Shown here one piece after another: positions 1-64,000 of a stretch of DNA of 64,000 nucleotides (the stretch's first letter is position 1; each line of letters opens with the position of its first letter). Made by a program: the position numbers and the translations under genes. Location: positions 1-64,000 of the forward strand of contig MGRG01000008.1 of the NCBI GenBank assembly GCA_001798075.1, written 5' to 3'. The stretch is from Deltaproteobacteria bacterium RIFCSPHIGHO2_01_FULL_43_49. Lineage in GTDB: Bacteria > UBA10199 > SPLOWO2-01-44-7. The notes below the pieces were generated by a model, which made no database searches, was not told the origin of the DNA, and saw only the letters and a program-made list of their open reading frames with translations.

Positions 1-42
1 CCAAAACAGTTTGCTGATGACTTTCAGCTTGCTGTAGCATAA
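1..42 (+). CDS. possible 3' end of an upstream gene (partial)
   Basis: Frame 1 is open from the first base to a TAA at 40-42 (ending ...QLAVA). Fourteen open codons can easily arise by chance. The only support is that the stop is followed at once by the AATTGAAGTT element that also follows two confirmed stops (696-698 and 3197-3199). No function can be given. Confidence 0.2.
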   Translation, partial: PKQFADDFQLAVA

Positions 43-47
43 CTATT

Positions 48-58
48 AATTGAAGTTT
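48..58 (+). repeat. AATTGAAGTT intergenic element, copy 1
   Basis: AATTGAAGTTT lies at 48-58. The same core recurs at 702-711 and 3199-3209, each time directly after or overlapping a stop codon. The function is unknown. Confidence 0.35.
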
Positions 59-110
59 CCATTGCTCCAGTCAAGGGGCCAAGGCCGAAATTATAGTCCT
101 CCGCTGACCT

Positions 111-126
111 CCCCCCCCTTTTTTTT
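111..126 (+). repeat. C8-T8 homopolymer tract upstream of the promoter
   Basis: Eight C (111-118) are followed directly by eight T (119-126), about 22 nt upstream of the -35 box. Such tracts can slip during replication and change promoter spacing or context. They are also a common place for sequencing error. No hairpin strong enough for a terminator is seen just before the T run. Confidence 0.5.
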
Positions 127-147
127 ATGGGCTCGGGTTGTTCTCTC

Positions 148-176
148 TTGACACCTTTAGGGGGTTTAAATAGAAC
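148..176 (+). promoter_or_regulatory. predicted sigma-70-type promoter of the locus
   Basis: A perfect -35 box TTGACA (148-153) is separated by 17 nt from TAGAAC (171-176), a 4/6 match to TATAAT. Transcription would start near 183, giving a leader of roughly 27 nt before the GTG start of the RfaH-like gene. No other equally good promoter was noticed in the window, so this one probably drives the whole locus. The remaining leader (1-147) shows only the homopolymer tract and the short repeat. Confidence 0.6.
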
Positions 177-209
177 AAACACGCTTCTATTAAAGGTGAG
201 GAGGAGAGG

Positions 210-698
210 GTGATTGCAAAACAGTGGTTTGTCCTACAATCAAAGCCGCAAAAGGAAAATGTTGTTTGTTCTCAATTAGCTAGGCTAGAAGGAAAGGTTG
301 AATGTTTTTTCCCTCGTATTCGAAGTCATCTAGGCATAAAACCTCTTTTCCCTTCTTATCTTTTTGTCAGTTTTCTTCCAGACTCAGAGCATTTTAGGTT
401 GATCAAGTATACCCGTGGTACGTTGAGGATTCTTGGAAGTAGGGGAGGAGAACCTTTGCCGGTAACAAACGAAATCGTTGCAACCGTCAAAAACAAATTG
501 GGCCCTGATGGATTGATTGATCAAAGGGGAGTTTATCCCATAGGAAAGGTCGTTAAAGTTAGGAGAGGGCCTCTGAAGGATTTGATTGGGATTTTGGAAA
601 AACCAACTTCAGAAGTGGGTCGTGTGCAAGTTTTGTTTCGCCTACTCAGATATCCACTGCGGGCAGCATTGAAGTTTGAAGATCTCGAAGCAGCATAA
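210..698 (+). CDS. rfaH-like: RfaH-like NusG-family transcription antiterminator
   Basis: This is probably a NusG paralogue that rides on RNA polymerase and suppresses pausing and termination in the long operon that follows. It is 162 aa, the same length as E. coli RfaH. The N-terminal domain shows the family signatures WFVLQSKP and PLFPSYLFVSF (near residues 45-55) and a TRG motif near residue 70. A KOW-type C-terminal region starts near VVKVRRGPL. The start is GTG at 210, preceded by GAGGAG at about 200-205; the first ATG is much later. The gene is the first of the locus and lies just upstream of an ops-like element, as expected for an operon-specific factor. Loci of other phyla use LoaP or UpxY in the same place, but the PLFPxYLFV motif and the ops-like site favour the RfaH type. 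Confidence 0.85.
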   Translation: MIAKQWFVLQSKPQKENVVCSQLARLEGKVECFFPRIRSHLGIKPLFPSYLFVSFLPDSEHFRLIKYTRGTLRILGSRGGEPLPVTNEIVATVKNKLGPDGLIDQRGVYPIGKVVKVRRGPLKDLIGILEKPTSEVGRVQVLFRLLRYPLRAALKFEDLEAA

Positions 699-701
699 AA
701 A

Positions 702-711
702 AATTGAAGTT
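702..711 (+). repeat. AATTGAAGTT intergenic element, copy 2
   Basis: AATTGAAGTT lies 4 nt after the stop codon of the RfaH-like gene. See the copies at 48-58 and 3199-3209. Confidence 0.35.
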
Positions 712-770
712 GTTATTGTGTAGGGCAAGAAAAATTTTCCATTTATTTTCAAGAGCTGGCATCTTGAGCC

Positions 771-784
771 GGCGGTAGCTCGCC
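771..784 (+). promoter_or_regulatory. ops-like element (RfaH loading site)
   Basis: GGCGGTAGCTCGCC matches the enterobacterial ops consensus GGCGGTAGCGTGC at 11 of 13 positions, including the first nine in a row. It can fold (GGCG with CGCC around GTAGCT; also GAGC at 766-769 with GCTC at 778-781), as the ops hairpin of the non-template strand does. It lies 15 nt upstream of the wzz start. The stretch 785-799 between it and the ATG contains no Shine-Dalgarno-like purine run, which fits the known ability of RfaH to bring in ribosomes at genes lacking one. Its action here is inferred. Confidence 0.6.
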
Positions 785-799
785 CATAATATTTCATTA

Positions 800-1933
800 A
801 TGCCTCAACAAGAAATCCATTTGTCAGACTATGTCAAGGTTTTATGGAAGCGGAAGAAAACCATTGCGACGATTGTATTAGTAATAACTATAGGAACAAT
901 AATTTATTCTTACTCTTTGCCTGAAAAATATCGAGCGGAAGCTTCTATCATGCCAATAATTCAGTCCAGCGGGGGATCTGGTATTAGCAATTTATTAAAT
1001 TCTTTTTCTCCAATGGGTATGGGTGGCAGTACATCCGCTGAGGTAAACAGCTTTTTAATCTATTTAAGGAGTAAAATTTTTGAAGCTCAAGTTGTAAAAG
1101 CACTCGATCTTTTGCCCGTGTTTTTTCCGGGTGATGGTAACGTCGCTACCCGTCTAACTGAGGAACAGAAGTTAAACCTAGCATGTGCAAGATTAGGAGG
1201 CATGGTTAAAATCACAAATGATCGACTTTTCATGCAAAAAATTACTATCAGTGCTGTATCTGAAGATCCTCAGTTTGCTGCTAAGCTTGTCCGTCAGTAT
1301 TTGGTGGAGTTGCAAAATTTCATTGCAAATAATGTGTTAACCCAGTCCAAACGCCGCCGACTTTTTTTGGAGAAAGAGTTGGCAAAAAAAAGAAAAGAAA
1401 CCTTGGAGATGGGAAAAGTAATGGCCCGGTTTTATGGGCAAAATCCGGTTTCACTAGTGAGAGGTACTATCAATGTTCCAGTAGCGGTGTATACGAACAA
1501 GGGAGTGCGGGATTTTAAAAATTATGAAGAGTTTAAAGCGAACTATGATGTGTTACAAGAAAAAGATTCTTCCGTCTCGGGCCATGAGATTCAATATGTG
1601 CCGGACGTTCCCCACCAACTTTATTTAAAATATTCTTCTATTCAACAACAAATTTTGGAAAGTAGTTACGTTGCGCTCTCCCAAGCTTTTGAAATAGCAA
1701 AAGACGAAGAAGTTAAACAGGAGCCTTCCTTTCAAATTCTAGAGGAACCATTTGTTCCTATAAATCGTTTTAGTCCGGACCGAAAGGGGATGGCTAAGAC
1801 GGGCTTTTTAATTTCCCTGTTATTAGGAATTGGCTGGTCTTTTTATAGAGAATTTTTTTCTTCACAATACCGTCTGAAGCCAATTGATGTGGATGATGAG
1901 GAAAAACTATTGGCAACAGCAGAAATAACTTAA
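800..1933 (+). CDS. wzz: Wzz-family polysaccharide chain-length regulator
   Basis: This inner-membrane polysaccharide co-polymerase would set the chain length of the exported glycan. The 377-residue protein has the classic layout: a short cytoplasmic N-terminus, a membrane segment at about 21-40 followed by PEKYRAEA, a large periplasmic region with coiled-coil-prone stretches (residues about 180-210), and a second membrane segment near 333-350 followed by a charged tail. A Pro-rich stretch just before the second segment (near PINRFSPDRK) is typical of Wzz. There is no tyrosine-kinase domain. It is the first structural gene after the ops-like site, and its TAA overlaps the next ATG by one base. 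No Shine-Dalgarno is visible upstream of its ATG. Confidence 0.85.
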   Translation: MPQQEIHLSDYVKVLWKRKKTIATIVLVITIGTIIYSYSLPEKYRAEASIMPIIQSSGGSGISNLLNSFSPMGMGGSTSAEVNSFLIYLRSKIFEAQVVKALDLLPVFFPGDGNVATRLTEEQKLNLACARLGGMVKITNDRLFMQKITISAVSEDPQFAAKLVRQYLVELQNFIANNVLTQSKRRRLFLEKELAKKRKETLEMGKVMARFYGQNPVSLVRGTINVPVAVYTNKGVRDFKNYEEFKANYDVLQEKDSSVSGHEIQYVPDVPHQLYLKYSSIQQQILESSYVALSQAFEIAKDEEVKQEPSFQILEEPFVPINRFSPDRKGMAKTGFLISLLLGIGWSFYREFFSSQYRLKPIDVDDEEKLLATAEIT

Positions 1934-2547
1934 TGGTTTGTTATCCGGAACAATTTTTAAAGCAAATTAAGGATATTGCCTCATTGATGCCTATTAATAC
2001 TATAGAGCAGTTGGTAAAAGAATTAGTCCAAGTGCGTGAAGTGGGAGGAAGGCTTTTTCTATTGGGTGTGGGTGGATCAGCAGCTAATGCCTCTCATGCC
2101 GTCAATGATTTTAGAAAAATTTGTAATTTCGAATGTTACACCCCAACGGATAACGTATCTGAATTGTCTGCAAGGACAAATGACGAAGGCTGGGAGACTT
2201 CTTTTGTAGAATGGCTTCGAACGAGTCATTTAAATAAAAAAGATGCCTTGTTTATTTTATCGGTAGGGGGTGGCAATTTAGAAAAAAATGTTAGTCCAAA
2301 TATTGTTGCGGCGCTTCGATATGCAAAGGAAATTGGAACTAAAATATTCGGCATTGTTGGAAGAGATGGGGGCTATACGAAAAAAGTTGCAGATTGTTGT
2401 CTTGTAGTTCCCACCGTTGATGACTCAATGGTCACCTTCCACACGGAGGCGTTTCAATCTGTTTTGTGTCATCTCCTTGCCGCGCATCCTAAGTTGAAGC
2501 AAGTTGCTACGAAATGGGAATCCTTACAAAATGAAAATATTTATTGA
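1933..2547 (+). CDS. SIS-domain phosphosugar isomerase, GmhA-like
   Basis: A 204-aa single SIS domain with the sugar-phosphate-binding loop LGVGGSAANASH (residues 44-55), most like sedoheptulose-7-phosphate isomerases (GmhA) that feed heptose pathways. In the C-terminal helix, the place of the first catalytic His of GmhA (H180 in E. coli) appears to hold Gln (TEAFQSVLCH), although the second His is kept. Activity may therefore differ from GmhA. The next gene is transaldolase-like (a possible sedoheptulose-7-P source) and an HddA-like heptose kinase lies at 11710, so a heptose role is a reasonable inference. It overlaps wzz by 1 nt and the next gene by 17 nt. Confidence 0.7.
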   Translation: MVCYPEQFLKQIKDIASLMPINTIEQLVKELVQVREVGGRLFLLGVGGSAANASHAVNDFRKICNFECYTPTDNVSELSARTNDEGWETSFVEWLRTSHLNKKDALFILSVGGGNLEKNVSPNIVAALRYAKEIGTKIFGIVGRDGGYTKKVADCCLVVPTVDDSMVTFHTEAFQSVLCHLLAAHPKLKQVATKWESLQNENIY

Positions 2548-3199
2548 TTCAGCGAATTTGCAAGAGATTGAAGCAGCCCTAAAAAGGGGCTTTCCCAGGG
2601 GTATTACGACTAATCCTTCCATTCTTGCAAAGGAGCCGAAAGGGGATTTCAAGAGACACATTGAAAAAATTGTGGGTCTTTTGGTGAAATACAAATATGA
2701 AATTCCTCTTAGTGTCGAAGTTTTCACAAATGATGCCAAAGAAATGATCAAACAAGGCGAAGATTTTGTGAAAAGTTTTGATTATCCTCATGTAAACGTT
2801 AAAATTCCGATTGGATGGGCTGGCTTGGAAGCCATCCGGGAATTGAGACAAAGAAATATTAAAGTCAATTGTACCTGTTGCATGTCTTATAACCAGGCCA
2901 TTATGGCGAGCTTGGCGGGGGCAAACTACGTCAGCCTTTTTTATGGACGCATTCGGGACATGGGCCATGATGCTTTCTCGATAGTCAAACAAGTCCGCAA
3001 TACCTTTCGAGAATGGCAAGCCCCTTCCGAAATTATTGTAGGAAGCATTCGCCATATCTGTGATATTAATGAAGCCGCTCAAGCAGGTGCTGATATTATA
3101 ACCGTGCCTCCAAAGTTTTTTGAACAGATGGTCTCCCACCCCAAAACGGACGAAGCAGTCCACCAGTTTTTGACCGATTTCAAAAATTGGCTCTCTTAA
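2531..3199 (+). CDS. transaldolase / fructose-6-phosphate aldolase family protein
   Basis: A 222-aa TalC-type small transaldolase: a (beta/alpha)8 protein using a Schiff-base lysine to move or cleave dihydroxyacetone units. Visible family motifs are FIDSANLQEI at the N-terminus, GITTNPSILAKE (residues 24-35), the active-site strand VNVKIP with Lys91, and a C-terminal GADIITVPP. ATG 2531 is chosen over an in-frame TTG at 2504 because MKIFIDSA is the usual family N-terminus. With the adjacent GmhA-like isomerase it could supply sedoheptulose-7-phosphate or an unusual ketose phosphate for the branched or heptose sugars. Such a gene is rare in O-antigen loci. Confidence 0.75.
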   Translation: MKIFIDSANLQEIEAALKRGFPRGITTNPSILAKEPKGDFKRHIEKIVGLLVKYKYEIPLSVEVFTNDAKEMIKQGEDFVKSFDYPHVNVKIPIGWAGLEAIRELRQRNIKVNCTCCMSYNQAIMASLAGANYVSLFYGRIRDMGHDAFSIVKQVRNTFREWQAPSEIIVGSIRHICDINEAAQAGADIITVPPKFFEQMVSHPKTDEAVHQFLTDFKNWLS

Positions 3200-3209
3200 A
3201 TTGAAGTTT
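3199..3209 (+). repeat. AATTGAAGTT intergenic element, copy 3
   Basis: AATTGAAGTTT begins at the last base of the transaldolase-like gene's TAA (3197-3199). See the copies at 48-58 and 702-711. Confidence 0.35.
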
Positions 3210-3231
3210 CAGGAAAACGTACCTTATAAAT

Positions 3232-4212
3232 ATGGATAAAGTATTAGTGACAGGTGGCGGTGGGTTTATCGGAAGCCATCTTGTAGAACGCCTCGTGAAT
3301 GCAGGGTCTGAAGTTACCGTTTTTCTGCATTATAATTCCCGGGGAGATGTTGGTTTATTAAAGCATGCCGATTCCGGCATCCAAAGAAAAATTAAGATTA
3401 AGTACGGTGATTTAAAAGATCCCCATGCCGTTTCTGAAGCGATCAAAGAGAATGATGTTGTTTTTCATCTTGGGGCCTTGATCGGTATTCCTTATTCATA
3501 CCTCAATCCAAGAGATGTCGTTGAAACCAATGTTTTGGGAACCCTTAATGTGTTGATGGGGGCAAAAGAAGCAAAGGTGCGCCGCATAGTACATACTTCA
3601 ACAAGTGAAGTTTATGGTACGGCGAAAACGCATAAAATTAGGGAAGACCATCCTTTACAGGGACAGTCTCCCTATTCTGCAAGTAAAATTGGAGCGGACA
3701 AATTAGTTGAAAGTTTTGTTACTTCCTATCGTTTGCCGGTGGTTACCATTCGCCCTTTCAACACCTATGGACCCCGGCAGTCGATGCGTGCAGTCATTCC
3801 CATAGTGATCGCGCAAGCCTGCTTTAATGATGAAATTCATGTTGGTTCATTGGAGCCCGTTCGTGATTTTACTTATGTGCAAGATACAATCGATGCCTTT
3901 TTATTGAGCGCCACTATTGAAGGGATCGAAGGGAGGGTTTTTAATTTAGGAACCGACCAAGAAATTTCTATCAAAGAAATTGTTGAGAAAGTTCTGCAAC
4001 TAACAGGCTGTTCGAGTAAACCTATAAGAATAGACGAGAAGAGGATAAGACCAAAAAATAGCGAAGTCTTCCGCCTTCGGTCCGATAATACCCAAGCCAA
4101 GGAAATTTTGCGTTGGGAGCCGAAAACCTCTTTTGAAGAGGGTTTGAAAAAGACAATTGACTGGATAAAAACTCACCCCGAGGAGTATTCAGCGAATCAC
4201 TACGTTGTTTGA
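3232..4212 (+). CDS. extended SDR, LegB-like NDP-sugar 4,6-dehydratase
   Basis: A 326-aa NAD-dependent extended SDR. It has the Rossmann motif TGGGGFIG (7-14), active-site TSTSEVYG (122-129), and Y148xxxK152 in PYSASK. The C-terminus carries RPKNSEVFRL and a SFEEGLKKTIDW tail. The TSE triad is the mark of 4,6-dehydratases, and the SEV/RL motif resembles LegB and GDP-mannose-dehydratase relatives. It probably makes an NDP-4-keto-6-deoxy sugar that the downstream reductase, 3-dehydratase and TPP enzyme could use, or serves the legionaminic module at the far end of the locus. The substrate cannot be told from sequence. Confidence 0.75.
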   Translation: MDKVLVTGGGGFIGSHLVERLVNAGSEVTVFLHYNSRGDVGLLKHADSGIQRKIKIKYGDLKDPHAVSEAIKENDVVFHLGALIGIPYSYLNPRDVVETNVLGTLNVLMGAKEAKVRRIVHTSTSEVYGTAKTHKIREDHPLQGQSPYSASKIGADKLVESFVTSYRLPVVTIRPFNTYGPRQSMRAVIPIVIAQACFNDEIHVGSLEPVRDFTYVQDTIDAFLLSATIEGIEGRVFNLGTDQEISIKEIVEKVLQLTGCSSKPIRIDEKRIRPKNSEVFRLRSDNTQAKEILRWEPKTSFEEGLKKTIDWIKTHPEEYSANHYVV

Positions 4213-4227
4213 GGAATTCACAGTAAT

Positions 4228-5091
4228 ATGATTTTAGTCACCGGTGCAAATGGAATGGTTGGGGGTTATGTAGAGGAGGTTTTTGATGGCGAACCGTTGA
4301 CCTTAACCGATTCTTCTTCAATGGATGTAGTCGATTTCGAAAGCGTCAGGAAAACATTCGAGAAAATAAGGCCAAAAGTAGTGCTCCATCTGGCAGCCGC
4401 AACAGATGTTGATCGATGTGAAACTGAAGTAGATTGGGCTTTTAAAACTAATGTCATCGGAACACAAAACATAGCGGCGGCTTGTAACAATTTTAATGCT
4501 CTTTTAGTTTATGTCAGCACGGGGGGCCTTTTCGATGGCAGTAAAATTGATCCCTATACGGAGTTTGATCATCCCTCTCCGGTAAATGTCTACGCAAAGA
4601 CGAAATATGAAGGGGAAAAAATTGTCAGAAATCTTTTGAATCGTTATTTCATTATTCGTGCAGGGTGGATGATTGGCGGGGGTAAACAAAAGGATAAAAA
4701 ATTTGTTTCCAAAATGGTCGCTCTTTGTCAATCACAAGACACAATTCATGTTGTTTCGGATAAATTAGGAACATTGACCTATGCCAGAGATTTGCTTGAA
4801 ATCATTAAGAAATTAATTGGTACTCCCTTTTATGGGTTGTATCACGTTGCGAATCAGGGTGTATGCAGTCGTTATGATGTTGCTTTAGAAATTGCAAAAA
4901 TTTTAAAGAGTTCTGTCAAAATTTTTTCTGTTGGCTCGGACTTCTTTCCGCTTCCGGCTCCCAGGCCTCGATCGGAAGCAATTCAAAATTACATGTTATC
5001 GTTGAGAGGACTCGATAGTATGCCTTCTTGGCGAGAAACTTTGCAGGCCTATCTTCACACATGGTTGAAGGTGTGGATTGCTGTAAAATAA
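4228..5091 (+). CDS. RmlD-like NDP-4-keto-sugar reductase
   Basis: A 287-aa SDR of the dTDP-4-dehydrorhamnose reductase (RmlD) type. It has LVTGANGMVGG at the N-terminus, the AAATDVDRCE region of the family, VSTGGLFDG around the catalytic Ser/Thr, and Y122xxxK126 in VYAKTKYEGE. It would reduce a 4-keto-6-deoxy sugar made by the dehydratase just upstream. There is no RmlC-type 3,5-epimerase in the window, so rhamnose itself is unlikely. It lies 15 nt after the upstream gene. Confidence 0.75.
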   Translation: MILVTGANGMVGGYVEEVFDGEPLTLTDSSSMDVVDFESVRKTFEKIRPKVVLHLAAATDVDRCETEVDWAFKTNVIGTQNIAAACNNFNALLVYVSTGGLFDGSKIDPYTEFDHPSPVNVYAKTKYEGEKIVRNLLNRYFIIRAGWMIGGGKQKDKKFVSKMVALCQSQDTIHVVSDKLGTLTYARDLLEIIKKLIGTPFYGLYHVANQGVCSRYDVALEIAKILKSSVKIFSVGSDFFPLPAPRPRSEAIQNYMLSLRGLDSMPSWRETLQAYLHTWLKVWIAVK

Positions 5092-5129
5092 ACTTGAGTC
5101 TTTATTAAGGCCTGATAAGTCGGTTCACT

Positions 5130-6299
5130 ATGAAACCAATTCAATTTTATCTCGCAGAAGATACCATCGATAAAAAAGATGTCGATCAACTGATCGATTG
5201 GTTAAAAACTTATCCTCGCTTAACCAAGGGGAAGGTAACCATCGAGTTTGAAGAAAAGTGGAGTAACTGGCTTGGAACAAAATATTCCTTGTTTTGCAAT
5301 TCCGGTTCTTCTGCCAATTTGCTCATGTATTATGTGCTTCAACTGTCTGGAAAACTCAAAAATAAAAAGGTCATTGTGCCCAGTGTTGGGTGGGTGACCT
5401 CCATTGCCCCCGCAATCCAATTTGGTTTTGAGCCGGTCATGTGTGAAGCGGACCCGGACACCTTTGGCCTGGATCTGGAGCATTTGGAGACGCTTCTGAA
5501 AAAACACAACCCAAGCACAGTCTTGATGGTTCAGGTTTTGGGTGTTCCCCACAAAATGAATGAACTAATGGCGCTCAAAGAAAAATATGGGTTCTTTTTG
5601 TTGGAAGATGCTTGCGCGGCCATTGGAGCCTCTTACAAAGGAAAAAAAGTTGGGACCTTTGGTGATATGGCCAGTTTTTCTTCCTATTTTGGGCATCAAT
5701 TTTCGACAATTGAAGGGGGCATTGTTTCCACAAGCGATAAGCAATTTAATGATTTGTTAAGAATGATGCGTAGTCATGGTTGGAGCAAAGACTTGGATAG
5801 TGAAACGCACCAAGCCTACATTAAAAAATATGAAATTGATGATTTTCATTCTCCATTCGTTTTCTTTGAGCCGGGTTTCAATCTAAGATCGACTGATTTA
5901 CAAGCTTTTATTGGACTGGGTCAGGTTGACAAGTTAGATTGGATTGTTAAGCGGCGGCAAGAAAATCATACTCGTTATAAAAAACAGTTTGATGGAAAAC
6001 TTTATTTTCAAAAGTGTGATCCAGAATCAACCATTTGCAGTATCTCTTTTGGAGCCTTAGCAAAAAATACAGAACAGCGTCGTTCCATCGTTAGCGCTTT
6101 AGTTGAAAATGGGATTGAGACCCGCATTTTCTCAGCAGGTAATCTTGGGTTACATCCTTTCTGGTACAATCGTTATGGAAAGGCGAGTTTCCCGATGGCA
6201 GATAAAATTCACCATTGCGGATTTTTCCTACCAAACAACCCCTCTCTGTCGGTTGAAAATATTGATTCTATTTCAAATGTTGTTTTGAAAGCTCTTTAA
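5130..6299 (+). CDS. ColD-like PLP-dependent sugar 3-dehydratase
   Basis: A 389-aa DegT/DnrJ/EryC1-fold enzyme in which the PLP-binding Lys is replaced by His189 in SSYFGHQFSTIEGG. This is the hallmark of GDP-4-keto-6-deoxymannose 3-dehydratase (ColD, His188) and of CDP-sugar E1/DdhC. The SxxFGHxxSTIEGG form and the lack of an evident 2Fe-2S cysteine set point to the ColD branch, which needs PLP and glutamate and no reductase partner. It should remove the 3-hydroxyl of a 4-keto-6-deoxy sugar. It sits one base before the TPP enzyme genes, which suggests that its 4-keto-3-deoxy product receives a two-carbon branch, as in yersiniose synthesis. That coupling is inference. Confidence 0.8.
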   Translation: MKPIQFYLAEDTIDKKDVDQLIDWLKTYPRLTKGKVTIEFEEKWSNWLGTKYSLFCNSGSSANLLMYYVLQLSGKLKNKKVIVPSVGWVTSIAPAIQFGFEPVMCEADPDTFGLDLEHLETLLKKHNPSTVLMVQVLGVPHKMNELMALKEKYGFFLLEDACAAIGASYKGKKVGTFGDMASFSSYFGHQFSTIEGGIVSTSDKQFNDLLRMMRSHGWSKDLDSETHQAYIKKYEIDDFHSPFVFFEPGFNLRSTDLQAFIGLGQVDKLDWIVKRRQENHTRYKKQFDGKLYFQKCDPESTICSISFGALAKNTEQRRSIVSALVENGIETRIFSAGNLGLHPFWYNRYGKASFPMADKIHHCGFFLPNNPSLSVENIDSISNVVLKAL

Positions 6300-6300
6300 T

Positions 6301-7275
6301 ATGCAAAAAGACATTCTCAGCAAAGAAGAATCCCTCGCTTTATATCGGAAATTAATTCTGACCCGTTTGGCCGAGGAAAAAATCCGTGAAGAATATTTCA
6401 AGGATGAGATGAAAACTCCTGTCCATCTAGGGATCGGAGGCGAAGCGATTCCGGTTGGCGTCTGTCATTGTTTGCCGCCTCGTTCAAAAACCTTTGGAAC
6501 CTATCGAAACCATAGTTTGTATTTGGCAATGACCGAAGATACCGACGGGTTTTTTGGAGAACTTTATGGAAAGGTTAATGGCCCAGGAAAAGGAAAGGCC
6601 GGTTCCATGCACTTGTCCTTTCCGGAAAGGGATTTCATCGCAACTTCTGCGGTCGTTGGTACAACCATTCCGGTTGCAGTCGGTGCTGCACTGGCTAACG
6701 CCTATCGAAAATCTAATGATGTCGTTACAGTTTTCTTTGGAGATGGTGCTGTTGAGGAGGGGGTCTTTTGGGAAAGTCTCAATTTTGCTTGTTTGAAAAA
6801 CTTACGTGTTTTGTTTGTTTGTGAAGATAATGGGTTGGCTATTCACACACCGGCAAAAGAGAGACAAGGATTTCAGTCGATTCTTGAAACTGTTAAAACC
6901 TTCGACTGTTATGTGGGCGGGGGTCAAGGACATGATTTACAAGGTGTGATCCAATCGACCCATCAAGTTGTCAAGCAGATGGAAGACCAACCAAAGCCCG
7001 GATTTTTACATTTTACCTACTATCGTTTTTTAGAACATGTTGGGCCAAGGGAAGATTTTGACGCCGGTTATCGCTCAAGACCCACTCCCGATAATTTAGA
7101 TGGATTAGATCCTGTTTTATGTTTCGAAAGGGATTTGTGTCAAAATGGTTGCAAGCCTTCGGAACTTTCAGCCATTAAGAAATCTGTTGAAGAAAAAATT
7201 GCCAAAAGCGTTCTAACAGCACAAAAAACCGATTTTCCATCTTCCGAAGAGTTATACACTGATTTATTTGTATGA
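6301..7275 (+). CDS. thiamine-diphosphate E1 alpha-type subunit, copy 1
   Basis: A 324-aa alpha subunit of a pyruvate/2-oxoacid-dehydrogenase E1-like heterotetramer. The TPP/Mg motif runs from GDG (147-149) to Asn177 (FVCEDN), and YRNH (68-71) and GKAGSMHL are typical E1 alpha motifs. No E2 or E3 gene is present, so the pair probably works as a stand-alone carboligase that moves a two-carbon unit from a keto acid to a sugar ketone, as proposed for AviB1/AviB2 in avilamycin's branched sugar. It follows the ColD-like gene after one base and overlaps the beta gene by ATGA. A close paralogue is at 19410. Confidence 0.85.
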   Translation: MQKDILSKEESLALYRKLILTRLAEEKIREEYFKDEMKTPVHLGIGGEAIPVGVCHCLPPRSKTFGTYRNHSLYLAMTEDTDGFFGELYGKVNGPGKGKAGSMHLSFPERDFIATSAVVGTTIPVAVGAALANAYRKSNDVVTVFFGDGAVEEGVFWESLNFACLKNLRVLFVCEDNGLAIHTPAKERQGFQSILETVKTFDCYVGGGQGHDLQGVIQSTHQVVKQMEDQPKPGFLHFTYYRFLEHVGPREDFDAGYRSRPTPDNLDGLDPVLCFERDLCQNGCKPSELSAIKKSVEEKIAKSVLTAQKTDFPSSEELYTDLFV

Positions 7276-8312
7276 AATCTTTCATGACTTTTAGAGAGAG
7301 TTTGAGTTTGGCTGTAGCCAAAGAGATGGAAGCCGATCCCTCTGTTTTTGTTTTTGGCTTGGATGTGCCGGATCACAAAAGAATTTTTGGATCTACAAAA
7401 GGTTTGGTTGAAAAATTTGGGCTGGAGCGTTGTTTTGGAACGCCTCTTTCAGAAGATGCAATGACCGGAGTTGCGTTGGGCGCCGCTTTATCTGGTCTAA
7501 GGCCCATTCATGTTCATATTCGTGTCGATTTTATGATGCTTGCTATGAACCAAATTGTGAACATGATTTCGAATTTGCGTTACATGAGTGGTGGCAAATT
7601 AACTATCCCATTGGTAATTCGTGCGGTGATTGGTCGTGGTTGGGGACAATCGGCGCAACATAGTAAATCTTTACAAAGTTTCTTTGCCCATATTCCTGGT
7701 TTAAAAGTTGTGATGCCCACCACTCCACAAGATGCTTATAGTTTGCTACGCACTTCCATTCGAGATGATAATCCTGTTATCTTTTTAGAACATCGATGGC
7801 TCTATGATGTTGAAGGAGAAGTGGATGAAAGGAAAACAATTCCTTTGGGAAATGCCACCGTACGTCGACAAGGCGATGCAGTGACGGTTGTGGCGACATC
7901 GTGGATGAATGTGGAAGCCCTCAAAGCAGCCGAGGTGTTAGAAAGAAGGGGAATCCAATTAGAAGTTGTCGATGTGCGCAGTATTACCCCTTTGGATGAG
8001 GAAACAATTATCCAATCTGTTAAAAAAACTCGACGTTGCATTGTTGCTGATTACGATTGGGCTTTTTGTGGTTTCAGCGCAGAGTTGGCTTCTTTGATTC
8101 ATCATCGTTGTTTTAATGATTTGAAGAAGCCGGTCGAGAGACTTGGTTTTGCTCCCGTTCCTTGTCCGACTACAAGGCCTTTAGAGAATTTGTTTTACCC
8201 TTCTGCTGTACATATTATTCGAATAGTAGAGCAAATGCTGGGTCTTGAGAAAACAGATTTGAGTGGGGAATCTTTTTATAGCTATGAGCATAATTTCAAA
8301 GGGCCATTTTAA
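7272..8312 (+). CDS. thiamine-diphosphate E1 beta-type (transketolase-like) subunit, copy 1
   Basis: A 346-aa beta subunit: transketolase pyrimidine-binding domain first, then the C-terminal transketolase domain. Glu61 in PLSEDAMTG fits the conserved TPP-activating Glu, and VVATSWMNVEALKAAEVL opens the C-terminal domain. It ends in YEHNFKGPF, shared almost exactly with the second copy (YSHENKFKGPF). It forms the enzyme with the alpha subunit. The two pairs of this locus are clear paralogues of equal length, which suggests two related two-carbon transfer reactions. The function follows from the family and from the lack of E2/E3 partners. Confidence 0.85.
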   Translation: MKSFMTFRESLSLAVAKEMEADPSVFVFGLDVPDHKRIFGSTKGLVEKFGLERCFGTPLSEDAMTGVALGAALSGLRPIHVHIRVDFMMLAMNQIVNMISNLRYMSGGKLTIPLVIRAVIGRGWGQSAQHSKSLQSFFAHIPGLKVVMPTTPQDAYSLLRTSIRDDNPVIFLEHRWLYDVEGEVDERKTIPLGNATVRRQGDAVTVVATSWMNVEALKAAEVLERRGIQLEVVDVRSITPLDEETIIQSVKKTRRCIVADYDWAFCGFSAELASLIHHRCFNDLKKPVERLGFAPVPCPTTRPLENLFYPSAVHIIRIVEQMLGLEKTDLSGESFYSYEHNFKGPF

Positions 8313-9261
8313 AAAAATCTATATTGCTGGTCATCGGGGATTTGTTGGTTGTGCTCTTGCCAGACATTTTGCCAAAAATAGTGCCTTTGAAATCATTGCA
8401 GCCACTCGTGAACAGTTAGATCTCACCGACCAGAAAGCCGTTGAGGCGTTTCTCGCACAAACAAAACCGGATGTTGTGATAGCGGCCTGCGGAAAAGTGG
8501 GGGGGATTCACACCAATGCAACATATCCCGCTGATTTTATCTATCAAAATTTGATGATGGAGGCGAATTTAATTCATGGTGCTTGGAAAACGGGTACTAA
8601 AAGGCTTCTTAATTTTGGTTCTGCATGCATCTATCCTAAAATTTGCACTCAACCAATGACCCCCGATCTTTTAATGACAGGAAAAATAGAAACAACTAAT
8701 GAACCCTATGCCATTGCCAAGTTGGCGGGTCTTTCACTTTGCACCTCTTATAATAAACAATACGAAACCTCTTTTATTACCGCGATCCCCAGTAATTTAT
8801 ATGGTCCGGGAGACAGTTTTGATTTGGAGAAGGCGCATGTTGTCCCTTCTCTCATTCGTAAATTTCATGAAGCAATGATGAAAGGGCTGTCAGAAGTAAC
8901 GTTGTGGAGTAGCGGGCAGGCAAAGAGAGATTTTCTTTTTGTCGATGATGTTGCATGGGCTTGTGAGATACTTTTAAAAAATTACGATGGGATTACGCCC
9001 ATTAATATTGGAGCAGGAAAATCAACGATGATTAAGGAATTAGCAGATCTCATTGCTGAAATGGTAGGGTTTAGGGGAAGGATTCAGTGGGACACATCAA
9101 AACCTGATGGAGCTCCAGAACGTTTTCTCAGCTCCTCAGAGGTGAGAAAGCTAGGATGGATTCCACAAACTGATTTAAAATCGGGATTACAAAAAACATA
9201 TGGTTGGTTTCTGAAAAATTGGGCTAGGGAAGAAAAGAGGGAACAATGCGCATCCTTGTAA
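8284..9261 (+). CDS. fcl-like: GDP-L-fucose-synthase-like 3,5-epimerase/4-reductase
   Basis: A 325-aa SDR of the GDP-4-keto-6-deoxymannose epimerase-reductase (Fcl/WcaG) type. All key residues are present: Rossmann IAGHRGFVG, Ser113 and Cys115 in GSACIYP, Y142xxxK146 in PYAIAK, and His185 in KAHVVP. GKVGGIHTN is a family signature. It probably makes a GDP-6-deoxy-L- or D-sugar; in a heptose setting it may act like DmhB. ATG 8284 is chosen over GTG 8263; both overlap the E1 beta gene. A Gmd-like dehydratase lies at 18406. Confidence 0.8.
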   Translation: MSIISKGHFKKIYIAGHRGFVGCALARHFAKNSAFEIIAATREQLDLTDQKAVEAFLAQTKPDVVIAACGKVGGIHTNATYPADFIYQNLMMEANLIHGAWKTGTKRLLNFGSACIYPKICTQPMTPDLLMTGKIETTNEPYAIAKLAGLSLCTSYNKQYETSFITAIPSNLYGPGDSFDLEKAHVVPSLIRKFHEAMMKGLSEVTLWSSGQAKRDFLFVDDVAWACEILLKNYDGITPINIGAGKSTMIKELADLIAEMVGFRGRIQWDTSKPDGAPERFLSSSEVRKLGWIPQTDLKSGLQKTYGWFLKNWAREEKREQCASL

Positions 9262-10178
9262 CAGGTGGGGCAGGGTATTTGGGGTCGGTTCTTTGTAAAG
9301 TCCTTTTGGAGAAGGGCTATCAAGTCACCGTTTTGGACAATTTTATTTTTGGCCAAAACAGCCTAATGGATTGCTGTTCTTATGAAAATTTAGAAGTGAT
9401 TCGTGGCGATTGCCGTGATGAAAACGTCGTAACCAAAGCCATCAAAGACAAAGACACCATTATTCCTTTGGCAGCGATTGTGGGTGCTCCCCTTTGCGAT
9501 AAAGATAAAACAGCTGCAGTGAGTACGAATTTTGAAGCAATACGCTTAATTTGCCGTTTGGCCTCCTCGAACCAGCGGATTCTTTTTCCTGTGACCAACA
9601 GTGGCTATGGCATTGGTGAAAAAGGAAAATTTTGCACGGAGGATTCTCCCTTGAAGCCGATCACTTTGTACGGGGAAACGAAAGTCAAGGCAGAACAGGT
9701 TGTTTTGGATCGGGGGAACGCCATCACGTTTCGTCTAGCAACTGTTTTTGGTGTTTCCCCTAGAATGCGTATGGATTTATTGGTAAACGACTTTGTCTAT
9801 CGTGCCATGACCGACAGGGCCGCGGTTCTGTTTGAAGGGCATTTTAAACGAAATTATATCCATATTCGAGATGTCACCAAAGTATTTTTACATGGGATTG
9901 AAAATTTTGATTCCATGAAAAACAAACCTTATAATGTGGGACTAGAAAATGCCAATCTTTCAAAAGTCGAATTGTGCGAAGTCATCAAAAAAATTCTTCC
10001 CAAATTCATTTATCTGGAAGCCCCTATAGGCGAAGATCCGGACAAGAGGGATTATATCGTTTCAAATGCCAGAGTTTTGGCCACAGGCTTCAAGCCGGAA
10101 TGGAGTTTGGAAAGGGGAATTCGAGAACTCATAAAATGTTACACCATTGTTCGAAAATTTGGGTATGCCAATGTCTAA
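9246..10178 (+). CDS. NAD-dependent sugar epimerase/dehydratase (extended SDR)
   Basis: A 310-aa extended SDR with TGGAGYLG at the N-terminus, a TNSGYGIG active-site strand and YGETK as the YxxxK motif, followed by RNYIHIRDV, which is common in UDP-glucose 4-epimerase-like proteins. It acts on an NDP-sugar, but I cannot tell whether it epimerises, dehydrates or reduces. It overlaps the upstream Fcl-like gene by 16 nt and the next gene by 8 nt, so it belongs to the same sugar module. Confidence 0.7.
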   Translation: MRILVTGGAGYLGSVLCKVLLEKGYQVTVLDNFIFGQNSLMDCCSYENLEVIRGDCRDENVVTKAIKDKDTIIPLAAIVGAPLCDKDKTAAVSTNFEAIRLICRLASSNQRILFPVTNSGYGIGEKGKFCTEDSPLKPITLYGETKVKAEQVVLDRGNAITFRLATVFGVSPRMRMDLLVNDFVYRAMTDRAAVLFEGHFKRNYIHIRDVTKVFLHGIENFDSMKNKPYNVGLENANLSKVELCEVIKKILPKFIYLEAPIGEDPDKRDYIVSNARVLATGFKPEWSLERGIRELIKCYTIVRKFGYANV

Positions 10179-11709
10179 ATTAGACGTTTTATTTGTTACG
10201 CCAGGTAATCACGAGGAGATCTACCAAGGCTTAGCAGTGAAATATTCGGCAATCGAGACACCAACTTGGGCATTGCTATTGGCACAGTCTTGTCGCTCGG
10301 TTGGTTATAGTGTTGCCATTCTGGATGTAAGCGCTGAGAGATTAACACTAGAGCAAGCCGCTCAAAGGGTAAAAGAAGTAAACCCAAGGCTCATTTGTTT
10401 TGTCGTGTACGGTCAAAATCCAAATGCGGGTACTGTTAATATGAGCGGGACAGTTAAACTTGCGGATACCATAAAAAAAATAGGAATCAAAATTCCCATT
10501 GGGGTGATTGGTTCTTATGCGCAAGCACTGCCCGTAAAAACATTAGAAGACGAAAAGAGTATTGACATCATTTTTACTAACGAAGGCGTTTATGCCCTAA
10601 GAAATCTTTTAAAGGAAGACCTAAAAGACATTAGTAAATTGACTTACGTTAACGGGATTGGTTTTAGAAAAGATGGTAAACCCTATTTAACACTCTCGGA
10701 AAAGATTGTTCCTCAAGAAAGGATGGATATTGATTTGCCCGGCTATGCTTGGGATTTGTTACCTTATCGTCATAAGCCATTAGATCTTTATCGCGCCCCA
10801 ATGTGGCATGCTGCATATAAGGAGGAAAACCAGACCCCATACGCAGCATTGTATACTTCTTTAGGGTGCACTTTTAGATGTTCTTTTTGTATGATCAATA
10901 TTCTTAACAGAAATGACAATGATCCGATAGGAGTTGCCTCCAACTATTCACGCATGCGCTTTTGGTCGCCTGATTTTATCATAAAAACATTTGATCAGTT
11001 AGTTGAAATGGGTGTGAGGACATTAAAGATTAGTGATGAAATGTTTTTATTAAATCAAAAATATTATGTTCCTCTTTGCAATCTTTTGAAAGAACGGGGC
11101 TATGGGAAAGAATTAAATATGTGGGCCTATTCCAGAGTGGATACTGTTCGCAGGCCTGAGAATCTGAATTTGATCCGAGAATCAGGTATCCGATGGCTTG
11201 CTTTAGGGATTGAAAATGGTGACAAAAAAATTCGCCTGCAAGTTACCAAGGGTACTTTTGAAGATATTGATATTCGTGAGGTCGTAAAAAGAGTTCATGA
11301 TGCGGATATTGAAATCATTGCCAATTATCTATTTGGCCTTCCCGGAGATAATTATGAGACGATGGAAAATACTTATAACTTAAGTTTAGAGCTTTGTACC
11401 ATGGCTTGGAACGGTTACGCTGCAATGGCTCTGCCAGGTAGCCAGTTATATAAAGAGGCTTTTGAGAAGGGATATGACATGCCTCAGGATTATGCGGAGT
11501 TTTCCTTCCATTCCTATAATACGAAGCCGTTATCTACTGAATGTTTGACTGCAGGAGAAATACTAAAATTTAGAGACGAAGCATGGCTAAAATATCATAG
11601 TTACCTTCCATTTTTAGAAAAGGTGGAGAAAAAATATGGCAAGGTTGCTCGTACGAATATTGCGAACATGACAAAAGTAGGATTAAAAAGAAAAATATTT
11701 GGGGATTAA
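10171..11709 (+). CDS. radical SAM protein with B12-binding-type N-terminus, 1
   Basis: A 512-aa protein. The N-terminal about 150 residues look like a cobalamin-binding Rossmann domain (LDVLFVTPGN; GVIGSYAQALP; FTNEG). The radical SAM core carries the 4Fe-4S motif C233-x3-C237-x2-C240 (CTFRCSFC), with GIENGDKK and a NYLFGLPGD strand further on. Class-B radical SAM enzymes of this build often methylate unactivated carbon or change carbon skeletons. In a sugar cluster, C-methylation of a nucleotide sugar is a fair guess. ATG 10171 is chosen, with an in-frame ATG at 10165 and TTG at 10147 as alternatives. Confidence 0.75.
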   Translation: MSKLDVLFVTPGNHEEIYQGLAVKYSAIETPTWALLLAQSCRSVGYSVAILDVSAERLTLEQAAQRVKEVNPRLICFVVYGQNPNAGTVNMSGTVKLADTIKKIGIKIPIGVIGSYAQALPVKTLEDEKSIDIIFTNEGVYALRNLLKEDLKDISKLTYVNGIGFRKDGKPYLTLSEKIVPQERMDIDLPGYAWDLLPYRHKPLDLYRAPMWHAAYKEENQTPYAALYTSLGCTFRCSFCMINILNRNDNDPIGVASNYSRMRFWSPDFIIKTFDQLVEMGVRTLKISDEMFLLNQKYYVPLCNLLKERGYGKELNMWAYSRVDTVRRPENLNLIRESGIRWLALGIENGDKKIRLQVTKGTFEDIDIREVVKRVHDADIEIIANYLFGLPGDNYETMENTYNLSLELCTMAWNGYAAMALPGSQLYKEAFEKGYDMPQDYAEFSFHSYNTKPLSTECLTAGEILKFRDEAWLKYHSYLPFLEKVEKKYGKVARTNIANMTKVGLKRKIFGD

Positions 11710-12702
11710 ATGATCATCACACGTACCCCTTTTCGCATTTCTTTTTTTGGTGGTGGAACAGATTATCCAGCTTGGTATCAAGACAATAAAGGAGCCGTTC
11801 TTGCCACGACCATTAATAAATATTGCTACCTCAGTATTCGCTATTTACCGCCATTTTTTGATTATAACAGCAGGATTGTTTGGTCCAAAATTGAGTTGGT
11901 AAAGGATTTTGAAGAAATCCAACATCCGTCAGTACGTGCTATCCTAAGATATCTAGCAATAGATCGGGGTGTTGCTATTCATCATGATGCGGATTTGCCG
12001 GCTCGCTCAGGGTTAGGGTCGAGTTCTAGTTTCACCGTAGGCTTGCTTCATGCTCTTTATGGTTTAAAAGGGGTTCTTTCTAGTAAACAACAATTAGCAA
12101 ATGAAGCCATCCGTATTGAACAAAAAGTTTTGAGGGAGAACGTTGGCTGTCAGGACCAAATTATAGCAGCTTATGGTGGATTAAATCGTATTGACTTTTC
12201 TGGTGGAGATCAAACTCACGTGACACAAATTATTTTGTCACAAGACAAAATCCGGCTTTTTCAAGATCATTTGCTGTTGTTTTTTACAGGCCTATCAAGA
12301 ACTGCCTCGGATATTGCTAAGGAACAGATTGAAAATACGAAGAATAAGAAGCGAGAATTGAAAATGATGTATGAAATGGTAGATAAAGGTGTGAATATTC
12401 TTAAAAACGGAAGTGATTTAACTGCATTTGGCCAATTGCTGCATGAAAGTTGGAAGCTGAAGCGGAGCTTAAGTGATAAAATTTCTACTCCATATATTGA
12501 TGAACTTTATGATAGGGCGCTTAAGGCCGGTGCAATAGGAGGCAAGCTATTGGGTGCAGGCGGTGGCGGTTTTCTTTTATTATTTGCAATGCCTCAAGAT
12601 CACCCTCGAATTAAGGAAAGCTTTGAAGGTCTTTTGCATGTTCCATTCCAATTTGAAAATTTAGGAAGCCAGATCATTTTCTATGAACCTGTTACACTCT
12701 AA
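11710..12702 (+). CDS. hddA-like: GHMP kinase, HddA-like heptose-phosphate kinase
   Basis: A 330-aa GHMP kinase. The N-terminus TRTPFRISFFGGGTDYP and the ATP loop LPARSGLGSSSS (96-107) match D-glycero-alpha-D-manno-heptose-7-phosphate 1-kinase (HddA) and its relatives; KLLGAGGGGF is the third GHMP motif. It would phosphorylate C1 before nucleotidyl transfer to give a GDP-sugar. A GmhA-like isomerase (1933), Gmd-like (18406) and Fcl-like (8284) genes fit a GDP-6-deoxyheptose route. No HddC-like guanylyltransferase or GmhB phosphatase is seen in the window. The start directly follows the previous TAA. Confidence 0.8.
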   Translation: MIITRTPFRISFFGGGTDYPAWYQDNKGAVLATTINKYCYLSIRYLPPFFDYNSRIVWSKIELVKDFEEIQHPSVRAILRYLAIDRGVAIHHDADLPARSGLGSSSSFTVGLLHALYGLKGVLSSKQQLANEAIRIEQKVLRENVGCQDQIIAAYGGLNRIDFSGGDQTHVTQIILSQDKIRLFQDHLLLFFTGLSRTASDIAKEQIENTKNKKRELKMMYEMVDKGVNILKNGSDLTAFGQLLHESWKLKRSLSDKISTPYIDELYDRALKAGAIGGKLLGAGGGGFLLLFAMPQDHPRIKESFEGLLHVPFQFENLGSQIIFYEPVTL

Positions 12703-14686
12703 CCAAAAAACTAGAGTTGGTCTTGTGCAAATTAACAATAGTTTTTCTGGGCAAAATTATTTGCCCTATTCCTTAGGTATGCTGCAGGCCTATGCACAGA
12801 AACATGTCGCAAATGTTAATCAGTATCAGTTCTTGAATCCCATTTATGCAAGGGAGAATATTGCCACGATCGCTAGAAATCTGGAAGGTTCGAGCATTGT
12901 TTTTTTTAGCACCTACGTTTGGAATTTTCGCATTTCTCTTGCAATTGCCAAAACGTTGAAACAGATTAATTCAAAGACTCTTATTGTTTTTGGAGGTCCA
13001 CAAGTTCCCGATCGGATAGAGGGATTTTTAGAAAAATATAATTTTATTGATCTTGTTTGCCATGGAGAGGGGGAGCAAGTTTTTGCAAGTATACTTAATC
13101 AAGGAATTAACAGACTTTATGAAAAAGATTTTGAGGGAATCCCATCTATTAGTTACTTGAATTGTGAAGGGATACGCATCAGTCATCCAAGAGCTTCGCG
13201 TCTCAAAGATTTAAATCAAATTCCGTCTCCCTTTTTAGAGGGCGTTTTTGAATCATTAATAGCCGCAAACCCTCAAAAGAGATGGATTGGGACTTGGGAA
13301 ACAAATCGGGGTTGCCCTTTTTCCTGTACTTTTTGTGACTGGGGTTCTGCGACTCAAAGTCGTCTTTTTCAATTTGATATGGAAAGAATTTACAGGGAGG
13401 CTGAATGGTTTGCTCAGAAGAAGATTGAGCATATCTTTTGTGCTGATGCCAACTTTGGGATACTATCTAGGGATTATGATATTGCTGCTTATCTAGCAGA
13501 AGTCAGAAAGAAATATGGCTATCCTACAGGCATTAATTTTCAAAATACGAAGAATGCAACAGAACGAGCTTATAAAATTCAGAAGCTTTTGTCAGATGTT
13601 GGTTTAAACAAAGGTGTGACTCTTTCTCTTCAGTCGATCGATCCCGTAACACTAAAGAATATACGAAGAGATAATATTTCTACGGATTTCTATCAAGAAT
13701 TACAGAGGCGGTTTACTCGCGATCGGGTAGAAACGTATACAGATATGATCTTGGGCTTGCCGGGAGAGACTTATAAGTCTTTTTGTCAAGGCATTGCCAC
13801 CCTTATTGAAAATGGGCAGCATAATCGTATTCAATTTAATAATTTGTCTATTTTACCCAATGCACCGATGGCGGATCCGCAATATATCGAGACGCATGGT
13901 ATTGAAACAGTGCAGACAAAGATTATTAACATGCACGGTGTAATTGAGAATTTTGATGAGGAAGCTGATGAGATGCAGGAATTAGTGGTAGCAACCAAGA
14001 CGTGCCCAAGGGAAGATTGGGTTAAAATGAGAGCATCTGGCTGGATGGTTAATTTTATGTATTTCAATAAAATTCTTCAGATTCCTCTTCTCTTATTGCA
14101 TAAGAATTTTGATATTCGGATGCAGGAACTACTTGGTCTTTTTACCGATGGGAGTCTCAAAAATTACCCTATTCTGGGAGAAATCAGACAATTCTTTTAT
14201 GAGAAAGCCAAGGATATTCAACAAGGGGGGACCGAATACTGTCCGTCGAAAGAGTGGTTAAATATTTATTGGCCTGCGGATGAATATATTTTGATTCAAT
14301 TATGTGTGGGAGATAAATTAGTTGCTTTCTATAAAGAGGCAGAGGCCATTTTAAATGGATTTTTGCAAGAAAACTTTACTAACATTCCAAAAGATTTTTT
14401 AAAGGAGTCCCTATTCTTAAACAAAAGTTTATTAAAACTTCCATTTCAGACTGAGGATTTGAAGTTAAAGCTTTTTTATAACATCTGGGAGGCCTATCAA
14501 GCGGCTAAAGCAAGTGAAATGATTGTGATTGAGGAACAAAAAAGTTTTTATCATATTGATAGGACCACACATCGATGGAATGATTGGAAAAGTTGGTTCC
14601 GAGAAGTGATTTGGTGGGGAAACAAGAAGGGAGCCTATTTGTATACCAACACAACTGTAGAGCCTCAACTCGCTGGTCATTATTGA
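12683..14686 (+). CDS. large radical SAM protein with B12-binding-type N-terminus, 2
   Basis: A 667-aa protein. Residues about 10-150 resemble a cobalamin-binding domain (PYSLGMLQAYA; FGGPQVPD near 103-110; CHGEGE). The radical SAM core has C211-x3-C215-x2-C218 (CPFSCTFCDW) and a later DMILGLPGE strand. The C-terminal about 230 residues form an extra helical, aromatic-rich region I cannot assign. It overlaps the kinase gene by 20 nt. It is probably a C-methyltransferase or skeleton-changing enzyme for a sugar or lipid-linked glycan; the substrate is unknown. Confidence 0.7.
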   Translation: MNLLHSNQKTRVGLVQINNSFSGQNYLPYSLGMLQAYAQKHVANVNQYQFLNPIYARENIATIARNLEGSSIVFFSTYVWNFRISLAIAKTLKQINSKTLIVFGGPQVPDRIEGFLEKYNFIDLVCHGEGEQVFASILNQGINRLYEKDFEGIPSISYLNCEGIRISHPRASRLKDLNQIPSPFLEGVFESLIAANPQKRWIGTWETNRGCPFSCTFCDWGSATQSRLFQFDMERIYREAEWFAQKKIEHIFCADANFGILSRDYDIAAYLAEVRKKYGYPTGINFQNTKNATERAYKIQKLLSDVGLNKGVTLSLQSIDPVTLKNIRRDNISTDFYQELQRRFTRDRVETYTDMILGLPGETYKSFCQGIATLIENGQHNRIQFNNLSILPNAPMADPQYIETHGIETVQTKIINMHGVIENFDEEADEMQELVVATKTCPREDWVKMRASGWMVNFMYFNKILQIPLLLLHKNFDIRMQELLGLFTDGSLKNYPILGEIRQFFYEKAKDIQQGGTEYCPSKEWLNIYWPADEYILIQLCVGDKLVAFYKEAEAILNGFLQENFTNIPKDFLKESLFLNKSLLKLPFQTEDLKLKLFYNIWEAYQAAKASEMIVIEEQKSFYHIDRTTHRWNDWKSWFREVIWWGNKKGAYLYTNTTVEPQLAGHY

Positions 14687-14693
14687 TACGCAA

Positions 14694-15671
14694 ATGAAAT
14701 ATAGGAAATTAGGGAAGACAGGATTGGTGGTTTCCGAAATTGGGTTTGGGGCATGGGGAATAGGGGGAACCCACGGTGATAGTATTGCCTATGGAGCGAC
14801 AGATGATAAGGAATCTTTGCTTGCTCTTCAACTAGCCTATGATTTGGGTATTACTTTTTATGATACCGCAGATTTTTATGGTTTCGGGCATAGTGAAACC
14901 CTCATTGGGAAAGCCCTAAAAAGTGTCCGCCAAAAAATTGTTATCGCCACAAAAGTGGGTTTGCTCTCAAAAGCAGGCGATCGGGATTTTTCGCCGAAAC
15001 ATATTCTCCAATCGATAGAAAAAAGCTTAAAACGATTGAAAACCGATGTCATCGATCTTTATCAGCTTCACAGCCCTTCGATGGAGGAGTTAGTAAAGAA
15101 TCAGGATCTGTTTGTCATTCTGGGAAGATTAAAAAAAGAGGGAAAAGTGCGTGCCATTGGTCTTTCTGCTCGTTCTCCACAGGAAGCACTTCAGATGGCT
15201 CAAGCCTTTGCTTTTCAGGTTTTGCAGGTAAACTTCAATTTGGTAGATCAGCGAGCCCAAGTCGAAGGGCTTTTTGATTTTTGTCTCAAGAAAGACATTG
15301 GAATGATTGTGCGAACGCCATTATGTTTTGGGTTTTTATCCGGTGAGTATTCTCCGGGAGGTTCCTATGAATCCGGTGATCACCGTGGATTATGGCCTCT
15401 AGAACAGAGGAAAAAGTGGCATGAAGCAGTCCATTTATTTTTGAAGGCCGTTGGAAATGGCAATGATCAAACTAAAACCCAATTGGCCCTTCGTTTTTGC
15501 CTTTCCCCCCGAGCCGTATCTACGGTTATTCCTGGCATGTTGAATAGGCAACAAGTGCAGGAAAATGTCCGAGCGAGTGATTTCGGTCGGTTAAAAGCAA
15601 GTGAAAATAAAAAAATAGAAGAAATTTATCGGCAAAACTGTTTTTTTGTTGAGAGGTGTGTGCAGGAATGA
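14694..15671 (+). CDS. aldo/keto reductase, copy 1
   Basis: A 325-aa NAD(P)H-dependent aldo/keto reductase with the full catalytic tetrad D57, Y62, K87 and H126 (FYDTADFYG, IATKVG, YQLHSP). The C-terminal half holds the STVIPG cofactor region. It could reduce the keto group of an acetyl branch set by the TPP enzyme, or a 3-/4-keto sugar. The next gene starts by ATGA overlap. Confidence 0.8.
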   Translation: MKYRKLGKTGLVVSEIGFGAWGIGGTHGDSIAYGATDDKESLLALQLAYDLGITFYDTADFYGFGHSETLIGKALKSVRQKIVIATKVGLLSKAGDRDFSPKHILQSIEKSLKRLKTDVIDLYQLHSPSMEELVKNQDLFVILGRLKKEGKVRAIGLSARSPQEALQMAQAFAFQVLQVNFNLVDQRAQVEGLFDFCLKKDIGMIVRTPLCFGFLSGEYSPGGSYESGDHRGLWPLEQRKKWHEAVHLFLKAVGNGNDQTKTQLALRFCLSPRAVSTVIPGMLNRQQVQENVRASDFGRLKASENKKIEEIYRQNCFFVERCVQE

Positions 15672-16636
15672 AAAGGAAACGCGTTCTCATCTGTGGAGCG
15701 AGTGGTTTTATCGGGAGAAATGTTTTTGGGACTCTTTCAAAGAGAAAAGATCTCGAAGTCATCGGTACCTATCATACTCGCGCATTTGCTTCGAATTTTG
15801 CTTCCGTGTTTAAGGTAAATTTAACCAATCAAGAAGAGGTATGGCGCATCACGCAAAATGTGGATGTCATTATCCAGGCGGCAGCAACAACTTCCGGTGC
15901 CAAGGAAATTCATTCCAAACCCCAATATCATGTTACTGACAATGCGATTATGAATTCCCTATTGTTCCGCGCGGCACACGAAAATCATGTCCCTCAGATT
16001 TTATTTTTCAGTTGCTCCATTATGTATCCATCTTCCGAGGCACCCCTTAAAGAAACAGATCTTGATTTAAATCAAGCCATTTATGAAAAATATTTTGGGG
16101 CTGCATGGACAAAACTTTATATCGAAAAAATGTGCCAGTTTTATTCGCAACTAGGTCGAACCAAATATGCGGTTATTCGTCACTCCAACATTTACGGCCC
16201 CTATGATAAATTTGATCTGGAACGTTCTCATGTTTTTGGAGCAACCCTTACGAAGGTTCAACAGGCTAAGTCAAATGAAAAGATCGTCGTCTGGGGAGAT
16301 GGACAAGAAAAAAGAGATTTGTTGTATGTTTCAGATCTGGTCAATTTTGTTGAACAAGCAATCGATCGGTTAGAAAGTTCCTTTGACGTTTTTAATGTGG
16401 GCTCCGGTCAATTGATTTCCGTTTTAGATTTGGTGCGAAAGATTATTGAAATATCGGGCAAGGACTTGATGGTAGAGTTGGATCAAAACAGGCCCACCTT
16501 GAAGACGACAGTCGCTCTAGATACCTCCAAGGCTAAGTCGTGTTTGGGATGGCAACTAAAAGTTGACTTAGAAAATGGGATTCAAAAAACTTTAGAGTGG
16601 TGTAAGCAATTCGGAGAGAGCAACAAGTGGATTTAG
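15668..16636 (+). CDS. Fcl-like extended SDR lacking the YxxxK pair (1)
   Basis: A 322-aa Rossmann SDR related to GDP-fucose synthase (LICGASGFIG; SNIYGPYDKFD; KRDLLYVSD). The canonical YxxxK position reads W147-T-K-L-Y151-I-E-K, and the Ser-x-Cys motif reads SCSIMYP, so the normal catalytic Tyr, Lys and Cys are not in place. His of RSHVFG is kept. The gene at 17409 has the same W147/Y151 substitution. It may be a specialised epimerase or a non-redox partner. ATG 15668 (ATGA overlap, GAGAGG upstream) is preferred to GTG 15656. Confidence 0.7.
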   Translation: MKRKRVLICGASGFIGRNVFGTLSKRKDLEVIGTYHTRAFASNFASVFKVNLTNQEEVWRITQNVDVIIQAAATTSGAKEIHSKPQYHVTDNAIMNSLLFRAAHENHVPQILFFSCSIMYPSSEAPLKETDLDLNQAIYEKYFGAAWTKLYIEKMCQFYSQLGRTKYAVIRHSNIYGPYDKFDLERSHVFGATLTKVQQAKSNEKIVVWGDGQEKRDLLYVSDLVNFVEQAIDRLESSFDVFNVGSGQLISVLDLVRKIIEISGKDLMVELDQNRPTLKTTVALDTSKAKSCLGWQLKVDLENGIQKTLEWCKQFGESNKWI

Positions 16637-17409
16637 GGCTTCAAGGAAAATACGCATTGGTTACAGGGGGAAGTCATGGAATTGGATTGGCTATTGCCTC
16701 TTCCTTGGCAGAAGAGGGTTGTCATATTGCTATTTGCTCCAGATCTAGAGAGCGTTTGTTCAAAGCGGAAAATTTTCTAAAGCGAAAGGGTGTTGAGGTG
16801 TTGTCTTTTGTTGCGGATGTTTTGAATACAAGTGATATTGAAAAAACAGTCAGTGGGATTCTTAAAAAGTGGGGGACCCTTCATATTTTGGTCAACAATG
16901 TCGGGGGAGGTGGACGCTGGGGAAACGAGTCCGTTGAAGAAACATCCGATAAAGTTTGGTCTGATGTATATAATAAAAACGCGGGTGCTGCCCTCCAATT
17001 TACGCGCCTCATTTTACCTGCTATGCGTAGACAAAAATGGGGGAGAATCGTGACCATCTCTTCTATCTGTGGATTGGAAGCTACGGGAAGACCATGGTAT
17101 GTTGTTGCAAAAAGTGCGGAAATTAGTTTGATGAAGTCTTTAGCCGTGAGATCAGAATTAGTTCGTGATGGCATTACCTTCAATTCCATTGCTCCTGGCA
17201 CCGTTATGATTCCTAATACAGGTTGGGAAGAGAAAATGGAAGAAGACCCAAAAGGTCATAGGGCAATGTTGGATAAACAATTTCCTTTAGGACGTATGGG
17301 AACACCTGAAGAAATAGCCAATGCCGTTGTATTTGTGTGTTCTCAAAAGGCTAGTTTTATCAATGGTTCTTGTATTGCTGTGGATGGGGGGGAGAGAAAG
17401 GGCTTTTAA
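16627..17409 (+). CDS. classical short-chain dehydrogenase/reductase
   Basis: A 260-aa classical SDR with TGGSHGIG (13-20), NNVGGG, catalytic Ser145, Tyr158 and Lys162 (WYVVAKSA), and the usual C-terminal GSCIAVDGG. It probably oxidises or reduces a sugar hydroxyl/ketone. The start is GTG 16627, preceded by GGAGAG; it overlaps the upstream stop by 10 nt. It lies between the two SDRs that lack YxxxK, so it may provide the redox step for them. Confidence 0.75.
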   Translation: MDLGLQGKYALVTGGSHGIGLAIASSLAEEGCHIAICSRSRERLFKAENFLKRKGVEVLSFVADVLNTSDIEKTVSGILKKWGTLHILVNNVGGGGRWGNESVEETSDKVWSDVYNKNAGAALQFTRLILPAMRRQKWGRIVTISSICGLEATGRPWYVVAKSAEISLMKSLAVRSELVRDGITFNSIAPGTVMIPNTGWEEKMEEDPKGHRAMLDKQFPLGRMGTPEEIANAVVFVCSQKASFINGSCIAVDGGERKGF

Positions 17410-18401
17410 TGAAGAAACGCGTTTTGGTTACAGGAGCCACTGGTTTTATAGGAACAAACTTTCTTGAGCACATTAAAGAAAATTCTGACTTTGAAGTTAC
17501 GGCAGTTTTCCATAACAAACAACCCTTTATTCAAGCTAGAAATATTCATTATCTGCAATCTGATTTGCAAAGTTTACAAGAATGTAGACGGATTGTTAAA
17601 GGACAAGATTACCTTTACATGTTTGCTGGCAAAATGTCTACGACAGCGATGATGATTCAAAATCCCCTTGGACCTGTCGCTGAGAATACTATTCTCAATG
17701 CGCAAATGTTAGCAGCCGCTTATGAAGCGGGTGTTAAGAAATATTTATGGCTGAGTTCTACCACCGGATATCCACAGCTAGATCGTCCCATGGAAGAGAA
17801 AGATTTTTTTGTAGGAGAGCCCCCTTCTCCCTATGAACCCACAGGTTGGATGGTGAGGTATATAGAAAAACTCTCTTTTCTTTATGCAACAAAACCAAAA
17901 CGACCGATGACGGTTATTGCTCTTCGTCCCACTGCTGTCTTCGGAGAATATGATGATTTTAATTTTGAAACGTGTCATGCGTTGCCTGCCCTTCTCCGAC
18001 GTGTTGTGGAGAGGAAGTCTCCCATCGAGATCTGGGGAAGTGGAGATGACCGACGGGATTGGATTTATGTTGGCGATGTTATCGATGCTTGTTTATTGGC
18101 AATGGAAAAAGTGGAAGGATTCGGAGCTTTCAATGTTGGTATGGGAAGATCTTCTTATAATTTAAATGAAATTTTAATAGAAATTCTCAAGATGGAAAAT
18201 TTTGAAGAAGCTGAAATCGTTCACCATATGAGTGCCTCATCCACTGTTTTACACCGTTGTTTTGATTGCTCTCTAGCGAGTTCTGCTTTCAATTTTACTG
18301 CGAAAACGTCTCTTCAAACGGCGATTGCGAATACCATTCGTTGGTACAAAGCAAACGAAACTCAAAACTTGACATCACCAAGATTTTATCAAAATTTATA
18401 A
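17409..18401 (+). CDS. Fcl-like extended SDR lacking the YxxxK pair (2)
   Basis: A 330-aa Rossmann SDR (LVTGATGFIG; RPTAVFGEYDDF; RRDWIYVGD). The active-site strand is LSSTTGYP and the YxxxK position reads W147-M-V-R-Y151-I-E-K, again without catalytic Tyr and Lys. His in TCHALP is kept. It is related to the gene at 15668 with the same residue numbers, so the pair probably arose by duplication. ATG 17409 shares a base with the preceding TAA; upstream in-frame starts would give an unlikely Trp/Gly-rich leader. Confidence 0.7.
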   Translation: MKKRVLVTGATGFIGTNFLEHIKENSDFEVTAVFHNKQPFIQARNIHYLQSDLQSLQECRRIVKGQDYLYMFAGKMSTTAMMIQNPLGPVAENTILNAQMLAAAYEAGVKKYLWLSSTTGYPQLDRPMEEKDFFVGEPPSPYEPTGWMVRYIEKLSFLYATKPKRPMTVIALRPTAVFGEYDDFNFETCHALPALLRRVVERKSPIEIWGSGDDRRDWIYVGDVIDACLLAMEKVEGFGAFNVGMGRSSYNLNEILIEILKMENFEEAEIVHHMSASSTVLHRCFDCSLASSAFNFTAKTSLQTAIANTIRWYKANETQNLTSPRFYQNL

Positions 18402-18405
18402 AGTT

Positions 18406-19413
18406 ATGAATCAGATCAGCAAGGAAATTAAAAGGGCTTTAATAACAGGGGTTACAGGTGGAGGGGGGAGTTATTTAGCTGAGCATATTGCGGAATTTCA
18501 CCCCGAGGTTGAAATCCATGGCATTTCTCGATGGCATAGCACCAGTTCTTTAAGAAATTTAAAAAATATTAGCCAAAAACTCATTCTCCATGAGTGCGAC
18601 TTAAATGATTTGAGCGCCATCTTTACTATTGTTAAAGAAGTTCGGCCAGATGCTATTTTTCATATGGCTTCTTACGCGAATGTTCGAGCTTCATTTGTTA
18701 CACCCCTAGCTGTCATTCAAAATAATATTATGAGTACGGCCAATTTATTTGAAGCTATTCGGATGGCCAATATTGATCCGATCACTCAACTATGCAGTAC
18801 ATCGGAAGTTTATGGTTTGGTCGATCCCAAATTTGTTCCCATTAAGGAAGACACGCCCCTACAACCCGTTAGTCCCTACGCAGTTTCAAAAGCAACACAA
18901 GATTTTTTGGGTTGGTCTTATTTTAAAAATTATAACATGAAGATTATCCGTACGCGCATGTTTGCATATCTTAATCCCAGGAGAGCCGATCTTTTTGCCT
19001 CTTCTTTCGCTCGGCAGATTGTCCGAATTGAATTGGGTTTGCAGGAAGAACTCCTCCATGGCAATTTAGACTCGGTGAGGACTTTGATAGATGTTAGAGA
19101 TGCGATGGAGGCTTATTGGTTGGCTGTTTTGAAATGTCAACCGGGAGAAACGTATAATATTGGCGGGACAACGATTATGCCGGTCGGAAAATTTTTGGAA
19201 TGTTTAATTGACAAAGCAAAAGTGCCTATACGAACACGTCTAGATCCTCGTTTGTTGAGGCCATCGGATGTTACCTTGCAAATTCCTTCAGTGGAAAAAT
19301 TCGTCAAAGTAACTGGGTGGAGACCAAAATATTCTTTTGCAGAAAGTCTCGAAAATCTCCTAAATTACTGGAGGGAGAATGTTTCAAAAGAACAAAATGA
19401 GAAAATGATATGA
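18406..19413 (+). CDS. Gmd/DmhA-like NDP-sugar 4,6-dehydratase
   Basis: A 335-aa extended SDR of the GDP-mannose-4,6-dehydratase family: TGVTGGGGSYLAE (glycine motif), STSEVYG (131-137), Y158xxxK162 (SPYAVSK), DVRDAMEAYW and RPSDVTLQIP. It should yield a GDP-4-keto-6-deoxy sugar. With the HddA-like kinase a GDP-heptose substrate (as for DmhA) is as likely as GDP-mannose. The next gene starts by ATGA overlap and opens the second TPP-enzyme pair, so the 4-keto product may be the acceptor for that pair. Confidence 0.75.
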   Translation: MNQISKEIKRALITGVTGGGGSYLAEHIAEFHPEVEIHGISRWHSTSSLRNLKNISQKLILHECDLNDLSAIFTIVKEVRPDAIFHMASYANVRASFVTPLAVIQNNIMSTANLFEAIRMANIDPITQLCSTSEVYGLVDPKFVPIKEDTPLQPVSPYAVSKATQDFLGWSYFKNYNMKIIRTRMFAYLNPRRADLFASSFARQIVRIELGLQEELLHGNLDSVRTLIDVRDAMEAYWLAVLKCQPGETYNIGGTTIMPVGKFLECLIDKAKVPIRTRLDPRLLRPSDVTLQIPSVEKFVKVTGWRPKYSFAESLENLLNYWRENVSKEQNEKMI

Positions 19414-20381
19414 GAAGCGAACGAATAAAACTAAATTTAGCGTTATATAAAAAACTATATTTAGTCTGTCAGTGTGAAAAAGCCATTGTTGAGAATTATA
19501 AGTACAATGACATGAAAACGCCCATGCATATGTCTGTTGGGCAAGAAGCGATTGCTGTTGGTGTGTGTCATGCATTGGGGGCCAAAGGGCAGATTTTTAC
19601 TTCCTATCGTTCGCATGCGGCGTATTTAGCCAAATCAGAAAATAGTGATGGTTTTTTTGCAGAATTATATGGCAAAGAAACATCTTTAGCTAAAGGGAAG
19701 GCTGGATCTATGCATTTGAGTGACCCTGAGCGGGGGGTAATGGTTGCTTCAGCTATTGTGGCTGGATTGATCCCTGTTGCCATGGGAGCAGCCTTCGCGA
19801 AAAAGCGACAAAATGATAACAGTTTTGTTGCTATTTTTTTTGGTGACGGTGCTATCGATGAAGGTGGTTTTTGGGAAAGTATTAATTTTTCGTCCTTAAA
19901 GAAGCTGCCTATTTTATTTGTGTGTGAAGATAACAATTATTCTGTCTGTACGCCTAAATCTGAAAGGCATGGATATGTATCTATCACGGATGTTATCTCC
20001 AAATTTGATTGTAACGTCTTTAGCGAAGATACAAATGATGTTGAGGTTATTTATCAATTGACTTGTAATGCTATTGAGCTTTCTAAAAAAAATGAAAGGC
20101 CATCTTTTCTACATTTAAAATACCAGCGGTTCCTTGAACATGTTGGTATTAAAGAAGATTTTGATCAAGGATTCCGCTCCAGAGAGGAATTCAATAAATG
20201 GCTTGAAGAAAAGGGGGACCGGCTGACTTTGCAAAGAGACAAATTACTACAGTTTGTCCAAGAAACAGAAATTATGAAAATAGAACGAGAGGTTGAAAAG
20301 CAGGTTGCATGGAGTGTGGAACTAGCAAAAAAAGCATCGTTTTCTCCTTGCGATGAAGTTTACAAAGGAGTGTACGCATGA
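19410..20381 (+). CDS. thiamine-diphosphate E1 alpha-type subunit, copy 2
   Basis: A 323-aa E1 alpha paralogue of the gene at 6301. The TPP motif runs from GDG (145-147) to Asn175 (FVCEDNN), with SYRSH and GKAGSMHL conserved. It pairs with the next gene by ATGA overlap. As with the first copy, no acyltransferase (E2) or lipoamide dehydrogenase (E3) is present, which favours two-carbon transfer to a sugar over a dehydrogenase complex. Confidence 0.85.
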   Translation: MRSERIKLNLALYKKLYLVCQCEKAIVENYKYNDMKTPMHMSVGQEAIAVGVCHALGAKGQIFTSYRSHAAYLAKSENSDGFFAELYGKETSLAKGKAGSMHLSDPERGVMVASAIVAGLIPVAMGAAFAKKRQNDNSFVAIFFGDGAIDEGGFWESINFSSLKKLPILFVCEDNNYSVCTPKSERHGYVSITDVISKFDCNVFSEDTNDVEVIYQLTCNAIELSKKNERPSFLHLKYQRFLEHVGIKEDFDQGFRSREEFNKWLEEKGDRLTLQRDKLLQFVQETEIMKIEREVEKQVAWSVELAKKASFSPCDEVYKGVYA

Positions 20382-21418
20382 GGCGTATTACTTTTTGTGA
20401 GGCAATTAAAGAAGCAACGATTCAGGAAATGGAAAGAGATCCAAATGTTTTTGTCTATGGTATTGGTGTCCATGATCATGGAAAGATTTTTGGCACGACA
20501 GTTGGTTTGGTTGATAAATTTGGAAAAGAGCGATGTTTTGATACGCCGGTTTCTGAAGAATCAATGACAGGTTTTGGTTTGGGTGCTGCCATTAATGGAA
20601 TGAGGCCCATTCATGTACATATTCGGGTCGACTTTTTATTGTTGGCCATGAATCAGCTGGTCAATATGATCTCTGCTTGTCAATATGGTTCCGGAGGCCG
20701 TTTAAAAGTTCCACTGGTTATCCGGGCTATCGTCGGCAGAGGTTGGGGCCAGGGCTACCAGCATAGTAAGAGTATTCATTCTCTTTTTGCCCACATTCCA
20801 GGCTTAAAGGTTGTATTGCCGACAACGGCTAAGGATGCAAAAGGATTATTAATATCTGCAATTCGGGATGACAATCCCGTTCTATTTATTGAACATAGAT
20901 GGTTACATTGGCAAGAAGGAGAAATCCCCGAAGAGGAATATATTATCCCTTTGGGTGAGTCTAATCGATTGCGTGAAGGTAAAGATGTTACCGTGGTTGC
21001 TACTTCGTGGATGAATGTAGAAGCACTGAAAGCGGCTGTCATTCTCAGTCGCAGGGGGATTAGTATGGAAATTATTGATCCCAGGACCATTTCTCCCTTC
21101 GATGATCAGTTGGTTGTGGAGTCCGTAAAAAAGACGGGGCACTGTATCGTTGTGGATAATGATTGGTTGCATTGTGGATTTAGTGCAGAAGTTGCCGCTC
21201 GTGTTTCAGAGAAATGCCATGGATTTTTGAAATCACCTGTCAAACGGATTGGCTTTGCCTTTACACCTTGCCCTACTGCACGACATTTAGAAGATAAATT
21301 TTATCCAAATACCTTTGATATTGTAAGGGCCGTCGAAGAAAAACTGGATTTGGAACCGACTGATTTGTCGGGTGAAGTTTTATACAGTCACGAAAATAAA
21401 TTCAAAGGTCCATTTTAA
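20378..21418 (+). CDS. thiamine-diphosphate E1 beta-type subunit, copy 2
   Basis: A 346-aa beta subunit, the same length as copy 1 and very similar along its whole length (GRGWGQ, HSKS, VVATSWMNVEALKAA, final FKGPF). Glu60 in PVSEESMTG is the expected TPP-activating Glu. It follows a Gmd-like dehydratase and precedes an aldo/keto reductase, an arrangement that repeats the logic of the first module (dehydratase, TPP pair, reductase). Confidence 0.85.
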   Translation: MRRITFCEAIKEATIQEMERDPNVFVYGIGVHDHGKIFGTTVGLVDKFGKERCFDTPVSEESMTGFGLGAAINGMRPIHVHIRVDFLLLAMNQLVNMISACQYGSGGRLKVPLVIRAIVGRGWGQGYQHSKSIHSLFAHIPGLKVVLPTTAKDAKGLLISAIRDDNPVLFIEHRWLHWQEGEIPEEEYIIPLGESNRLREGKDVTVVATSWMNVEALKAAVILSRRGISMEIIDPRTISPFDDQLVVESVKKTGHCIVVDNDWLHCGFSAEVAARVSEKCHGFLKSPVKRIGFAFTPCPTARHLEDKFYPNTFDIVRAVEEKLDLEPTDLSGEVLYSHENKFKGPF

Positions 21419-21455
21419 TATCCAAATTTTGGGAAACTTGCCTTACCTTCAGTTC

Positions 21456-22583
21456 ATGAAATATAAAAAGCTGGGAAATGTTGATGTTCAGGTCTCTGTT
21501 GTTGGACAGGGGTGTATGGGGCTTGGCGGTTATTTTAGTAAGGATTGTTCTCAAGATCAGCTGACAATCAATCTGCTACAAAAAGGGATCGAGATGGGCA
21601 TGACTTTTATTGATACCGCCGAAGTATATGGTGAAGGTCATGCAGAGACGCTGGTAGGGAAAGCTTGTCATGGTATTAGAGATCGGGTTTTTATTGCCAC
21701 CAAATTTTCACCGGAGCACAGTAAAGGTCCGGCAGTCATTAAAGCTGCTGAAAGAAGTTTAAAAAGACTTGGTACCGATTATATAGATCTTTACCAAATT
21801 CATTGGCCCAACCCTGCTGTTGCATTAGAAGAGACTTTGGAGGCTATGGGACGCCTCGTGCAACAAGGTAAAGTGAGATATCTTGGGTTATGCAATTTTT
21901 CTTTAAGAGATCTAAAAAAGGCGTTGAGTTTTATGAACTCCTCTCCCATTCTGTCCAATCAAGTTGAATACAATCTTTTTGATCGTACCATTGAAAAACA
22001 GCTCCTCCCATTTTGTCAACAGAATGGTATTACAGTGGTAGCTTATAGTCCTTTGGATCAGGGAAAAATTATCAATGGAGCAACTGCACGAGCGGGTGTG
22101 CAAAAGATTGCCGATCAATATGGAAAAACGACGGGACAAATTGCGTTGAACTGGTTGGTCTCACAACGCAATGTTATTGTCATCCCGAAGGCTTCTAAAT
22201 TGAACCATCTCATCGAAAATGCCACGAGTGTCCACTTTGATCTGACGGAAGAGGATAAAAATTTGATAGCAGATCTTGCTGTGTCCAATCCTCAATGGAT
22301 AAATCCTAGAGAAGTATCTACTATTGTTAATGCTTCAGGAGGATATAAAGGTTATCAGACAGTGGAAGAGGCCATCAAAAATGCGCTACATTTGATGCCA
22401 AGTCCCGCCGATCTGGCAAAAGATTTGGAGGAGCCAGAAACTCTAAAACCTGTTCGGTTAAAACCCTCCATTCAATTCAAGGGAGATTCTAAATATGATT
22501 TGATTGAAGGGCGAAACCGATTTTGGGCTTGGATTATTAAACATGGATGGGATAAACCCGTTCCTGCATTAATCCGAGAATAA
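21456..22583 (+). CDS. aldo/keto reductase with C-terminal ParB/sulfiredoxin-like domain
   Basis: A 375-aa protein. Residues 1-285 form an aldo/keto reductase with the tetrad D53, Y58, K83 and H116 (FIDTAEVYG, ATKF, YQIHWP). Residues about 310-375 are an extra tail (PSPADLAKDL ... RLKPSIQF ... YDLIEGRNRFWAW ... DKPVPALIRE) that resembles the ParB/Srx N-terminal fold, including its YxLxxGxxRxxA segment. The ParB-like assignment is from pattern only. ATG 21456 (MKYKKLG) is the natural AKR start; the 37 nt before it hold nothing notable. It may reduce the branched ketone made by the second TPP enzyme. Confidence 0.75.
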   Translation: MKYKKLGNVDVQVSVVGQGCMGLGGYFSKDCSQDQLTINLLQKGIEMGMTFIDTAEVYGEGHAETLVGKACHGIRDRVFIATKFSPEHSKGPAVIKAAERSLKRLGTDYIDLYQIHWPNPAVALEETLEAMGRLVQQGKVRYLGLCNFSLRDLKKALSFMNSSPILSNQVEYNLFDRTIEKQLLPFCQQNGITVVAYSPLDQGKIINGATARAGVQKIADQYGKTTGQIALNWLVSQRNVIVIPKASKLNHLIENATSVHFDLTEEDKNLIADLAVSNPQWINPREVSTIVNASGGYKGYQTVEEAIKNALHLMPSPADLAKDLEEPETLKPVRLKPSIQFKGDSKYDLIEGRNRFWAWIIKHGWDKPVPALIRE

Positions 22584-22586
22584 ATT

Positions 22587-23912
22587 ATGTATACGATTTC
22601 ATTTATTGTTCCATCATGGCATTATTGGGTGAATCCCCTAAAACACCAACCTTATTGGGAATTGTACTATGCAACCAATTTAAGAAAATCCTATTCTGCC
22701 AACGAAGTGACGGTGAATTTGGAGGATTTTCGCGGCACAGCCAAACAGTCCAAGGATCTTCTTGATGCTGTTAAAAAAGTTCCGGAAAGGAATTTGTATC
22801 TCTATTGGATATTCAAATCGGGTGATGCCATGGAGGTTTATTCCATCGCGAAGATTTTGAAAGAAATGTATCCCAACTCGAAACATGTTGCGGGGGGGAC
22901 CCATGTGGATATGTGTACCAGTGAGTGCCTTGAACATTTTGACGCTGTAGTTGTCGGGCCAGGAGAAATTTCTTTTAGAAAAGTCGTGGACAGTTTACGC
23001 TCGGGTGGCTCTTTGGAAAAGGCTTATCAACAAAAATATCTAGAAGTTCCTTTTAAAGATACCCCTTACCCACAACGGGACTTTCTTCCCATAGAAAAAA
23101 TCGTGAACAAGGAACTTTTTAGCCAATATGGCGGACCCACGGGAACCCTTGTTTATTTTTCGAGAGGGTGTATTTATCATTGTGCATTTTGCGTTTATAA
23201 CAACCCCAATCTTTTACAGGTACGCGGCCCTGAAATGATGCGTGCGGAACTTGCCTATTTGAAAGAAAATTACAAGATAGAAGCCGTTCTCTTAAAAGAT
23301 GAGGTGGCGATTCATCCAAATTCAAAAATATCAATGATGACATTTCAAGCTTTGGGTGAAGCGGGAATGTTATGGAGGGGCCAAACGACATCTCGTGCTA
23401 GTTATGATCAGCTTAAAATGGCTAAAGAATCAGGCTGTTTAGAGTTGGCTGTTGGGGTGGAAACAGTCGATGATAAGGTTATGGAGATCATAGACAAGCG
23501 TTGGCAAAGTGAAAAACAGATCCGGGATTTCATGGACAACTGCAAAAAAGTGGGGATAAAAATCAAAATATGTTTTATTTTTGGTTTGCCAGGTGAATCA
23601 CAAGATATCGCAGAGAAAACAATCCGTTTTTTAGAAGGTACGCAGCCAGAGTTTGTGAGCCTTTCCGGATTTTGTCCCATTCCAGGATCGCCGATGTTTA
23701 AAGACCCTAAACGTTATGGGATCAAGTTTATTGACAAAAACTGGGATAAACATGCACATCTTTTATATCGTTTTTCAAATGAGGAGGAGGTTGGTTTGCC
23801 ATTTGAATATGAAAAAGTAACCCCTTGGGGACCTTCATTCAGTCGGGAACAAATCAGCGATAATATTCGTCAAGTTCAGCGGTGGTTAGAGGCGCGCGGA
23901 ATGATTTATTGA
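22587..23912 (+). CDS. radical SAM protein with B12-binding-type N-terminus, 3
   Basis: A 441-aa protein with an N-terminal region resembling the cobalamin-binding fold (HVAGGTHVDM, VVVGPGEISF) and a radical SAM core with C195-x3-C199-x2-C202 (CIYHCAFC). Later family strands are GVETVDDKVM and CFIFGLPGES. It is much shorter than the protein at 12683 and has no long C-terminal extension. It is a likely C-methyltransferase or related enzyme of the sugar pathway, but the substrate is unknown. Confidence 0.75.
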   Translation: MYTISFIVPSWHYWVNPLKHQPYWELYYATNLRKSYSANEVTVNLEDFRGTAKQSKDLLDAVKKVPERNLYLYWIFKSGDAMEVYSIAKILKEMYPNSKHVAGGTHVDMCTSECLEHFDAVVVGPGEISFRKVVDSLRSGGSLEKAYQQKYLEVPFKDTPYPQRDFLPIEKIVNKELFSQYGGPTGTLVYFSRGCIYHCAFCVYNNPNLLQVRGPEMMRAELAYLKENYKIEAVLLKDEVAIHPNSKISMMTFQALGEAGMLWRGQTTSRASYDQLKMAKESGCLELAVGVETVDDKVMEIIDKRWQSEKQIRDFMDNCKKVGIKIKICFIFGLPGESQDIAEKTIRFLEGTQPEFVSLSGFCPIPGSPMFKDPKRYGIKFIDKNWDKHAHLLYRFSNEEEVGLPFEYEKVTPWGPSFSREQISDNIRQVQRWLEARGMIY

Positions 23913-23914
23913 TT

Positions 23915-24982
23915 ATGCTTAGTATTATCGTTGCCACAAAAAACAGGACAGCATTCCTCCAGAGGTTGTTAAAGTATCTTGCCTATGTGCGGTGTCCGTA
24001 TCCAATATACATCGGTGATTCGAGTGAATCATTGGATCTAGAAAAAAACATTGAGACGATCAAATCTTTAAAAGGAACCCTCCAAATTTTTCACCAGTTA
24101 TATCCGACATTAGAAGTGGGACCATGTTATGCCAAACTTGGTGAACTGGTATCCACTCCCTACTGTGTCTGTGTAGCTGATGGAGCTTTTTTAGTTATCA
24201 AAAGTTTGGGCAAATGCGTCGATTTTTTGGAAGCCAATAAAGATTATGCAATGGCTCATGGCATTTCGATTTTGTTTCAGTTGTGTGAGGAGGGACCTCA
24301 TGGAATTTTTCGCGATGAGGTTGGACTCAATTTATTAACTATCCTGGAACAAAACAGCGCTGCTGAACGATTGGCTGCTCATTGTAGCCATTATCTCGTT
24401 CCATTGTATTCTGTGATGAGGACATCTATATGGCAGACAATTTGGTCTCACTCAAGTCTGATAAAAAATCCAAGCATAGCTGGAGAGGTTCTTGCTAGTT
24501 GCTATTCTGTCCTTTTTGGTAAAATTAAACAAGTGAATTGTCTTTATTTGGTGCGTCATATACACAGCCGAAGAACCCACCTGGAAATGATTGATCACTG
24601 GTTTATTAAACCAGATTGGAGTGAGATCTACCAAATATTCCGTCGTTGCCTTGCCAGTGAATTGGCAAAACAAGATATGATTCCTTTGGAGCGAGGATAT
24701 GAAATTGTTGACACAACCTTTGCAACCTATGTGCGTAACCAGTATCGAACTGATTTTTTGAAAACCAATCCCACTTTATATTCCAAACTGAAAGCAACGA
24801 TGAAACGTATTCCAGGCATACAAAGTAGTGTTCTGCCTTTGAGAAAGATTATAAAAACCTACCTGAACAAGAAAGATATTTCTTTAATGGCGTTGCGCAG
24901 ACCTTCTTCGCCATATCATGATGATTTTATGCCTATTTATCAAATCGTCACTCAATCGAATGGTCCTTCTCGCTCATTATAG
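23915..24982 (+). CDS. glycosyltransferase-like protein with degenerate DxD
   Basis: A 355-aa GT-A-like protein. The N-terminus LSIIVATKNRTAFLQRLL and the pattern of the first 120 residues match the one at 26826 (both resemble the TIGR00180 glycosyltransferase group). Where that protein has GDDD, this one has A88-D-G-A91, so the metal-binding DxD is damaged or altered. It may be a transferase with a changed active site, or inactive. ATG 23915 lies 2 nt after the upstream TGA. Confidence 0.6.
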   Translation: MLSIIVATKNRTAFLQRLLKYLAYVRCPYPIYIGDSSESLDLEKNIETIKSLKGTLQIFHQLYPTLEVGPCYAKLGELVSTPYCVCVADGAFLVIKSLGKCVDFLEANKDYAMAHGISILFQLCEEGPHGIFRDEVGLNLLTILEQNSAAERLAAHCSHYLVPLYSVMRTSIWQTIWSHSSLIKNPSIAGEVLASCYSVLFGKIKQVNCLYLVRHIHSRRTHLEMIDHWFIKPDWSEIYQIFRRCLASELAKQDMIPLERGYEIVDTTFATYVRNQYRTDFLKTNPTLYSKLKATMKRIPGIQSSVLPLRKIIKTYLNKKDISLMALRRPSSPYHDDFMPIYQIVTQSNGPSRSL

Positions 24983-24984
24983 CT

Positions 24985-26829
24985 ATGGTAGGGAATAAAT
25001 TTAAAAATGGAGCGTTTGTCCTTTATTGGAGGACCATCGTTAAACCCCATTTTTGGTATCTGATAGTGATTGTCAGCCTCATGTTTTTGGCTGGACTAAT
25101 GGAAACGGCAACACTCGGAATGGGTGTACCGCTAATTGAGGTTGCCACTTCTAGTGCCCAACCAGACAATTCCAGCTTGGCGGCCGGTTTTATTAAAAAT
25201 CTATTGCTGAAAGCTGGCTATCCAGTTGAGGAAAAATACAAATTTATTTTTGCGCTACTGATCATTGTAAGTAGCATCACTATTTTAAAAGCAACATTCC
25301 AAATGGTCAGCAAATATGCCACGACCATCATTGCTCAAAATTTCAGGCGAGAGTACAAGCTGAAACTTTTGCAAAAGATTCTCCATGCCAGCTATGAGTA
25401 TATAGCGAGGCGAAGCCGAGGGGCAATCCTTTATGATATTAACCAACCCTCTCAATCTCTTTATCAATTTATCCATATCTTGGGCAATTTTTTATCCAAC
25501 CTGATTAACGCGGTCTTTATGATCGTTCTCATGGTCTACCTTTCCATACCTGCAACCATCACGATCACTGTCATTGGGGGACTTTGGCTTTATTCCTGGC
25601 GTTGTCTCTTTGGACCGCGCATGCAACTGGTCGGAAAAGAGATTTATGAATTGAACCAGACAATGGGAAAAGCAGATGTAGATATGATCGATGGGATACG
25701 AGTTGTTAAGTCCAATAATTTACAATCCAAAATGTTATCGACTCAAGAGAGTCTTCTAGTCAGAGAAATGATCCCCAAAAAAAAAGCAGCGCTTTATACT
25801 CAGGGGTTGCTATTTATCAGCGAGTTTTCAGCAGGACTTATCGTCGTTGTCCTTGGTGGTATTACTTTTGGGCTTGGATTGTTTTATTTGGACTTTGCTC
25901 GGATGGTCGTGTTGCTTTTGGCGGTTCGCAAAGCTAGTCCCGCCCTTTCTGCCGTAGGGCAGTCTTATTTGGAATTAAAGAAGGAGTTCAAGAGTGTGGA
26001 AACCATTGAACAAATTTCATTTCATACCCCTCAAGAAAGGAAAAGTGGATTGGAAGGGTTTGCTATTCAATCCATTTGTTTTAAAAATTTAAGTTTTTCC
26101 TATCCTTCAAATGGATCTGACAAAGGTTGGAGTTTGGGAAACGTGAACATCAATGCTTCGAAGGGAGAAGCTATTGCCATTGTTGGTCCAACCGGTTCTG
26201 GCAAAAGTACTTTAGTGAATATTTTATTGGGATTTTATAAACCTGATAGTGGTTCAGTTATGGTCAATGATATTTCTCTAGACGACATCCATCTGAATTA
26301 TTGGAGGGAAAAAGTTGGTTATGTGAGCCAAGATATTTTCCTTTTTAATGAAAGCATTCTCCAAAATATTATTTTATGGGATGAGTCTGTTAATATGGAG
26401 GAGGTATTTCGTGTGGCCCGCATTGCCCAGATCCATGATTTTATAAGCTCGCTTCCAGAGGGATACAACACGTTGGTTGGTGACAGGGGTCTGAAACTCT
26501 CTGGTGGACAATGTCAGCGAATTGCCATTGCCCGGGTTTTGTTAAAGAAACCAGATGTCATCATCTTTGATGAGGCGACCAGCGCGTTAGATAATATTAC
26601 AGAAAAAGCTGTGTATAACGCCATTCGTTTTTTTAAAAATGAGACGATTTCAATTATTATCGCCCATCGCTTAACATCTCTACAACACGTCAGTAAAATA
26701 TTTGTTTTGGATTCGGGTCGAATCGTGGAACAGGGGACACATGACAGTTTGATGAAAGCGTCGGGTGTTTACTATCGACTTTACAAAGAAGGAGACCGTG
26801 GTGGTAAAAAATTGGAGAGTTTTCAATGA
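24985..26829 (+). CDS. ABC-type lipid-linked glycan flippase/exporter (MsbA/PglK-like)
   Basis: A 614-aa half-transporter: an N-terminal transmembrane domain with about six helices (roughly 20-330) fused to a nucleotide-binding domain with Walker A GPTGSGKS (401-408), signature LSGGQ (505-509), Walker B VIIFDE (525-530) and switch His561. Homodimers of this type flip lipid-linked saccharides (PglK) or lipid A. It is the only export candidate in the window; no Wzx or Wzm/Wzt was seen. It overlaps the next gene by ATGA. Confidence 0.85.
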   Translation: MVGNKFKNGAFVLYWRTIVKPHFWYLIVIVSLMFLAGLMETATLGMGVPLIEVATSSAQPDNSSLAAGFIKNLLLKAGYPVEEKYKFIFALLIIVSSITILKATFQMVSKYATTIIAQNFRREYKLKLLQKILHASYEYIARRSRGAILYDINQPSQSLYQFIHILGNFLSNLINAVFMIVLMVYLSIPATITITVIGGLWLYSWRCLFGPRMQLVGKEIYELNQTMGKADVDMIDGIRVVKSNNLQSKMLSTQESLLVREMIPKKKAALYTQGLLFISEFSAGLIVVVLGGITFGLGLFYLDFARMVVLLLAVRKASPALSAVGQSYLELKKEFKSVETIEQISFHTPQERKSGLEGFAIQSICFKNLSFSYPSNGSDKGWSLGNVNINASKGEAIAIVGPTGSGKSTLVNILLGFYKPDSGSVMVNDISLDDIHLNYWREKVGYVSQDIFLFNESILQNIILWDESVNMEEVFRVARIAQIHDFISSLPEGYNTLVGDRGLKLSGGQCQRIAIARVLLKKPDVIIFDEATSALDNITEKAVYNAIRFFKNETISIIIAHRLTSLQHVSKIFVLDSGRIVEQGTHDSLMKASGVYYRLYKEGDRGGKKLESFQ

Positions 26830-27929
26830 TCGAGAAAAATCAGCTCACGCTTGTTATTCCGACAAGATATAGAATACAATATCCCAAATTAGTTTTATCC
26901 TATTATGCGGAAATACAATTTCCCTATACAATTTTAATGATTGATTCCAATGAAGACAAAACCCATATACAGAGACTGACAGAATCTTTTAAAAATGGCC
27001 TGCATCTTCATTATCTTTCGCTGCCGGGGTTAACAACGGATCAGTCGATCAAAGTGGCTCTGGACCATATTCAAACTCCTTATGCCATGATGGTGGGTGA
27101 CGATGATTTGGTCATTTCGCAGGGAATTCGAACCTGTCTTGATTTCTTATCCAAAAATAAAGATTATAGTGCAGCTGCCGGGGAAACAATATGGGCTAAA
27201 CTGATCAGGAGAGGATCAAGGATTGTATTGGACCCTCAGAGAATAGATCGAGGAGAGATGAGTAAAAACATTGAGCAAAAAAGAGCTAGTGATCGATTGA
27301 TTGGTTTTTTTAAGTCGGTGGGCCAGTGTACATTTTCTGTTCAAAGAAGTGAGAATTTTAAGAAAAATTATACTCTGGTGGGATCTATTGATTTTGAAGC
27401 TTGCCCACACACATGGCCGTTATCCGAGCTCAGCTTGCAAGGTCTAACCGCAATCAGGGGAAAGATCAAAAGATTGGAAGGTATTTCTTTGGTAATGATT
27501 AGAGACTATGTGCTTGAAAGGGCGTTGAACACTGTGCGGATGATCCCCGTAACGGAAAGTATTACTCATCCGGAGTGGAGTCCGAAAGTACAACAAATGA
27601 TTCAGCTTTGGTCGGAGGAAATGTCATTTTATGAAAAAATGGATATGATGGAAGCTATGCAAAAGGGAAGAATTGCGGTCTATGTGTGGCTTCTTTATCG
27701 CTTGAAGATGTATTCCTTTGCCATCGACAGTAAAAATGGAAAACAGGTTTTGTGGCGATTGTTGAAAAAAGGGATACAAAACAGGCTCGAAAAAAGAAAA
27801 AAGTTACCTTTGGATCTTCGCCACATGGCTGCTGAGAACAATAAACGTTATGCGGGATTTAAAACATGTTATCAGAAACTACAGCAATTTTGTGAATGGT
27901 ATACGCCGAGTCTGTCGGAAATCATCTAA
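26826..27929 (+). CDS. glycosyltransferase (TIGR00180-like)
   Basis: A 367-aa GT-A-like protein with the N-terminal nucleotide-sugar-binding pattern LTLVIPTRYR, MIDSNED and an intact D92-D-D94 metal motif in VGDDDLVI. The pattern TPYAMMVGDDD...CLDFLSKNKDYSAA closely follows the gene at 23915. It probably transfers a sugar during assembly of the repeat unit on the cytoplasmic face. The C-terminal 150 residues are basic and helical. Confidence 0.7.
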   Translation: MIEKNQLTLVIPTRYRIQYPKLVLSYYAEIQFPYTILMIDSNEDKTHIQRLTESFKNGLHLHYLSLPGLTTDQSIKVALDHIQTPYAMMVGDDDLVISQGIRTCLDFLSKNKDYSAAAGETIWAKLIRRGSRIVLDPQRIDRGEMSKNIEQKRASDRLIGFFKSVGQCTFSVQRSENFKKNYTLVGSIDFEACPHTWPLSELSLQGLTAIRGKIKRLEGISLVMIRDYVLERALNTVRMIPVTESITHPEWSPKVQQMIQLWSEEMSFYEKMDMMEAMQKGRIAVYVWLLYRLKMYSFAIDSKNGKQVLWRLLKKGIQNRLEKRKKLPLDLRHMAAENNKRYAGFKTCYQKLQQFCEWYTPSLSEII

Positions 27930-27969
27930 ACTGAATACAATTAAACTCAATGGATTAGCAAGTTGTTAT

Positions 27970-29328
27970 ATGGGAGAGGGAATACGGAAAAGTAAGAAGT
28001 TAATGTTAGCTTCTTTTATGCCTCAGAATTTTAAAGAAGCTTTCTTGCCGATGCTGGGTGAGTTGGCTCAAGATTTTCGCATCATTGTTACCTGCGTTAA
28101 TTATTGCCCACCTTCAGGATTTATAAGTTATTTAAATGACTTAAAAAAAAGTGGACTCATTGAAGAATTCTTGATCCTTCCTGATTATGCGAAAACATAT
28201 AAAAGTATTTGTTTCCTTCAAAATGAGGTTCGAAAATTACAACAATATCGATTTGATGTATGGCTCAATATGGGAGAAATGCATCTCGACGAAAGGTTTA
28301 TTGCGAAGTGTGTGTTGCCGGAATCTTGTCTCCGCATTGTTTTATGTCATCAGCCAACTTTTTTACTAAAAAATGAAGCCTTGGTTAGGCAATTGTTGTC
28401 TGGCGATCGCGATATTTTGTCCATTAGGAACACAATAAAAAATATTACCAGTACTAACAGTATTGGTAATGTGTGGCCTCATTATATAAAAAAGATTAAA
28501 GAAGCAGGTTCTATTTTCAAAATCGTTGAAAAATCTTCTAAACATCTTTTTTCTTATCTAAGAAAACTTTATTATGATTTAAAGGATAATATCTATTATC
28601 GGGTACTTGTATCCTATTTTATTACGGGAAAAACGTTTCGCAAAGGTCCTTATGATGATTTAACGCAGATTGGTTCTGGTCAGACACATGCCATTGTTTT
28701 TTGTGATGTGATGGATGCCAAAGCTCACAAAGCGCTTTTTAAAACTCCGGATTTCTATGTTGCACAGCACCCGGCTTATGGATTCTGCCGTTGCAAGAAT
28801 GGCAACCAAAAACTCAATGCCATTTTGTCACCCCTCAGTGGATTTATTGGAATGAATGTAATTTCTGAAGAATGTCTATCTTTATTCTATCGTGATTTTA
28901 AGATTGCGATGGACCAAACAGGAGCAAAAAGCATTCATTTGAGAATGCATCCCAACGAAAGAGGAAGATGGTACCAGGCATTGCAGAATTATTTGTCTGC
29001 AAGAGGTATGGATGTTGTCATTGTGGATTGTGAAAGACCGATTCATGGCGTAATTTGTGATTACCTGGGAATGGCTGGATCTTCCTCTTGTGCTTTAAGA
29101 GACGGTCGCGCCGGCTGCCAACACGCATTTATAATTGGATTTGAAAGTGTTTCTAATTTTTCTGGTACTAATTCAAGATTTCGTTTTGGCAATTCTGAGG
29201 GAATTGGATGGATTCGAGGAGATGGAAGTTATGATCCGTCTATTTTTAAAGGAGATTTCTATCATCCATCGTTTAGAAAGAGAGTTCCCGTTTTATTGAA
29301 AGAATTGGCGGGGTGTTTTTCATCATGA
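27970..29328 (+). CDS. unnamed protein with HP and SS motifs; candidate nonulosonate transferase (1)
   Basis: I do not recognise a named family. The roughly 450-aa protein has two alpha/beta halves, as in GT-B enzymes. Its C-terminal half carries IHLRMHP (HP at 327-328) and GMAGSSSCA (SSS 371-373), arranged like the HP and SS motifs of bacterial sialyl- and polysialyltransferases. A clear D/E-D/E-G motif is not seen. It shares these motifs and an N-terminal FLPxxxEL...IEEF pattern with the gene at 42206. It lies directly before neuB by ATGA overlap. The start is uncertain: ATG 27970 is taken, with ATG 28003 as an alternative. A 12-bp hairpin with one G-U pair lies inside the gene at 28444-28470, without a T tract. 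Confidence 0.5.
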   Translation: MGEGIRKSKKLMLASFMPQNFKEAFLPMLGELAQDFRIIVTCVNYCPPSGFISYLNDLKKSGLIEEFLILPDYAKTYKSICFLQNEVRKLQQYRFDVWLNMGEMHLDERFIAKCVLPESCLRIVLCHQPTFLLKNEALVRQLLSGDRDILSIRNTIKNITSTNSIGNVWPHYIKKIKEAGSIFKIVEKSSKHLFSYLRKLYYDLKDNIYYRVLVSYFITGKTFRKGPYDDLTQIGSGQTHAIVFCDVMDAKAHKALFKTPDFYVAQHPAYGFCRCKNGNQKLNAILSPLSGFIGMNVISEECLSLFYRDFKIAMDQTGAKSIHLRMHPNERGRWYQALQNYLSARGMDVVIVDCERPIHGVICDYLGMAGSSSCALRDGRAGCQHAFIIGFESVSNFSGTNSRFRFGNSEGIGWIRGDGSYDPSIFKGDFYHPSFRKRVPVLLKELAGCFSS

Positions 29329-30320
29329 AGATCAAGATTGAAGAAAAAGTCATTGGCGGAAATGCGCCGGTATTTGTAATTGCCGAGGCGGCCAATAGTC
29401 ACGAGGGATCATTGGAGGCGGCTAAAAAACTGGTGCGTGCGGCAGCGACTGCCGGAGCGGATGCAGTGAAGTTTCAAAAGTTTGTCGTGGAAGAGCTGTT
29501 GATTTCCACTCATCCTGATTTTGAACTTTTCAAACGCTTGGAGTTAAAGGCAAACGAATGGAAGGAATTATTCGCATATGCGGATGAGCTAGGAATCATT
29601 GCTTTTGCGGATGTATTTGATCTTTCCAGCGCCGCTTTTATGGCATCTCTCAATGTACCTGCTTACAAGATTCACTCCACCGATTTGTCCAATCCTGATT
29701 TATTGAAGTATGTTGCCGCTCAGGAAAAACCGATATTTTTGGGGATTGGGGCGAGTTATGTGGAGGAAATGGAACAGGCCCTTTCCTTTTTACATGAGGA
29801 TGTTGTCTTGATTCATGGCTTTCAGGCCTACCCCACCCGCCTGGAAGAGACGAACTTGAAGTTTTTGTGGACATTGCGGGAACGTTTTCATCGTCCGATC
29901 GGTTTTATGGATCATATTGACGCGAATGAAGAATTTGCCAATCTGCTCCCATTGGTGGCGCTAGGATTCGGTATCTGCCTCATTGAGAAACATATTACCT
30001 TGGATAGAAGCAAAAAGGGAATTGATCATGAATCGGCCTTGAATCCGGATGAGTTCAAAAGATTTGTTTTGCAGATCAGAAAAGCGGAGCTAGCCATGGG
30101 TTCCGGAAAAAACACTTTTTTTGAAGACGAAGAAAAATATCGATTAAAAACGAAAAAGAATGTTGTAGCTAAACGCAATATCAAGGCCGGAGAGGTTGTC
30201 ACTCGCGATATGCTTGCCTTCAAAAGGGCGCTGGGAGGAGTTTCCCCGATGAAGGCCGAGCAGTTGATCGGTCAAGTTATTTCTAAATCGATGAAGAAAG
30301 ATGAGATTTTTGTCAAATGA
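29325..30320 (+). CDS. neuB-like: NeuB-family nonulosonic acid synthase (1)
   Basis: A 331-aa PEP-dependent synthase that condenses PEP with an amino-sugar-type aldose to give a 9- or 8-carbon 2-keto-3-deoxy acid. An N-terminal TIM barrel (IAEAANSHEG, AVKFQKF, YKIHSTDL, GFMDH, EKHITLD) is followed by a C-terminal SAF/antifreeze-like domain (VVAKRNIKAGEVV). The PEP lysines of KFQ and YKI are present. SHEG replaces the usual NHNG, so the sugar may differ from sialic-acid precursors. Next to it is an SpsF-type cytidylyltransferase, as in spsE-spsF of Bacillus. ATG 29325 overlaps the upstream stop. Confidence 0.85.
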   Translation: MKIKIEEKVIGGNAPVFVIAEAANSHEGSLEAAKKLVRAAATAGADAVKFQKFVVEELLISTHPDFELFKRLELKANEWKELFAYADELGIIAFADVFDLSSAAFMASLNVPAYKIHSTDLSNPDLLKYVAAQEKPIFLGIGASYVEEMEQALSFLHEDVVLIHGFQAYPTRLEETNLKFLWTLRERFHRPIGFMDHIDANEEFANLLPLVALGFGICLIEKHITLDRSKKGIDHESALNPDEFKRFVLQIRKAELAMGSGKNTFFEDEEKYRLKTKKNVVAKRNIKAGEVVTRDMLAFKRALGGVSPMKAEQLIGQVISKSMKKDEIFVK

Positions 30321-31105
30321 AAATAATTGTTACTATCGCTGTCCGTATGAAATCGGCCCGACTCCCAAACAAGGCCGTAGTGGAAATTTGCGGAAAGCCA
30401 TTAATTTCTCACCTCATTGAACGAGTTCGGTGTGCCAAAAAACCGGATGCAGTTGTTTTGTGCACCTCCCATCTACCCGAAGACGCCGTTTTGATTCAAG
30501 AGGCACTCAAATCCGGGATTCCTTTTCTAGCCGGGAGTCCCGAAGATGTTTTTCAGAGGTTTATGGATGCGGCGACCCAGTATAACGCCGATCATGTTGT
30601 CCGCGTAACAGGGGATAATCCGTTGACAGATCCCGAATATATCGACCGACTGGTTCAGAAGCATCTTGCGGAGAACAATGAATATACCATGGTTGACTAT
30701 CTCCCCTTGGGTGCTGCTTCGGAAGTGATTTCCATTAAGGCTATTGCAAGGGCCAGGGATGAGCTAAAAGATCGGTCACAAAGCGAGTATATGCCCCTTT
30801 ACCTCAACAAGCCTAAAAAGTACAAAGTGGGAGTGTTTACGGCGGATGATTCTGTGAACCGACCACATTATCGACTTACGGTCGATACGCCGAGCGATTT
30901 GGAATTGATACGAATTATTTACAAAGAATTGTATCGCCCAGGGAAAATTTTTTCATTAGAGGAAACGGTTGCTTTTCTGGATGCCAATTTGGAATTGCTC
31001 GATATCAATAATCAAATAGAACAGAAATACGCCTTCCTTTGGAAGGGAATATCTTGCAACAAAGGAAAGGGTGTTAAAAATAATGAAATCAAACACACAA
31101 AATAA
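30317..31105 (+). CDS. spsF-like: SpsF-type CMP-sugar cytidylyltransferase
   Basis: A 262-aa nucleotidyltransferase with VRMKSARLPNKA (CTP loop), LCTSHLPED and VRVTGDNPLTDP, the pattern of SpsF/KdsB-like cytidylyltransferases. It would activate the 2-keto acid made by the adjacent NeuB (ATGA overlap) to the CMP form. The C-terminal about 25 residues are basic and may be non-conserved. The next gene begins inside its end. Confidence 0.8.
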   Translation: MKIIVTIAVRMKSARLPNKAVVEICGKPLISHLIERVRCAKKPDAVVLCTSHLPEDAVLIQEALKSGIPFLAGSPEDVFQRFMDAATQYNADHVVRVTGDNPLTDPEYIDRLVQKHLAENNEYTMVDYLPLGAASEVISIKAIARARDELKDRSQSEYMPLYLNKPKKYKVGVFTADDSVNRPHYRLTVDTPSDLELIRIIYKELYRPGKIFSLEETVAFLDANLELLDINNQIEQKYAFLWKGISCNKGKGVKNNEIKHTK

Positions 31106-32441
31106 GGATCATCCCTTGATCAGAAAAATAAAGTTGTCTTTACAATTTCAACAAAAAGCGATCTGGTGCATACCTGGAATGACACAATTATTATCAAAAA
31201 GGCCTGATCAGTTTAGCAATGGCATCTGGCCGGGTTATTTTAGCAAAGCCAAGGGAGCTTATATTTGGGATCTCGATGGGAATCGATACCTTGACATGAG
31301 TATCTCCGGCATTGGCGCCAATGTTTTGGGTTACGCCGATGAGGATGTGGATAGAGCTGTTATCCATGCCATCCGACAGGGGGTTAGTTGTTCATTGAAT
31401 TGTCCTGAAGAAGTAGAATTAGCCGAGCTCCTCTGTGAGCTTCATCCTTGGGCTGAGAAGGTCCGTTTTACAAGGAGTGGAGGGGAATCGTTGGCGCTGG
31501 CTGTTAGAATTGCCAGGGCTTACACGGGAAGGGATATTGTCGCTTTTTGCGGCTACCATGGATGGCATGATTGGTATCTTTCGGCCAACATTAGTGACGG
31601 TAAAAATTTAAATGAACATTTGATTCCCGGGATAAGTCCGAAAGGAGTGCCTCACAGCTTAAAAGGAACGGCCCTTCCCTTTCGCTATAATCATTTGGAT
31701 GAGCTGAAAACTATTTTTGAAGAGCACCGGGGTCAAGTTGGTGCCGTTGTCATGGAGCCTATCCGAAATTATGAACCTAAAAATAATTTTCTTGGGGAGG
31801 TAAAAAATCTTGCAAGAAAAAATGGTGCTGTTCTTGTGATGGATGAGGTTTCTGCAGGATTTCGGATCGCTCCAGGGGGTGCTCATTTAAATTATAATAT
31901 CCAACCAGATATCGCCGTTTTTGCAAAAGCCATCGGTAATGGCTATCCCATTGGAGCGATCATTGGTGTTGGAAATATTATGGATGCCGTCCAAAGCACG
32001 TTTATCAGTAGCACAAATTGGACGGAGAGGGTGGGTCCATCTGCGGCCTTAGCGACCATACGCAAATTTAAAAATTTGAATGCTCATCATCATTTAGTCG
32101 AAATTGGGTCGATGGTTCAGGCGGGTTGGCGCAGGGCAGCTGAGCGAACTGGTTTAAAAATCGATGTCAGTGGCATTGCCCCGTTAAGTCGATTTATCTT
32201 TCAAGGAAATGATTATTTATCAAAGAAAGCGTTCTTTATTCAGTTTATGCTGGAAAGAGAGATTCTTGCTTCGAACCTCTTTTACGCGATGTATGCACAT
32301 ACAGAAGAACAGGTTGCAAATTATCTTACTGTTGTTGAAGAAGCGTTTGACCAAATAGCCAAAATAGAAAAAGAGGGAGTAGACTTTAATCGGGTATTAG
32401 TGGGAGAGCCATCGGTGGCGGGTTTTGGACGGTTAATTTGA
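31083..32441 (+). CDS. class III aminotransferase / aminomutase (GSAM-like)
   Basis: A 452-aa PLP enzyme of the glutamate-1-semialdehyde-aminomutase branch: YIWDLDGNRYLDMS, TRSGGESLALAVRIAR, YHGWHDWY, LVMDEVSAGFR and the PLP lysine K282 in AKAIGNGYPIG. Enzymes of this branch in NulO loci probably install or move an amino group on the sugar or its substituent. ATG 31083 is chosen with GGAAAGGG upstream; a GTG at 31071 is possible. It overlaps the cytidylyltransferase gene by 23 nt. Confidence 0.8.
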   Translation: MKSNTQNKDHPLIRKIKLSLQFQQKAIWCIPGMTQLLSKRPDQFSNGIWPGYFSKAKGAYIWDLDGNRYLDMSISGIGANVLGYADEDVDRAVIHAIRQGVSCSLNCPEEVELAELLCELHPWAEKVRFTRSGGESLALAVRIARAYTGRDIVAFCGYHGWHDWYLSANISDGKNLNEHLIPGISPKGVPHSLKGTALPFRYNHLDELKTIFEEHRGQVGAVVMEPIRNYEPKNNFLGEVKNLARKNGAVLVMDEVSAGFRIAPGGAHLNYNIQPDIAVFAKAIGNGYPIGAIIGVGNIMDAVQSTFISSTNWTERVGPSAALATIRKFKNLNAHHHLVEIGSMVQAGWRRAAERTGLKIDVSGIAPLSRFIFQGNDYLSKKAFFIQFMLEREILASNLFYAMYAHTEEQVANYLTVVEEAFDQIAKIEKEGVDFNRVLVGEPSVAGFGRLI

Positions 32442-32443
32442 AG

Positions 32444-33118
32444 ATGAATATGAACGATCAAAGAGAAATATTTAAAACAGAAGGGGACAATTATTTTTGT
32501 CGCAACAAAGAAACACTAGAAAAAGCACAGAATAATGACGTCGTGGAATATTTGAAATGGTCGGGATTAAAGGTTGGCAGAATCTTAGATGTGGGTTGTT
32601 GTTTTGGACATGTTTTACATTTAATCAAATCTACCTTTCCTGATACAGAACTCTTCGGTTTTGACCCCTCGTGGGAAGCGATAGGATATGGCAAAAAAAT
32701 GTATCCGGACCTTCATTTGCGTCAAGGTTTTGCCCACGATTTGAGTCATTATGAAGATGGAAGTTTTGATTTAGTCGTGATTAGCTTTGTTTTGAGTTGG
32801 ATTGATCGAGCGCTGTTACTTAAGACGGTTGCAGAAATAGACAGAGTTCTGAAGAATAATGGTCATTTAATTATCAGAGATTTTGCACCTAGCGGCCCTT
32901 GTAAAGTCGAATATCATCATTTACCTGGCCAGGGAGTTTATACATTCAAGCACAATTATTGGCAAATATTTTCCTCCACTCAACTTTACACGATCATTTA
33001 TGAACATGAATTTCTGCATGCCCCTGGGGATGAGTTAAAAAATGAGAATGTTTGTAAATTTGTTGTTTTACAAAAGCGGCCGGAATTAAATTATTCTATT
33101 AACAAAAAGGAACTTTAA
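32444..33118 (+). CDS. class I SAM-dependent methyltransferase
   Basis: A 224-aa Rossmann methyltransferase with motif I LDVGCCFGHVLHL, FGFDPS at the end of strand 2 and FDLVVISFVLSWI as motif II. It is likely to O- or N-methylate a sugar or acyl group made in this module. ATG 32444 is taken; ATG 32450 is also possible. Confidence 0.75.
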   Translation: MNMNDQREIFKTEGDNYFCRNKETLEKAQNNDVVEYLKWSGLKVGRILDVGCCFGHVLHLIKSTFPDTELFGFDPSWEAIGYGKKMYPDLHLRQGFAHDLSHYEDGSFDLVVISFVLSWIDRALLLKTVAEIDRVLKNNGHLIIRDFAPSGPCKVEYHHLPGQGVYTFKHNYWQIFSSTQLYTIIYEHEFLHAPGDELKNENVCKFVVLQKRPELNYSINKKEL

Positions 33119-33121
33119 TTT

Positions 33122-33874
33122 ATGAAGTTGGCAGTTATTCCTGCTCGAGGTGGAAGTCAGAGGATCAAAAATAAGAATTTTTTGGATTTTTGCGGTAAAC
33201 CAATGATTGCGTATGCCCTGGAAGCAGCAAAAAAATCGCGGTTATTCGATAAAATTCACGTGTCTACAGAATCCGTGCATATTCAATCTCTTGTTGAGGA
33301 ATTGGAATATCCAGTGGATTTTCTTAGGCCACCAGAACTTGCGGATAATTTTACTGGCTTAATTCCTGTTCTGCAATGGGTTTTGAAGCAATATCATAAT
33401 AGGGGTTTAGAGTATGAAGATGTTTGTTGCATTATGCCAACGGCCCCCTTGTTAGAACCGCAAGATTTAATTCGTGCCTATGATGTTTTTAGTCAAAATG
33501 AAAAACAACATCCCTTACTGGTTGTCGCTAAGTTGCCCGTTCCCGTAGAATGGGTATTTCGTAGAGATGAGAGAGGAGTGCTGACATCTCTAACGCCGGA
33601 AGCTCTTTCCTCCCGCTCTCAAGATTTGAAAAAAGCTTTTTACGAAGCGGGACCCTTCTCTTTTTTTCATGCCTCTCATTTGTCAGATCATTATGAATCT
33701 CCAAAGGAACCTCGATTTCTTTCTTATCTCCTGACGCGAAATAGAGCCGTTGATATTGACGATGCGGACGACTTGCTTTTAGCCAAAACTCTTTATCTGG
33801 GAAACCAGGCTCAAAAAAAAGATATTTCAGTTGAAGAAAGGAGAATGGATTATGAAAAACATCAAAATAGGTAA
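33122..33874 (+). CDS. pseF-like: CMP-nonulosonate synthetase, PseF/NeuA-like
   Basis: A 250-aa cytidylyltransferase: VIPARGGSQRIKNKN (CTP-binding loop), GKPMIAYALEAA, STES, MPTAPLLEPQDL, FYEAGPF and the metal motif DIDDADD. The MPTAPxL and GKPMIAYxxEAA forms resemble PseF (pseudaminate). It would make the CMP-linked form of the product of the following NeuB, which it overlaps by 23 nt. Confidence 0.8.
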   Translation: MKLAVIPARGGSQRIKNKNFLDFCGKPMIAYALEAAKKSRLFDKIHVSTESVHIQSLVEELEYPVDFLRPPELADNFTGLIPVLQWVLKQYHNRGLEYEDVCCIMPTAPLLEPQDLIRAYDVFSQNEKQHPLLVVAKLPVPVEWVFRRDERGVLTSLTPEALSSRSQDLKKAFYEAGPFSFFHASHLSDHYESPKEPRFLSYLLTRNRAVDIDDADDLLLAKTLYLGNQAQKKDISVEERRMDYEKHQNR

Positions 33875-34913
33875 TAAAATAATTGGAGAAGGCCATCCCT
33901 GTTTTGTATTAATGGATGCCGGAGTCAATCACAACAATGATCTGAAGCGGGCAAAGGATTTGATCCGCATGGCGAAGGAGAGTGGCGCGGATATGATTAA
34001 ATTCCAAACCTATACGGCAGAGAAAATGGCAACCAAAACAGCGCCGCGCTATTGGAATCCAAAACTGGATACGGATGGCGGCGGAACGCAGTATGATACC
34101 TTTAAGCGCATTGATAAACTTCCGCAAGAGGCCTACATAGAAATGATCGATTATTGCAGAGAACTGAATATTATATTTTGTTCAACGCCCTTTGATCCGG
34201 AAGGAGCTCTATTTTTAAACGAACTCGGAGTTGGGGTTTTCAAAGTAGCTTCAGCCGACTTAACCTACCCACAATTGCTGAAAACAGTGGGCAGAACGGG
34301 CAAGCCAGTTATTTTGTCGACAGGGTTGGCCAGCCTTCGTGAAATTCGTGAGGCCATCCAAACCATTCATAATTGCAATAATGATCAGATTGTACTGCAA
34401 CATTGTATTTTGAGTTACCCCTGTAATTTTGAAGATGCCAATTTAAGAAAGATGCAAAAAATCCAGGAGACGTTTCCAGAAATTCCAGTTGGTTATTCGG
34501 ACCATACCTATGGGATTGTGGCACCATTAGCTGCTGTAGCTTTAGGCGCTCGATCCATAGAAAAACATTACACGGTGGATAAATCGCTTCCCGACAGCCC
34601 TGATCATTCTTTTTCATTAGACCCCAAGGAACTGAAAGAGATGATGGTTGCCATACGTAATGTGGAAAAGTCTCTAGGGACTTTTGTGGATGGTCCTTGT
34701 CCGGCTGAGACCAAAGCATTTCAGTTTGCCAGAAAAAGTTTAGTGGCTGCCCAAAGAATTGTGAAGGGTACGGTTGTTACTTTAGACATGCTGACTTGCA
34801 AGCGTCCCGGGACAGGCATTTATCCTAGAGAGATGGAATCGATCGTTGGTTTGAAAGCAAAGCAAGATATTCCGGAGGATACAACTTTAACTTGGGAGAT
34901 GTTTGATCGATGA
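33852..34913 (+). CDS. neuB-like: NeuB-family nonulosonic acid synthase (2), PseI/LegI-like
   Basis: A 353-aa synthase with a TIM barrel (MDAGVNHNNDL, MIKFQTY, FKVASADL, GYSDHT, IEKHYTVDK) and a C-terminal SAF domain (SLVAAQRIVKGTVV, KRPGTGIYP). The lysines that bind PEP and both metal histidines are in place. The first Glu of the usual IAEIG loop reads Asp (LMDAG). It pairs with the PseF-like gene upstream, and PseG and PseB-like genes follow, so a pseudaminic-type product is likely. ATG 33852 has GGAG upstream. Confidence 0.85.
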   Translation: MKNIKIGNKIIGEGHPCFVLMDAGVNHNNDLKRAKDLIRMAKESGADMIKFQTYTAEKMATKTAPRYWNPKLDTDGGGTQYDTFKRIDKLPQEAYIEMIDYCRELNIIFCSTPFDPEGALFLNELGVGVFKVASADLTYPQLLKTVGRTGKPVILSTGLASLREIREAIQTIHNCNNDQIVLQHCILSYPCNFEDANLRKMQKIQETFPEIPVGYSDHTYGIVAPLAAVALGARSIEKHYTVDKSLPDSPDHSFSLDPKELKEMMVAIRNVEKSLGTFVDGPCPAETKAFQFARKSLVAAQRIVKGTVVTLDMLTCKRPGTGIYPREMESIVGLKAKQDIPEDTTLTWEMFDR

Positions 34914-35671
34914 GAACTATTGCGGAATTGATGAATCTTCGGGATCGAAAGGCCCTCGTTGTTGGCGGTGCAGGTGGTGTGGGGTCTGCTGTATGCGAAA
35001 CCTTGCAAGAAATGGGTGCCGTTGTGGGTATTTTGGATCTTAAGGGAGGGAAAACCGGGTTGTCATTTATTTGTGATCTCAAGAATGAAGAGGCAACCGG
35101 TGAGGCGACGGAAAAAGCCATCTCCGAGATGGGGGGGGTGGATATTTTAGTTCATTGTGCGGCCTACGTTGGTGAAACAAAGGTTCCGGGCTGGTCAGTC
35201 CCTTTTGAGAATCAAACAACAACGGCCTGGAATGATGCCGTAACGGTCAATTTAACTTCTGCTTTTGTCTTGGCCAGGACTTGTTGGAAATCGCTTGAAA
35301 AATCTGGGAACGGTTCTATCATTCTGTTTTCATCGATTTATGGAATGGTGGCCCCCAATTTTGGTTTGTATGAGGGGACATCCATGATTAATCCGGCTGC
35401 TTATAATGCTTCCAAGGGGGGTCTTTTGCAGTTGATGCGGTATCTGGCGACTCTTTTTGCTCCAAAGATTCGCGTGAATGCGATCTCTCCAGGCGGCATT
35501 GTGCGAAACTATCCCGAAGCTTTTACAAAGAGATACGAGGCAAAAACACCCTTAGGACGTTTAGCAGTCGATGAGGATTTAAAAGGGGCCGTTGCTTATC
35601 TTGCAAGTGATTTATCAGAGTATGTGACTGGCCATAATCTCATTATCGATGGTGGTTGGACAACCTGGTAA
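34910..35671 (+). CDS. short-chain dehydrogenase/reductase (NulO-associated)
   Basis: A 253-aa classical SDR. The glycine motif is VGGAGGVG, catalytic Ser142 and Tyr165/Lys169 (AAYNASKGG) are intact, and the C-terminus reads GHNLIIDGGW. Its unusual insert with FENQTTTAWNDA and LYEGTSMINP is shared with the SDR at 56892, so the two are paralogues in two NulO modules. A role in changing the sugar precursor (as PtmA is proposed to do in Campylobacter) is likely; the substrate is unknown. Confidence 0.75.
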   Translation: MRTIAELMNLRDRKALVVGGAGGVGSAVCETLQEMGAVVGILDLKGGKTGLSFICDLKNEEATGEATEKAISEMGGVDILVHCAAYVGETKVPGWSVPFENQTTTAWNDAVTVNLTSAFVLARTCWKSLEKSGNGSIILFSSIYGMVAPNFGLYEGTSMINPAAYNASKGGLLQLMRYLATLFAPKIRVNAISPGGIVRNYPEAFTKRYEAKTPLGRLAVDEDLKGAVAYLASDLSEYVTGHNLIIDGGWTTW

Positions 35672-35686
35672 AAAGAGGGGGAAAAA

Positions 35687-36715
35687 ATGAAGAAAGTGAA
35701 AATAGGTAACCGAATTGTTGGAGAAGATGCCCCACCCTTTTTTTCAATCGAAGAGGGGCAAGCCAATTGGGGTCATTTTAAGACAGCCCTCAAAATGGTT
35801 GATCTTGCAGCAGAGGCGGGGGCGGATGGCATTGATTTTCAATTAGCCCGGGCAGATGATTTTTATATTAAAAATCATCCAGAGTATGAGTCCTATCGTC
35901 AGCGGGAATTTTCTGATGATCAACTACGAACTTTGGTTGCTTATATCCGACAGAGTGGGCTAGAAATGATTGTCACTCCCCTTAGTCATCGAGTGATACA
36001 GCCACTGGCCGAAGCCGGCTGCTCCGCTTTTAATGTGAATGCCTCTGATCTAACCAATCCGGATATCATTGATGCCGTTGTAGAAACCGGTCTCTCTTTC
36101 TTTCTGAGCTTACCTTTAGCTGTGGAAGAGGAGATAGATTGGGCAGTCAATCGTGTCCTGAAAAAAGGCGCAAAAAGATTCATTTTGATGCATGGACAAC
36201 ATACGATGGCCAGCGGGGAAAATGGGGTGAAGGTTAGGGATACGGCTTTGGGATATATCTCGATCCTAAAAGAGAAATATGATGTGTTAGTTGGTTTTAT
36301 TGACCACACACCATTACAATGGATGCCGGCCTGTGCGACTGCAGCCGGCGCGGATGTGATTAGTAAACACCTGACCTGGTCACGGGAAGTCAAGGGACCC
36401 GATTGGCATATATGTTTAGAACCAGGTGAAATGAAGGAAGCGATTCAATGGGTTAAACAAATCAATCGGAGTATGAAAATCAGAGAGAAATGTCTTGCCC
36501 CTGGTGAAGATCATGACCGTTCGCTGATGCGGCGAAGCATTGTTGCCGCGAGAAAAGTTTTAGAAGGGCAAAAAATTAAGCGAGAAGACATTTGTTTTAA
36601 AAGGCCAGGAGATGGATTCGATCCTTCTCGTTACGAAGAAATTGTTGGAAAGGCATCTATTCGTAATATTTCACCCGACGAAAAAATAGATTTGTCTGAT
36701 GTGAAAGATCAATAA
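35687..36715 (+). CDS. divergent NeuB-like protein lacking PEP-binding lysines (3)
   Basis: A 342-aa NeuB/SAF architecture (TIM barrel; then SIVAARKVLEGQ, KRPGDGFDP). The two metal histidines (H207 in DHT, H228 in KHLTW) and Glu22 are kept. Both lysines that contact PEP in classical NeuB are changed: AVKFQ reads GIDFQ (Asp50) and fKvxS reads FNVNAS (Asn116); NHNG reads ANWG. It probably no longer condenses PEP in the normal way and may bind a different ligand, or act with the NeuB at 33852. A strong GAGGGGG Shine-Dalgarno precedes ATG 35687. Confidence 0.75.
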   Translation: MKKVKIGNRIVGEDAPPFFSIEEGQANWGHFKTALKMVDLAAEAGADGIDFQLARADDFYIKNHPEYESYRQREFSDDQLRTLVAYIRQSGLEMIVTPLSHRVIQPLAEAGCSAFNVNASDLTNPDIIDAVVETGLSFFLSLPLAVEEEIDWAVNRVLKKGAKRFILMHGQHTMASGENGVKVRDTALGYISILKEKYDVLVGFIDHTPLQWMPACATAAGADVISKHLTWSREVKGPDWHICLEPGEMKEAIQWVKQINRSMKIREKCLAPGEDHDRSLMRRSIVAARKVLEGQKIKREDICFKRPGDGFDPSRYEEIVGKASIRNISPDEKIDLSDVKDQ

Positions 36716-36718
36716 TCC

Positions 36719-37510
36719 GTGGATTTTAAATTAAGAGACAAAATTGCAATTGTGGGAGGCTCTAGCAGGGGTTTAGGTAAGGCGTGCGCTTTACAATTAG
36801 CCAAAGAAGGTGTCTCTGTAGTTTTGTGTGCGAGAAACAAAGAGAACCTAGTCAAAACGGCAGATTCTATTAGAAATGAAACCACCTCAAGTATATTTCC
36901 TATTCAAGCGGATTTATCAAAAAAAGAAGATGTAGAAAATGTGGTTGATAAGACTCTAAAAGAGTTTGGGAGAATAGATATTTTGATTAATAATTCTGGA
37001 GGCCCTCCCGCCGGTACTTTTTTTGATTTTTCTGAGAGGCAATGGACACAGGCCTACGAATCGATTCTTCTCTATGTTGTTCGAGCTATCCAATTAGTTA
37101 TCCCTCACATGAAAAAAAATCAATGGGGGCGGATCATCAATATTACCTCCTTGCTTGTTAAAGAACCGTCGGAAAGTTTAATTTTGTCCAGTGTTTTTCG
37201 GGCGGGTGTGGTCAGTTTGGCAAAGTGTATTTCAAGTGATCTCATTAAATACAATATCACCATCAATAATATCTGCCCGGGGGCGTTTATGACCGAAAGA
37301 GCGATGGAGTTGATCAATGGCCAAGCCATCAAATTACAGCGCTCTGCGGCAGCCATTGAAAAGGAAAATGTTTTGAAACTTCCTTTGGGAAGATATCAAG
37401 ATCCGCAGGAATTGGGAGATTTGGTGACCTTTCTTTGCTCCGAAAAAGCTAGAGGGATATCGGGGACAACAATCCCCATTGACGGTGCTCTATCACGTTC
37501 ACTCCTTTGA
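36719..37510 (+). CDS. short-chain dehydrogenase-like protein (LxxS..R subtype)
   Basis: A 263-aa SDR fold with GGSSRGLGKA, NNSGGPPAG and NICPGAF. The catalytic region reads ITSLLVKEPSESLILSSVFRAG, so the YxxxK pair is replaced by a form seen in one known SDR subgroup (LxxSxxxRA). It may therefore not act as an ordinary alcohol dehydrogenase. It begins with GTG 36719, three bases after the upstream TAA, and ends in a TTGA overlap with pseG. Confidence 0.7.
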   Translation: MDFKLRDKIAIVGGSSRGLGKACALQLAKEGVSVVLCARNKENLVKTADSIRNETTSSIFPIQADLSKKEDVENVVDKTLKEFGRIDILINNSGGPPAGTFFDFSERQWTQAYESILLYVVRAIQLVIPHMKKNQWGRIINITSLLVKEPSESLILSSVFRAGVVSLAKCISSDLIKYNITINNICPGAFMTERAMELINGQAIKLQRSAAAIEKENVLKLPLGRYQDPQELGDLVTFLCSEKARGISGTTIPIDGALSRSLL

Positions 37511-38595
37511 ATAAAAATAAATTGAAATTCGTTTTTCGGGTTAATGGCAATAAAGAGATTGGGATGGGGCATCTCATGCGTTGTCTTTATCTTGCAGAAT
37601 ATTTGCAAGGCCCTTCCCTTTTTTTAATCAACGGCAATGGTGCGGTAGTGGAAAAGGTGAAAGCGTTTGGGCATGACTATCGTGTTATTTCTTCCCTCAC
37701 CCCCAAAGATTTTGAGGTGATGATTCAAACGCTGGAGAGTTATCCCAATCGATCTGAAAAGATTCAACCTTCTGAAGCAGAGGAAATCCAAGAGATGAAA
37801 AAATGGCTTTGCGATGTGAAGAACCTTATCCTCATTACCGATTTGCTTTCTCCTTCGGATCATTATCTTAGATCGCTCAAAGCTATAGGGCATTTTTTAG
37901 TTTCTATTGATGAGATGGGACAGGTCCTTTTCCCATCCAATCTCGTGTTTAATTGTAACGCAGTTTCACATGCTAAAAAGTACAAAACTGCCAAGACAAC
38001 CAAAATTTATATGGGGAAACAGTTTGCTCTTCTAAAGGATGAATTCCTCAATGGTGCAGGACTAAATATAAAAGAGAAGGTCAAAAAAATTCTTGTAACG
38101 TGTGGTGGGACCGACATGAAGGGTTTGAGTATTAAGGTATTAAAAGCTTTAAAAAACTTTGCTAAGGAAATTGAAGTGGTTCTTATCAAAGGGTTTGACT
38201 TCAAATTTGAGACAGAACTGAATTCTCTTTTGCGGGAGATAAAACCGATTCAGGTTTTGAAAAACGTTCAAAATATGCGTGAACAGATGCTTTCCGCTGA
38301 TATCGCGTTTGCCTCAGGTGGTACCACCATGTATGAATTGGCGGCATTGGGGGTTCCAAGTATTATTTTAGACCAATATGAACATCAAAATGAGTTTGCT
38401 AGTGAGATGGAGCGAGAGGGCGCATTACTCAACTTAGGGCTTGGTGTAAACGCTGATTCCAAGAGGATTGAGAATGCCGTCTTTGGGCTTTTACCGTTCA
38501 AAAAGCGAAAAGAGATGTCTCTTGCCGCAAAAAAAGCAATCGATGGCCGAGGAGCATCGCGAGTGGCACAAATTATTCAGGAGCATGTTACATGA
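37507..38595 (+). CDS. pseG: PseG-like UDP-sugar hydrolase
   Basis: A 362-aa GT-B-fold hydrolase related to MurG that removes UDP from UDP-2,4-diacetamido-2,4,6-trideoxy-L-altrose in the pseudaminate pathway. It shows FRVNGNKEIGMGH with catalytic-type His22, VTCGGTDMKG, ASGGTTMYELAALGVP and a QYEHQ motif typical of PseG. The start is TTG 37507, overlapping the upstream TGA; no earlier ATG exists in frame and the next Met lies inside GMGH. Confidence 0.8.
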   Translation: MNKNKLKFVFRVNGNKEIGMGHLMRCLYLAEYLQGPSLFLINGNGAVVEKVKAFGHDYRVISSLTPKDFEVMIQTLESYPNRSEKIQPSEAEEIQEMKKWLCDVKNLILITDLLSPSDHYLRSLKAIGHFLVSIDEMGQVLFPSNLVFNCNAVSHAKKYKTAKTTKIYMGKQFALLKDEFLNGAGLNIKEKVKKILVTCGGTDMKGLSIKVLKALKNFAKEIEVVLIKGFDFKFETELNSLLREIKPIQVLKNVQNMREQMLSADIAFASGGTTMYELAALGVPSIILDQYEHQNEFASEMEREGALLNLGLGVNADSKRIENAVFGLLPFKKRKEMSLAAKKAIDGRGASRVAQIIQEHVT

Positions 38596-39452
38596 GTGTT
38601 GTCTTTGTCGGTACGGTTGAGTTTTCACGTTTTGCATTGAGGGGATTGCTCGATGCCCGAGCCCCTCTCTCAGCCATCTTTACACTCGACACTTCTTTAC
38701 AAGGGCCCGTTTCTGACTTTGCTATTTTCGACAATCTTCTTAAAGGAACCCGTATCCCTCTCTTTCAAGTTTGTAATCTTCATTCGACAGAAGTGGTTCA
38801 GACTTTAAGAGAGATCCAACCCGATTTTATTTATGTCATCGGTTGGTCTAGAATTGTGCATCGAGAAATATTGGAAACGGCAAAAAGAGGAGGAATCGGT
38901 TTGCATCCAACGTTGTTGCCGGAAGGGCGCGGGAGAGCTCCTATCCCATGGACAATTCTAAAGGGGCTTCGAAAAAGCGGTGTTTCTCTCTTTCATTTAT
39001 CCGAGGCACCCGATGCGGGAGATATTATTAGTCAAGTTTCTTATGATATTGCCCCGGAGGAAACGGCGACCACTCTCTACCAAAAGGTTTGTGAAACTAC
39101 TTATCGTTTGGTCAAAGAAACCTACCCTTTGTTGGCGGGAGGAAAGGCACTTCGCCTGAAGCAAGATGAATCGAGAGCGACACATTGGGTTAAAAGAACG
39201 CCGCAAGATGGGTTGATTGATTGGAGAAAATCGTCCCACGAGATTGAAACATTGGTTCGCGCCGTTACCCATCCTTATCCAGGGGCTTTTAGTTATTTAA
39301 GGGGAAAGAAAGTTTTGGTTTGGAAGGCAAGGAGGATTGAGACTCAAAATAAGGCGGTTGCCGGCACAATCTTGTCTGATAATGGAGAGGGGATGATTGT
39401 TAAAACAGGAGATGGGGCCTTGCTTTTAGAATCGATACAAGAGACGACTTAA
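38592..39452 (+). CDS. sugar N-formyltransferase-like protein (Fmt fold)
   Basis: A 286-aa protein of the methionyl-tRNA/sugar formyltransferase family. The catalytic loop reads GLHPTLLPEGRGRAP with His105, and EAPDAGDII supplies the Asp. The usual Asn two before His (NxH) is Gly here (G103-L-H). A C-terminal Fmt-like domain follows (AVTHPYPGAFSY). It would add a formyl (or related) group to an amino sugar using formyl-THF. The PIG-L deacetylase at 40478 could free the amine first. Confidence 0.7.
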   Translation: MSVVFVGTVEFSRFALRGLLDARAPLSAIFTLDTSLQGPVSDFAIFDNLLKGTRIPLFQVCNLHSTEVVQTLREIQPDFIYVIGWSRIVHREILETAKRGGIGLHPTLLPEGRGRAPIPWTILKGLRKSGVSLFHLSEAPDAGDIISQVSYDIAPEETATTLYQKVCETTYRLVKETYPLLAGGKALRLKQDESRATHWVKRTPQDGLIDWRKSSHEIETLVRAVTHPYPGAFSYLRGKKVLVWKARRIETQNKAVAGTILSDNGEGMIVKTGDGALLLESIQETT

Positions 39453-39455
39453 ATC

Positions 39456-40481
39456 ATGAATCGAGTAAAAGAGATCGTAGAAAAGGTAGCTCAAGAAGCC
39501 AAAAAATCTGGAAAGATTTCAATCTTCAGCATTGCCAATACGGCCAATAAAAATAATCCACCGCTTTTGTTTCCAGCTATTCGCGAGACCGATTCAACAA
39601 TTGCTGGAAATATTCTTGTAACCTCTGAAGAACAAATAAAACAGGTGATCGAAATAGTGGATGGTTTAGTAGATATCATTCTCATGGATACGGAGAGGAA
39701 GACCCCTGCATTCCAAGATGTGGAAAGAATTTTCCGTGAGCAAGTTCACAAAAGTCGACTGTTGACATTCAAGCCGAATGATTTGACAGTAGAGGCTCTG
39801 GATGCCTTTTTAGTTCAGATTGCCTCCCCTCTCTCAGGAAAAAAGGTGGCTGTGATTGGTGCCGGTAATATTGGAAGTAAAATAGCTCTGAAGCTGGTTG
39901 AACGGAATATTTCTGTGATCTTGACCCGACGTAATAAGGAGGTTCTCCAAAAAATTGTGACTGGCATTAATGCCATCAAACCTATTGCTGTCCAGGCAAA
40001 AGTGGAATGCACAACAGATGGTTTGGAGGCATGCCGAGGAGCCAATATCATTATTGGAGCTGCAAATGGTGTAGCTGTTGTAACAAATGAAATGGTTATG
40101 GTTATGAATGCCTCCGGTTGGATCATCGATGTGGGCAATGGAACTCTTTCGCCAGAGGCAGTTCAGGAGGCAGATAAGCGGGGTATTTCTGTTTTGTGTC
40201 TTTTTGTAAAGCCAGCTTATGACGGAGCCATCAAAACTATTTTAGAAACAGAACAACTGATTCAAAAAATTGCGCGGCGTTCCTTGGGCCATTTTTCCAT
40301 TCTCTCTGGAGGGGTTTTAGGAAAAAAAGGAGACGTAATCGTAGATGATGCTTATTGCCCCAGACGAATTTTAGCTATTGCCGACGGACGAGGGGATGTT
40401 TTGCCAGACATTCGAGATCCCTCTTTTCGAAAAAATATTGAAGAAGTGGAGTCAATCATTCAAAAAGGAAATCCACAATGA
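39456..40481 (+). CDS. Rossmann-fold oxidoreductase of unknown specificity
   Basis: A 341-aa protein with an N-terminal domain of about 125 residues and a central NAD(P)-binding domain (VAVIGAGNIGSKIALKL near residue 130), as in shikimate/glutamyl-tRNA/ornithine-cyclodeaminase-type dehydrogenases. GANIIIGAANG and IIDVGNGTLSP follow the order of such enzymes. It has no FolD signature despite lying beside a formyltransferase. The substrate is unknown; it lies 3 nt after the formyltransferase gene and overlaps the PIG-L gene. Confidence 0.55.
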   Translation: MNRVKEIVEKVAQEAKKSGKISIFSIANTANKNNPPLLFPAIRETDSTIAGNILVTSEEQIKQVIEIVDGLVDIILMDTERKTPAFQDVERIFREQVHKSRLLTFKPNDLTVEALDAFLVQIASPLSGKKVAVIGAGNIGSKIALKLVERNISVILTRRNKEVLQKIVTGINAIKPIAVQAKVECTTDGLEACRGANIIIGAANGVAVVTNEMVMVMNASGWIIDVGNGTLSPEAVQEADKRGISVLCLFVKPAYDGAIKTILETEQLIQKIARRSLGHFSILSGGVLGKKGDVIVDDAYCPRRILAIADGRGDVLPDIRDPSFRKNIEEVESIIQKGNPQ

Positions 40482-41170
40482 AAAAAGTACTGGTCATCGG
40501 AGCTCATCCCGACGATGAAATTTTAGGTGTGGGAGGAACCATCGCCAAACATGCTGCCCAAGGAGATGAGGTTTATGCCTGCCTTCTTTGTGAACATGTC
40601 ACTGCGCGCAAGAACAAGCCGGAACATTCCCGTTTTTTGGAGCAGGTTCACGCGGCAAAAAACATTGTAGGAATTCGCGAAATTCTATTTTATGATTTTC
40701 CAAACATTGCAATGCACACCGTACCTATTCTAAAGGTAGTGCAAGCAATCGAGGAGGCCATTGTTCGTTTTAAGCCGGAAGTTGTTTACACACATCATCA
40801 TGGCGATGTGAATGACGATCACCAAGTTGTATTTCGCGCAACGATGGCAGCCATTCGGCTTCCGGAACGAGGAAATATCCCCGGTCTTCCGCGCAATATG
40901 ATCCAAGGAGTTTTGTGTTATGAGACACCATCTTCTACTGAATGGGCCCCTCCGCTTTATGGTAATGCGTTTCTTCCCAACATCTACGTAAACATCCGTG
41001 ATTTTTTGGACAAAAAACTATCAGCACTGGAGTGTTATGAAAATGTAATGAAACCCTATCCCCACCCCCGGTCGGTCGAGGCCATAAAGGCAAAGGCGAA
41101 AAGCACAGGAGTGCAAGCTGGTTTAGAGGCAGCGGAGGCCTTTATGTTAATCAGAGGATTACACCTATGA
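40478..41170 (+). CDS. PIG-L/LmbE-family N-deacetylase
   Basis: A 230-aa zinc deacetylase: VIGAHPDDEILGVGG with ligands H10 and D13 and the second ligand cluster HHHGDVNDDH. Such enzymes remove N-acetyl (or other acyl) groups from sugars. Beside a formyltransferase it may exchange acetyl for formyl on a nonulosonate precursor. It is coupled to both neighbours by ATGA overlaps. Confidence 0.8.
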   Translation: MKKVLVIGAHPDDEILGVGGTIAKHAAQGDEVYACLLCEHVTARKNKPEHSRFLEQVHAAKNIVGIREILFYDFPNIAMHTVPILKVVQAIEEAIVRFKPEVVYTHHHGDVNDDHQVVFRATMAAIRLPERGNIPGLPRNMIQGVLCYETPSSTEWAPPLYGNAFLPNIYVNIRDFLDKKLSALECYENVMKPYPHPRSVEAIKAKAKSTGVQAGLEAAEAFMLIRGLHL

Positions 41171-42219
41171 ATATGAAAGAAATGTTTCACAATAAAAAGA
41201 TATTGATAACAGGAGGGACCGGTTCTATTGGTAGAGAAATTGTAAAACAATTGCTCGAATTTCATCCGGCACAGATACGTATTTTTAGTCGAGACGATAC
41301 AAAGCAGTTTGAATTAGAACACGAGTTGCGGAGTCCAGAAAATGTGCGATTTTTAATTGGGGATGTTCGGGATTTAAATCGATTAAAAATGGCGATGGAA
41401 GATATTAATTTTGTTTTACATGCGGCGGCTCTTAAGCATGTTTCAGCCTGTGAGTACAACCCGTTTGAAGTTGTAAAGACAAATGTAGACGGAACACAGA
41501 ATGTGATTGAAGCTGCGTTGGAAAAAAATGTAGAGCGTGTTATCAATATTAGTACAGATAAGGCAATCAATCCTACGAATACCCTGGGTGCGAGTAAATT
41601 GTTGGCTGAAAGGATTGTCGCCGCTGCCCATTCTTTTCGTGGATTTCGCAGAACGATTTTTGCTTCTGTCCGTTTTGGCAATGTTTTGGGGTCGCGCGGA
41701 TCGGTAACGGAGCTTTTTAAGCGCCAGATTATAAAAAGGTGTCCGGTGACGATTACCCATCCCGATATGACAAGATTTATCATGTCAGTTCCGCAAGCTG
41801 TTCATCTTGCTTTAAAAGCGCTTTGTATGACCCAAGGTAGAGAAGTTTTTATTTTAAAAATGCCGGTTGCAAGGATTTCGGATTTGGCGGAGGCGGTGAT
41901 GGAAGAGCTGGCTCCTATTTATGGTTTCAAAAGAGAAGAAATTGAGATGAAAACAATTGGTAAAAAGGCTGGCGAAAAAGTACATGAAGAGCTGATGACG
42001 TTGGAGGAATCAGAAGCGGCCTTGGAAACAGAGGAGATGTTTATTGTTTTGCCTGAAAGCACTCAAGTTATTGGTGTGAATGATCTAGAAGATAGAGTCT
42101 ATCTCGGGGCCAGGCCAGCTGAAAAACGAGAATACCATTCTAAAATGGAAAAACCAATTGTAAAGGAACAAATCAAGATTCTTTTAAGAGAAACAGGCGT
42201 ACTCCATGCAACCGTCTAA
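41167..42219 (+). CDS. pseB-like: PseB/CapD-like UDP-GlcNAc 4,6-dehydratase
   Basis: A 350-aa soluble SDR of the polysaccharide-biosynthesis (CapD/PseB/WbjB) family: ITGGTGSIG (14-22), ALKHVSACEYNPFE, STDKAINPTN and LGASKLLAER. The position of Tyr/Met before xxxK is Leu (TLGASK), close to the Met form of FlaA1/CapD members. Short length and lack of membrane helices match PseB rather than WbpM. It would start the pseudaminate-type branch with PseG (37507). The expected PseC aminotransferase is not adjacent. Confidence 0.75.
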   Translation: MNMKEMFHNKKILITGGTGSIGREIVKQLLEFHPAQIRIFSRDDTKQFELEHELRSPENVRFLIGDVRDLNRLKMAMEDINFVLHAAALKHVSACEYNPFEVVKTNVDGTQNVIEAALEKNVERVINISTDKAINPTNTLGASKLLAERIVAAAHSFRGFRRTIFASVRFGNVLGSRGSVTELFKRQIIKRCPVTITHPDMTRFIMSVPQAVHLALKALCMTQGREVFILKMPVARISDLAEAVMEELAPIYGFKREEIEMKTIGKKAGEKVHEELMTLEESEAALETEEMFIVLPESTQVIGVNDLEDRVYLGARPAEKREYHSKMEKPIVKEQIKILLRETGVLHATV

Positions 42220-43462
42220 CCAAGGCGTATTATTTTTCTGTGGCGTTGGCTATGCACTCAGTGAAGTATTTTTGCCAGTGATTGACGAACTTAAAGGCTT
42301 GTGTCGTATATATATGTTGGTTGCCGATTTTTGTCTCAGTCCATTGATGAGAGAAAAATTAGTTGAAATGAAGGAGAATAAGATCATTGAGGAATTTTGG
42401 ATCTTTTCAGCTTTTCCCAATCAAGAATCGCGCAGAACATATCACCGCCGTATAAGCTCCTCTGTGCAATGCTTGAGAGGACTTTCCATTCGATTACTTG
42501 TTTTAGGTGAGGACAGCCAAATTGTAAGCCGTTATATTTTTAGTCAATTTTCGGATTTGCCAATTAAAAGGGTTATCTTGCAAACGGGCGTCATCGGGCA
42601 TGTTTTAAATGCTTATCGGATGAAAAAAGCACTCACTGTGGATCGCGAGCGAAAAAACGGCCGAATCAGTTGGTTGGCTAGGAAGTTACTATTCAATTTT
42701 CGAGATTGGCAGAACTGCTGTTTTTTTCCCTACTGGTATCAAAAAAAAACATTCCCTGTGACTGGGTATGAACGTCTTACCTTTGCTTCAGGTTTATGCA
42801 AACATGTCATTTGTTATGATCCTTTAGAAGCTAAGGCCATCCAGACAACCAATCCTCTTGTGAAATATATTTATCTTGCCCGTTTTCCTTTGGAAGCGAA
42901 AAAGTCGGAGAGCCAGGTACAGGTAAATGAGTGGAAAAAAGCAGGCAAGCTATTAGTCAGCCCTTCAGGGAAATTGTTTGAAGAAATGCCCCGCTCGAAA
43001 ATCGACCGTTGGGTAGAAGTAACACGCCAGGTAGTTCAGTTAAAAAATATTCGCGAAATTCACTTGCGGTTTCACCCTCGCCTCTCCCCAGCACTCGAGT
43101 GGCCCAAAAAGATAGCTAGGGCTATGGAAAAACTGGGATGTTCGGTGGAAATTGTTAACTCAAGCAAGGTTTCTCTATACGAAAGTGTTCACTTGTATGA
43201 TGGAATGATCGGTTCACCCTCTGGTTCTTTACGTGTCACCAGAGCTTTAAATAAATCGATGTTTATTTTGGGGCTTCCGAATTGCTGTGATGGAGATTTC
43301 AATGATCAACCATGGCTTTTGGGTGAAGGAGAGGGAATTCAGTGGGCCAGAGAAGGGGAGTCGGTCCGCATCGAACAATTAGAACCACCCCCAGTTATAG
43401 ATTATCAACGTCCACGTGTTTCCAGTATTTTATTAGATTTTTTACAGGGTTCTCAATCATGA
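42206..43462 (+). CDS. unnamed protein with HP and SS motifs; candidate nonulosonate transferase (2)
   Basis: A 418-aa protein with no family I recognise. Its C-terminal half holds IHLRFHP (HP 290-291) and GMIGSPSGSLR (S337, S339), matching IHLRMHP and GMAGSSSCALR of the gene at 27970 in order and spacing. N-terminal FLPVIDELKGLCRI and IIEEFWIF also match. The pattern recalls the HP and S-S/T motifs of bacterial sialyl/polysialyltransferases. It directly follows the pseudaminate-type genes. A basic stretch (140-190) may bind membrane. A transferase role is inferred. Confidence 0.5.
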   Translation: MQPSNQGVLFFCGVGYALSEVFLPVIDELKGLCRIYMLVADFCLSPLMREKLVEMKENKIIEEFWIFSAFPNQESRRTYHRRISSSVQCLRGLSIRLLVLGEDSQIVSRYIFSQFSDLPIKRVILQTGVIGHVLNAYRMKKALTVDRERKNGRISWLARKLLFNFRDWQNCCFFPYWYQKKTFPVTGYERLTFASGLCKHVICYDPLEAKAIQTTNPLVKYIYLARFPLEAKKSESQVQVNEWKKAGKLLVSPSGKLFEEMPRSKIDRWVEVTRQVVQLKNIREIHLRFHPRLSPALEWPKKIARAMEKLGCSVEIVNSSKVSLYESVHLYDGMIGSPSGSLRVTRALNKSMFILGLPNCCDGDFNDQPWLLGEGEGIQWAREGESVRIEQLEPPPVIDYQRPRVSSILLDFLQGSQS

Positions 43463-44454
43463 AAAATGATAGTTTCCGTGTTTTGATTGTCGGCTGTGGA
43501 AATCTTGGTAGTCGACATTTGCAAGCCGTTGCTTCCCTTCCCTTTGTTCGCGAAATTGAGGTTGTTGACCCACGCGCTGAGGCTTTAGCAAGGGTGCGTG
43601 ATCTGCTTTTGGAAATGCCCCAGCGTCAGTCTGGTGTTTCCTTTCGTTGTGTTGCAGCCCTAGAGGATGTGACCCCAGGAGGGGATTTGTGCATTATTGC
43701 AACACAGGCCAGGGGAAGAAGTGAGATCGTTTTTCGAGTAAGTGAATTGTTACATTACCGCAGTTTTTTGATTGAAAAAGTTGTAACGCAATCGGTTCGT
43801 GATTATGAAAGGCTGCTTGATTTTGTAAAAAGAGACAGACTTTCCGTTTGGGTTAATTGCAAGAGTCGCGCATACCCCATTCATCAGTACGTAAAATCGA
43901 AACTGCGTCCAGAAGAGCCAATTCTATTTAACTCAATGGCGGGAAATCATGGTTTAGCGAATAATGGAGTTCATGCGGTCGATTTATTTTCTTTTTATGA
44001 CGCATCAAAAGAAATTGAGTGTCTAACCTCCCTTGTCGACCCTATTTTACATCCTTCAAAAAGAGGTAAAGATATTTTTGATTTGAGTGGGACCTTAATT
44101 GGTAAGACAGCAAAAGGGGGCACTCTCTCTCTTTCTTATGCGACCGACCACGTTGGTCCCGATCACATTTCCATCGTTACAAAAAGTTATCGTTGTATCA
44201 TTGATCATTTTTGCCGTTGGGCAGTTGAGAGTAATGGAGAGAAGGGAAATTCTTGGCATCCCGTTTCTTTCGATGGGAATTTGATGGTTAGCAATATGAC
44301 CAAGACTTTTACCACCGATATTTTAAAAAACGGTCGCTGCCAACTGCCGACACTGGAAGAATGTTGGCCAGCCCATCGGTTTATTTTAGAGGCTTTGCAA
44401 CCCCATTTTAATCAATTGCTGGGTAGAGATTTAGGCTATTGTCCTGTCACTTAA
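43459..44454 (+). CDS. Gfo/Idh/MocA-family oxidoreductase (1)
   Basis: A 331-aa NAD-dependent sugar oxidoreductase with N-terminal VLIVGCGNLGSRHLQA and the IEKVV strand that replaces the usual EKP. Lys of EK is kept. The rest follows the Gfo/Idh C-terminal fold (GNHGLANNGVHAVDLF with a plausible catalytic His). It begins by ATGA overlap with the HP/SS gene. It probably oxidises or reduces a nucleotide sugar, keto sugar or cyclitol in the following module. Confidence 0.7.
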   Translation: MKNDSFRVLIVGCGNLGSRHLQAVASLPFVREIEVVDPRAEALARVRDLLLEMPQRQSGVSFRCVAALEDVTPGGDLCIIATQARGRSEIVFRVSELLHYRSFLIEKVVTQSVRDYERLLDFVKRDRLSVWVNCKSRAYPIHQYVKSKLRPEEPILFNSMAGNHGLANNGVHAVDLFSFYDASKEIECLTSLVDPILHPSKRGKDIFDLSGTLIGKTAKGGTLSLSYATDHVGPDHISIVTKSYRCIIDHFCRWAVESNGEKGNSWHPVSFDGNLMVSNMTKTFTTDILKNGRCQLPTLEECWPAHRFILEALQPHFNQLLGRDLGYCPVT

Positions 44455-44459
44455 CTCCG

Positions 44460-45467
44460 ATGTCTTTCACACAAAAACTAGTTCAGACTATTTCGGAAGT
44501 CTCTTTTGCCGACTGTTCAGCGACCGTTGTCGGCTGTGGCTACATGGGAAAGGAATATCTCAAGGCCCTTCAAACTTTGAATTTGAAGGTTTCTTCCATT
44601 CGAGTCTGTTCTCGAAGAATTGTTGATACAGAGACGATTCCTGGAAGACCCATTGTTTCTTCTAGTGGATACCAAAACTTTCGACAGAAACCGGCTCCCC
44701 AAGAATTAGCGATCATTGCTATACCGACCAAAGATCTTTTACCTGCTGCAAGACATCTGCGCGAATTAGGTTTCAAGCGGTTTTTAATTGAAAAGCCATT
44801 GGCTCTTTCCTCTCAAGAGATTCAAGAATTTCAAAAGGAATTTACAGGGGGGGATACCGAGGTTATGTGTGCCTATAATCGGGTGGCCTACCCTTCCTTT
44901 TTGGAGGCAAAAAACTTGGCTGAGCAAGAGGGGGGAATCACTTCTTGCTATTACACCATGACGGAGATTATCGGAAAAGATTGGACAGAGCGGTTTCCAA
45001 GGGAAGAGTTAGCGCATTGGGGGATTGCCAATAGTTTGCATGTAGCCAGTATGGCCCATGGGTTGATTGGATTACCCAAGTCGTGGACCAATTTCCAGGA
45101 AGGAAACGCTTATACATGGCACCCAACCGGTTCGATCTTTGTAGGTTCCGGCATTTCTCAGCAAAACATTCCATTCGCTTACCATGCCGATTGGACCTCG
45201 ACGGGCAGGTGGTCTGTCGAATTTCATACGCGGCGGGCTTCCTATTTATTGTGTCCTTTGGAAAAATTATTTCGGCGTACCTCTTTTAAAGAGGCGTGGA
45301 TAGAAGTACCGCTCCATACCTATAGTGACAAAATAAAAGTTGGTATCGTGGAAGAGGTTGCGGCTATGTTAAGTCCGCAGATAAAATCATTGGTTTCACT
45401 CTATTCTTTAGAGGATACCTATTTGCTGACTCAATTCGGGGAGGAAGTGTTTGGCTATGCCTCTTAA
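44460..45467 (+). CDS. Gfo/Idh/MocA-family oxidoreductase (2)
   Basis: A 335-aa relative with ATVVGCGYMGKEYL, LIEKPLALS (EKP motif) and CAYNRVAYPS. HWGIANSLHVASMA supplies the catalytic-type His region. ATG 44460 is taken because the in-frame TTG 44439 lies inside the upstream gene. Together with genes 43459 and 47232 it forms a group of three Gfo/Idh enzymes around the sugar-phosphate cyclase. Confidence 0.7.
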   Translation: MSFTQKLVQTISEVSFADCSATVVGCGYMGKEYLKALQTLNLKVSSIRVCSRRIVDTETIPGRPIVSSSGYQNFRQKPAPQELAIIAIPTKDLLPAARHLRELGFKRFLIEKPLALSSQEIQEFQKEFTGGDTEVMCAYNRVAYPSFLEAKNLAEQEGGITSCYYTMTEIIGKDWTERFPREELAHWGIANSLHVASMAHGLIGLPKSWTNFQEGNAYTWHPTGSIFVGSGISQQNIPFAYHADWTSTGRWSVEFHTRRASYLLCPLEKLFRRTSFKEAWIEVPLHTYSDKIKVGIVEEVAAMLSPQIKSLVSLYSLEDTYLLTQFGEEVFGYAS

Positions 45468-46164
45468 AAAAGCGTTGGTAACTGGTGGAACGAGAGGCAT
45501 CGGCTTTGCCATTGCCGAGGCATTATTGAAGGCAGGCTATGAGGTCAGTGTGACAGGAACAGATCCCTCTGGAAAAGGCCCCAAGGGTAGCAGCTATTTT
45601 GCCTGCGATTTTTCAGACCTGTCAGTCATGGAAAAATTTGCCAAAGAAATTGCTGAAATGAAATGGGACGTTTTGGTCAATAACGCCGGCATCAATAAGG
45701 TTGGACCCATTCCTGATTACAATCCAAAGGATTTTGAGACGATTCAACAAGTCAATCTCACAGCTCCTTTTCTTTTGTGCCAAGCTGTTTTGCCCGGGAT
45801 GTGTCAACGCCGATACGGCAGAATTGTCAATATTACTTCTCTTTTCAGTGTGGTGAGCCGTGAGGGTCGTTTCGCCTATTCTGCCAGCAAGTCCGGTTTA
45901 GCGGGGATGACACGTGCCCTCGCTCTGGAGGCGGCTAAAGATAATGTCTTAATCAACTGCGTGGCCCCCGGTTTTATCGATACCGACTTGTCACAGCATG
46001 TTCTTGGTGAAAAAGGGATGCAGGAAGTAGCCCTTAAAATTCCGATGAAGCGATTGGCGAAACCGAGTGAGATTGCCGCCTGGGTTCGATTTTTAGTCAG
46101 CGATGAGAATACCTATATGACCGGCCAAAATATCGTTATTGATGGGGGGTATACTTGTGAATAA
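45457..46164 (+). CDS. FabG-like short-chain dehydrogenase
   Basis: A 235-aa classical SDR: VTGGTRGIG (8-16), NNAGIN, Ser128, Tyr141 and Lys145 (YSASKSG), VAPGFIDTDL and the C-terminal GQNIVIDGGY. All catalytic residues are present. It may oxidise a hydroxyl of a cyclitol or sugar in this module; fatty-acid synthesis is unlikely from context. ATG 45457 has GGGGAGGAAG about 10 nt upstream. Confidence 0.75.
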   Translation: MPLKKALVTGGTRGIGFAIAEALLKAGYEVSVTGTDPSGKGPKGSSYFACDFSDLSVMEKFAKEIAEMKWDVLVNNAGINKVGPIPDYNPKDFETIQQVNLTAPFLLCQAVLPGMCQRRYGRIVNITSLFSVVSREGRFAYSASKSGLAGMTRALALEAAKDNVLINCVAPGFIDTDLSQHVLGEKGMQEVALKIPMKRLAKPSEIAAWVRFLVSDENTYMTGQNIVIDGGYTCE

Positions 46165-47227
46165 TTCTGTTGTTTTGCCAATTCAATCTTATCGAGGGAT
46201 TTATGAAGTTCATTTTGGTGTTCCTTTTGCTGGACTTCGAGAAGGATTAAAGGAAAAAGAATACTTGGTTATCGATCGTCATGTTGCCGATCTGTATGCA
46301 CCAGTTTTAGCGAAGGCTCTGGCAGAATCTAGGGTTTTGAGTATTGAGGCGACGGAGGAAAATAAATCACTCGAAAAAATCCCCGAATATGTCATGGCCC
46401 TAACCCGACAGGGGATCAAGCGGGGATGCACCTTGGTTGCGGTGGGAGGAGGGGTCATTCAGGATATTGTCGCCTTCATTGCAGAAGTTTTGTTTCGGGG
46501 TCTTTCCTGGCGTTTTTATCCAACAACGCTTTTGGCCCAGGCAGATAGTTGTATCGGTTCCAAATCCTCTATCAATGTGGGAGGATTTAAAAATCAAGTG
46601 GGAACCCTTACCCCGCCGAATCATATCCATATCTCCTCCGAAGTTTTAGAGACACTCAGCGATGCCGATTTTCGCTCTGGAATTGGGGAGATGATCAAGG
46701 TTCATTTGATCGCTGGAAAGGATGATTTTGAAAAAATTCAAAATGATTTCCCTCGTCTGAAAAATGACCGAGGAGTTTTACTGCAGACCATCTACCGCTC
46801 CCTTGAAATCAAAAAGGGATTCATTGAAAAAGACGAATTTGACCGGAAGGAGAGATTGCTGTTGAATTTTGGTCATAGTTTCGGCCATGCAATTGAATCG
46901 GCCACGCAGTATCAAATCCCCCATGGAATAGCCGTAACGATAGGACTCGATATGGCCTATTTTTTCTCATGGCAGTTTAATCTTCTTCCTCAAGAGAAAT
47001 TTTTAAGAGTACATCCGTTGTTGAAAAAGAATTCGAATGGTTTTGAAGCGGTGAAAATTCCTTTTGAGCGGTTTTTAACATCGATTAGAAAAGATAAAAA
47101 AAATCTTGGGTCTCGTCTTTCTTTGGTTTTAACGCGTGGGCCTGGTAGGATCTTTCAGGATTTTTATCCGGATGATGCGTGTTTCCAGAAATTATGCACT
47201 CAATATTTCAAGGAATGGAGGGTGTGA
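46157..47227 (+). CDS. sugar-phosphate cyclase, dehydroquinate-synthase-like
   Basis: A 356-aa member of the AroB/2-epi-5-epi-valiolone-synthase superfamily that cyclises a C7 ketose phosphate with NAD and a divalent metal. It has AVGGGVIQDIVAF, PTTLLAQADSCIGSKSSIN, metal ligands E178 (GEMIK), H240/H244 (FGHSFGHAIES) and H256 (PHGIAV). Given its place among Gfo/Idh, SDR, SIS and sulfotransferase genes rather than shikimate genes, it probably makes a cyclitol or an unusual sugar for the glycan. GTG 46157 with GGGGGG seven bases upstream is the best start. Confidence 0.75.
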   Translation: MNNSVVLPIQSYRGIYEVHFGVPFAGLREGLKEKEYLVIDRHVADLYAPVLAKALAESRVLSIEATEENKSLEKIPEYVMALTRQGIKRGCTLVAVGGGVIQDIVAFIAEVLFRGLSWRFYPTTLLAQADSCIGSKSSINVGGFKNQVGTLTPPNHIHISSEVLETLSDADFRSGIGEMIKVHLIAGKDDFEKIQNDFPRLKNDRGVLLQTIYRSLEIKKGFIEKDEFDRKERLLLNFGHSFGHAIESATQYQIPHGIAVTIGLDMAYFFSWQFNLLPQEKFLRVHPLLKKNSNGFEAVKIPFERFLTSIRKDKKNLGSRLSLVLTRGPGRIFQDFYPDDACFQKLCTQYFKEWRV

Positions 47228-47231
47228 AACA

Positions 47232-48236
47232 ATGATTCCAGTGGGTATTATCGGTTTCGGAAAAATGGGAAAAATCCGCGCCCAGGTCATTCAGGAAAGT
47301 AGGCGGGGAGTGGTGGTGGGAATTTGTGACCCTTCCGAAACGGATCTACCGAAGCAAATCAAGCAATATCCAACAGCGGAGGCTTTGATTCAAGCGCCGG
47401 AGATTCAGGCCGTTTTTGTCTGTACCCCCAATTACTTGAACAAACCTTTGACCATTGCGGCCCTGAAGCAAGGTAAGCATGTCTTCTGCGAAAAACCGCC
47501 GGCATTTACAGCCAATGAAGTAGAAGAAATCATTGCGGCTGAAAGGATCTCTCAAAAAAAATTAATGTATGGTTTTAATCATCGGCATCATGAAAGCATC
47601 CGGAAAGTCAAAGAATTTGTTGATTCTGGAGAATATGGTCGAATTTTGTGGATGCGCGGACGGTATGGAAAAAGTGTGGGTGAAAGTTTTTACAATAATT
47701 GGCGGGCCAAAAAGGAATTAGCCGGCGGGGGAATTTTAATAGACCAGGGAATTCATATGTGCGATCTCTTTCTAATGTTTGCTGGGGATTTTGAAGAGGT
47801 ACAAGCTATTATTTCGAATCTCTACTGGAAGCTGAATGTGGAAGACAATGTTTTTGCTATTTTTAGGAATCGTGATGGGATTGTTGCTTCGCTTCATTCT
47901 ACTATGACACAATGGCGGCATCTTTTTTCTTTAGAGGTTTTTTTAGAGAAAGGCTACATTGTTATTAATGGTTTAAAAACCCCTTCAGGTACTTATGGAA
48001 AAGAGATGATGTCTGTCGTCAAAAATCGAACCGAAGCCCCTTCGGCTACATGGACCGAACAGGAAGATATTTATTTTGAGGTTAATGATAGCTGGCTGCA
48101 TGAAGTGAATCATTTTTTTGATGCTGTCGAAAAAGAACAACCGATTATTTTTGGTCATTCCAGAGATGCCTGGAAGCTCATGCATCTTGTGGACAGGATT
48201 TATCAAGCAGGTCAAAACCATAAGGAGTGGTCATGA
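47232..48236 (+). CDS. Gfo/Idh/MocA-family oxidoreductase (3)
   Basis: A 334-aa enzyme with GIIGFGKMGKIRA, VFVCTPNYLN, the EKP motif in FCEKPPAFTA, and the substrate-site GGGILIDQGIHMCDLF with the usual catalytic Asp/His pair. It is closest of the three to myo-inositol-dehydrogenase-type enzymes in motif quality. GGAGGG precedes ATG 47232, four bases after the cyclase stop, so they are likely to act together on a cyclitol. Confidence 0.75.
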   Translation: MIPVGIIGFGKMGKIRAQVIQESRRGVVVGICDPSETDLPKQIKQYPTAEALIQAPEIQAVFVCTPNYLNKPLTIAALKQGKHVFCEKPPAFTANEVEEIIAAERISQKKLMYGFNHRHHESIRKVKEFVDSGEYGRILWMRGRYGKSVGESFYNNWRAKKELAGGGILIDQGIHMCDLFLMFAGDFEEVQAIISNLYWKLNVEDNVFAIFRNRDGIVASLHSTMTQWRHLFSLEVFLEKGYIVINGLKTPSGTYGKEMMSVVKNRTEAPSATWTEQEDIYFEVNDSWLHEVNHFFDAVEKEQPIIFGHSRDAWKLMHLVDRIYQAGQNHKEWS

Positions 48237-48805
48237 AACAGGAGGCGGCAAAACAGTGGTTGACTGATTATTTTGATCTCTATCGGAATGCCATTTTGGA
48301 GACCGATGTGCGGGATCAACTCATTCAAATAAAAGATCTTTTTAAAAAAACCCATGCTCAGGGAAATAAAGTGGTTTTTATTGGCAATGGGGGATCAGCG
48401 GCCATGGCCAGTCATTGTGCGGTCGATTTGACCAAAAATGCGCGTATCCGCTGTGTCAATTTCAATGAAGCCGATTTGCTGACTTGCTTTGCCAATGATT
48501 TTGGCTACGAGCGGTGTTTTGAAAAGGCTTTGGAGTTTTATGCCGATCCAGGGGATGTTTTGGTTTTAATCAGTTCCAGCGGGAAATCTCCTAATATTTT
48601 GAGGGCGGCCGAAATGGCCCGGAAAAAGGGGCTGTTCTTAATAACTTTGACAGGTTTTGCTTCTGATAATCCTTTGTCCAACATGGGGCGGATTAATTTG
48701 TGTGTGGATAGTCGTGCTTATAACGTTATCGAAAACACCCATCAGATTTGGCTTTTAGCAGTTTGTGATCTGATCATTGGAAAAGCAGAATATGCCGCTT
48801 CCTGA
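48233..48805 (+). CDS. SIS-domain phosphosugar isomerase, GmhA-like (2)
   Basis: A 190-aa SIS domain with FIGNGGSAAMASH, ISSSGKSPN and the C-terminal helix IENTHQIWLLAVCD. Here the catalytic Glu and His of GmhA-type isomerases are kept (ExxH), unlike the SIS protein at 1933. It may supply or consume sedoheptulose-7-phosphate, which is also the substrate of many AroB-like cyclases; this makes it a sensible neighbour. AAGGAG precedes ATG 48233 (ATGA overlap). Confidence 0.8.
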   Translation: MKQEAAKQWLTDYFDLYRNAILETDVRDQLIQIKDLFKKTHAQGNKVVFIGNGGSAAMASHCAVDLTKNARIRCVNFNEADLLTCFANDFGYERCFEKALEFYADPGDVLVLISSSGKSPNILRAAEMARKKGLFLITLTGFASDNPLSNMGRINLCVDSRAYNVIENTHQIWLLAVCDLIIGKAEYAAS

Positions 48806-49853
48806 TATTGGCCGACAAATAGCTGAGGAAATTAAAATTGGACGCCAAGCACGCATGGCTCAGGAAGTAGTATTTGTGGGGGGGCTGGGAGGTTGTGGTA
48901 AGACGATGTTGACACCCATCATCGGAAGCCTCGAACGGGTAGAGATTCAGAAATATAATTATGTTATTGAACATGTTTGTACCCTGCATTCCTTGGACCG
49001 GATCGATGATGATGTAGCTACCACTCTCATTCAAATGCAGGTTGATCTCGATATCTATAATATGATGATGTCCAGAGAGACCAATTTTCGCTTTCAGGAT
49101 CTCTCTTCTATTTTCAAAAATCCTGGAACCTGGCGTTATCTCCGACGTCTTTTTCAGGCAGGGGATGACGCTATTCCCGATCGGATCCAATCAGAAAGGC
49201 CGATTCTTCATATAACCATGCATGATTTGATGCAAAGGGCGGGGATATTGTTTTTGGCATTGCATGATCAAGTCCGATTCATCAACCTCGTGCGACATCC
49301 CCTCTATATGGTTAAACAGTGGTATGTGAATTTTGACACCCTGTTTGATGCAAAAAGCAGTCGGGAATTTAGTATTTGGTATGAATATAGGGGTGAAAAC
49401 CTACCTTGGTTTGTTCGAGAGTGGGAAGAAAAATATATTGCGGCCAGTAAGATGGATAAAATGATATGGCTTTTAGCTCGTCATTTAGAGCATTGTGATC
49501 GGGTGTACCACAGCATCCCTCATCATCAGACATCCCAAATATTGACCATCCCCTTTGAACATTTTGTATTGGACCCTTGGCCTTATATGAAACAAATCGA
49601 GAAATTGTTAGGTGTTCACATGACACGGCGAACTTACAAAGAGATGAAGAGACAGAAGGTTCCGCGAAAAATGATTGCGGAAGGTATTGATCTGCCGATC
49701 TACAGAAAATACGGGTGGGAACCACCTAAAACATTGACGGAAATAGAAGAAATGAATCGTCGCCGTGAATTCGTAGCAAAAGAGGCTTCTCATCAAGCAA
49801 TGGAGACATTGGATCGGCTTTGCCAGGAATATGAACGTCAGTATCTTTCCTAA
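48792..49853 (+). CDS. PAPS-dependent sulfotransferase-like protein
   Basis: A 353-aa protein with a P-loop-type 5'-phosphosulfate site VFVGGLGGCGKTML (27-40) and the 3'-phosphate-binding pattern INLVRHPLYMVKQW, as in carbohydrate sulfotransferases. The GxGKT form is closer to Walker A than most sulfotransferases. It may sulfate a glycan or cyclitol. No PAPS-making genes are in the window. ATG 48792 is taken; an in-frame TTG at 48777 is possible. Confidence 0.7.
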   Translation: MPLPDIGRQIAEEIKIGRQARMAQEVVFVGGLGGCGKTMLTPIIGSLERVEIQKYNYVIEHVCTLHSLDRIDDDVATTLIQMQVDLDIYNMMMSRETNFRFQDLSSIFKNPGTWRYLRRLFQAGDDAIPDRIQSERPILHITMHDLMQRAGILFLALHDQVRFINLVRHPLYMVKQWYVNFDTLFDAKSSREFSIWYEYRGENLPWFVREWEEKYIAASKMDKMIWLLARHLEHCDRVYHSIPHHQTSQILTIPFEHFVLDPWPYMKQIEKLLGVHMTRRTYKEMKRQKVPRKMIAEGIDLPIYRKYGWEPPKTLTEIEEMNRRREFVAKEASHQAMETLDRLCQEYERQYLS

Positions 49854-49856
49854 AAC

Positions 49857-50534
49857 ATGAGTTTCGCTATACAAAAAATTACTGCCTTGGTTCCCATAAA
49901 AGGTTATTCGGAACGGGTCTCCAATAAGAATCTTCGACCCTTTGCCGGTAAACCCTTATATTATCATATTATCCACACGTTATTGGCCTGCCCGATGATT
50001 GATTCAATTTGTATTAACACAGATAGCGATGCGATTGCCGAAGATGCAACCTCTTCCTTTTCTGGTAAGATAAAAATTATTCCCCGGCCCAAAGAAATTT
50101 GCGGTGATACTGTCTCCATGAACGTGATTATTAAACATGATTTATCTCAAATTGACGGAAGGTATTTTTTACAGACACACAGTACCAATCCTTTACTCAG
50201 TCTCCCTACACTCACAAAAGCGATAGAACAATTTTTGAAGGCCGGAGATCATGATTCTCTTTTTGGGGTGAATCGGTATCAGAGTCGTTTTTACGACCAC
50301 CAAGGAAAAGCGATCAACCATTATCCCAATGAAATGCTCCGCACCCAGGATCTGCCACCTGTTTATGAAGAAAATTCCAATCTTTATCTGTTTTCAAGGG
50401 ATTCTTTTGATAAAACAGGAAGAAGGATTGGGAATAAGCCTATTTTGTTTGAAACGCCAAAACTGGAATCGATTGATATTGATGAAGAAGTCGATTTTAA
50501 ATTAGCGGAGCTTATTTATGAACATATCACTTAA
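49857..50534 (+). CDS. neuA-like: CMP-nonulosonate synthetase, NeuA-like (3)
   Basis: A 225-aa cytidylyltransferase: VPIKGYSERVSNKNLRPF replaces the usual IPARGGS loop, followed by GKPLYYHII, NTDSD, THSTNPLLS and ESIDIDEEVDF (metal motif). It is shorter than most NeuA. It overlaps the aldolase gene by 17 nt, so its substrate is probably the aldolase product rather than a NeuB product. Confidence 0.75.
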   Translation: MSFAIQKITALVPIKGYSERVSNKNLRPFAGKPLYYHIIHTLLACPMIDSICINTDSDAIAEDATSSFSGKIKIIPRPKEICGDTVSMNVIIKHDLSQIDGRYFLQTHSTNPLLSLPTLTKAIEQFLKAGDHDSLFGVNRYQSRFYDHQGKAINHYPNEMLRTQDLPPVYEENSNLYLFSRDSFDKTGRRIGNKPILFETPKLESIDIDEEVDFKLAELIYEHIT

Positions 50535-51294
50535 GCAAAAAATTAAAAATAGAGAGGTGACTATTGGCTCTTGGATCACCATTGGCGATCCTTGTATTGC
50601 TGAAATCATGGTCAAGGCCGGCTTCGACTGGCTCACCGTTGATATGGAACATAGTGCGATTACGCTTTCAGAAGCCCAACGGTTGATTCAAGTCATTGAA
50701 CTTGGGGGCAAAACGCCATTTGTTCGAGTCGATCACAATGATGCCAACATTATTAAGCGGGTGATGGATGCGGGGGCGCATGGGATCATCGTTCCGATGG
50801 TTAATACAAAAGAAGATGCCCTTGCAGCGGTCAGCGCCGTTCAATATCCCCCAAAGGGAAAGCGGGGTGTTGGGTTGGGGAGAGCACAAGGATATGGCGT
50901 TGCTTTTGAAAAATATAAAAAGTGGGTTGATACAGAGAGTATCGTGATTGTCCAGGTAGAGCATATTCAGGCGGTGCAAAACCTCGAGGCTATTCTTTCT
51001 GTGGAAGGGATTGATGGATTTCTTGTGGGACCCTATGACCTTTCGGCTTCGTTAGGGGTTCCTGGTGAATTCGAGCATCCCGAAATGATAAAAGCTTTGA
51101 ACAAAATTAAAGTCGTCTCCAAAAAGTTAAATGCGGTTTCGGGAATTCATGTCATTCCTCCCAAGCCGGAATTGGTTCTGACAAAAATAAAGGAAGGTTT
51201 TCAATTTATTGCTTTTAGTCTCGACTCTCTCTTTTTAGCACAGATGTGTAGTGTTGGTTTGGAAAATATTCGTGCCGCTTGTGAATTCAAGTAA
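50518..51294 (+). CDS. HpcH/HpaI-family 2-keto-3-deoxy acid aldolase
   Basis: A 258-aa class II pyruvate aldolase: SWITIGDPCIAEIMVKAGFDW, TVDMEHSAI, RVDHNDANIIKRVMDAGAHGIIVP, QVEHIQAVQNL and DGFLVGPYDLSASLG. These enzymes join pyruvate to an aldehyde or cleave a 2-keto-3-deoxy acid. Beside a CMP-sugar synthetase it could form the ulosonic acid without PEP, taking the place of NeuB. That role is inference; a degradative role is less likely here. Confidence 0.8.
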   Translation: MNISLKQKIKNREVTIGSWITIGDPCIAEIMVKAGFDWLTVDMEHSAITLSEAQRLIQVIELGGKTPFVRVDHNDANIIKRVMDAGAHGIIVPMVNTKEDALAAVSAVQYPPKGKRGVGLGRAQGYGVAFEKYKKWVDTESIVIVQVEHIQAVQNLEAILSVEGIDGFLVGPYDLSASLGVPGEFEHPEMIKALNKIKVVSKKLNAVSGIHVIPPKPELVLTKIKEGFQFIAFSLDSLFLAQMCSVGLENIRAACEFK

Positions 51295-52273
51295 AGTAAC
51301 TGTTTTGGGAACCGGCAGTATCGGATTGCGGCACCTCTCTGTTTTAAAAATGCTGCCAGAGATTGTGCCTATTGCGGTTCCGAAGCGAAAAGAGCGTTTG
51401 AAAGAGCTGCAGCAACTGGGATTTGTTACGGCAGCTGATCTCAAAGAAGCGGCCGCGTTGGGGTCTTCTTTTTGTATCATTGCAACGGATACTGCTCGTC
51501 ATGTCGATGATGGGCTGATGGCTTTTGAATTGGGTTTTGATGTGTTAATTGAAAAACCAATGGCTGTGAATGCTAGCACAGCACAGATTTTAAACCGGAA
51601 AGCCGCGGAAAAAAATCTTAAAGGTTTTGTCGGGTGTAATTTACGTTTTTCTGAATCACTAACTCTGTTTCGTGAGTATCTCCCTCAAATCGGAACGGCT
51701 CATTTCGTTCATGTCGAGTGCCGTTCCTATCTTCCAGATTGGCGACCCGATCGTCCCTATCGGGAATCGTATTCAGCAAAGCCGGGTGAAGGAGGTGTGT
51801 TATTGGATCTGATTCATGAGGTCGATTGTGCTGGTTGGATTTTTGGATGGCCCAAAGTGCTTTGTAGCAATCTGAAAAATCTAGGACGTTTGAATATTGA
51901 GACAGAGGAAATAGCCCATCTTTTTTGGGAAGCGCCTGAGGGAACGTTGGTTTCCATCACACTCGATTATTTAACACGTGTTCCTCAGAGGAAAATGAGG
52001 GCTTATGGGGAGCAAGGAACGATCGAGTGGGATGGTATAGCAAATCATGTCATTTTGGAATTGCTTGGCGAACCAAAAAAGATATTTTCCTCTGCACAAA
52101 CCAGAGACCAAATGATGCGAAATCAAACCCTAGCTTTTTTAAATGGTCGGGTTCATAAGACGAGGAGCCCTTTGGCAACAGGGAAAGAGGGAGTTTTTGC
52201 CCTGGCTATTTGTGATGCGGCCAGATTGGCTCATGCCCAACACAAGGAAGTGTCCATTCAATATCAATTATGA
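51281..52273 (+). CDS. Gfo/Idh/MocA-family oxidoreductase (4)
   Basis: A 330-aa enzyme with VTVLGTGSIGLRHLSVL, CIIATDTARH, LIEKPMAVN (EKP motif) and GGVLLDLIHEVDCAGW with the catalytic-type Asp/His. The start is uncertain: GTG 51281 overlaps the aldolase gene by 14 nt and gives a natural N-terminus; GTG 51272 is possible. It may oxidise or reduce the aldehyde or keto acid handled by the aldolase. The cyclase-family gene follows by ATGA overlap. Confidence 0.7.
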   Translation: MNSSKVTVLGTGSIGLRHLSVLKMLPEIVPIAVPKRKERLKELQQLGFVTAADLKEAAALGSSFCIIATDTARHVDDGLMAFELGFDVLIEKPMAVNASTAQILNRKAAEKNLKGFVGCNLRFSESLTLFREYLPQIGTAHFVHVECRSYLPDWRPDRPYRESYSAKPGEGGVLLDLIHEVDCAGWIFGWPKVLCSNLKNLGRLNIETEEIAHLFWEAPEGTLVSITLDYLTRVPQRKMRAYGEQGTIEWDGIANHVILELLGEPKKIFSSAQTRDQMMRNQTLAFLNGRVHKTRSPLATGKEGVFALAICDAARLAHAQHKEVSIQYQL

Positions 52274-52911
52274 CTTCTAATCTGATTGACATTTCTATTG
52301 CCATTTCCCCTGATGCAGTTGTTTGGCCTGGATCTCCAACACCTGAATTTTCTTTGCGGCGCTCCATGGCTAAGGGAGACAGTAGCAACAACAGCAATTT
52401 TTTCATGAATATCCATACCGGTACCCATATCGATGCCCCGCTCCATTTTGTAAAGAATGGGATGAGTGTCGATGGCCTTCCTTTAGAAATAATGGTTGGA
52501 AAAGTCTTGGTGATGGATCTTTCAGGAGAAAAAGAAATTACCGTTGCGGCACTCGAGGAAAGATGGCCGGCGAAAGAAACCAAGCGCATCTTAATCAAAA
52601 CCACAAACTCCAAATTTTGGAAGGAGTCTCCCCGCACGTTTAGAAAAGATTATATTGCCTTAACCGAAGGGCCTGCTCGATGGCTTTTGGAGCGCCAGGT
52701 GGAGCTGATTGGGATTGATTATCTTTCGATCCAACGTTTCGGGGATTCGCCTCTGGTTCATAAGATTTTGTTGCAAAAAGGGATTGTTATTTTGGAGGGA
52801 TTAGATTTGTCTTCGGTCAAACCAGGCGAATATGAATTGATTTGTTTGCCTCTTAAATTGGTTGGTACGGAAGGGGCCCCGGTGCGGGCATTATTGCGTT
52901 CCATGAACTGA
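52270..52911 (+). CDS. cyclase/kynurenine-formamidase-family hydrolase
   Basis: A 213-aa metal-dependent hydrolase with the family signature HTGTHIDAPLHF (HxGTHxDxPxH) and DLSxxI at the N-terminus. Members hydrolyse amides or lactones or catalyse related cyclisations. In this setting it may act on a lactone or N-acyl group of the keto acid. The substrate is unknown. Confidence 0.75.
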   Translation: MTSNLIDISIAISPDAVVWPGSPTPEFSLRRSMAKGDSSNNSNFFMNIHTGTHIDAPLHFVKNGMSVDGLPLEIMVGKVLVMDLSGEKEITVAALEERWPAKETKRILIKTTNSKFWKESPRTFRKDYIALTEGPARWLLERQVELIGIDYLSIQRFGDSPLVHKILLQKGIVILEGLDLSSVKPGEYELICLPLKLVGTEGAPVRALLRSMN

Positions 52912-52915
52912 TGTA

Positions 52916-54664
52916 ATGAAAGAGAATATAATCAAATCACAGACAGTTTTCTTTTTTGTAATCGCTCTTTATGCTGTCTTGTATGCCACTTCGCATTTTC
53001 AAGGTTTTGAAAATGTAACCGGCTATTTTGGAATGACTTATGGTATTTTACATCCGGACAGTTTTCCAGGCGATTTGGCCGGGAACTATCATCCCGCAAA
53101 CGTTTCTCTATATACCTTATTACTCAAGCTAGGGGGGGATTGGTGGTTGGATGAACGCCTTCACTGGGCGGCTTTTTGTTTGGTGGCGGTTGTTTCACTA
53201 TGGGGGATGGATAAAATTGTTCGCCTCCTGGGAATTCATGACGCCTTGGCGAGGTTTGCCATTTTGGCCGTTGTTATGGCAACCCATCTCTTCATCGATG
53301 GGCCGCCCTATGTAATAGATTGGGCATGCATGCGCCCTACCGTCTATGCTGTTCCGATGGTCATAGGATTGACTTATTTTTTGTTGAAGAAATCGTATTC
53401 CAAAACGTTTATTTTGGGTCTTTTGGCCATTGCCACTTCTGTTAAATGCAGTTGGTTTCCTGTAATGACCTCCTGGATCATTATCTTGAACCAAAGATAT
53501 GGATGGCGTCCGAAAAAAAATATTCTTCTTTTTAGCTTTCTTTTGTTTTTATTCTTCTCAGGGAATTTTTTATGGCATTCTTTTCATGATACTCTAGGTG
53601 AAAATGTAAAGCTTTTTGATTTTACAGTTCGTGAGGAAGGCAGTGAGGCAAATCCTTTCGTAGATGGTTTGGGACCATTTATTTATATCAGTTGGTTGCT
53701 GTTGGCCCTCCGCATAAATCTTTTTGACAAAGAAAAAAACAGTATATTTAGATGGATTTTTGTAACTTCTTTAGTTGTTTATCTTTTGGGAGGCATTTAT
53801 TATACTTTTGCCCCTGATGTTTTAAAAGTCCCCCTATTTTTGGCCCTGGCAGTATCTCGTTCGACTTGGTGGACGCAGATTTTACTCTTTTTGGTATTTG
53901 CAATTTTGTCCGTGCGTTATCTAGAATCCCTTTCCCCTTATAAGAAAATTTTTGGAGGGGTGGGCCTTTTTATTTTATATCAGTTTCCCTTTGTAGATTA
54001 TCTTTCGTTACACAAATTTTTTGACGATTTTTCCCTGTGGATGGGGCCCCATGCCCTCAAACGCCTTCTGGTGATTTCTACGTTGATGGTTGGCATGTTG
54101 GCTATCCGTCTTCTCTTTAGCCGAAGGTTAGCCTTAAAAAAGACATTATTTATTCCCTTTGTTTTCAGCATGTTTTTGGCCGCTACTTACAAGGGATATC
54201 AACGCTGGCCTCACTTAGTATTTCTTTTTAAAGAAGGAGTGGTAGGAGACAATCCGATTGCTCAATGGGTAGATGTAGATACTTACATTAGGCAAAATAC
54301 CCCTAAAGATGCTGTGATATTACCGCTGGTAGGTCCAGAGTATAATGTTGAAACTTCCTTAAAAGTTCGTACGGGTCGAACGATACCTTATGGATACCAT
54401 CCTGCTGTATTTTATTTCGATTACAAAAAACAAATAGTGAACGATACTATCTTAAAAAATGTAAAAACATTATCCCAAGCTTGGCAGGAATGTGTTCCAA
54501 ACAAAATTAAAGAAGCACTAAATCGATTGACTTGGCCGGATTATATTGTTATTTCACGGGACAGTTCTTGCCAACCTGATGTATTAGGTTTTCGACATCT
54601 TGAAAATATTCGCACCTTTTCCATATGGAAACAAAATAAAGAAACGATAACCAAAAAAATTTGA
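52916..54664 (+). CDS. large polytopic membrane protein; possible GT-C transferase or polymerase
   Basis: A 582-aa inner-membrane protein with about ten to twelve hydrophobic segments between residues 10 and 430 and a C-terminal soluble part (about 450-575) containing YIRQNTPKDAVILP. That phrase is common in large membrane proteins of the GT-C/Wzy-like class. An acidic/aromatic loop (LHPDSFPGDLAGNYHPAN) lies after the first helix. I cannot name the family. It is the only Wzy-sized candidate in the window, so it may be the polymerase or a polyprenyl-phosphate-sugar-dependent transferase. The following GT2 of the dolichol-phosphate type could make its donor. Confidence 0.5.
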   Translation: MKENIIKSQTVFFFVIALYAVLYATSHFQGFENVTGYFGMTYGILHPDSFPGDLAGNYHPANVSLYTLLLKLGGDWWLDERLHWAAFCLVAVVSLWGMDKIVRLLGIHDALARFAILAVVMATHLFIDGPPYVIDWACMRPTVYAVPMVIGLTYFLLKKSYSKTFILGLLAIATSVKCSWFPVMTSWIIILNQRYGWRPKKNILLFSFLLFLFFSGNFLWHSFHDTLGENVKLFDFTVREEGSEANPFVDGLGPFIYISWLLLALRINLFDKEKNSIFRWIFVTSLVVYLLGGIYYTFAPDVLKVPLFLALAVSRSTWWTQILLFLVFAILSVRYLESLSPYKKIFGGVGLFILYQFPFVDYLSLHKFFDDFSLWMGPHALKRLLVISTLMVGMLAIRLLFSRRLALKKTLFIPFVFSMFLAATYKGYQRWPHLVFLFKEGVVGDNPIAQWVDVDTYIRQNTPKDAVILPLVGPEYNVETSLKVRTGRTIPYGYHPAVFYFDYKKQIVNDTILKNVKTLSQAWQECVPNKIKEALNRLTWPDYIVISRDSSCQPDVLGFRHLENIRTFSIWKQNKETITKKI

Positions 54665-54666
54665 AA

Positions 54667-55446
54667 ATGAAAGATTCAACCAGCATGAAAATATGCATAT
54701 TTATACCAGCATATAATTGCGAGAGAACAATAGTAAAAGTCATAGAAGATATTCCAGATTTGCTGCGTGAAAATGCAACAGTTCTTGTGGTGGATGATGG
54801 TTCTTTCGACAAAACCTCGGATGTGGTTAAGTTGTATAAAACAAAAAATGGAATGAATAACCTGGTGCTTATCAGAAATGAAAATAACCTTGGGTATGGA
54901 GGTACACAGAAAGTTGCGTTCAGGCATGCAATAAAAAATGGGCATGACATTGTATTTATGGTGCATGGTGACAAGCAGCATCCAGGAGGAGAAAAACTAA
55001 TAGAAACGTTGAAAATGATGGAAGATAACTGTGCGCTTGTTTATGGATCACGTATGTTGGGTGATCCAAAAAAAGGGGGAATGCCATTTTACAAAAGAAT
55101 GGGAAGTAAAATTCTTACATTCATAGAAAATGTTTTTCTTGAAACAAATTTTTCGGAGTTCCATTCTGGCTTTAGGGCATATAACTGTAGTTATCTCAAG
55201 CGATTAAACTTTGAGAATCTCACCAATAGATACTTTTTTGACACTGAAATGCTTATTTTAATAGCGAAGGAAGGTTTTAGAGTAAAGGAGTTGCCCATTC
55301 CTACCTATTATGGGCCAGATAGTGGTTATGGGATATCTTTCGTCGAGGGGGTAAAATATTCGTTAGGGATTTTCAAATCTCTAATGGAGTATAAACTAAG
55401 CAAAAAAGGTCTTATGAAAAGCAGAAAGTTTTTCTGCTTTTTTTAA
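54667..55446 (+). CDS. GT2 glycosyltransferase, dolichol-phosphate-mannose-synthase-like
   Basis: A 259-aa GT-A transferase with IFIPAYNCERTI, VVDDGSFDKT, NLGYGG and VHGDKQHPG (metal motif); GSRML and SGFRAYN complete the DPM1/GT2 pattern. It has no C-terminal membrane helices. It may charge undecaprenyl phosphate with a sugar for the adjacent membrane protein. Codon choice differs from its neighbours (ATA for Ile in five of the first six codons of its conserved N-terminus). Its last codons contain a terminator-like hairpin. ATG 54667 is taken, with ATG 54685 possible. Confidence 0.75.
   Translation: MKDSTSMKICIFIPAYNCERTIVKVIEDIPDLLRENATVLVVDDGSFDKTSDVVKLYKTKNGMNNLVLIRNENNLGYGGTQKVAFRHAIKNGHDIVFMVHGDKQHPGGEKLIETLKMMEDNCALVYGSRMLGDPKKGGMPFYKRMGSKILTFIENVFLETNFSEFHSGFRAYNCSYLKRLNFENLTNRYFFDTEMLILIAKEGFRVKELPIPTYYGPDSGYGISFVEGVKYSLGIFKSLMEYKLSKKGLMKSRKFFCFF
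55417..55444 (+). terminator. intrinsic-terminator-like hairpin inside the GT2 3' end
   Basis: AAAAGCAGAAA (55417-55427), loop GTT, TTTCTGCTTTT (55431-55441), with seven T from 55438 to 55444. The stem is perfect over 11 bp but has only a GCAG/CTGC core. It lies in the last coding codons, and only 8 nt separate the GT2 stop from the next ATG, so it would cut the operon unless read through, for instance by the RfaH-like factor or by translating ribosomes. Confidence 0.65.
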
Positions 55447-55454
55447 ATAAAGCC

Positions 55455-56168
55455 ATGGCTGATGAAGTAAGAAATCTTTTTGATGGTAAAGCAGATTATG
55501 ATGAAAAGAGAGATAAGTACTATTTTGAAAGGCGCACGAGAGAGCTGGAAAAGATACTCGTCAATCTAAGCCGAGGAGCTAAAATTCTTGATTTGGGGTG
55601 TGGTACAGGAATTACCGTCGATTTTCTCAGTAGAAGAGGATTTCTAGATGTTTATGGTTGTGATATTTCAACAACTCTCTTAGAAATTGGAAAACGGAAA
55701 GGAATAAAAAATCTCTTTCTTATAGAAGAAGTTGTGCTTCCGTTCCCGAGCCACTCGTTTGATTTTGTTACGATGTTTGATGTGATTGAACACATGGATA
55801 ATTATGGCGATAATTTGAGGGAAATTTTCCGCGTTCTAAAACCCGGAGGTGTTGTGTTTATAAGTTATCCAAATCCAGGAATGGTATGGCTATTAGATGT
55901 AATGGCGGCATTGGGTCTGAAAATACCTGGGAAAGAAAACAAAATCCCGCTTAATGAACTAGAAAATGTGGCAAGTAGCTGGTTTAGAATGGAATACTTC
56001 AGGCCTATAGTTCTGATCTCAAAACTTCCACGCGTTGTGCTTAATTTTTTTGAAACTTTGGAAAAGACAATGCCTATCAGCATTCTTAAAAGAGTAGCCT
56101 TATGTTATTGCGTGGTTTTAAAAAAAGAAGATTCAAAAAGGCTTTGCATGGATGGGGGGAATGAATAA
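55455..56168 (+). CDS. class I SAM-dependent methyltransferase (2)
   Basis: A 237-aa methyltransferase with LDLGCGTGITVDFL (motif I), YGCDIS, FDFVTMFDVIEHM (motif II/III) and VLKPGGVVFISYPNP, as in UbiE/Coq5-type enzymes. The C-terminal part (FRPIVLISKLPRVV) may lie on the membrane. It shares the different codon choice of the GT2 upstream and could have come in with it. The target is unknown; a lipid-linked sugar is possible. Confidence 0.75.
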   Translation: MADEVRNLFDGKADYDEKRDKYYFERRTRELEKILVNLSRGAKILDLGCGTGITVDFLSRRGFLDVYGCDISTTLLEIGKRKGIKNLFLIEEVVLPFPSHSFDFVTMFDVIEHMDNYGDNLREIFRVLKPGGVVFISYPNPGMVWLLDVMAALGLKIPGKENKIPLNELENVASSWFRMEYFRPIVLISKLPRVVLNFFETLEKTMPISILKRVALCYCVVLKKEDSKRLCMDGGNE

Positions 56169-56895
56169 CGGGTTATTAGCAGTGATTCCAGCCAGGGGTG
56201 GCTCCAAAGCGCTTCCTGGAAAAAATATCCGTCCATTGGGTGGATTGCCACTGATCGCTCATTCTATTTTGATGGCCAAAATGTGTCCTGAGATTGATCG
56301 CGTTCTAGTAAGTACGGATGATGAAAAGATTGCCGATGTGGCTAAAACATTTGGTGCCGATGTTCCCTTTTTGAGACCAAAAGCACTTGCGCAAGATGAA
56401 ACACCGATGTGGCCAGTTCTGCAACATGTCTTGGAGCATGTCACCACGCAAGAAGGCAAAGAGTATAATTCTCTTTTATTATTGGATCCGACTTCTCCAG
56501 GCCGTTTTCCAGAAGATATCCGAAAAGCGTTACAGAAACTGGATCAAAATGTTCAAACCACTGGTGTGATTGGTGTTTCTCAGCCGGAATTCAATCCGAT
56601 CTGGCATTGTGTTGTGGAAAAAGAGGGATGGATGGAACCTCTCATCCGTGGAGGGGGTATTTATGGCCGTCGTCAAGATGTTCCCACGGTGTATCGAATC
56701 AATGCCTCTCTTTATATTTGGAGATCGTCGTTTGTTCGCTCTTGCCATGGAAATTGGTTGGAGCAAGGAAAATACCTCCTATGTGAAATTCCGGAAAGTC
56801 GTGCCATCCATATCGATACGATCCACGAATTTGAGAGGACCGAGTTGCTTTTGAAAAATAATCTTATTTCCTTTCCATGGATGGAAAGGAAATGA
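56152..56895 (+). CDS. neuA-like: CMP-nonulosonate synthetase, NeuA/LegF-like (4)
   Basis: A 247-aa cytidylyltransferase: AVIPARGGSKALPGKN (CTP loop), GGLPLIAHSI, STDDEKIADVA, LLLLDPTSPGR, RINASLYIW and the metal motif HIDTIHEFE. It opens a legionaminic-type module that includes NeuC and NeuB. ATG 56152 has AAAAGG ten bases upstream; ATG 56161 is an alternative. Its last codons form half of a perfect inverted repeat that covers the start of the next gene. Confidence 0.85.
   Translation: MGGMNNGLLAVIPARGGSKALPGKNIRPLGGLPLIAHSILMAKMCPEIDRVLVSTDDEKIADVAKTFGADVPFLRPKALAQDETPMWPVLQHVLEHVTTQEGKEYNSLLLLDPTSPGRFPEDIRKALQKLDQNVQTTGVIGVSQPEFNPIWHCVVEKEGWMEPLIRGGGIYGRRQDVPTVYRINASLYIWRSSFVRSCHGNWLEQGKYLLCEIPESRAIHIDTIHEFERTELLLKNNLISFPWMERK
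56866..56893 (+). promoter_or_regulatory. perfect 13-bp inverted repeat over the ribosome-binding site of the next gene
   Basis: ATTTCCTTTCCAT (56866-56878), GG, ATGGAAAGGAAAT (56881-56893). The right arm contains the GGAAAGGA Shine-Dalgarno and the first two bases of ATG 56892 of the SDR gene. In RNA it would form a strong hairpin (about 11 bp with a six-base loop) that hides the site until a ribosome finishing neuA opens it: a translational-coupling device. No T tract follows, so it is not an intrinsic terminator. Confidence 0.6.
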
Positions 56896-57629
56896 AAAAA
56901 ATTAAAGAATTGATCGACTTGAAGGGGCGTAAAGCGTTGGTCACAGGCGGGGTGGGGCATATCGGCCACGTTTGTTGTGAAGTAATACAAGAATTGGGAG
57001 GAGAGGTGAAAATTTTGGACCTTCCAGAGTGTGATTTGAGGGGCGAAGAAGCCACGCGCAATTTTGTCCGTCAAACGGTCGTTGCCATGAATGGCCTCGA
57101 TATTTTCATTCACTCGGCGGCCTATGTTGGGACTACAAAACTCGCTGGGTGGGCCGCCCCTTTTGAGAATCAAACCGTTTCCGCGTGGGAGGAGGCCCAA
57201 CGCGTGAATGTCACGTCGGCTTTTGTGATTGTGCAAGAAGCAAAAAAAGTCCTGGAAGCCTCTGGCTATGGGTCTGTTATTCTTCTTGATTCCATCTATG
57301 GTGTCGTTGGCCCAGATATGCGGTTATATGAAGGAACAGAGATGCACAATCCTGTCGGTGGCTGTGTTTCCAAAGGAGCTCTTTTGCAATTGATGCGGTA
57401 TCTAGCAACTTTCTTGGCACCAAAAGTTCGTGTGAATGCGATTTCTCCAGGGGGTATTTGGAGAAATCAACCGGAGAGTTTCCAGGAACGTTATGTGGCG
57501 CGTACTCCTTTGAAAAGAATGGGGAGAGAAGAAGATGTCAAAGGAGCCATAGCCTATCTTGCCAGCGATTTATCTCGATACGTAACAGGGCATAATCTTT
57601 TGGTCGATGGAGGTTGGACGATATGGTAA
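56892..57629 (+). CDS. NulO-associated SDR with the catalytic Tyr lost
   Basis: A 245-aa paralogue of the SDR at 34910: TGGVGHIG, SIYGVVGPDM, LYEGTEMHNP and GHNLLVDGGW correspond throughout. Lys161 and Ser134 are present, but the YxxxK tyrosine is Gly157 (NPVGGCVSK against NPAAYNASK). It may therefore be inactive as a dehydrogenase, use another acid, or work as a partner of an active SDR. ATG 56892 overlaps the upstream TGA and is covered by the inverted repeat. Confidence 0.75.
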   Translation: MKKIKELIDLKGRKALVTGGVGHIGHVCCEVIQELGGEVKILDLPECDLRGEEATRNFVRQTVVAMNGLDIFIHSAAYVGTTKLAGWAAPFENQTVSAWEEAQRVNVTSAFVIVQEAKKVLEASGYGSVILLDSIYGVVGPDMRLYEGTEMHNPVGGCVSKGALLQLMRYLATFLAPKVRVNAISPGGIWRNQPESFQERYVARTPLKRMGREEDVKGAIAYLASDLSRYVTGHNLLVDGGWTIW

Positions 57630-58783
57630 CTCACCGCATTCTCGCTGTTTCTAGCACCAGGGCCGATCTTGGCTATATGCGGTTTGTCATTAAAGAACTC
57701 AAAGGAGATCCCCGATTTGATATTGTCGTGGTGGCGACCTGTATGCATTTGGCCTCTTCCTTGGGAAAATCGATTCAGGAATTTACCAATGTCGGTATTA
57801 TGGTGGATGAAGAGATCGAAATGCTTTTGGATGCGGATACGCCTTCTGGCATTGTCAAATCAATGGGGTTGGGAATGATCGGCTTTGCGGATCTTTTGCG
57901 CCGTGTCCGTCCCGACGCTGTTTTAATTATGGGAGATCGGTTTGAAATATTATCTGTGGTGGCTACCTGTTTGCCATTTTTGATTCCGGTGATTCATATT
58001 GCGGGAGGCGATATCAGTGAGGGGGCCATTGATGATTCCATTCGTCATGCCATTACAAAAATGAGCCATTTTCATCTCCCAGCAACGGAGAAAAATGCTG
58101 AGCGCCTGCGTCAAATGGGAGAGGAGGATTGGCGCATTCAAACGGTTGGCGAGCTGACCCTTGATTTTTTAACGACTGAAAAATTGATGACGAAGAAGGA
58201 AATTGAAAACAAACTTTCATCCAAAATAAACAATGACACACTTCTGGTTGCCTATCATCCAGAAACAATGGATGTGGAGAATGTGCCTAAACATGTTCAA
58301 ATTTTGACAGAGGCCCTCTCAAAAACTGGTTTGCCGATGGTCATTACGGGGCCTAATGTCGATGTCGGCTCCACTTTCATTCGTGAATCGCTCCAGGTTT
58401 TTGCAAAAAAGTACCCCCGTGCCGTTTATGCCGAGAACCTAGGACAAAGATGTTATCTAAGTCTGATGCGGTATGTGGGCGCCCTCGTTGGGAATTCCTC
58501 CAGCGGTATTGTCGAGGCTCCCTCCTTTGGGCTTCCTTTTGTCAACATCGGAAGGCGGCAAGATGGGCGTTTGAAAGCGTTGAACGTCATTGATGTCCTC
58601 GTTGAGGAACAGGCCATCCTTGACGGGATTCAAAAAGCTCTTTCTGATGATTTCAGAAAGTCGTTGGGCCATTTGAAAAATCCTTACGGGGATGGACATG
58701 CGAGCAAAAAAATTAAGCAAGCCCTCCTCGAATGGCTCCCTAAAAGATCTCAAGCCCTTTCTAAGCACTTCGTTGAGCGATGA
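57623..58783 (+). CDS. neuC: hydrolysing UDP-sugar 2-epimerase, NeuC/LegG-like
   Basis: A 386-aa GT-B-fold enzyme that inverts C2 and removes UDP to give the free ManNAc-type sugar for NeuB. It has SSTRADLGYMR, MGDRFE (103-108), HIAGGDISEGAIDDSIRH, ITGPNVDVG and GNSSSGIVEAPSFG, the full NeuC/LegG pattern. ATG 57623 has GGAGG eight bases upstream. With the NeuB at 61615 and NeuA at 56152 it defines a complete sialic/legionaminic-type core. Confidence 0.85.
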   Translation: MVTHRILAVSSTRADLGYMRFVIKELKGDPRFDIVVVATCMHLASSLGKSIQEFTNVGIMVDEEIEMLLDADTPSGIVKSMGLGMIGFADLLRRVRPDAVLIMGDRFEILSVVATCLPFLIPVIHIAGGDISEGAIDDSIRHAITKMSHFHLPATEKNAERLRQMGEEDWRIQTVGELTLDFLTTEKLMTKKEIENKLSSKINNDTLLVAYHPETMDVENVPKHVQILTEALSKTGLPMVITGPNVDVGSTFIRESLQVFAKKYPRAVYAENLGQRCYLSLMRYVGALVGNSSSGIVEAPSFGLPFVNIGRRQDGRLKALNVIDVLVEEQAILDGIQKALSDDFRKSLGHLKNPYGDGHASKKIKQALLEWLPKRSQALSKHFVER

Positions 58784-59856
58784 AGTCTTTTTGTCTTGAT
58801 CTGAAAAATAAAGAACTTTGGAATCAGTATTGGTCTCGCTTGTCCGAAAATCGGCGTGATATTTATTTTAGTCCAGACTATTATGAAATCTATGAAAAAA
58901 AAGGAGATGGAATCGCCAAATGTTTTGTTTTTGAGAAAGGTGACGATTTTCTTCTATATCCTTTTCTCTTAAATGATATAGCCCGGTACGGCTATGTGGA
59001 TGCAGACCTAACCTATTACGATATTGAAGGTGTTTATGGGTACAATGGAGCTGTGGCGACTACCAACGATATCACATTCCTTACAAATTTTCAGAACCAA
59101 TTTTTAGAGTTTTGCCAGGCCTTGCATATTATTGCCGAGTTCACCCGATTCAATCCTATTTACGAGAATCAGGCCTTGTTCGGGTATCTAAACGTTGTAC
59201 AAAAGAATAAAAATGTCGTTGTTGATTTAGGGTTGTCCCACGAAAAAATTTGGTCGAAATCGTATGATTGCTCTGTTCGCAAAAGCATCAATAAGGCCAA
59301 GAGGCACAACTTACAAACGATAATCCTATCGGGTCTTGAAATAGAAGGAACACAATACCTTTCTCAATTCATTGATATTTTTCATGCGACCTTAGATAGA
59401 AATGCTGCGACCCCTTCGAGCTATTTTGATGATGCTTTTATCAAAAGTTTAATTTGCCGTTTGGGAGCCAGAGTCCTTTTTTGTTTTACCCTTTTGGAAG
59501 GTCGTTCTGTTTCAACGGAACTTGTTCTTTTGTCATCCCAGGTTGGATACTCTTTTTTGGGGGGGACGTTGGAGGAGGCCTTTGAATTTCGCCCCAATCA
59601 TCATTTAAAAAATACTTTGATACTTAGACTGAAGGAAATGGGGTGTCATTTTTATTGTATTGGCGGTGGTAAAAATATGGATGATGGGATTTTTCGATAT
59701 AAAAATACATTTGCCGTCAACGGGGTTCGGCCCTTTTATATCGGTATCAAGATACACAACGAAAAAATCTATCATGATGTTTGCCGGAGATGGTCTTTGG
59801 AAAATCCTGAGAAAAATGCGGCATATCATGACGCCTTTTTTAAATATAAATTTTGA
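58780..59856 (+). CDS. FemAB/GNAT-type acyltransferase
   Basis: A 358-aa protein with the double-GNAT pattern of FemAB-like (BioF2-type) acyltransferases: YFSPDYYEIY near the N-terminus, CSVRKSINKAKRHN in the middle, VSTELVLLSSQVGYSFLGG and GCHFYCIGGG near the C-terminus. It would transfer an acyl or aminoacyl group to the 4-amino group made by a sugar aminotransferase, taking the place of LegH. It overlaps neuC by ATGA. Confidence 0.75.
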   Translation: MKSFCLDLKNKELWNQYWSRLSENRRDIYFSPDYYEIYEKKGDGIAKCFVFEKGDDFLLYPFLLNDIARYGYVDADLTYYDIEGVYGYNGAVATTNDITFLTNFQNQFLEFCQALHIIAEFTRFNPIYENQALFGYLNVVQKNKNVVVDLGLSHEKIWSKSYDCSVRKSINKAKRHNLQTIILSGLEIEGTQYLSQFIDIFHATLDRNAATPSSYFDDAFIKSLICRLGARVLFCFTLLEGRSVSTELVLLSSQVGYSFLGGTLEEAFEFRPNHHLKNTLILRLKEMGCHFYCIGGGKNMDDGIFRYKNTFAVNGVRPFYIGIKIHNEKIYHDVCRRWSLENPEKNAAYHDAFFKYKF

Positions 59857-59867
59857 GAGGAAGTCTT

Positions 59868-60536
59868 ATGTGCTCCTTTGATACTAGTTGGGAAGCGGTT
59901 TATCAAAAAACAGGATTTGGTGGAGACTACCCAGACACAAATCTGGTACGGTTTGTAGCGAGAAACCTTTATGCAAAGGAGAGAAAATCAACACGGATCT
60001 TAGAAGTGGGTTGCGGTGTCGGGGCCAATCTTTGGTATTTGATCCAAGAAGGGTTTGATACCTACGGGTTGGATGGCTCAAAGACGGCGATTGAAAAGTG
60101 TGCGGCAAATTTAAAGAGACAAGACTTTTCCTGTAAGCTTTTTGTCAGCGATGCTGCCGATCTGAGATTCGAAGATAATTATTTTGATGCTGTTGTCGAT
60201 ATTGAATGTATTTATGCAAATACAATCGCGGATATCAAAAAGATTTTGCGGGAGATTTACAGGACATTAAAAGAAGGAGGACTTTTTTTCTCAATGATGT
60301 TTTCAAAAAAAACGTGGGGGTATGGTCTGGGTAAAGAAATTGAAAGTAATACTTTTGTAGAGATCAATAATCGGATTTTTGGGGGAAGAGGGATGGCTCA
60401 TTTTTTTATAATTGAAGAAATCCATGGTCTTCTTTTAGAAATAGGTTTTAGAGATATCGAAATCAATGTTGCATCCAGAACTGAGAATAACCGGAAGTAT
60501 ATTATTGAAGAGCTTTTATGCCAGGCAAAAAAATAA
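59868..60536 (+). CDS. class I SAM-dependent methyltransferase (3)
   Basis: A 222-aa methyltransferase with ILEVGCGVGANLWYL (motif I), YGLDGSKTAIEKC, FDAVVDIECIYAN and TLKEGGLFFSMMFSK. It probably methylates the amino, acyl or hydroxyl group of the nonulosonate in this module. GAGAGGAAG lies before ATG 59868; an in-frame TTG at 59853 is unlikely. It overlaps the aminotransferase gene by 19 nt. Confidence 0.75.
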   Translation: MCSFDTSWEAVYQKTGFGGDYPDTNLVRFVARNLYAKERKSTRILEVGCGVGANLWYLIQEGFDTYGLDGSKTAIEKCAANLKRQDFSCKLFVSDAADLRFEDNYFDAVVDIECIYANTIADIKKILREIYRTLKEGGLFFSMMFSKKTWGYGLGKEIESNTFVEINNRIFGGRGMAHFFIIEEIHGLLLEIGFRDIEINVASRTENNRKYIIEELLCQAKK

Positions 60537-61618
60537 ATTATATCGGTGGTGATCTCGAACTGGATTTGTCTCTTCTGGCAAAGCCTGAAAACAATCAGTA
60601 CCAAGATTACTTTTTGCTAAATGAAGCAAAGGACCATGTTTTGGTGAGCATGGGGAGAGATGCGCTGAAACTCGCACTCCTCACCGAAAGACTTCAGCCT
60701 GGGGATGAGGTTTTGGTTCCCTCTTTTCTTTGTATGAAAATCATTGATGTTCTCGAAGAACTCAAGCTGACATATCGGCTGTTCGATATTGGGGAACAAT
60801 TTGAAATTGTTTCGAGTTTGCTCGATCTTGTCAGCGAAAAAACAAAGGCCGTTATTTTTATCAACTACTTCGGCTATTCTTCACCCGATTTTCATCTGAT
60901 GGAGGCGATCAAAGGTAAGAATAAAAATATTGCGATTATTCTGGATTATGCCCAGTCGCTCTTTGCCATTACTCAGAATGTTTTGAAATCGTCCTTCGTC
61001 GATTACACGATTACCAGTCTCCGAAAATTTTTATCACTGCCAGATGGCGCCTTTCTGATTTCCAATAAGAGGGCCGTTGGTCGGAAATTTATTTTGCCGC
61101 AAACAAGAAAAGCCGTTTTTGAAAGGGGGCTTGGAAAAGTTGTGAAACAGTACTGTTTGAATTTAGACTATGAAGAAACTCTCTTGGAAAAATTGTATTT
61201 GGATTTAGTTTACGAGTCAGAGAAACATTTTGATTTAGAGAAGGAAATCTACAGTATTTCAGCACTTTCGTATGCACTTTTAAAGCGTATCGATTTTGAA
61301 GAGGTGGCCGCTAAACGACATCAGAACGCGCAATATTTATATGAACATTTCGATAGGACCCTCTTGCCAAAATGGGATGGAAAATCGGTCTTGCTTGTTG
61401 TGCCGATCTTGTTGAGAGAGAGAGAGCACGTTCGTTCTGCATTGATGAAGCAAAATATTTATTTGCCGGTTCACTGGCCGCTGGATGAAAGAATCGACAG
61501 AAAGAGATATTCAATTGCGCACAGCCTTTCTTCTAGAATACTTGGTTTAGTTCTCGATCAACGTTATGGGCCAGAGGAGATGAGATACCTGGTAGATCAT
61601 TTTAAGGTGGCGGTATGA
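60518..61618 (+). CDS. DegT/DnrJ/EryC1-type sugar aminotransferase
   Basis: A 366-aa PLP enzyme of the NDP-4-keto-sugar aminotransferase fold. The PLP lysine K170 is present (TSLRKFLSLPDGA) with D143 (ILDYAQS), so unlike the gene at 5130 it should transaminate. The N-terminal GDEVLVPSFLCMKIIDVL and INYFGYSS fit the family, though the protein is more divergent than LegC or PseC. It may supply the 4-amino group for the acyltransferase just upstream. It overlaps neuB by ATGA. Confidence 0.7.
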   Translation: MPGKKINYIGGDLELDLSLLAKPENNQYQDYFLLNEAKDHVLVSMGRDALKLALLTERLQPGDEVLVPSFLCMKIIDVLEELKLTYRLFDIGEQFEIVSSLLDLVSEKTKAVIFINYFGYSSPDFHLMEAIKGKNKNIAIILDYAQSLFAITQNVLKSSFVDYTITSLRKFLSLPDGAFLISNKRAVGRKFILPQTRKAVFERGLGKVVKQYCLNLDYEETLLEKLYLDLVYESEKHFDLEKEIYSISALSYALLKRIDFEEVAAKRHQNAQYLYEHFDRTLLPKWDGKSVLLVVPILLREREHVRSALMKQNIYLPVHWPLDERIDRKRYSIAHSLSSRILGLVLDQRYGPEEMRYLVDHFKVAV

Positions 61619-62649
61619 CATCGCTTTACGATTCTATTTGCCGTTTAAATAGGCCCTACTTGATTGCCGAAGCGGGTGTGAATCATAATGGCAATATCAA
61701 TTTGGCTTATCGCCTAATTGACGCCGCTAAACAAAGCGGAGCCGATGCTGTTAAATTCCAAATATTTAAAACAGAAAATCTGCTGACCCTGTCAGCACCT
61801 CTTGCTGAGTATCAGAAAAAAGAGGGTCTTGTGTCTCAATTTGAGATGGCCAAACAATTGGAACTCTCCTTTGATGATTTCAAGGCATTGAAAAATTATT
61901 CAGAAAAAGTGGGAATTACGTTTCTTTCGACCCCGGATGATGAAGAGAGTCTTGAATTTTTAAATGGCTTGGGTGTGGCGTTGATTAAAATTGGTTCAGG
62001 GGAAGTAACGAATTTGCCGTTTCTTCGCCTTGTCGCGAAAACAAAGAAATTCATTATTCTTTCAACAGGGATGTCAACGCTGGAAGAGGTTCAGGAAGCG
62101 GTGAAGGCGATTTTTAATGAAGGAAATCAACAACTTATTTTACTCCATTGTGTTTCCGCTTATCCAGCACCAGTAGAGCAGATCCATTTGAGAGCGATGG
62201 AGACTTTAAAAACGACCTTCAAGTTACCCGTTGGATTTTCAGACCACACCCTAGGCATTTCTATCTCCTTAGCTGCGGCGGCATTGGGAGCTAAGGTTAT
62301 TGAAAAACATTTAACGATTGACAAAAATCTTTCGGGTCCGGACCATGCCAGCTCACTGAATCCTGCGGAGATGAAATCTTTGGCCGAAGGACTGGCTCAG
62401 GTGGCCATGGCGCTGGGAAACGGAGTTAAAAAACCGGCTCCTTGCGAGATCAATACAAAAACGGTGGTGCGAAAAAGTATTGTCGTGAACAAGGATCTCA
62501 AAAAAGGGGATATCATCAGCGCTCTGGATTTGGCTTGCAAAAGACCGGGAAACGGCATTGCCCCGAAATATTTGGATAAGATCGTCGGCTTAAAGGTGAA
62601 AAAAACGATCAAAAAAGACACGTTGCTGACTTGGGATATGCTGCAATGA
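61615..62649 (+). CDS. neuB: NeuB-family nonulosonic acid synthase (4), LegI/NeuB-like
   Basis: A 344-aa canonical NeuB: IAEAGVNHNGNI, AVKFQIFK, IKIGSGEVTNLP, STGMSTLEE, HCVSAYPAP, GFSDHTLGI, EKHLTIDK and a C-terminal SAF domain (SIVVNKDLKKGDI, KRPGNGIAP). All PEP and metal residues are present. It should join PEP to the ManNAc-type sugar from the NeuC-like enzyme. The HisF-like gene follows by ATGA overlap. Confidence 0.9.
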   Translation: MTSLYDSICRLNRPYLIAEAGVNHNGNINLAYRLIDAAKQSGADAVKFQIFKTENLLTLSAPLAEYQKKEGLVSQFEMAKQLELSFDDFKALKNYSEKVGITFLSTPDDEESLEFLNGLGVALIKIGSGEVTNLPFLRLVAKTKKFIILSTGMSTLEEVQEAVKAIFNEGNQQLILLHCVSAYPAPVEQIHLRAMETLKTTFKLPVGFSDHTLGISISLAAAALGAKVIEKHLTIDKNLSGPDHASSLNPAEMKSLAEGLAQVAMALGNGVKKPAPCEINTKTVVRKSIVVNKDLKKGDIISALDLACKRPGNGIAPKYLDKIVGLKVKKTIKKDTLLTWDMLQ

Positions 62650-63524
62650 CGAAGAGACTCCCGCACCCTATCCGCGTCATTCCGCGCCTCGACATCAAGG
62701 GCCCCAATTTGGTCAAGGGGGTTCACTTGGAAGGCCTGCGTGTTCTCGGAAAACCGGAAAATTTTGCGCGCTACTATTATGAGCAGGGGGCGGATGAATT
62801 AATTTATATGGATATCGTGGCGAGTCTTTACGGTCGCAACAATCTTTTGCACATTGTGGAGAAGACATCGCGCGAGATTTTTATTCCTCTCACGGTTGGC
62901 GGGGGCTTAAGGACGATCGAGGATATTCGCGGCATTTTATGCGCCGGCGCCGACAAGGTGGCGCTCAACACCGCTGTTATTGCCAGACCGGAGTTCATTC
63001 GTGAGGCGGTAACCTGTTTTGGTTCTTCCACAATCGTTGTTTCAATCGAGGCCACCAAGCACGCGGGCGAAAAATATGAGTGCTACACCGATAACGGCCG
63101 GGTTCCCACTGGTTTTGATGCCATGGAGTGGGCACAAAGGGCTGCGGAGTTTGGAGCGGGAGAAATCTTGGTGACTTCCATTGACAAGGAAGGGACCGGC
63201 AAGGGGTATGACATTGAGTTAACAAGGCAGATTGCAGACCGGGTTTCGATTCCGGTGATCGCTTGCGGAGGGGCCGGCCGTCTTGAACATATACGGGATG
63301 TCATTGTCGATGGGCATGCCGATGCGGTCGTCATGGCCTCCGTCCTGCACTATGGGTATATTCGTGATCAGACGTCTGAACGAAAAGATTTTACCGAAGG
63401 GAATGTCAATTTTTTGATGAGCAAACAAGGTTATTCCAAGGTTCAGGAGGTTGCGTTGGACGAGATCAAAACTTATCTTGCCAATTTTGACATTGAAACA
63501 CGAAGGAAGGTCCATGCCTCCTAA
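62646..63524 (+). CDS. hisF-like: HisF-like partner of a sugar amidotransferase
   Basis: A 292-aa TIM barrel of the HisF family (about 35 residues longer than HisF) with RLDIKGPNLVKGVHLEG, TVGGGLRTIEDI, TSIDKEGTGKGYD and ACGGAGRLEH. The first catalytic Asp (Asp16) is kept, but the position of HisF Asp130 is Glu135 (VSIEAT for vxIDA) and PCLD reads PRLD. With no other his genes nearby, it fits the HisH/HisF pairs that pass ammonia to WbpG/PseA/LegE-type enzymes making acetamidino groups. ATG 62646 is the ATGA overlap start. Confidence 0.8.
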   Translation: MTKRLPHPIRVIPRLDIKGPNLVKGVHLEGLRVLGKPENFARYYYEQGADELIYMDIVASLYGRNNLLHIVEKTSREIFIPLTVGGGLRTIEDIRGILCAGADKVALNTAVIARPEFIREAVTCFGSSTIVVSIEATKHAGEKYECYTDNGRVPTGFDAMEWAQRAAEFGAGEILVTSIDKEGTGKGYDIELTRQIADRVSIPVIACGGAGRLEHIRDVIVDGHADAVVMASVLHYGYIRDQTSERKDFTEGNVNFLMSKQGYSKVQEVALDEIKTYLANFDIETRRKVHAS

Positions 63525-64000
63525 AAAAGTCGCCATCGTCAACTATGGCATGGGAAATCTTTTTAGTGTAAAGCACGCTTGTCTGGCCGCCGGTTTGTTT
63601 CCATGGATCACCGATTCTCCGGCGGAGATTTCAAAGGCGGATGCCCTCATTCTTCCGGGAGTCGGTGCGTTTGGAGAGGCCATGAAGATTTTAAATCGTC
63701 TTGGTCTCTCCACGGTTATCCGCGAATTCGTGGAAATGGACAAACCGGTCATGGGGATCTGTCTGGGGATGCAGTTGCTCATGACACGCAGTTTTGAATT
63801 TGGAAAACATGAAGGCCTTAACATCATTGAAGGAGAGGTTGTTTCTCTCAAGGAGGCTTTCAAGCCGGGTGAAAATTTCAAGGTGCCTCATGTAACCTGG
63901 AATAAAAATAAAACTCCTGAAGGGAAATCCTGGAAGGGATCGATGCTGGATGGAATGGCGAACGGTCAATATATGTATTTCGTTCATTCCTATTTTGTAA
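63514..64000 (+). CDS. hisH-like: HisH-like glutamine amidotransferase (cut by window end)
   Basis: At least 162 codons run to the window edge. It is a class I glutamine amidotransferase: VNYGMGNLFSV, LPGVGAFGEAM and the nucleophile Cys83 in GICLGMQLL; HVTWNKN and YFVHSYFV are typical HisH strands. It should release ammonia for the HisF-like barrel. It begins at ATG 63514, overlapping hisF by 11 nt. The gene is incomplete only because the window stops. A WbpG/PseA/LegE-like gene is expected downstream. Confidence 0.85.
   Translation, partial: MPPKKVAIVNYGMGNLFSVKHACLAAGLFPWITDSPAEISKADALILPGVGAFGEAMKILNRLGLSTVIREFVEMDKPVMGICLGMQLLMTRSFEFGKHEGLNIIEGEVVSLKEAFKPGENFKVPHVTWNKNKTPEGKSWKGSMLDGMANGQYMYFVHSYFV

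Follow-up and report, generated by a model that had tools for sequence, protein, structure and literature searches.

Two paralogous proteins as candidate GT-B transferases for CMP-activated nonulosonate-type donors in a deltaproteobacterial surface-sugar cluster

A 64,000-nucleotide stretch of contig MGRG01000008.1 (Deltaproteobacteria bacterium RIFCSPHIGHO2_01_FULL_43_49, uncultured), hereafter the window, carries NeuB-type synthase genes and pseudaminate-type genes, and raises the question of which proteins transfer the sugars concerned. A preliminary description, made from the sequence alone, had pointed to two unnamed paralogues as candidates for a new nonulosonate (NulO) transferase family and had noted that the rest of the window lacks any known NulO transferase. 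The genes that bear on this question are:

23882-24982 and 26826-27929, TIGR00180-type glycosyltransferases
24985-26829, ABC exporter gene
27970..29328, + strand, P0001, candidate CMP-ulosonate transferase, 452 aa (an in-frame ATG also lies upstream at 27850)
29325..30320, + strand, NeuB-like synthase, "YKIHS[TE]D" kind; its start overlaps P0001
30317..31105, + strand, SpsF-like cytidylyltransferase (CTP_transf_3), of the subfamily that forms the C-terminal half of NeuB fusions
33122..33874, + strand, PseF-like cytidylyltransferase (below cut-off)
33831..34913, + strand, NeuB family synthase
35687..36715, + strand, divergent NeuB family synthase, 5.7 kb from P0002
37507..38595, + strand, PseG-like hydrolase (TIGR03590, above cut-off)
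41167..42219, + strand, PseB-like UDP-GlcNAc 4,6-dehydratase (below equivalog cut-off)
42206..43462, + strand, P0002, candidate transferase, divergent paralogue, 418 aa
54661-55446, GT2 glycosyltransferase

Both open reading frames, 27970-29328 and 42206-43462, are present as described and lie inside a large surface-sugar gene cluster. The neighbours are also those first reported: P0001 is directly ahead of a neuB-type gene, with an ATGA overlap at the ATG of the NeuB-like synthase (29325), and P0002 directly follows pseudaminate-type genes, its start being 14 bases inside the 3' end of the PseB-like gene. Among the glycosyltransferases checked in the window (TIGR00180-type and GT2) there is indeed no known NulO transferase.

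P0001 and P0002 align over 406 columns with 23% identity (BLASTP, E = 2e-14), and each retrieves only its partner in their own 2.23-Mb genome, which therefore has just these two copies. At the sequence level they are true paralogues, distantly related. Every shared segment of the preliminary description is found in both proteins: FLPxxxEL ("AFLPMLGEL" in P0001, "VFLPVIDEL" in P0002), IEEF ("LIEEFLIL" and "IIEEFWIF"), IHLRxHP (H327 and H290) and GMxGSxSxxLR (S373 and S339). Both are without a match to any Pfam-A or NCBIfam model at E<=10, and sequence searches of the PDB, with single proteins or with a profile, found nothing.

Nine members from seven other genomes join the window pair, giving 11 members in 8 genomes; by a scan of genome contigs, the source MAGs of the relatives are titled Deltaproteobacteria, Nitrospiraceae and Zetaproteobacteria. 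Against Pfam, the 11 together give two weak irrelevant matches only. Few genomes have such proteins: 4 among 146 related ones (the window's own genome counted), 3 among 396 of the phylum to which the Nitrospiraceae MAG belongs and 1 among 78 of the Zetaproteobacteria MAG's class, while the viral contigs and plasmids searched hold none. Horizontal transfer may account for so scattered a distribution. In the tree, support is 99/98 for the group of P0001 orthologues from the window's family, and most remaining forks are unresolved; P0002 forms a very long branch, a singleton among the 11 members.

What the members keep in common is centred on two motifs, placed in the window pair as follows:

28942..28953, + strand, P0001 R325-x-H327-P328, putative (K/R)XHP CMP-pocket motif
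29068..29100, + strand, P0001 GMAGSSSCALR, residues 367-377, with invariant S373, putatively phosphate-binding
43067..43078, + strand, P0002 R288-x-H290-P291 motif
43202..43234, + strand, P0002 GMIGSPSGSLR, residues 333-343, with invariant S339

R-x-H-P occurs in 11/11 members, with the invariant Ser 46-50 residues downstream in all of them, and GxxGx(2-3)Sxx[LF]R is likewise kept in 11/11. The combined pattern [KR]xHP-x(34-48)-GxxGx(2-3)Sxx[LF]R has no other occurrence in the six frames of the window and none in 40,000 shuffles. Thirteen residues ahead of the invariant Ser, ten of the 11 members have a Glu, the exception being P0001 itself, with a Gly (G360). A GT38 structure with CDP shows the cytosine bound by K289 and P292, the phosphate by H291 and S339 and the ribose by E323 (PMC5517516). 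The (K/R)XHP motif is conserved in sialyltransferases of GT29, 38, 42, 52 and 80 and in the retaining Kdo transferases of GT99 and 107, according to a 2026 paper (PMC12887879).

The preliminary description had taken HP and S-S/T motifs as marks of a CMP site. Alone they are weak evidence, and we reject them as proof of CMP binding, because NeuC-type 2-epimerases also have HP. The S-S/T motif shrinks to one invariant Ser, the second position being variable across the 11 members. E. coli NeuS, KpsC and KpsS have KxHP, whereas two NeuC-type epimerases have VxHP or AxHP. Judged on sequence, the basic residue at H-2 is discriminating between the R-x-H-P of the family and the HP of the epimerases.

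Two further motifs of related enzymes are missing. The other sialyltransferase motif, D/E-D/E-G, which in GT38 contains the catalytic base and follows strand 5, is absent from the family, whose sole conserved acid follows strand 4. We considered this acid (E103 in P0001) as a counterpart of the GT38 base E153 and dropped the equation on account of the strand that E103 follows, 4 instead of 5. Upstream of HP, 10/11 members lack the QXXXD nucleophile motif; the QADAD of the remaining one (L035) is not conserved and is a chance match.

The fold check proposed with the preliminary description gives a predicted GT-B fold for both proteins. The AlphaFold models of P0001 (pLDDT 77, pTM 0.78) and P0002 (pLDDT 64, pTM 0.67) have two Rossmann domains, and a CMP-sialyltransferase of GT38 is the best match of each. 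Among 350,542 PDB chains, Foldseek places first for P0001 two entries of the GT38 polysialyltransferase, one complexed with CDP and one free of it (5wcn/5wc6, E 2.3e-7), and the same top matches are obtained for P0002 (E 1.3e-9), with a 2-epimerase next at 3e-7. Plant UDP-glycosyltransferases and 2-epimerases rank behind 5wcn in both searches. The superpositions on GT38 are loose (TM 0.42-0.54), and the two models are not independent because both were built on the same seven sequences. The predicted fold therefore supports a GT-B protein with a CMP-type active site, and not membership of GT38.

Profile comparisons agree with this reserve. PF07388 (GT38) matches none of the 11 members at E<=10, nor anything in the whole genome of the window. 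The hhalign P against GT38 is 0.14-0.24, not significant and no better than that of a MutY control (0.09), although this same alignment brings the two HP motifs together and likewise the two Ser. None of the hhalign comparisons with E. coli NeuS, NeuE, KpsC, KpsS and NeuC and the NeuS/MhPST pair does better than the MutY control. P0001 and P0002 have no match to the Pfam profiles of GT52, GT80 and LOS sialyltransferases, nor to PF02350 (Epimerase_2), a model that does match the epimerase at 57614 of the window (4e-78).

Compared with GT38 (M. haemolytica PST 5wcn, E. coli K1 NeuS, PF07388), the family thus has in common, besides the fold match, [K/R]xHP followed about 48 residues on by a Ser at a helix start, with a Glu ahead of it, and NeuB and CMP-sugar synthetase genes as neighbours. 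It differs by the lack of Pfam or significant profile similarity and of D/E-D/E-G, by a longer helical insert between the domains, by its own C-terminal EGIxWI motif and by a partner that is SpsF-like, not NeuA. The NulO transferases of the BFO_1060 or T. forsythia GtfS type (TagB-like) are also of GT-B type with an HP motif and linkage to nonulosonate genes, but their sequence similarity to the family is undetectable at E<=10 in NCBIfam. We take BFO_1060 to be GtfS, a Tannerella NulO transferase. The model is named after the Tannerella locus at which knock-outs assign NulO transferases (PMC6388019). KpsS1, the GT118 pseudaminyltransferase, is comparable in that a nonulosonate transferase family was founded on it only recently (cited in PMC12887879). 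P0001 and P0002 lie outside every named family tested, and probably form a new family of a known kind of enzyme.

Are the homologues linked to neuA and neuB, as the preliminary description implied? A NeuB gene lies within 8 kb of 10/11 members, for an expected 0.26; as the 11 members are not all independent, we also counted one member per genome, and 7 of 8 are near NeuB (P 2e-11). The remaining member (L016/L020) is without NeuB within 52 kb and has, 5.7 kb away, an SpsF-like gene of the family-linked subfamily. In two relatives the P0001 orthologue is directly 5' of NeuB and SpsF-like genes, as in the window. A single SpsF-like cytidylyltransferase subfamily is found near 10/10 P0001-type members and is fused to NeuB in five loci; in Zetaproteobacteria and Nitrospirota-type genomes a single protein of 586-595 residues, a NeuB::CTP_transf_3 fusion, stands beside the family member. 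The SpsF-like protein of the window and the fused halves resemble one another more than they do NeuA or KdsB, and the linked NeuBs have YK[IV]HS[TE]D where canonical NeuBs have KIPSGE or KIGSGE. In three deposited taxa, then, the homologues do sit with NeuB and CMP-sugar synthetase genes, but the activator is mostly SpsF-like and not NeuA.

Among the 396 genomes, a close NeuB::CTP fusion (over 1100 bits) is present in exactly three, which are the three transferase carriers (naive P 1e-7); one of them holds two loci with both genes in each. Three other genomes of the 396 have a remote fusion without a family member. Inspection of these three fusions for hidden members found none, and two of them have a nearby protein that weakly matches the BFO_1060 glycosyltransferase model.

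Neither outcome that the preliminary description had named as refuting, a predicted fold other than GT-B or homologues unlinked to neuA/neuB loci, was obtained. Since the predicted fold, the residues for nucleotide binding and the neighbouring genes all agree, we regard P0001 and P0002 as candidate GT-B transferases with a CMP-activated nonulosonate-type (2-keto-3-deoxy acid) donor, a reading that the models and the linkage make likely; the proposal of a new nonulosonate transferase family is upheld with the word "candidate". The prediction of CMP-ulosonate transferase activity is firmer for the P0001-type proteins, where we consider it probable, than for P0002, where it is only favoured. P0002 is the weaker case, much less securely placed, given its long branch and its pLDDT of 64.

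The same loci could be read otherwise. P0001 and P0002 might be GT-B enzymes with a UDP- or GDP-sugar donor, or 2-epimerase-like proteins, for which the nonulosonate-rich locus would be incidental: plant UDP-glycosyltransferases and UDP-GlcNAc 2-epimerases come close behind in the fold searches, the loci are extensive glycan clusters rich in sugar genes, and L016/L020 has no nearby NeuB. We consider this unlikely, since R at H-2 is invariant where NeuC-type epimerases have V or A, GT38 comes first for both proteins, Epimerase_2 or GT1 Pfam matches are absent, and, in the 396 genomes, it is exactly the transferase carriers that have the close NeuB::CTP fusion. Slightly less probable still is a role as transferases of CMP-Kdo, an eight-carbon sugar, of the retaining GT99/GT107/GT140 type (WbbB, KpsC, KrkA). 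Such enzymes share the (K/R)XHP CMP motif, the best curated matches of the SpsF-like partner are KdsB-type models, and WaaA is match 11 in the P0001 fold search. Against this, the QXXXD that retaining Kdo transferases require is absent from the family (with the one chance match in 11), the linked synthase is a NeuB (PF03102), and the best 50 matches of either fold search include no structure of KpsC or WbbB type. That they are CDP-alditol (glycerol or ribitol phosphate) transferases related to TagF/TagB would explain RxHP by the use of a cytidine nucleotide, and TagB-type enzymes with HP motifs are tied to nonulosonate transfer (PMC7439481; PMC6388019), but it is very improbable, as PF04464 is unmatched in all members at E<=10, none of the ORFs listed for the window stood out as TagD-like, and the linked cytidylyltransferase is of the CTP_transf_3 (SpsF/KdsB) kind.

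As a CMP-ulosonate transferase, P0001 would transfer the sugar that the NeuB-like synthase makes and the SpsF-like enzyme activates, two proteins encoded directly downstream, and its acceptor may be the growing surface glycan (an ABC exporter is encoded at 24985-26829). From its position alone, beside PseB-, PseG- and PseF-like and NeuB genes, P0002 would transfer the product of the pseudaminate-type genes. CMP would be held in the C-terminal Rossmann domain, with R-x-H-P contacting both cytosine and phosphate; the invariant Ser, N-terminal in a helix, would also contact the phosphate, and the Glu 13 residues before it (which P0001 lacks at G360) the ribose. An acceptor hydroxyl on the N-terminal domain would then attack C2, and inversion, the GT38 outcome, is the probable result; it is assumed because the fold is GT38-like and QXXXD is missing. 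More tentatively, and with the odds against so full a version, this may be a new inverting GT-B family for an undescribed ulosonate, made by the divergent NeuB branch (KIHS[TE]D) and activated by the SpsF-like synthetase, the two being one enzyme in several phyla, so that the whole would be a portable make-activate-transfer cassette.

Transferases for bacterial nonulosonates besides Neu5Ac are still few, and the families of CMP-ulosonate transferases have been founded singly, protein by protein (GT118 in 2024, GT140 in 2026). A family without a Pfam or NCBIfam profile, tied to a synthase-activator fusion, gives each candidate a defined donor-making partner; the question of the donor is therefore directly testable in vitro. 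The family could also serve as a tool for new sialic-acid-like glycans.

At six of the loci compared with the window, NeuB (PF03102) and the CMP-sugar synthetase (CTP_transf_3) form one protein of 586-605 aa, both halves of which were confirmed by Pfam in the L018 and L047 copies.

NeuB::CTP_transf_3 fusions
L017:3148-4908
L018:5880-7652 (Pfam)
L033:13010-14779
L034:4274-6034
L035:1327-3114
L047:8797-10614 (Pfam)

By its domain content, a single polypeptide combines the predicted steps of ulosonate synthesis and activation. The window locus itself has four NeuB paralogues, which differ at the KI(H/A/G)S site. One of them reads NVNASDL and equals the fusions in degree of divergence.

NeuB paralogues of the window
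29325-30320
33831-34913
35687-36715 (NVNASDL)
61615-62649

At four loci the fusion is followed by a protein of 641-643 aa. The L018 copy weakly resembles asparagine synthetase and could be an amidating enzyme for the sugar; the other three have its length and N-terminus in common.

Proteins of 641-643 aa
L018:7682-9607
L017:5063-6994
L033:11052-12980
L035:3133-5064

In the window a formyltransferase (38592-39452) adjoins a Rossmann dehydrogenase-like protein (39456-40481); in genome G005 the two are a single 644-aa ORF (L015:15816-17750). Homologues of the dehydrogenase-like protein, 36-38% identical, lie next to NeuB fusions of other phyla.

Dehydrogenase-like homologues
L017:2029-3087
L035:241-1323

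The pair and these homologues hint that the sugar is N-formylated.

Elsewhere in the window, an aldo/keto reductase ORF (21372-22583) has a C-terminal extension that looks ParB-like by eye and whose last residues are DLIEGRNRFWAWIIKHGWDKPVPALIRE, an odd fusion for a sugar locus.

Near remote fusions, in genomes without a member of the transferase family, large proteins weakly match BFO_1060-glycosyltransferase (L046:2479-4482 and L047:5867-7789); these might be a different kind of transferase that uses the same donor.
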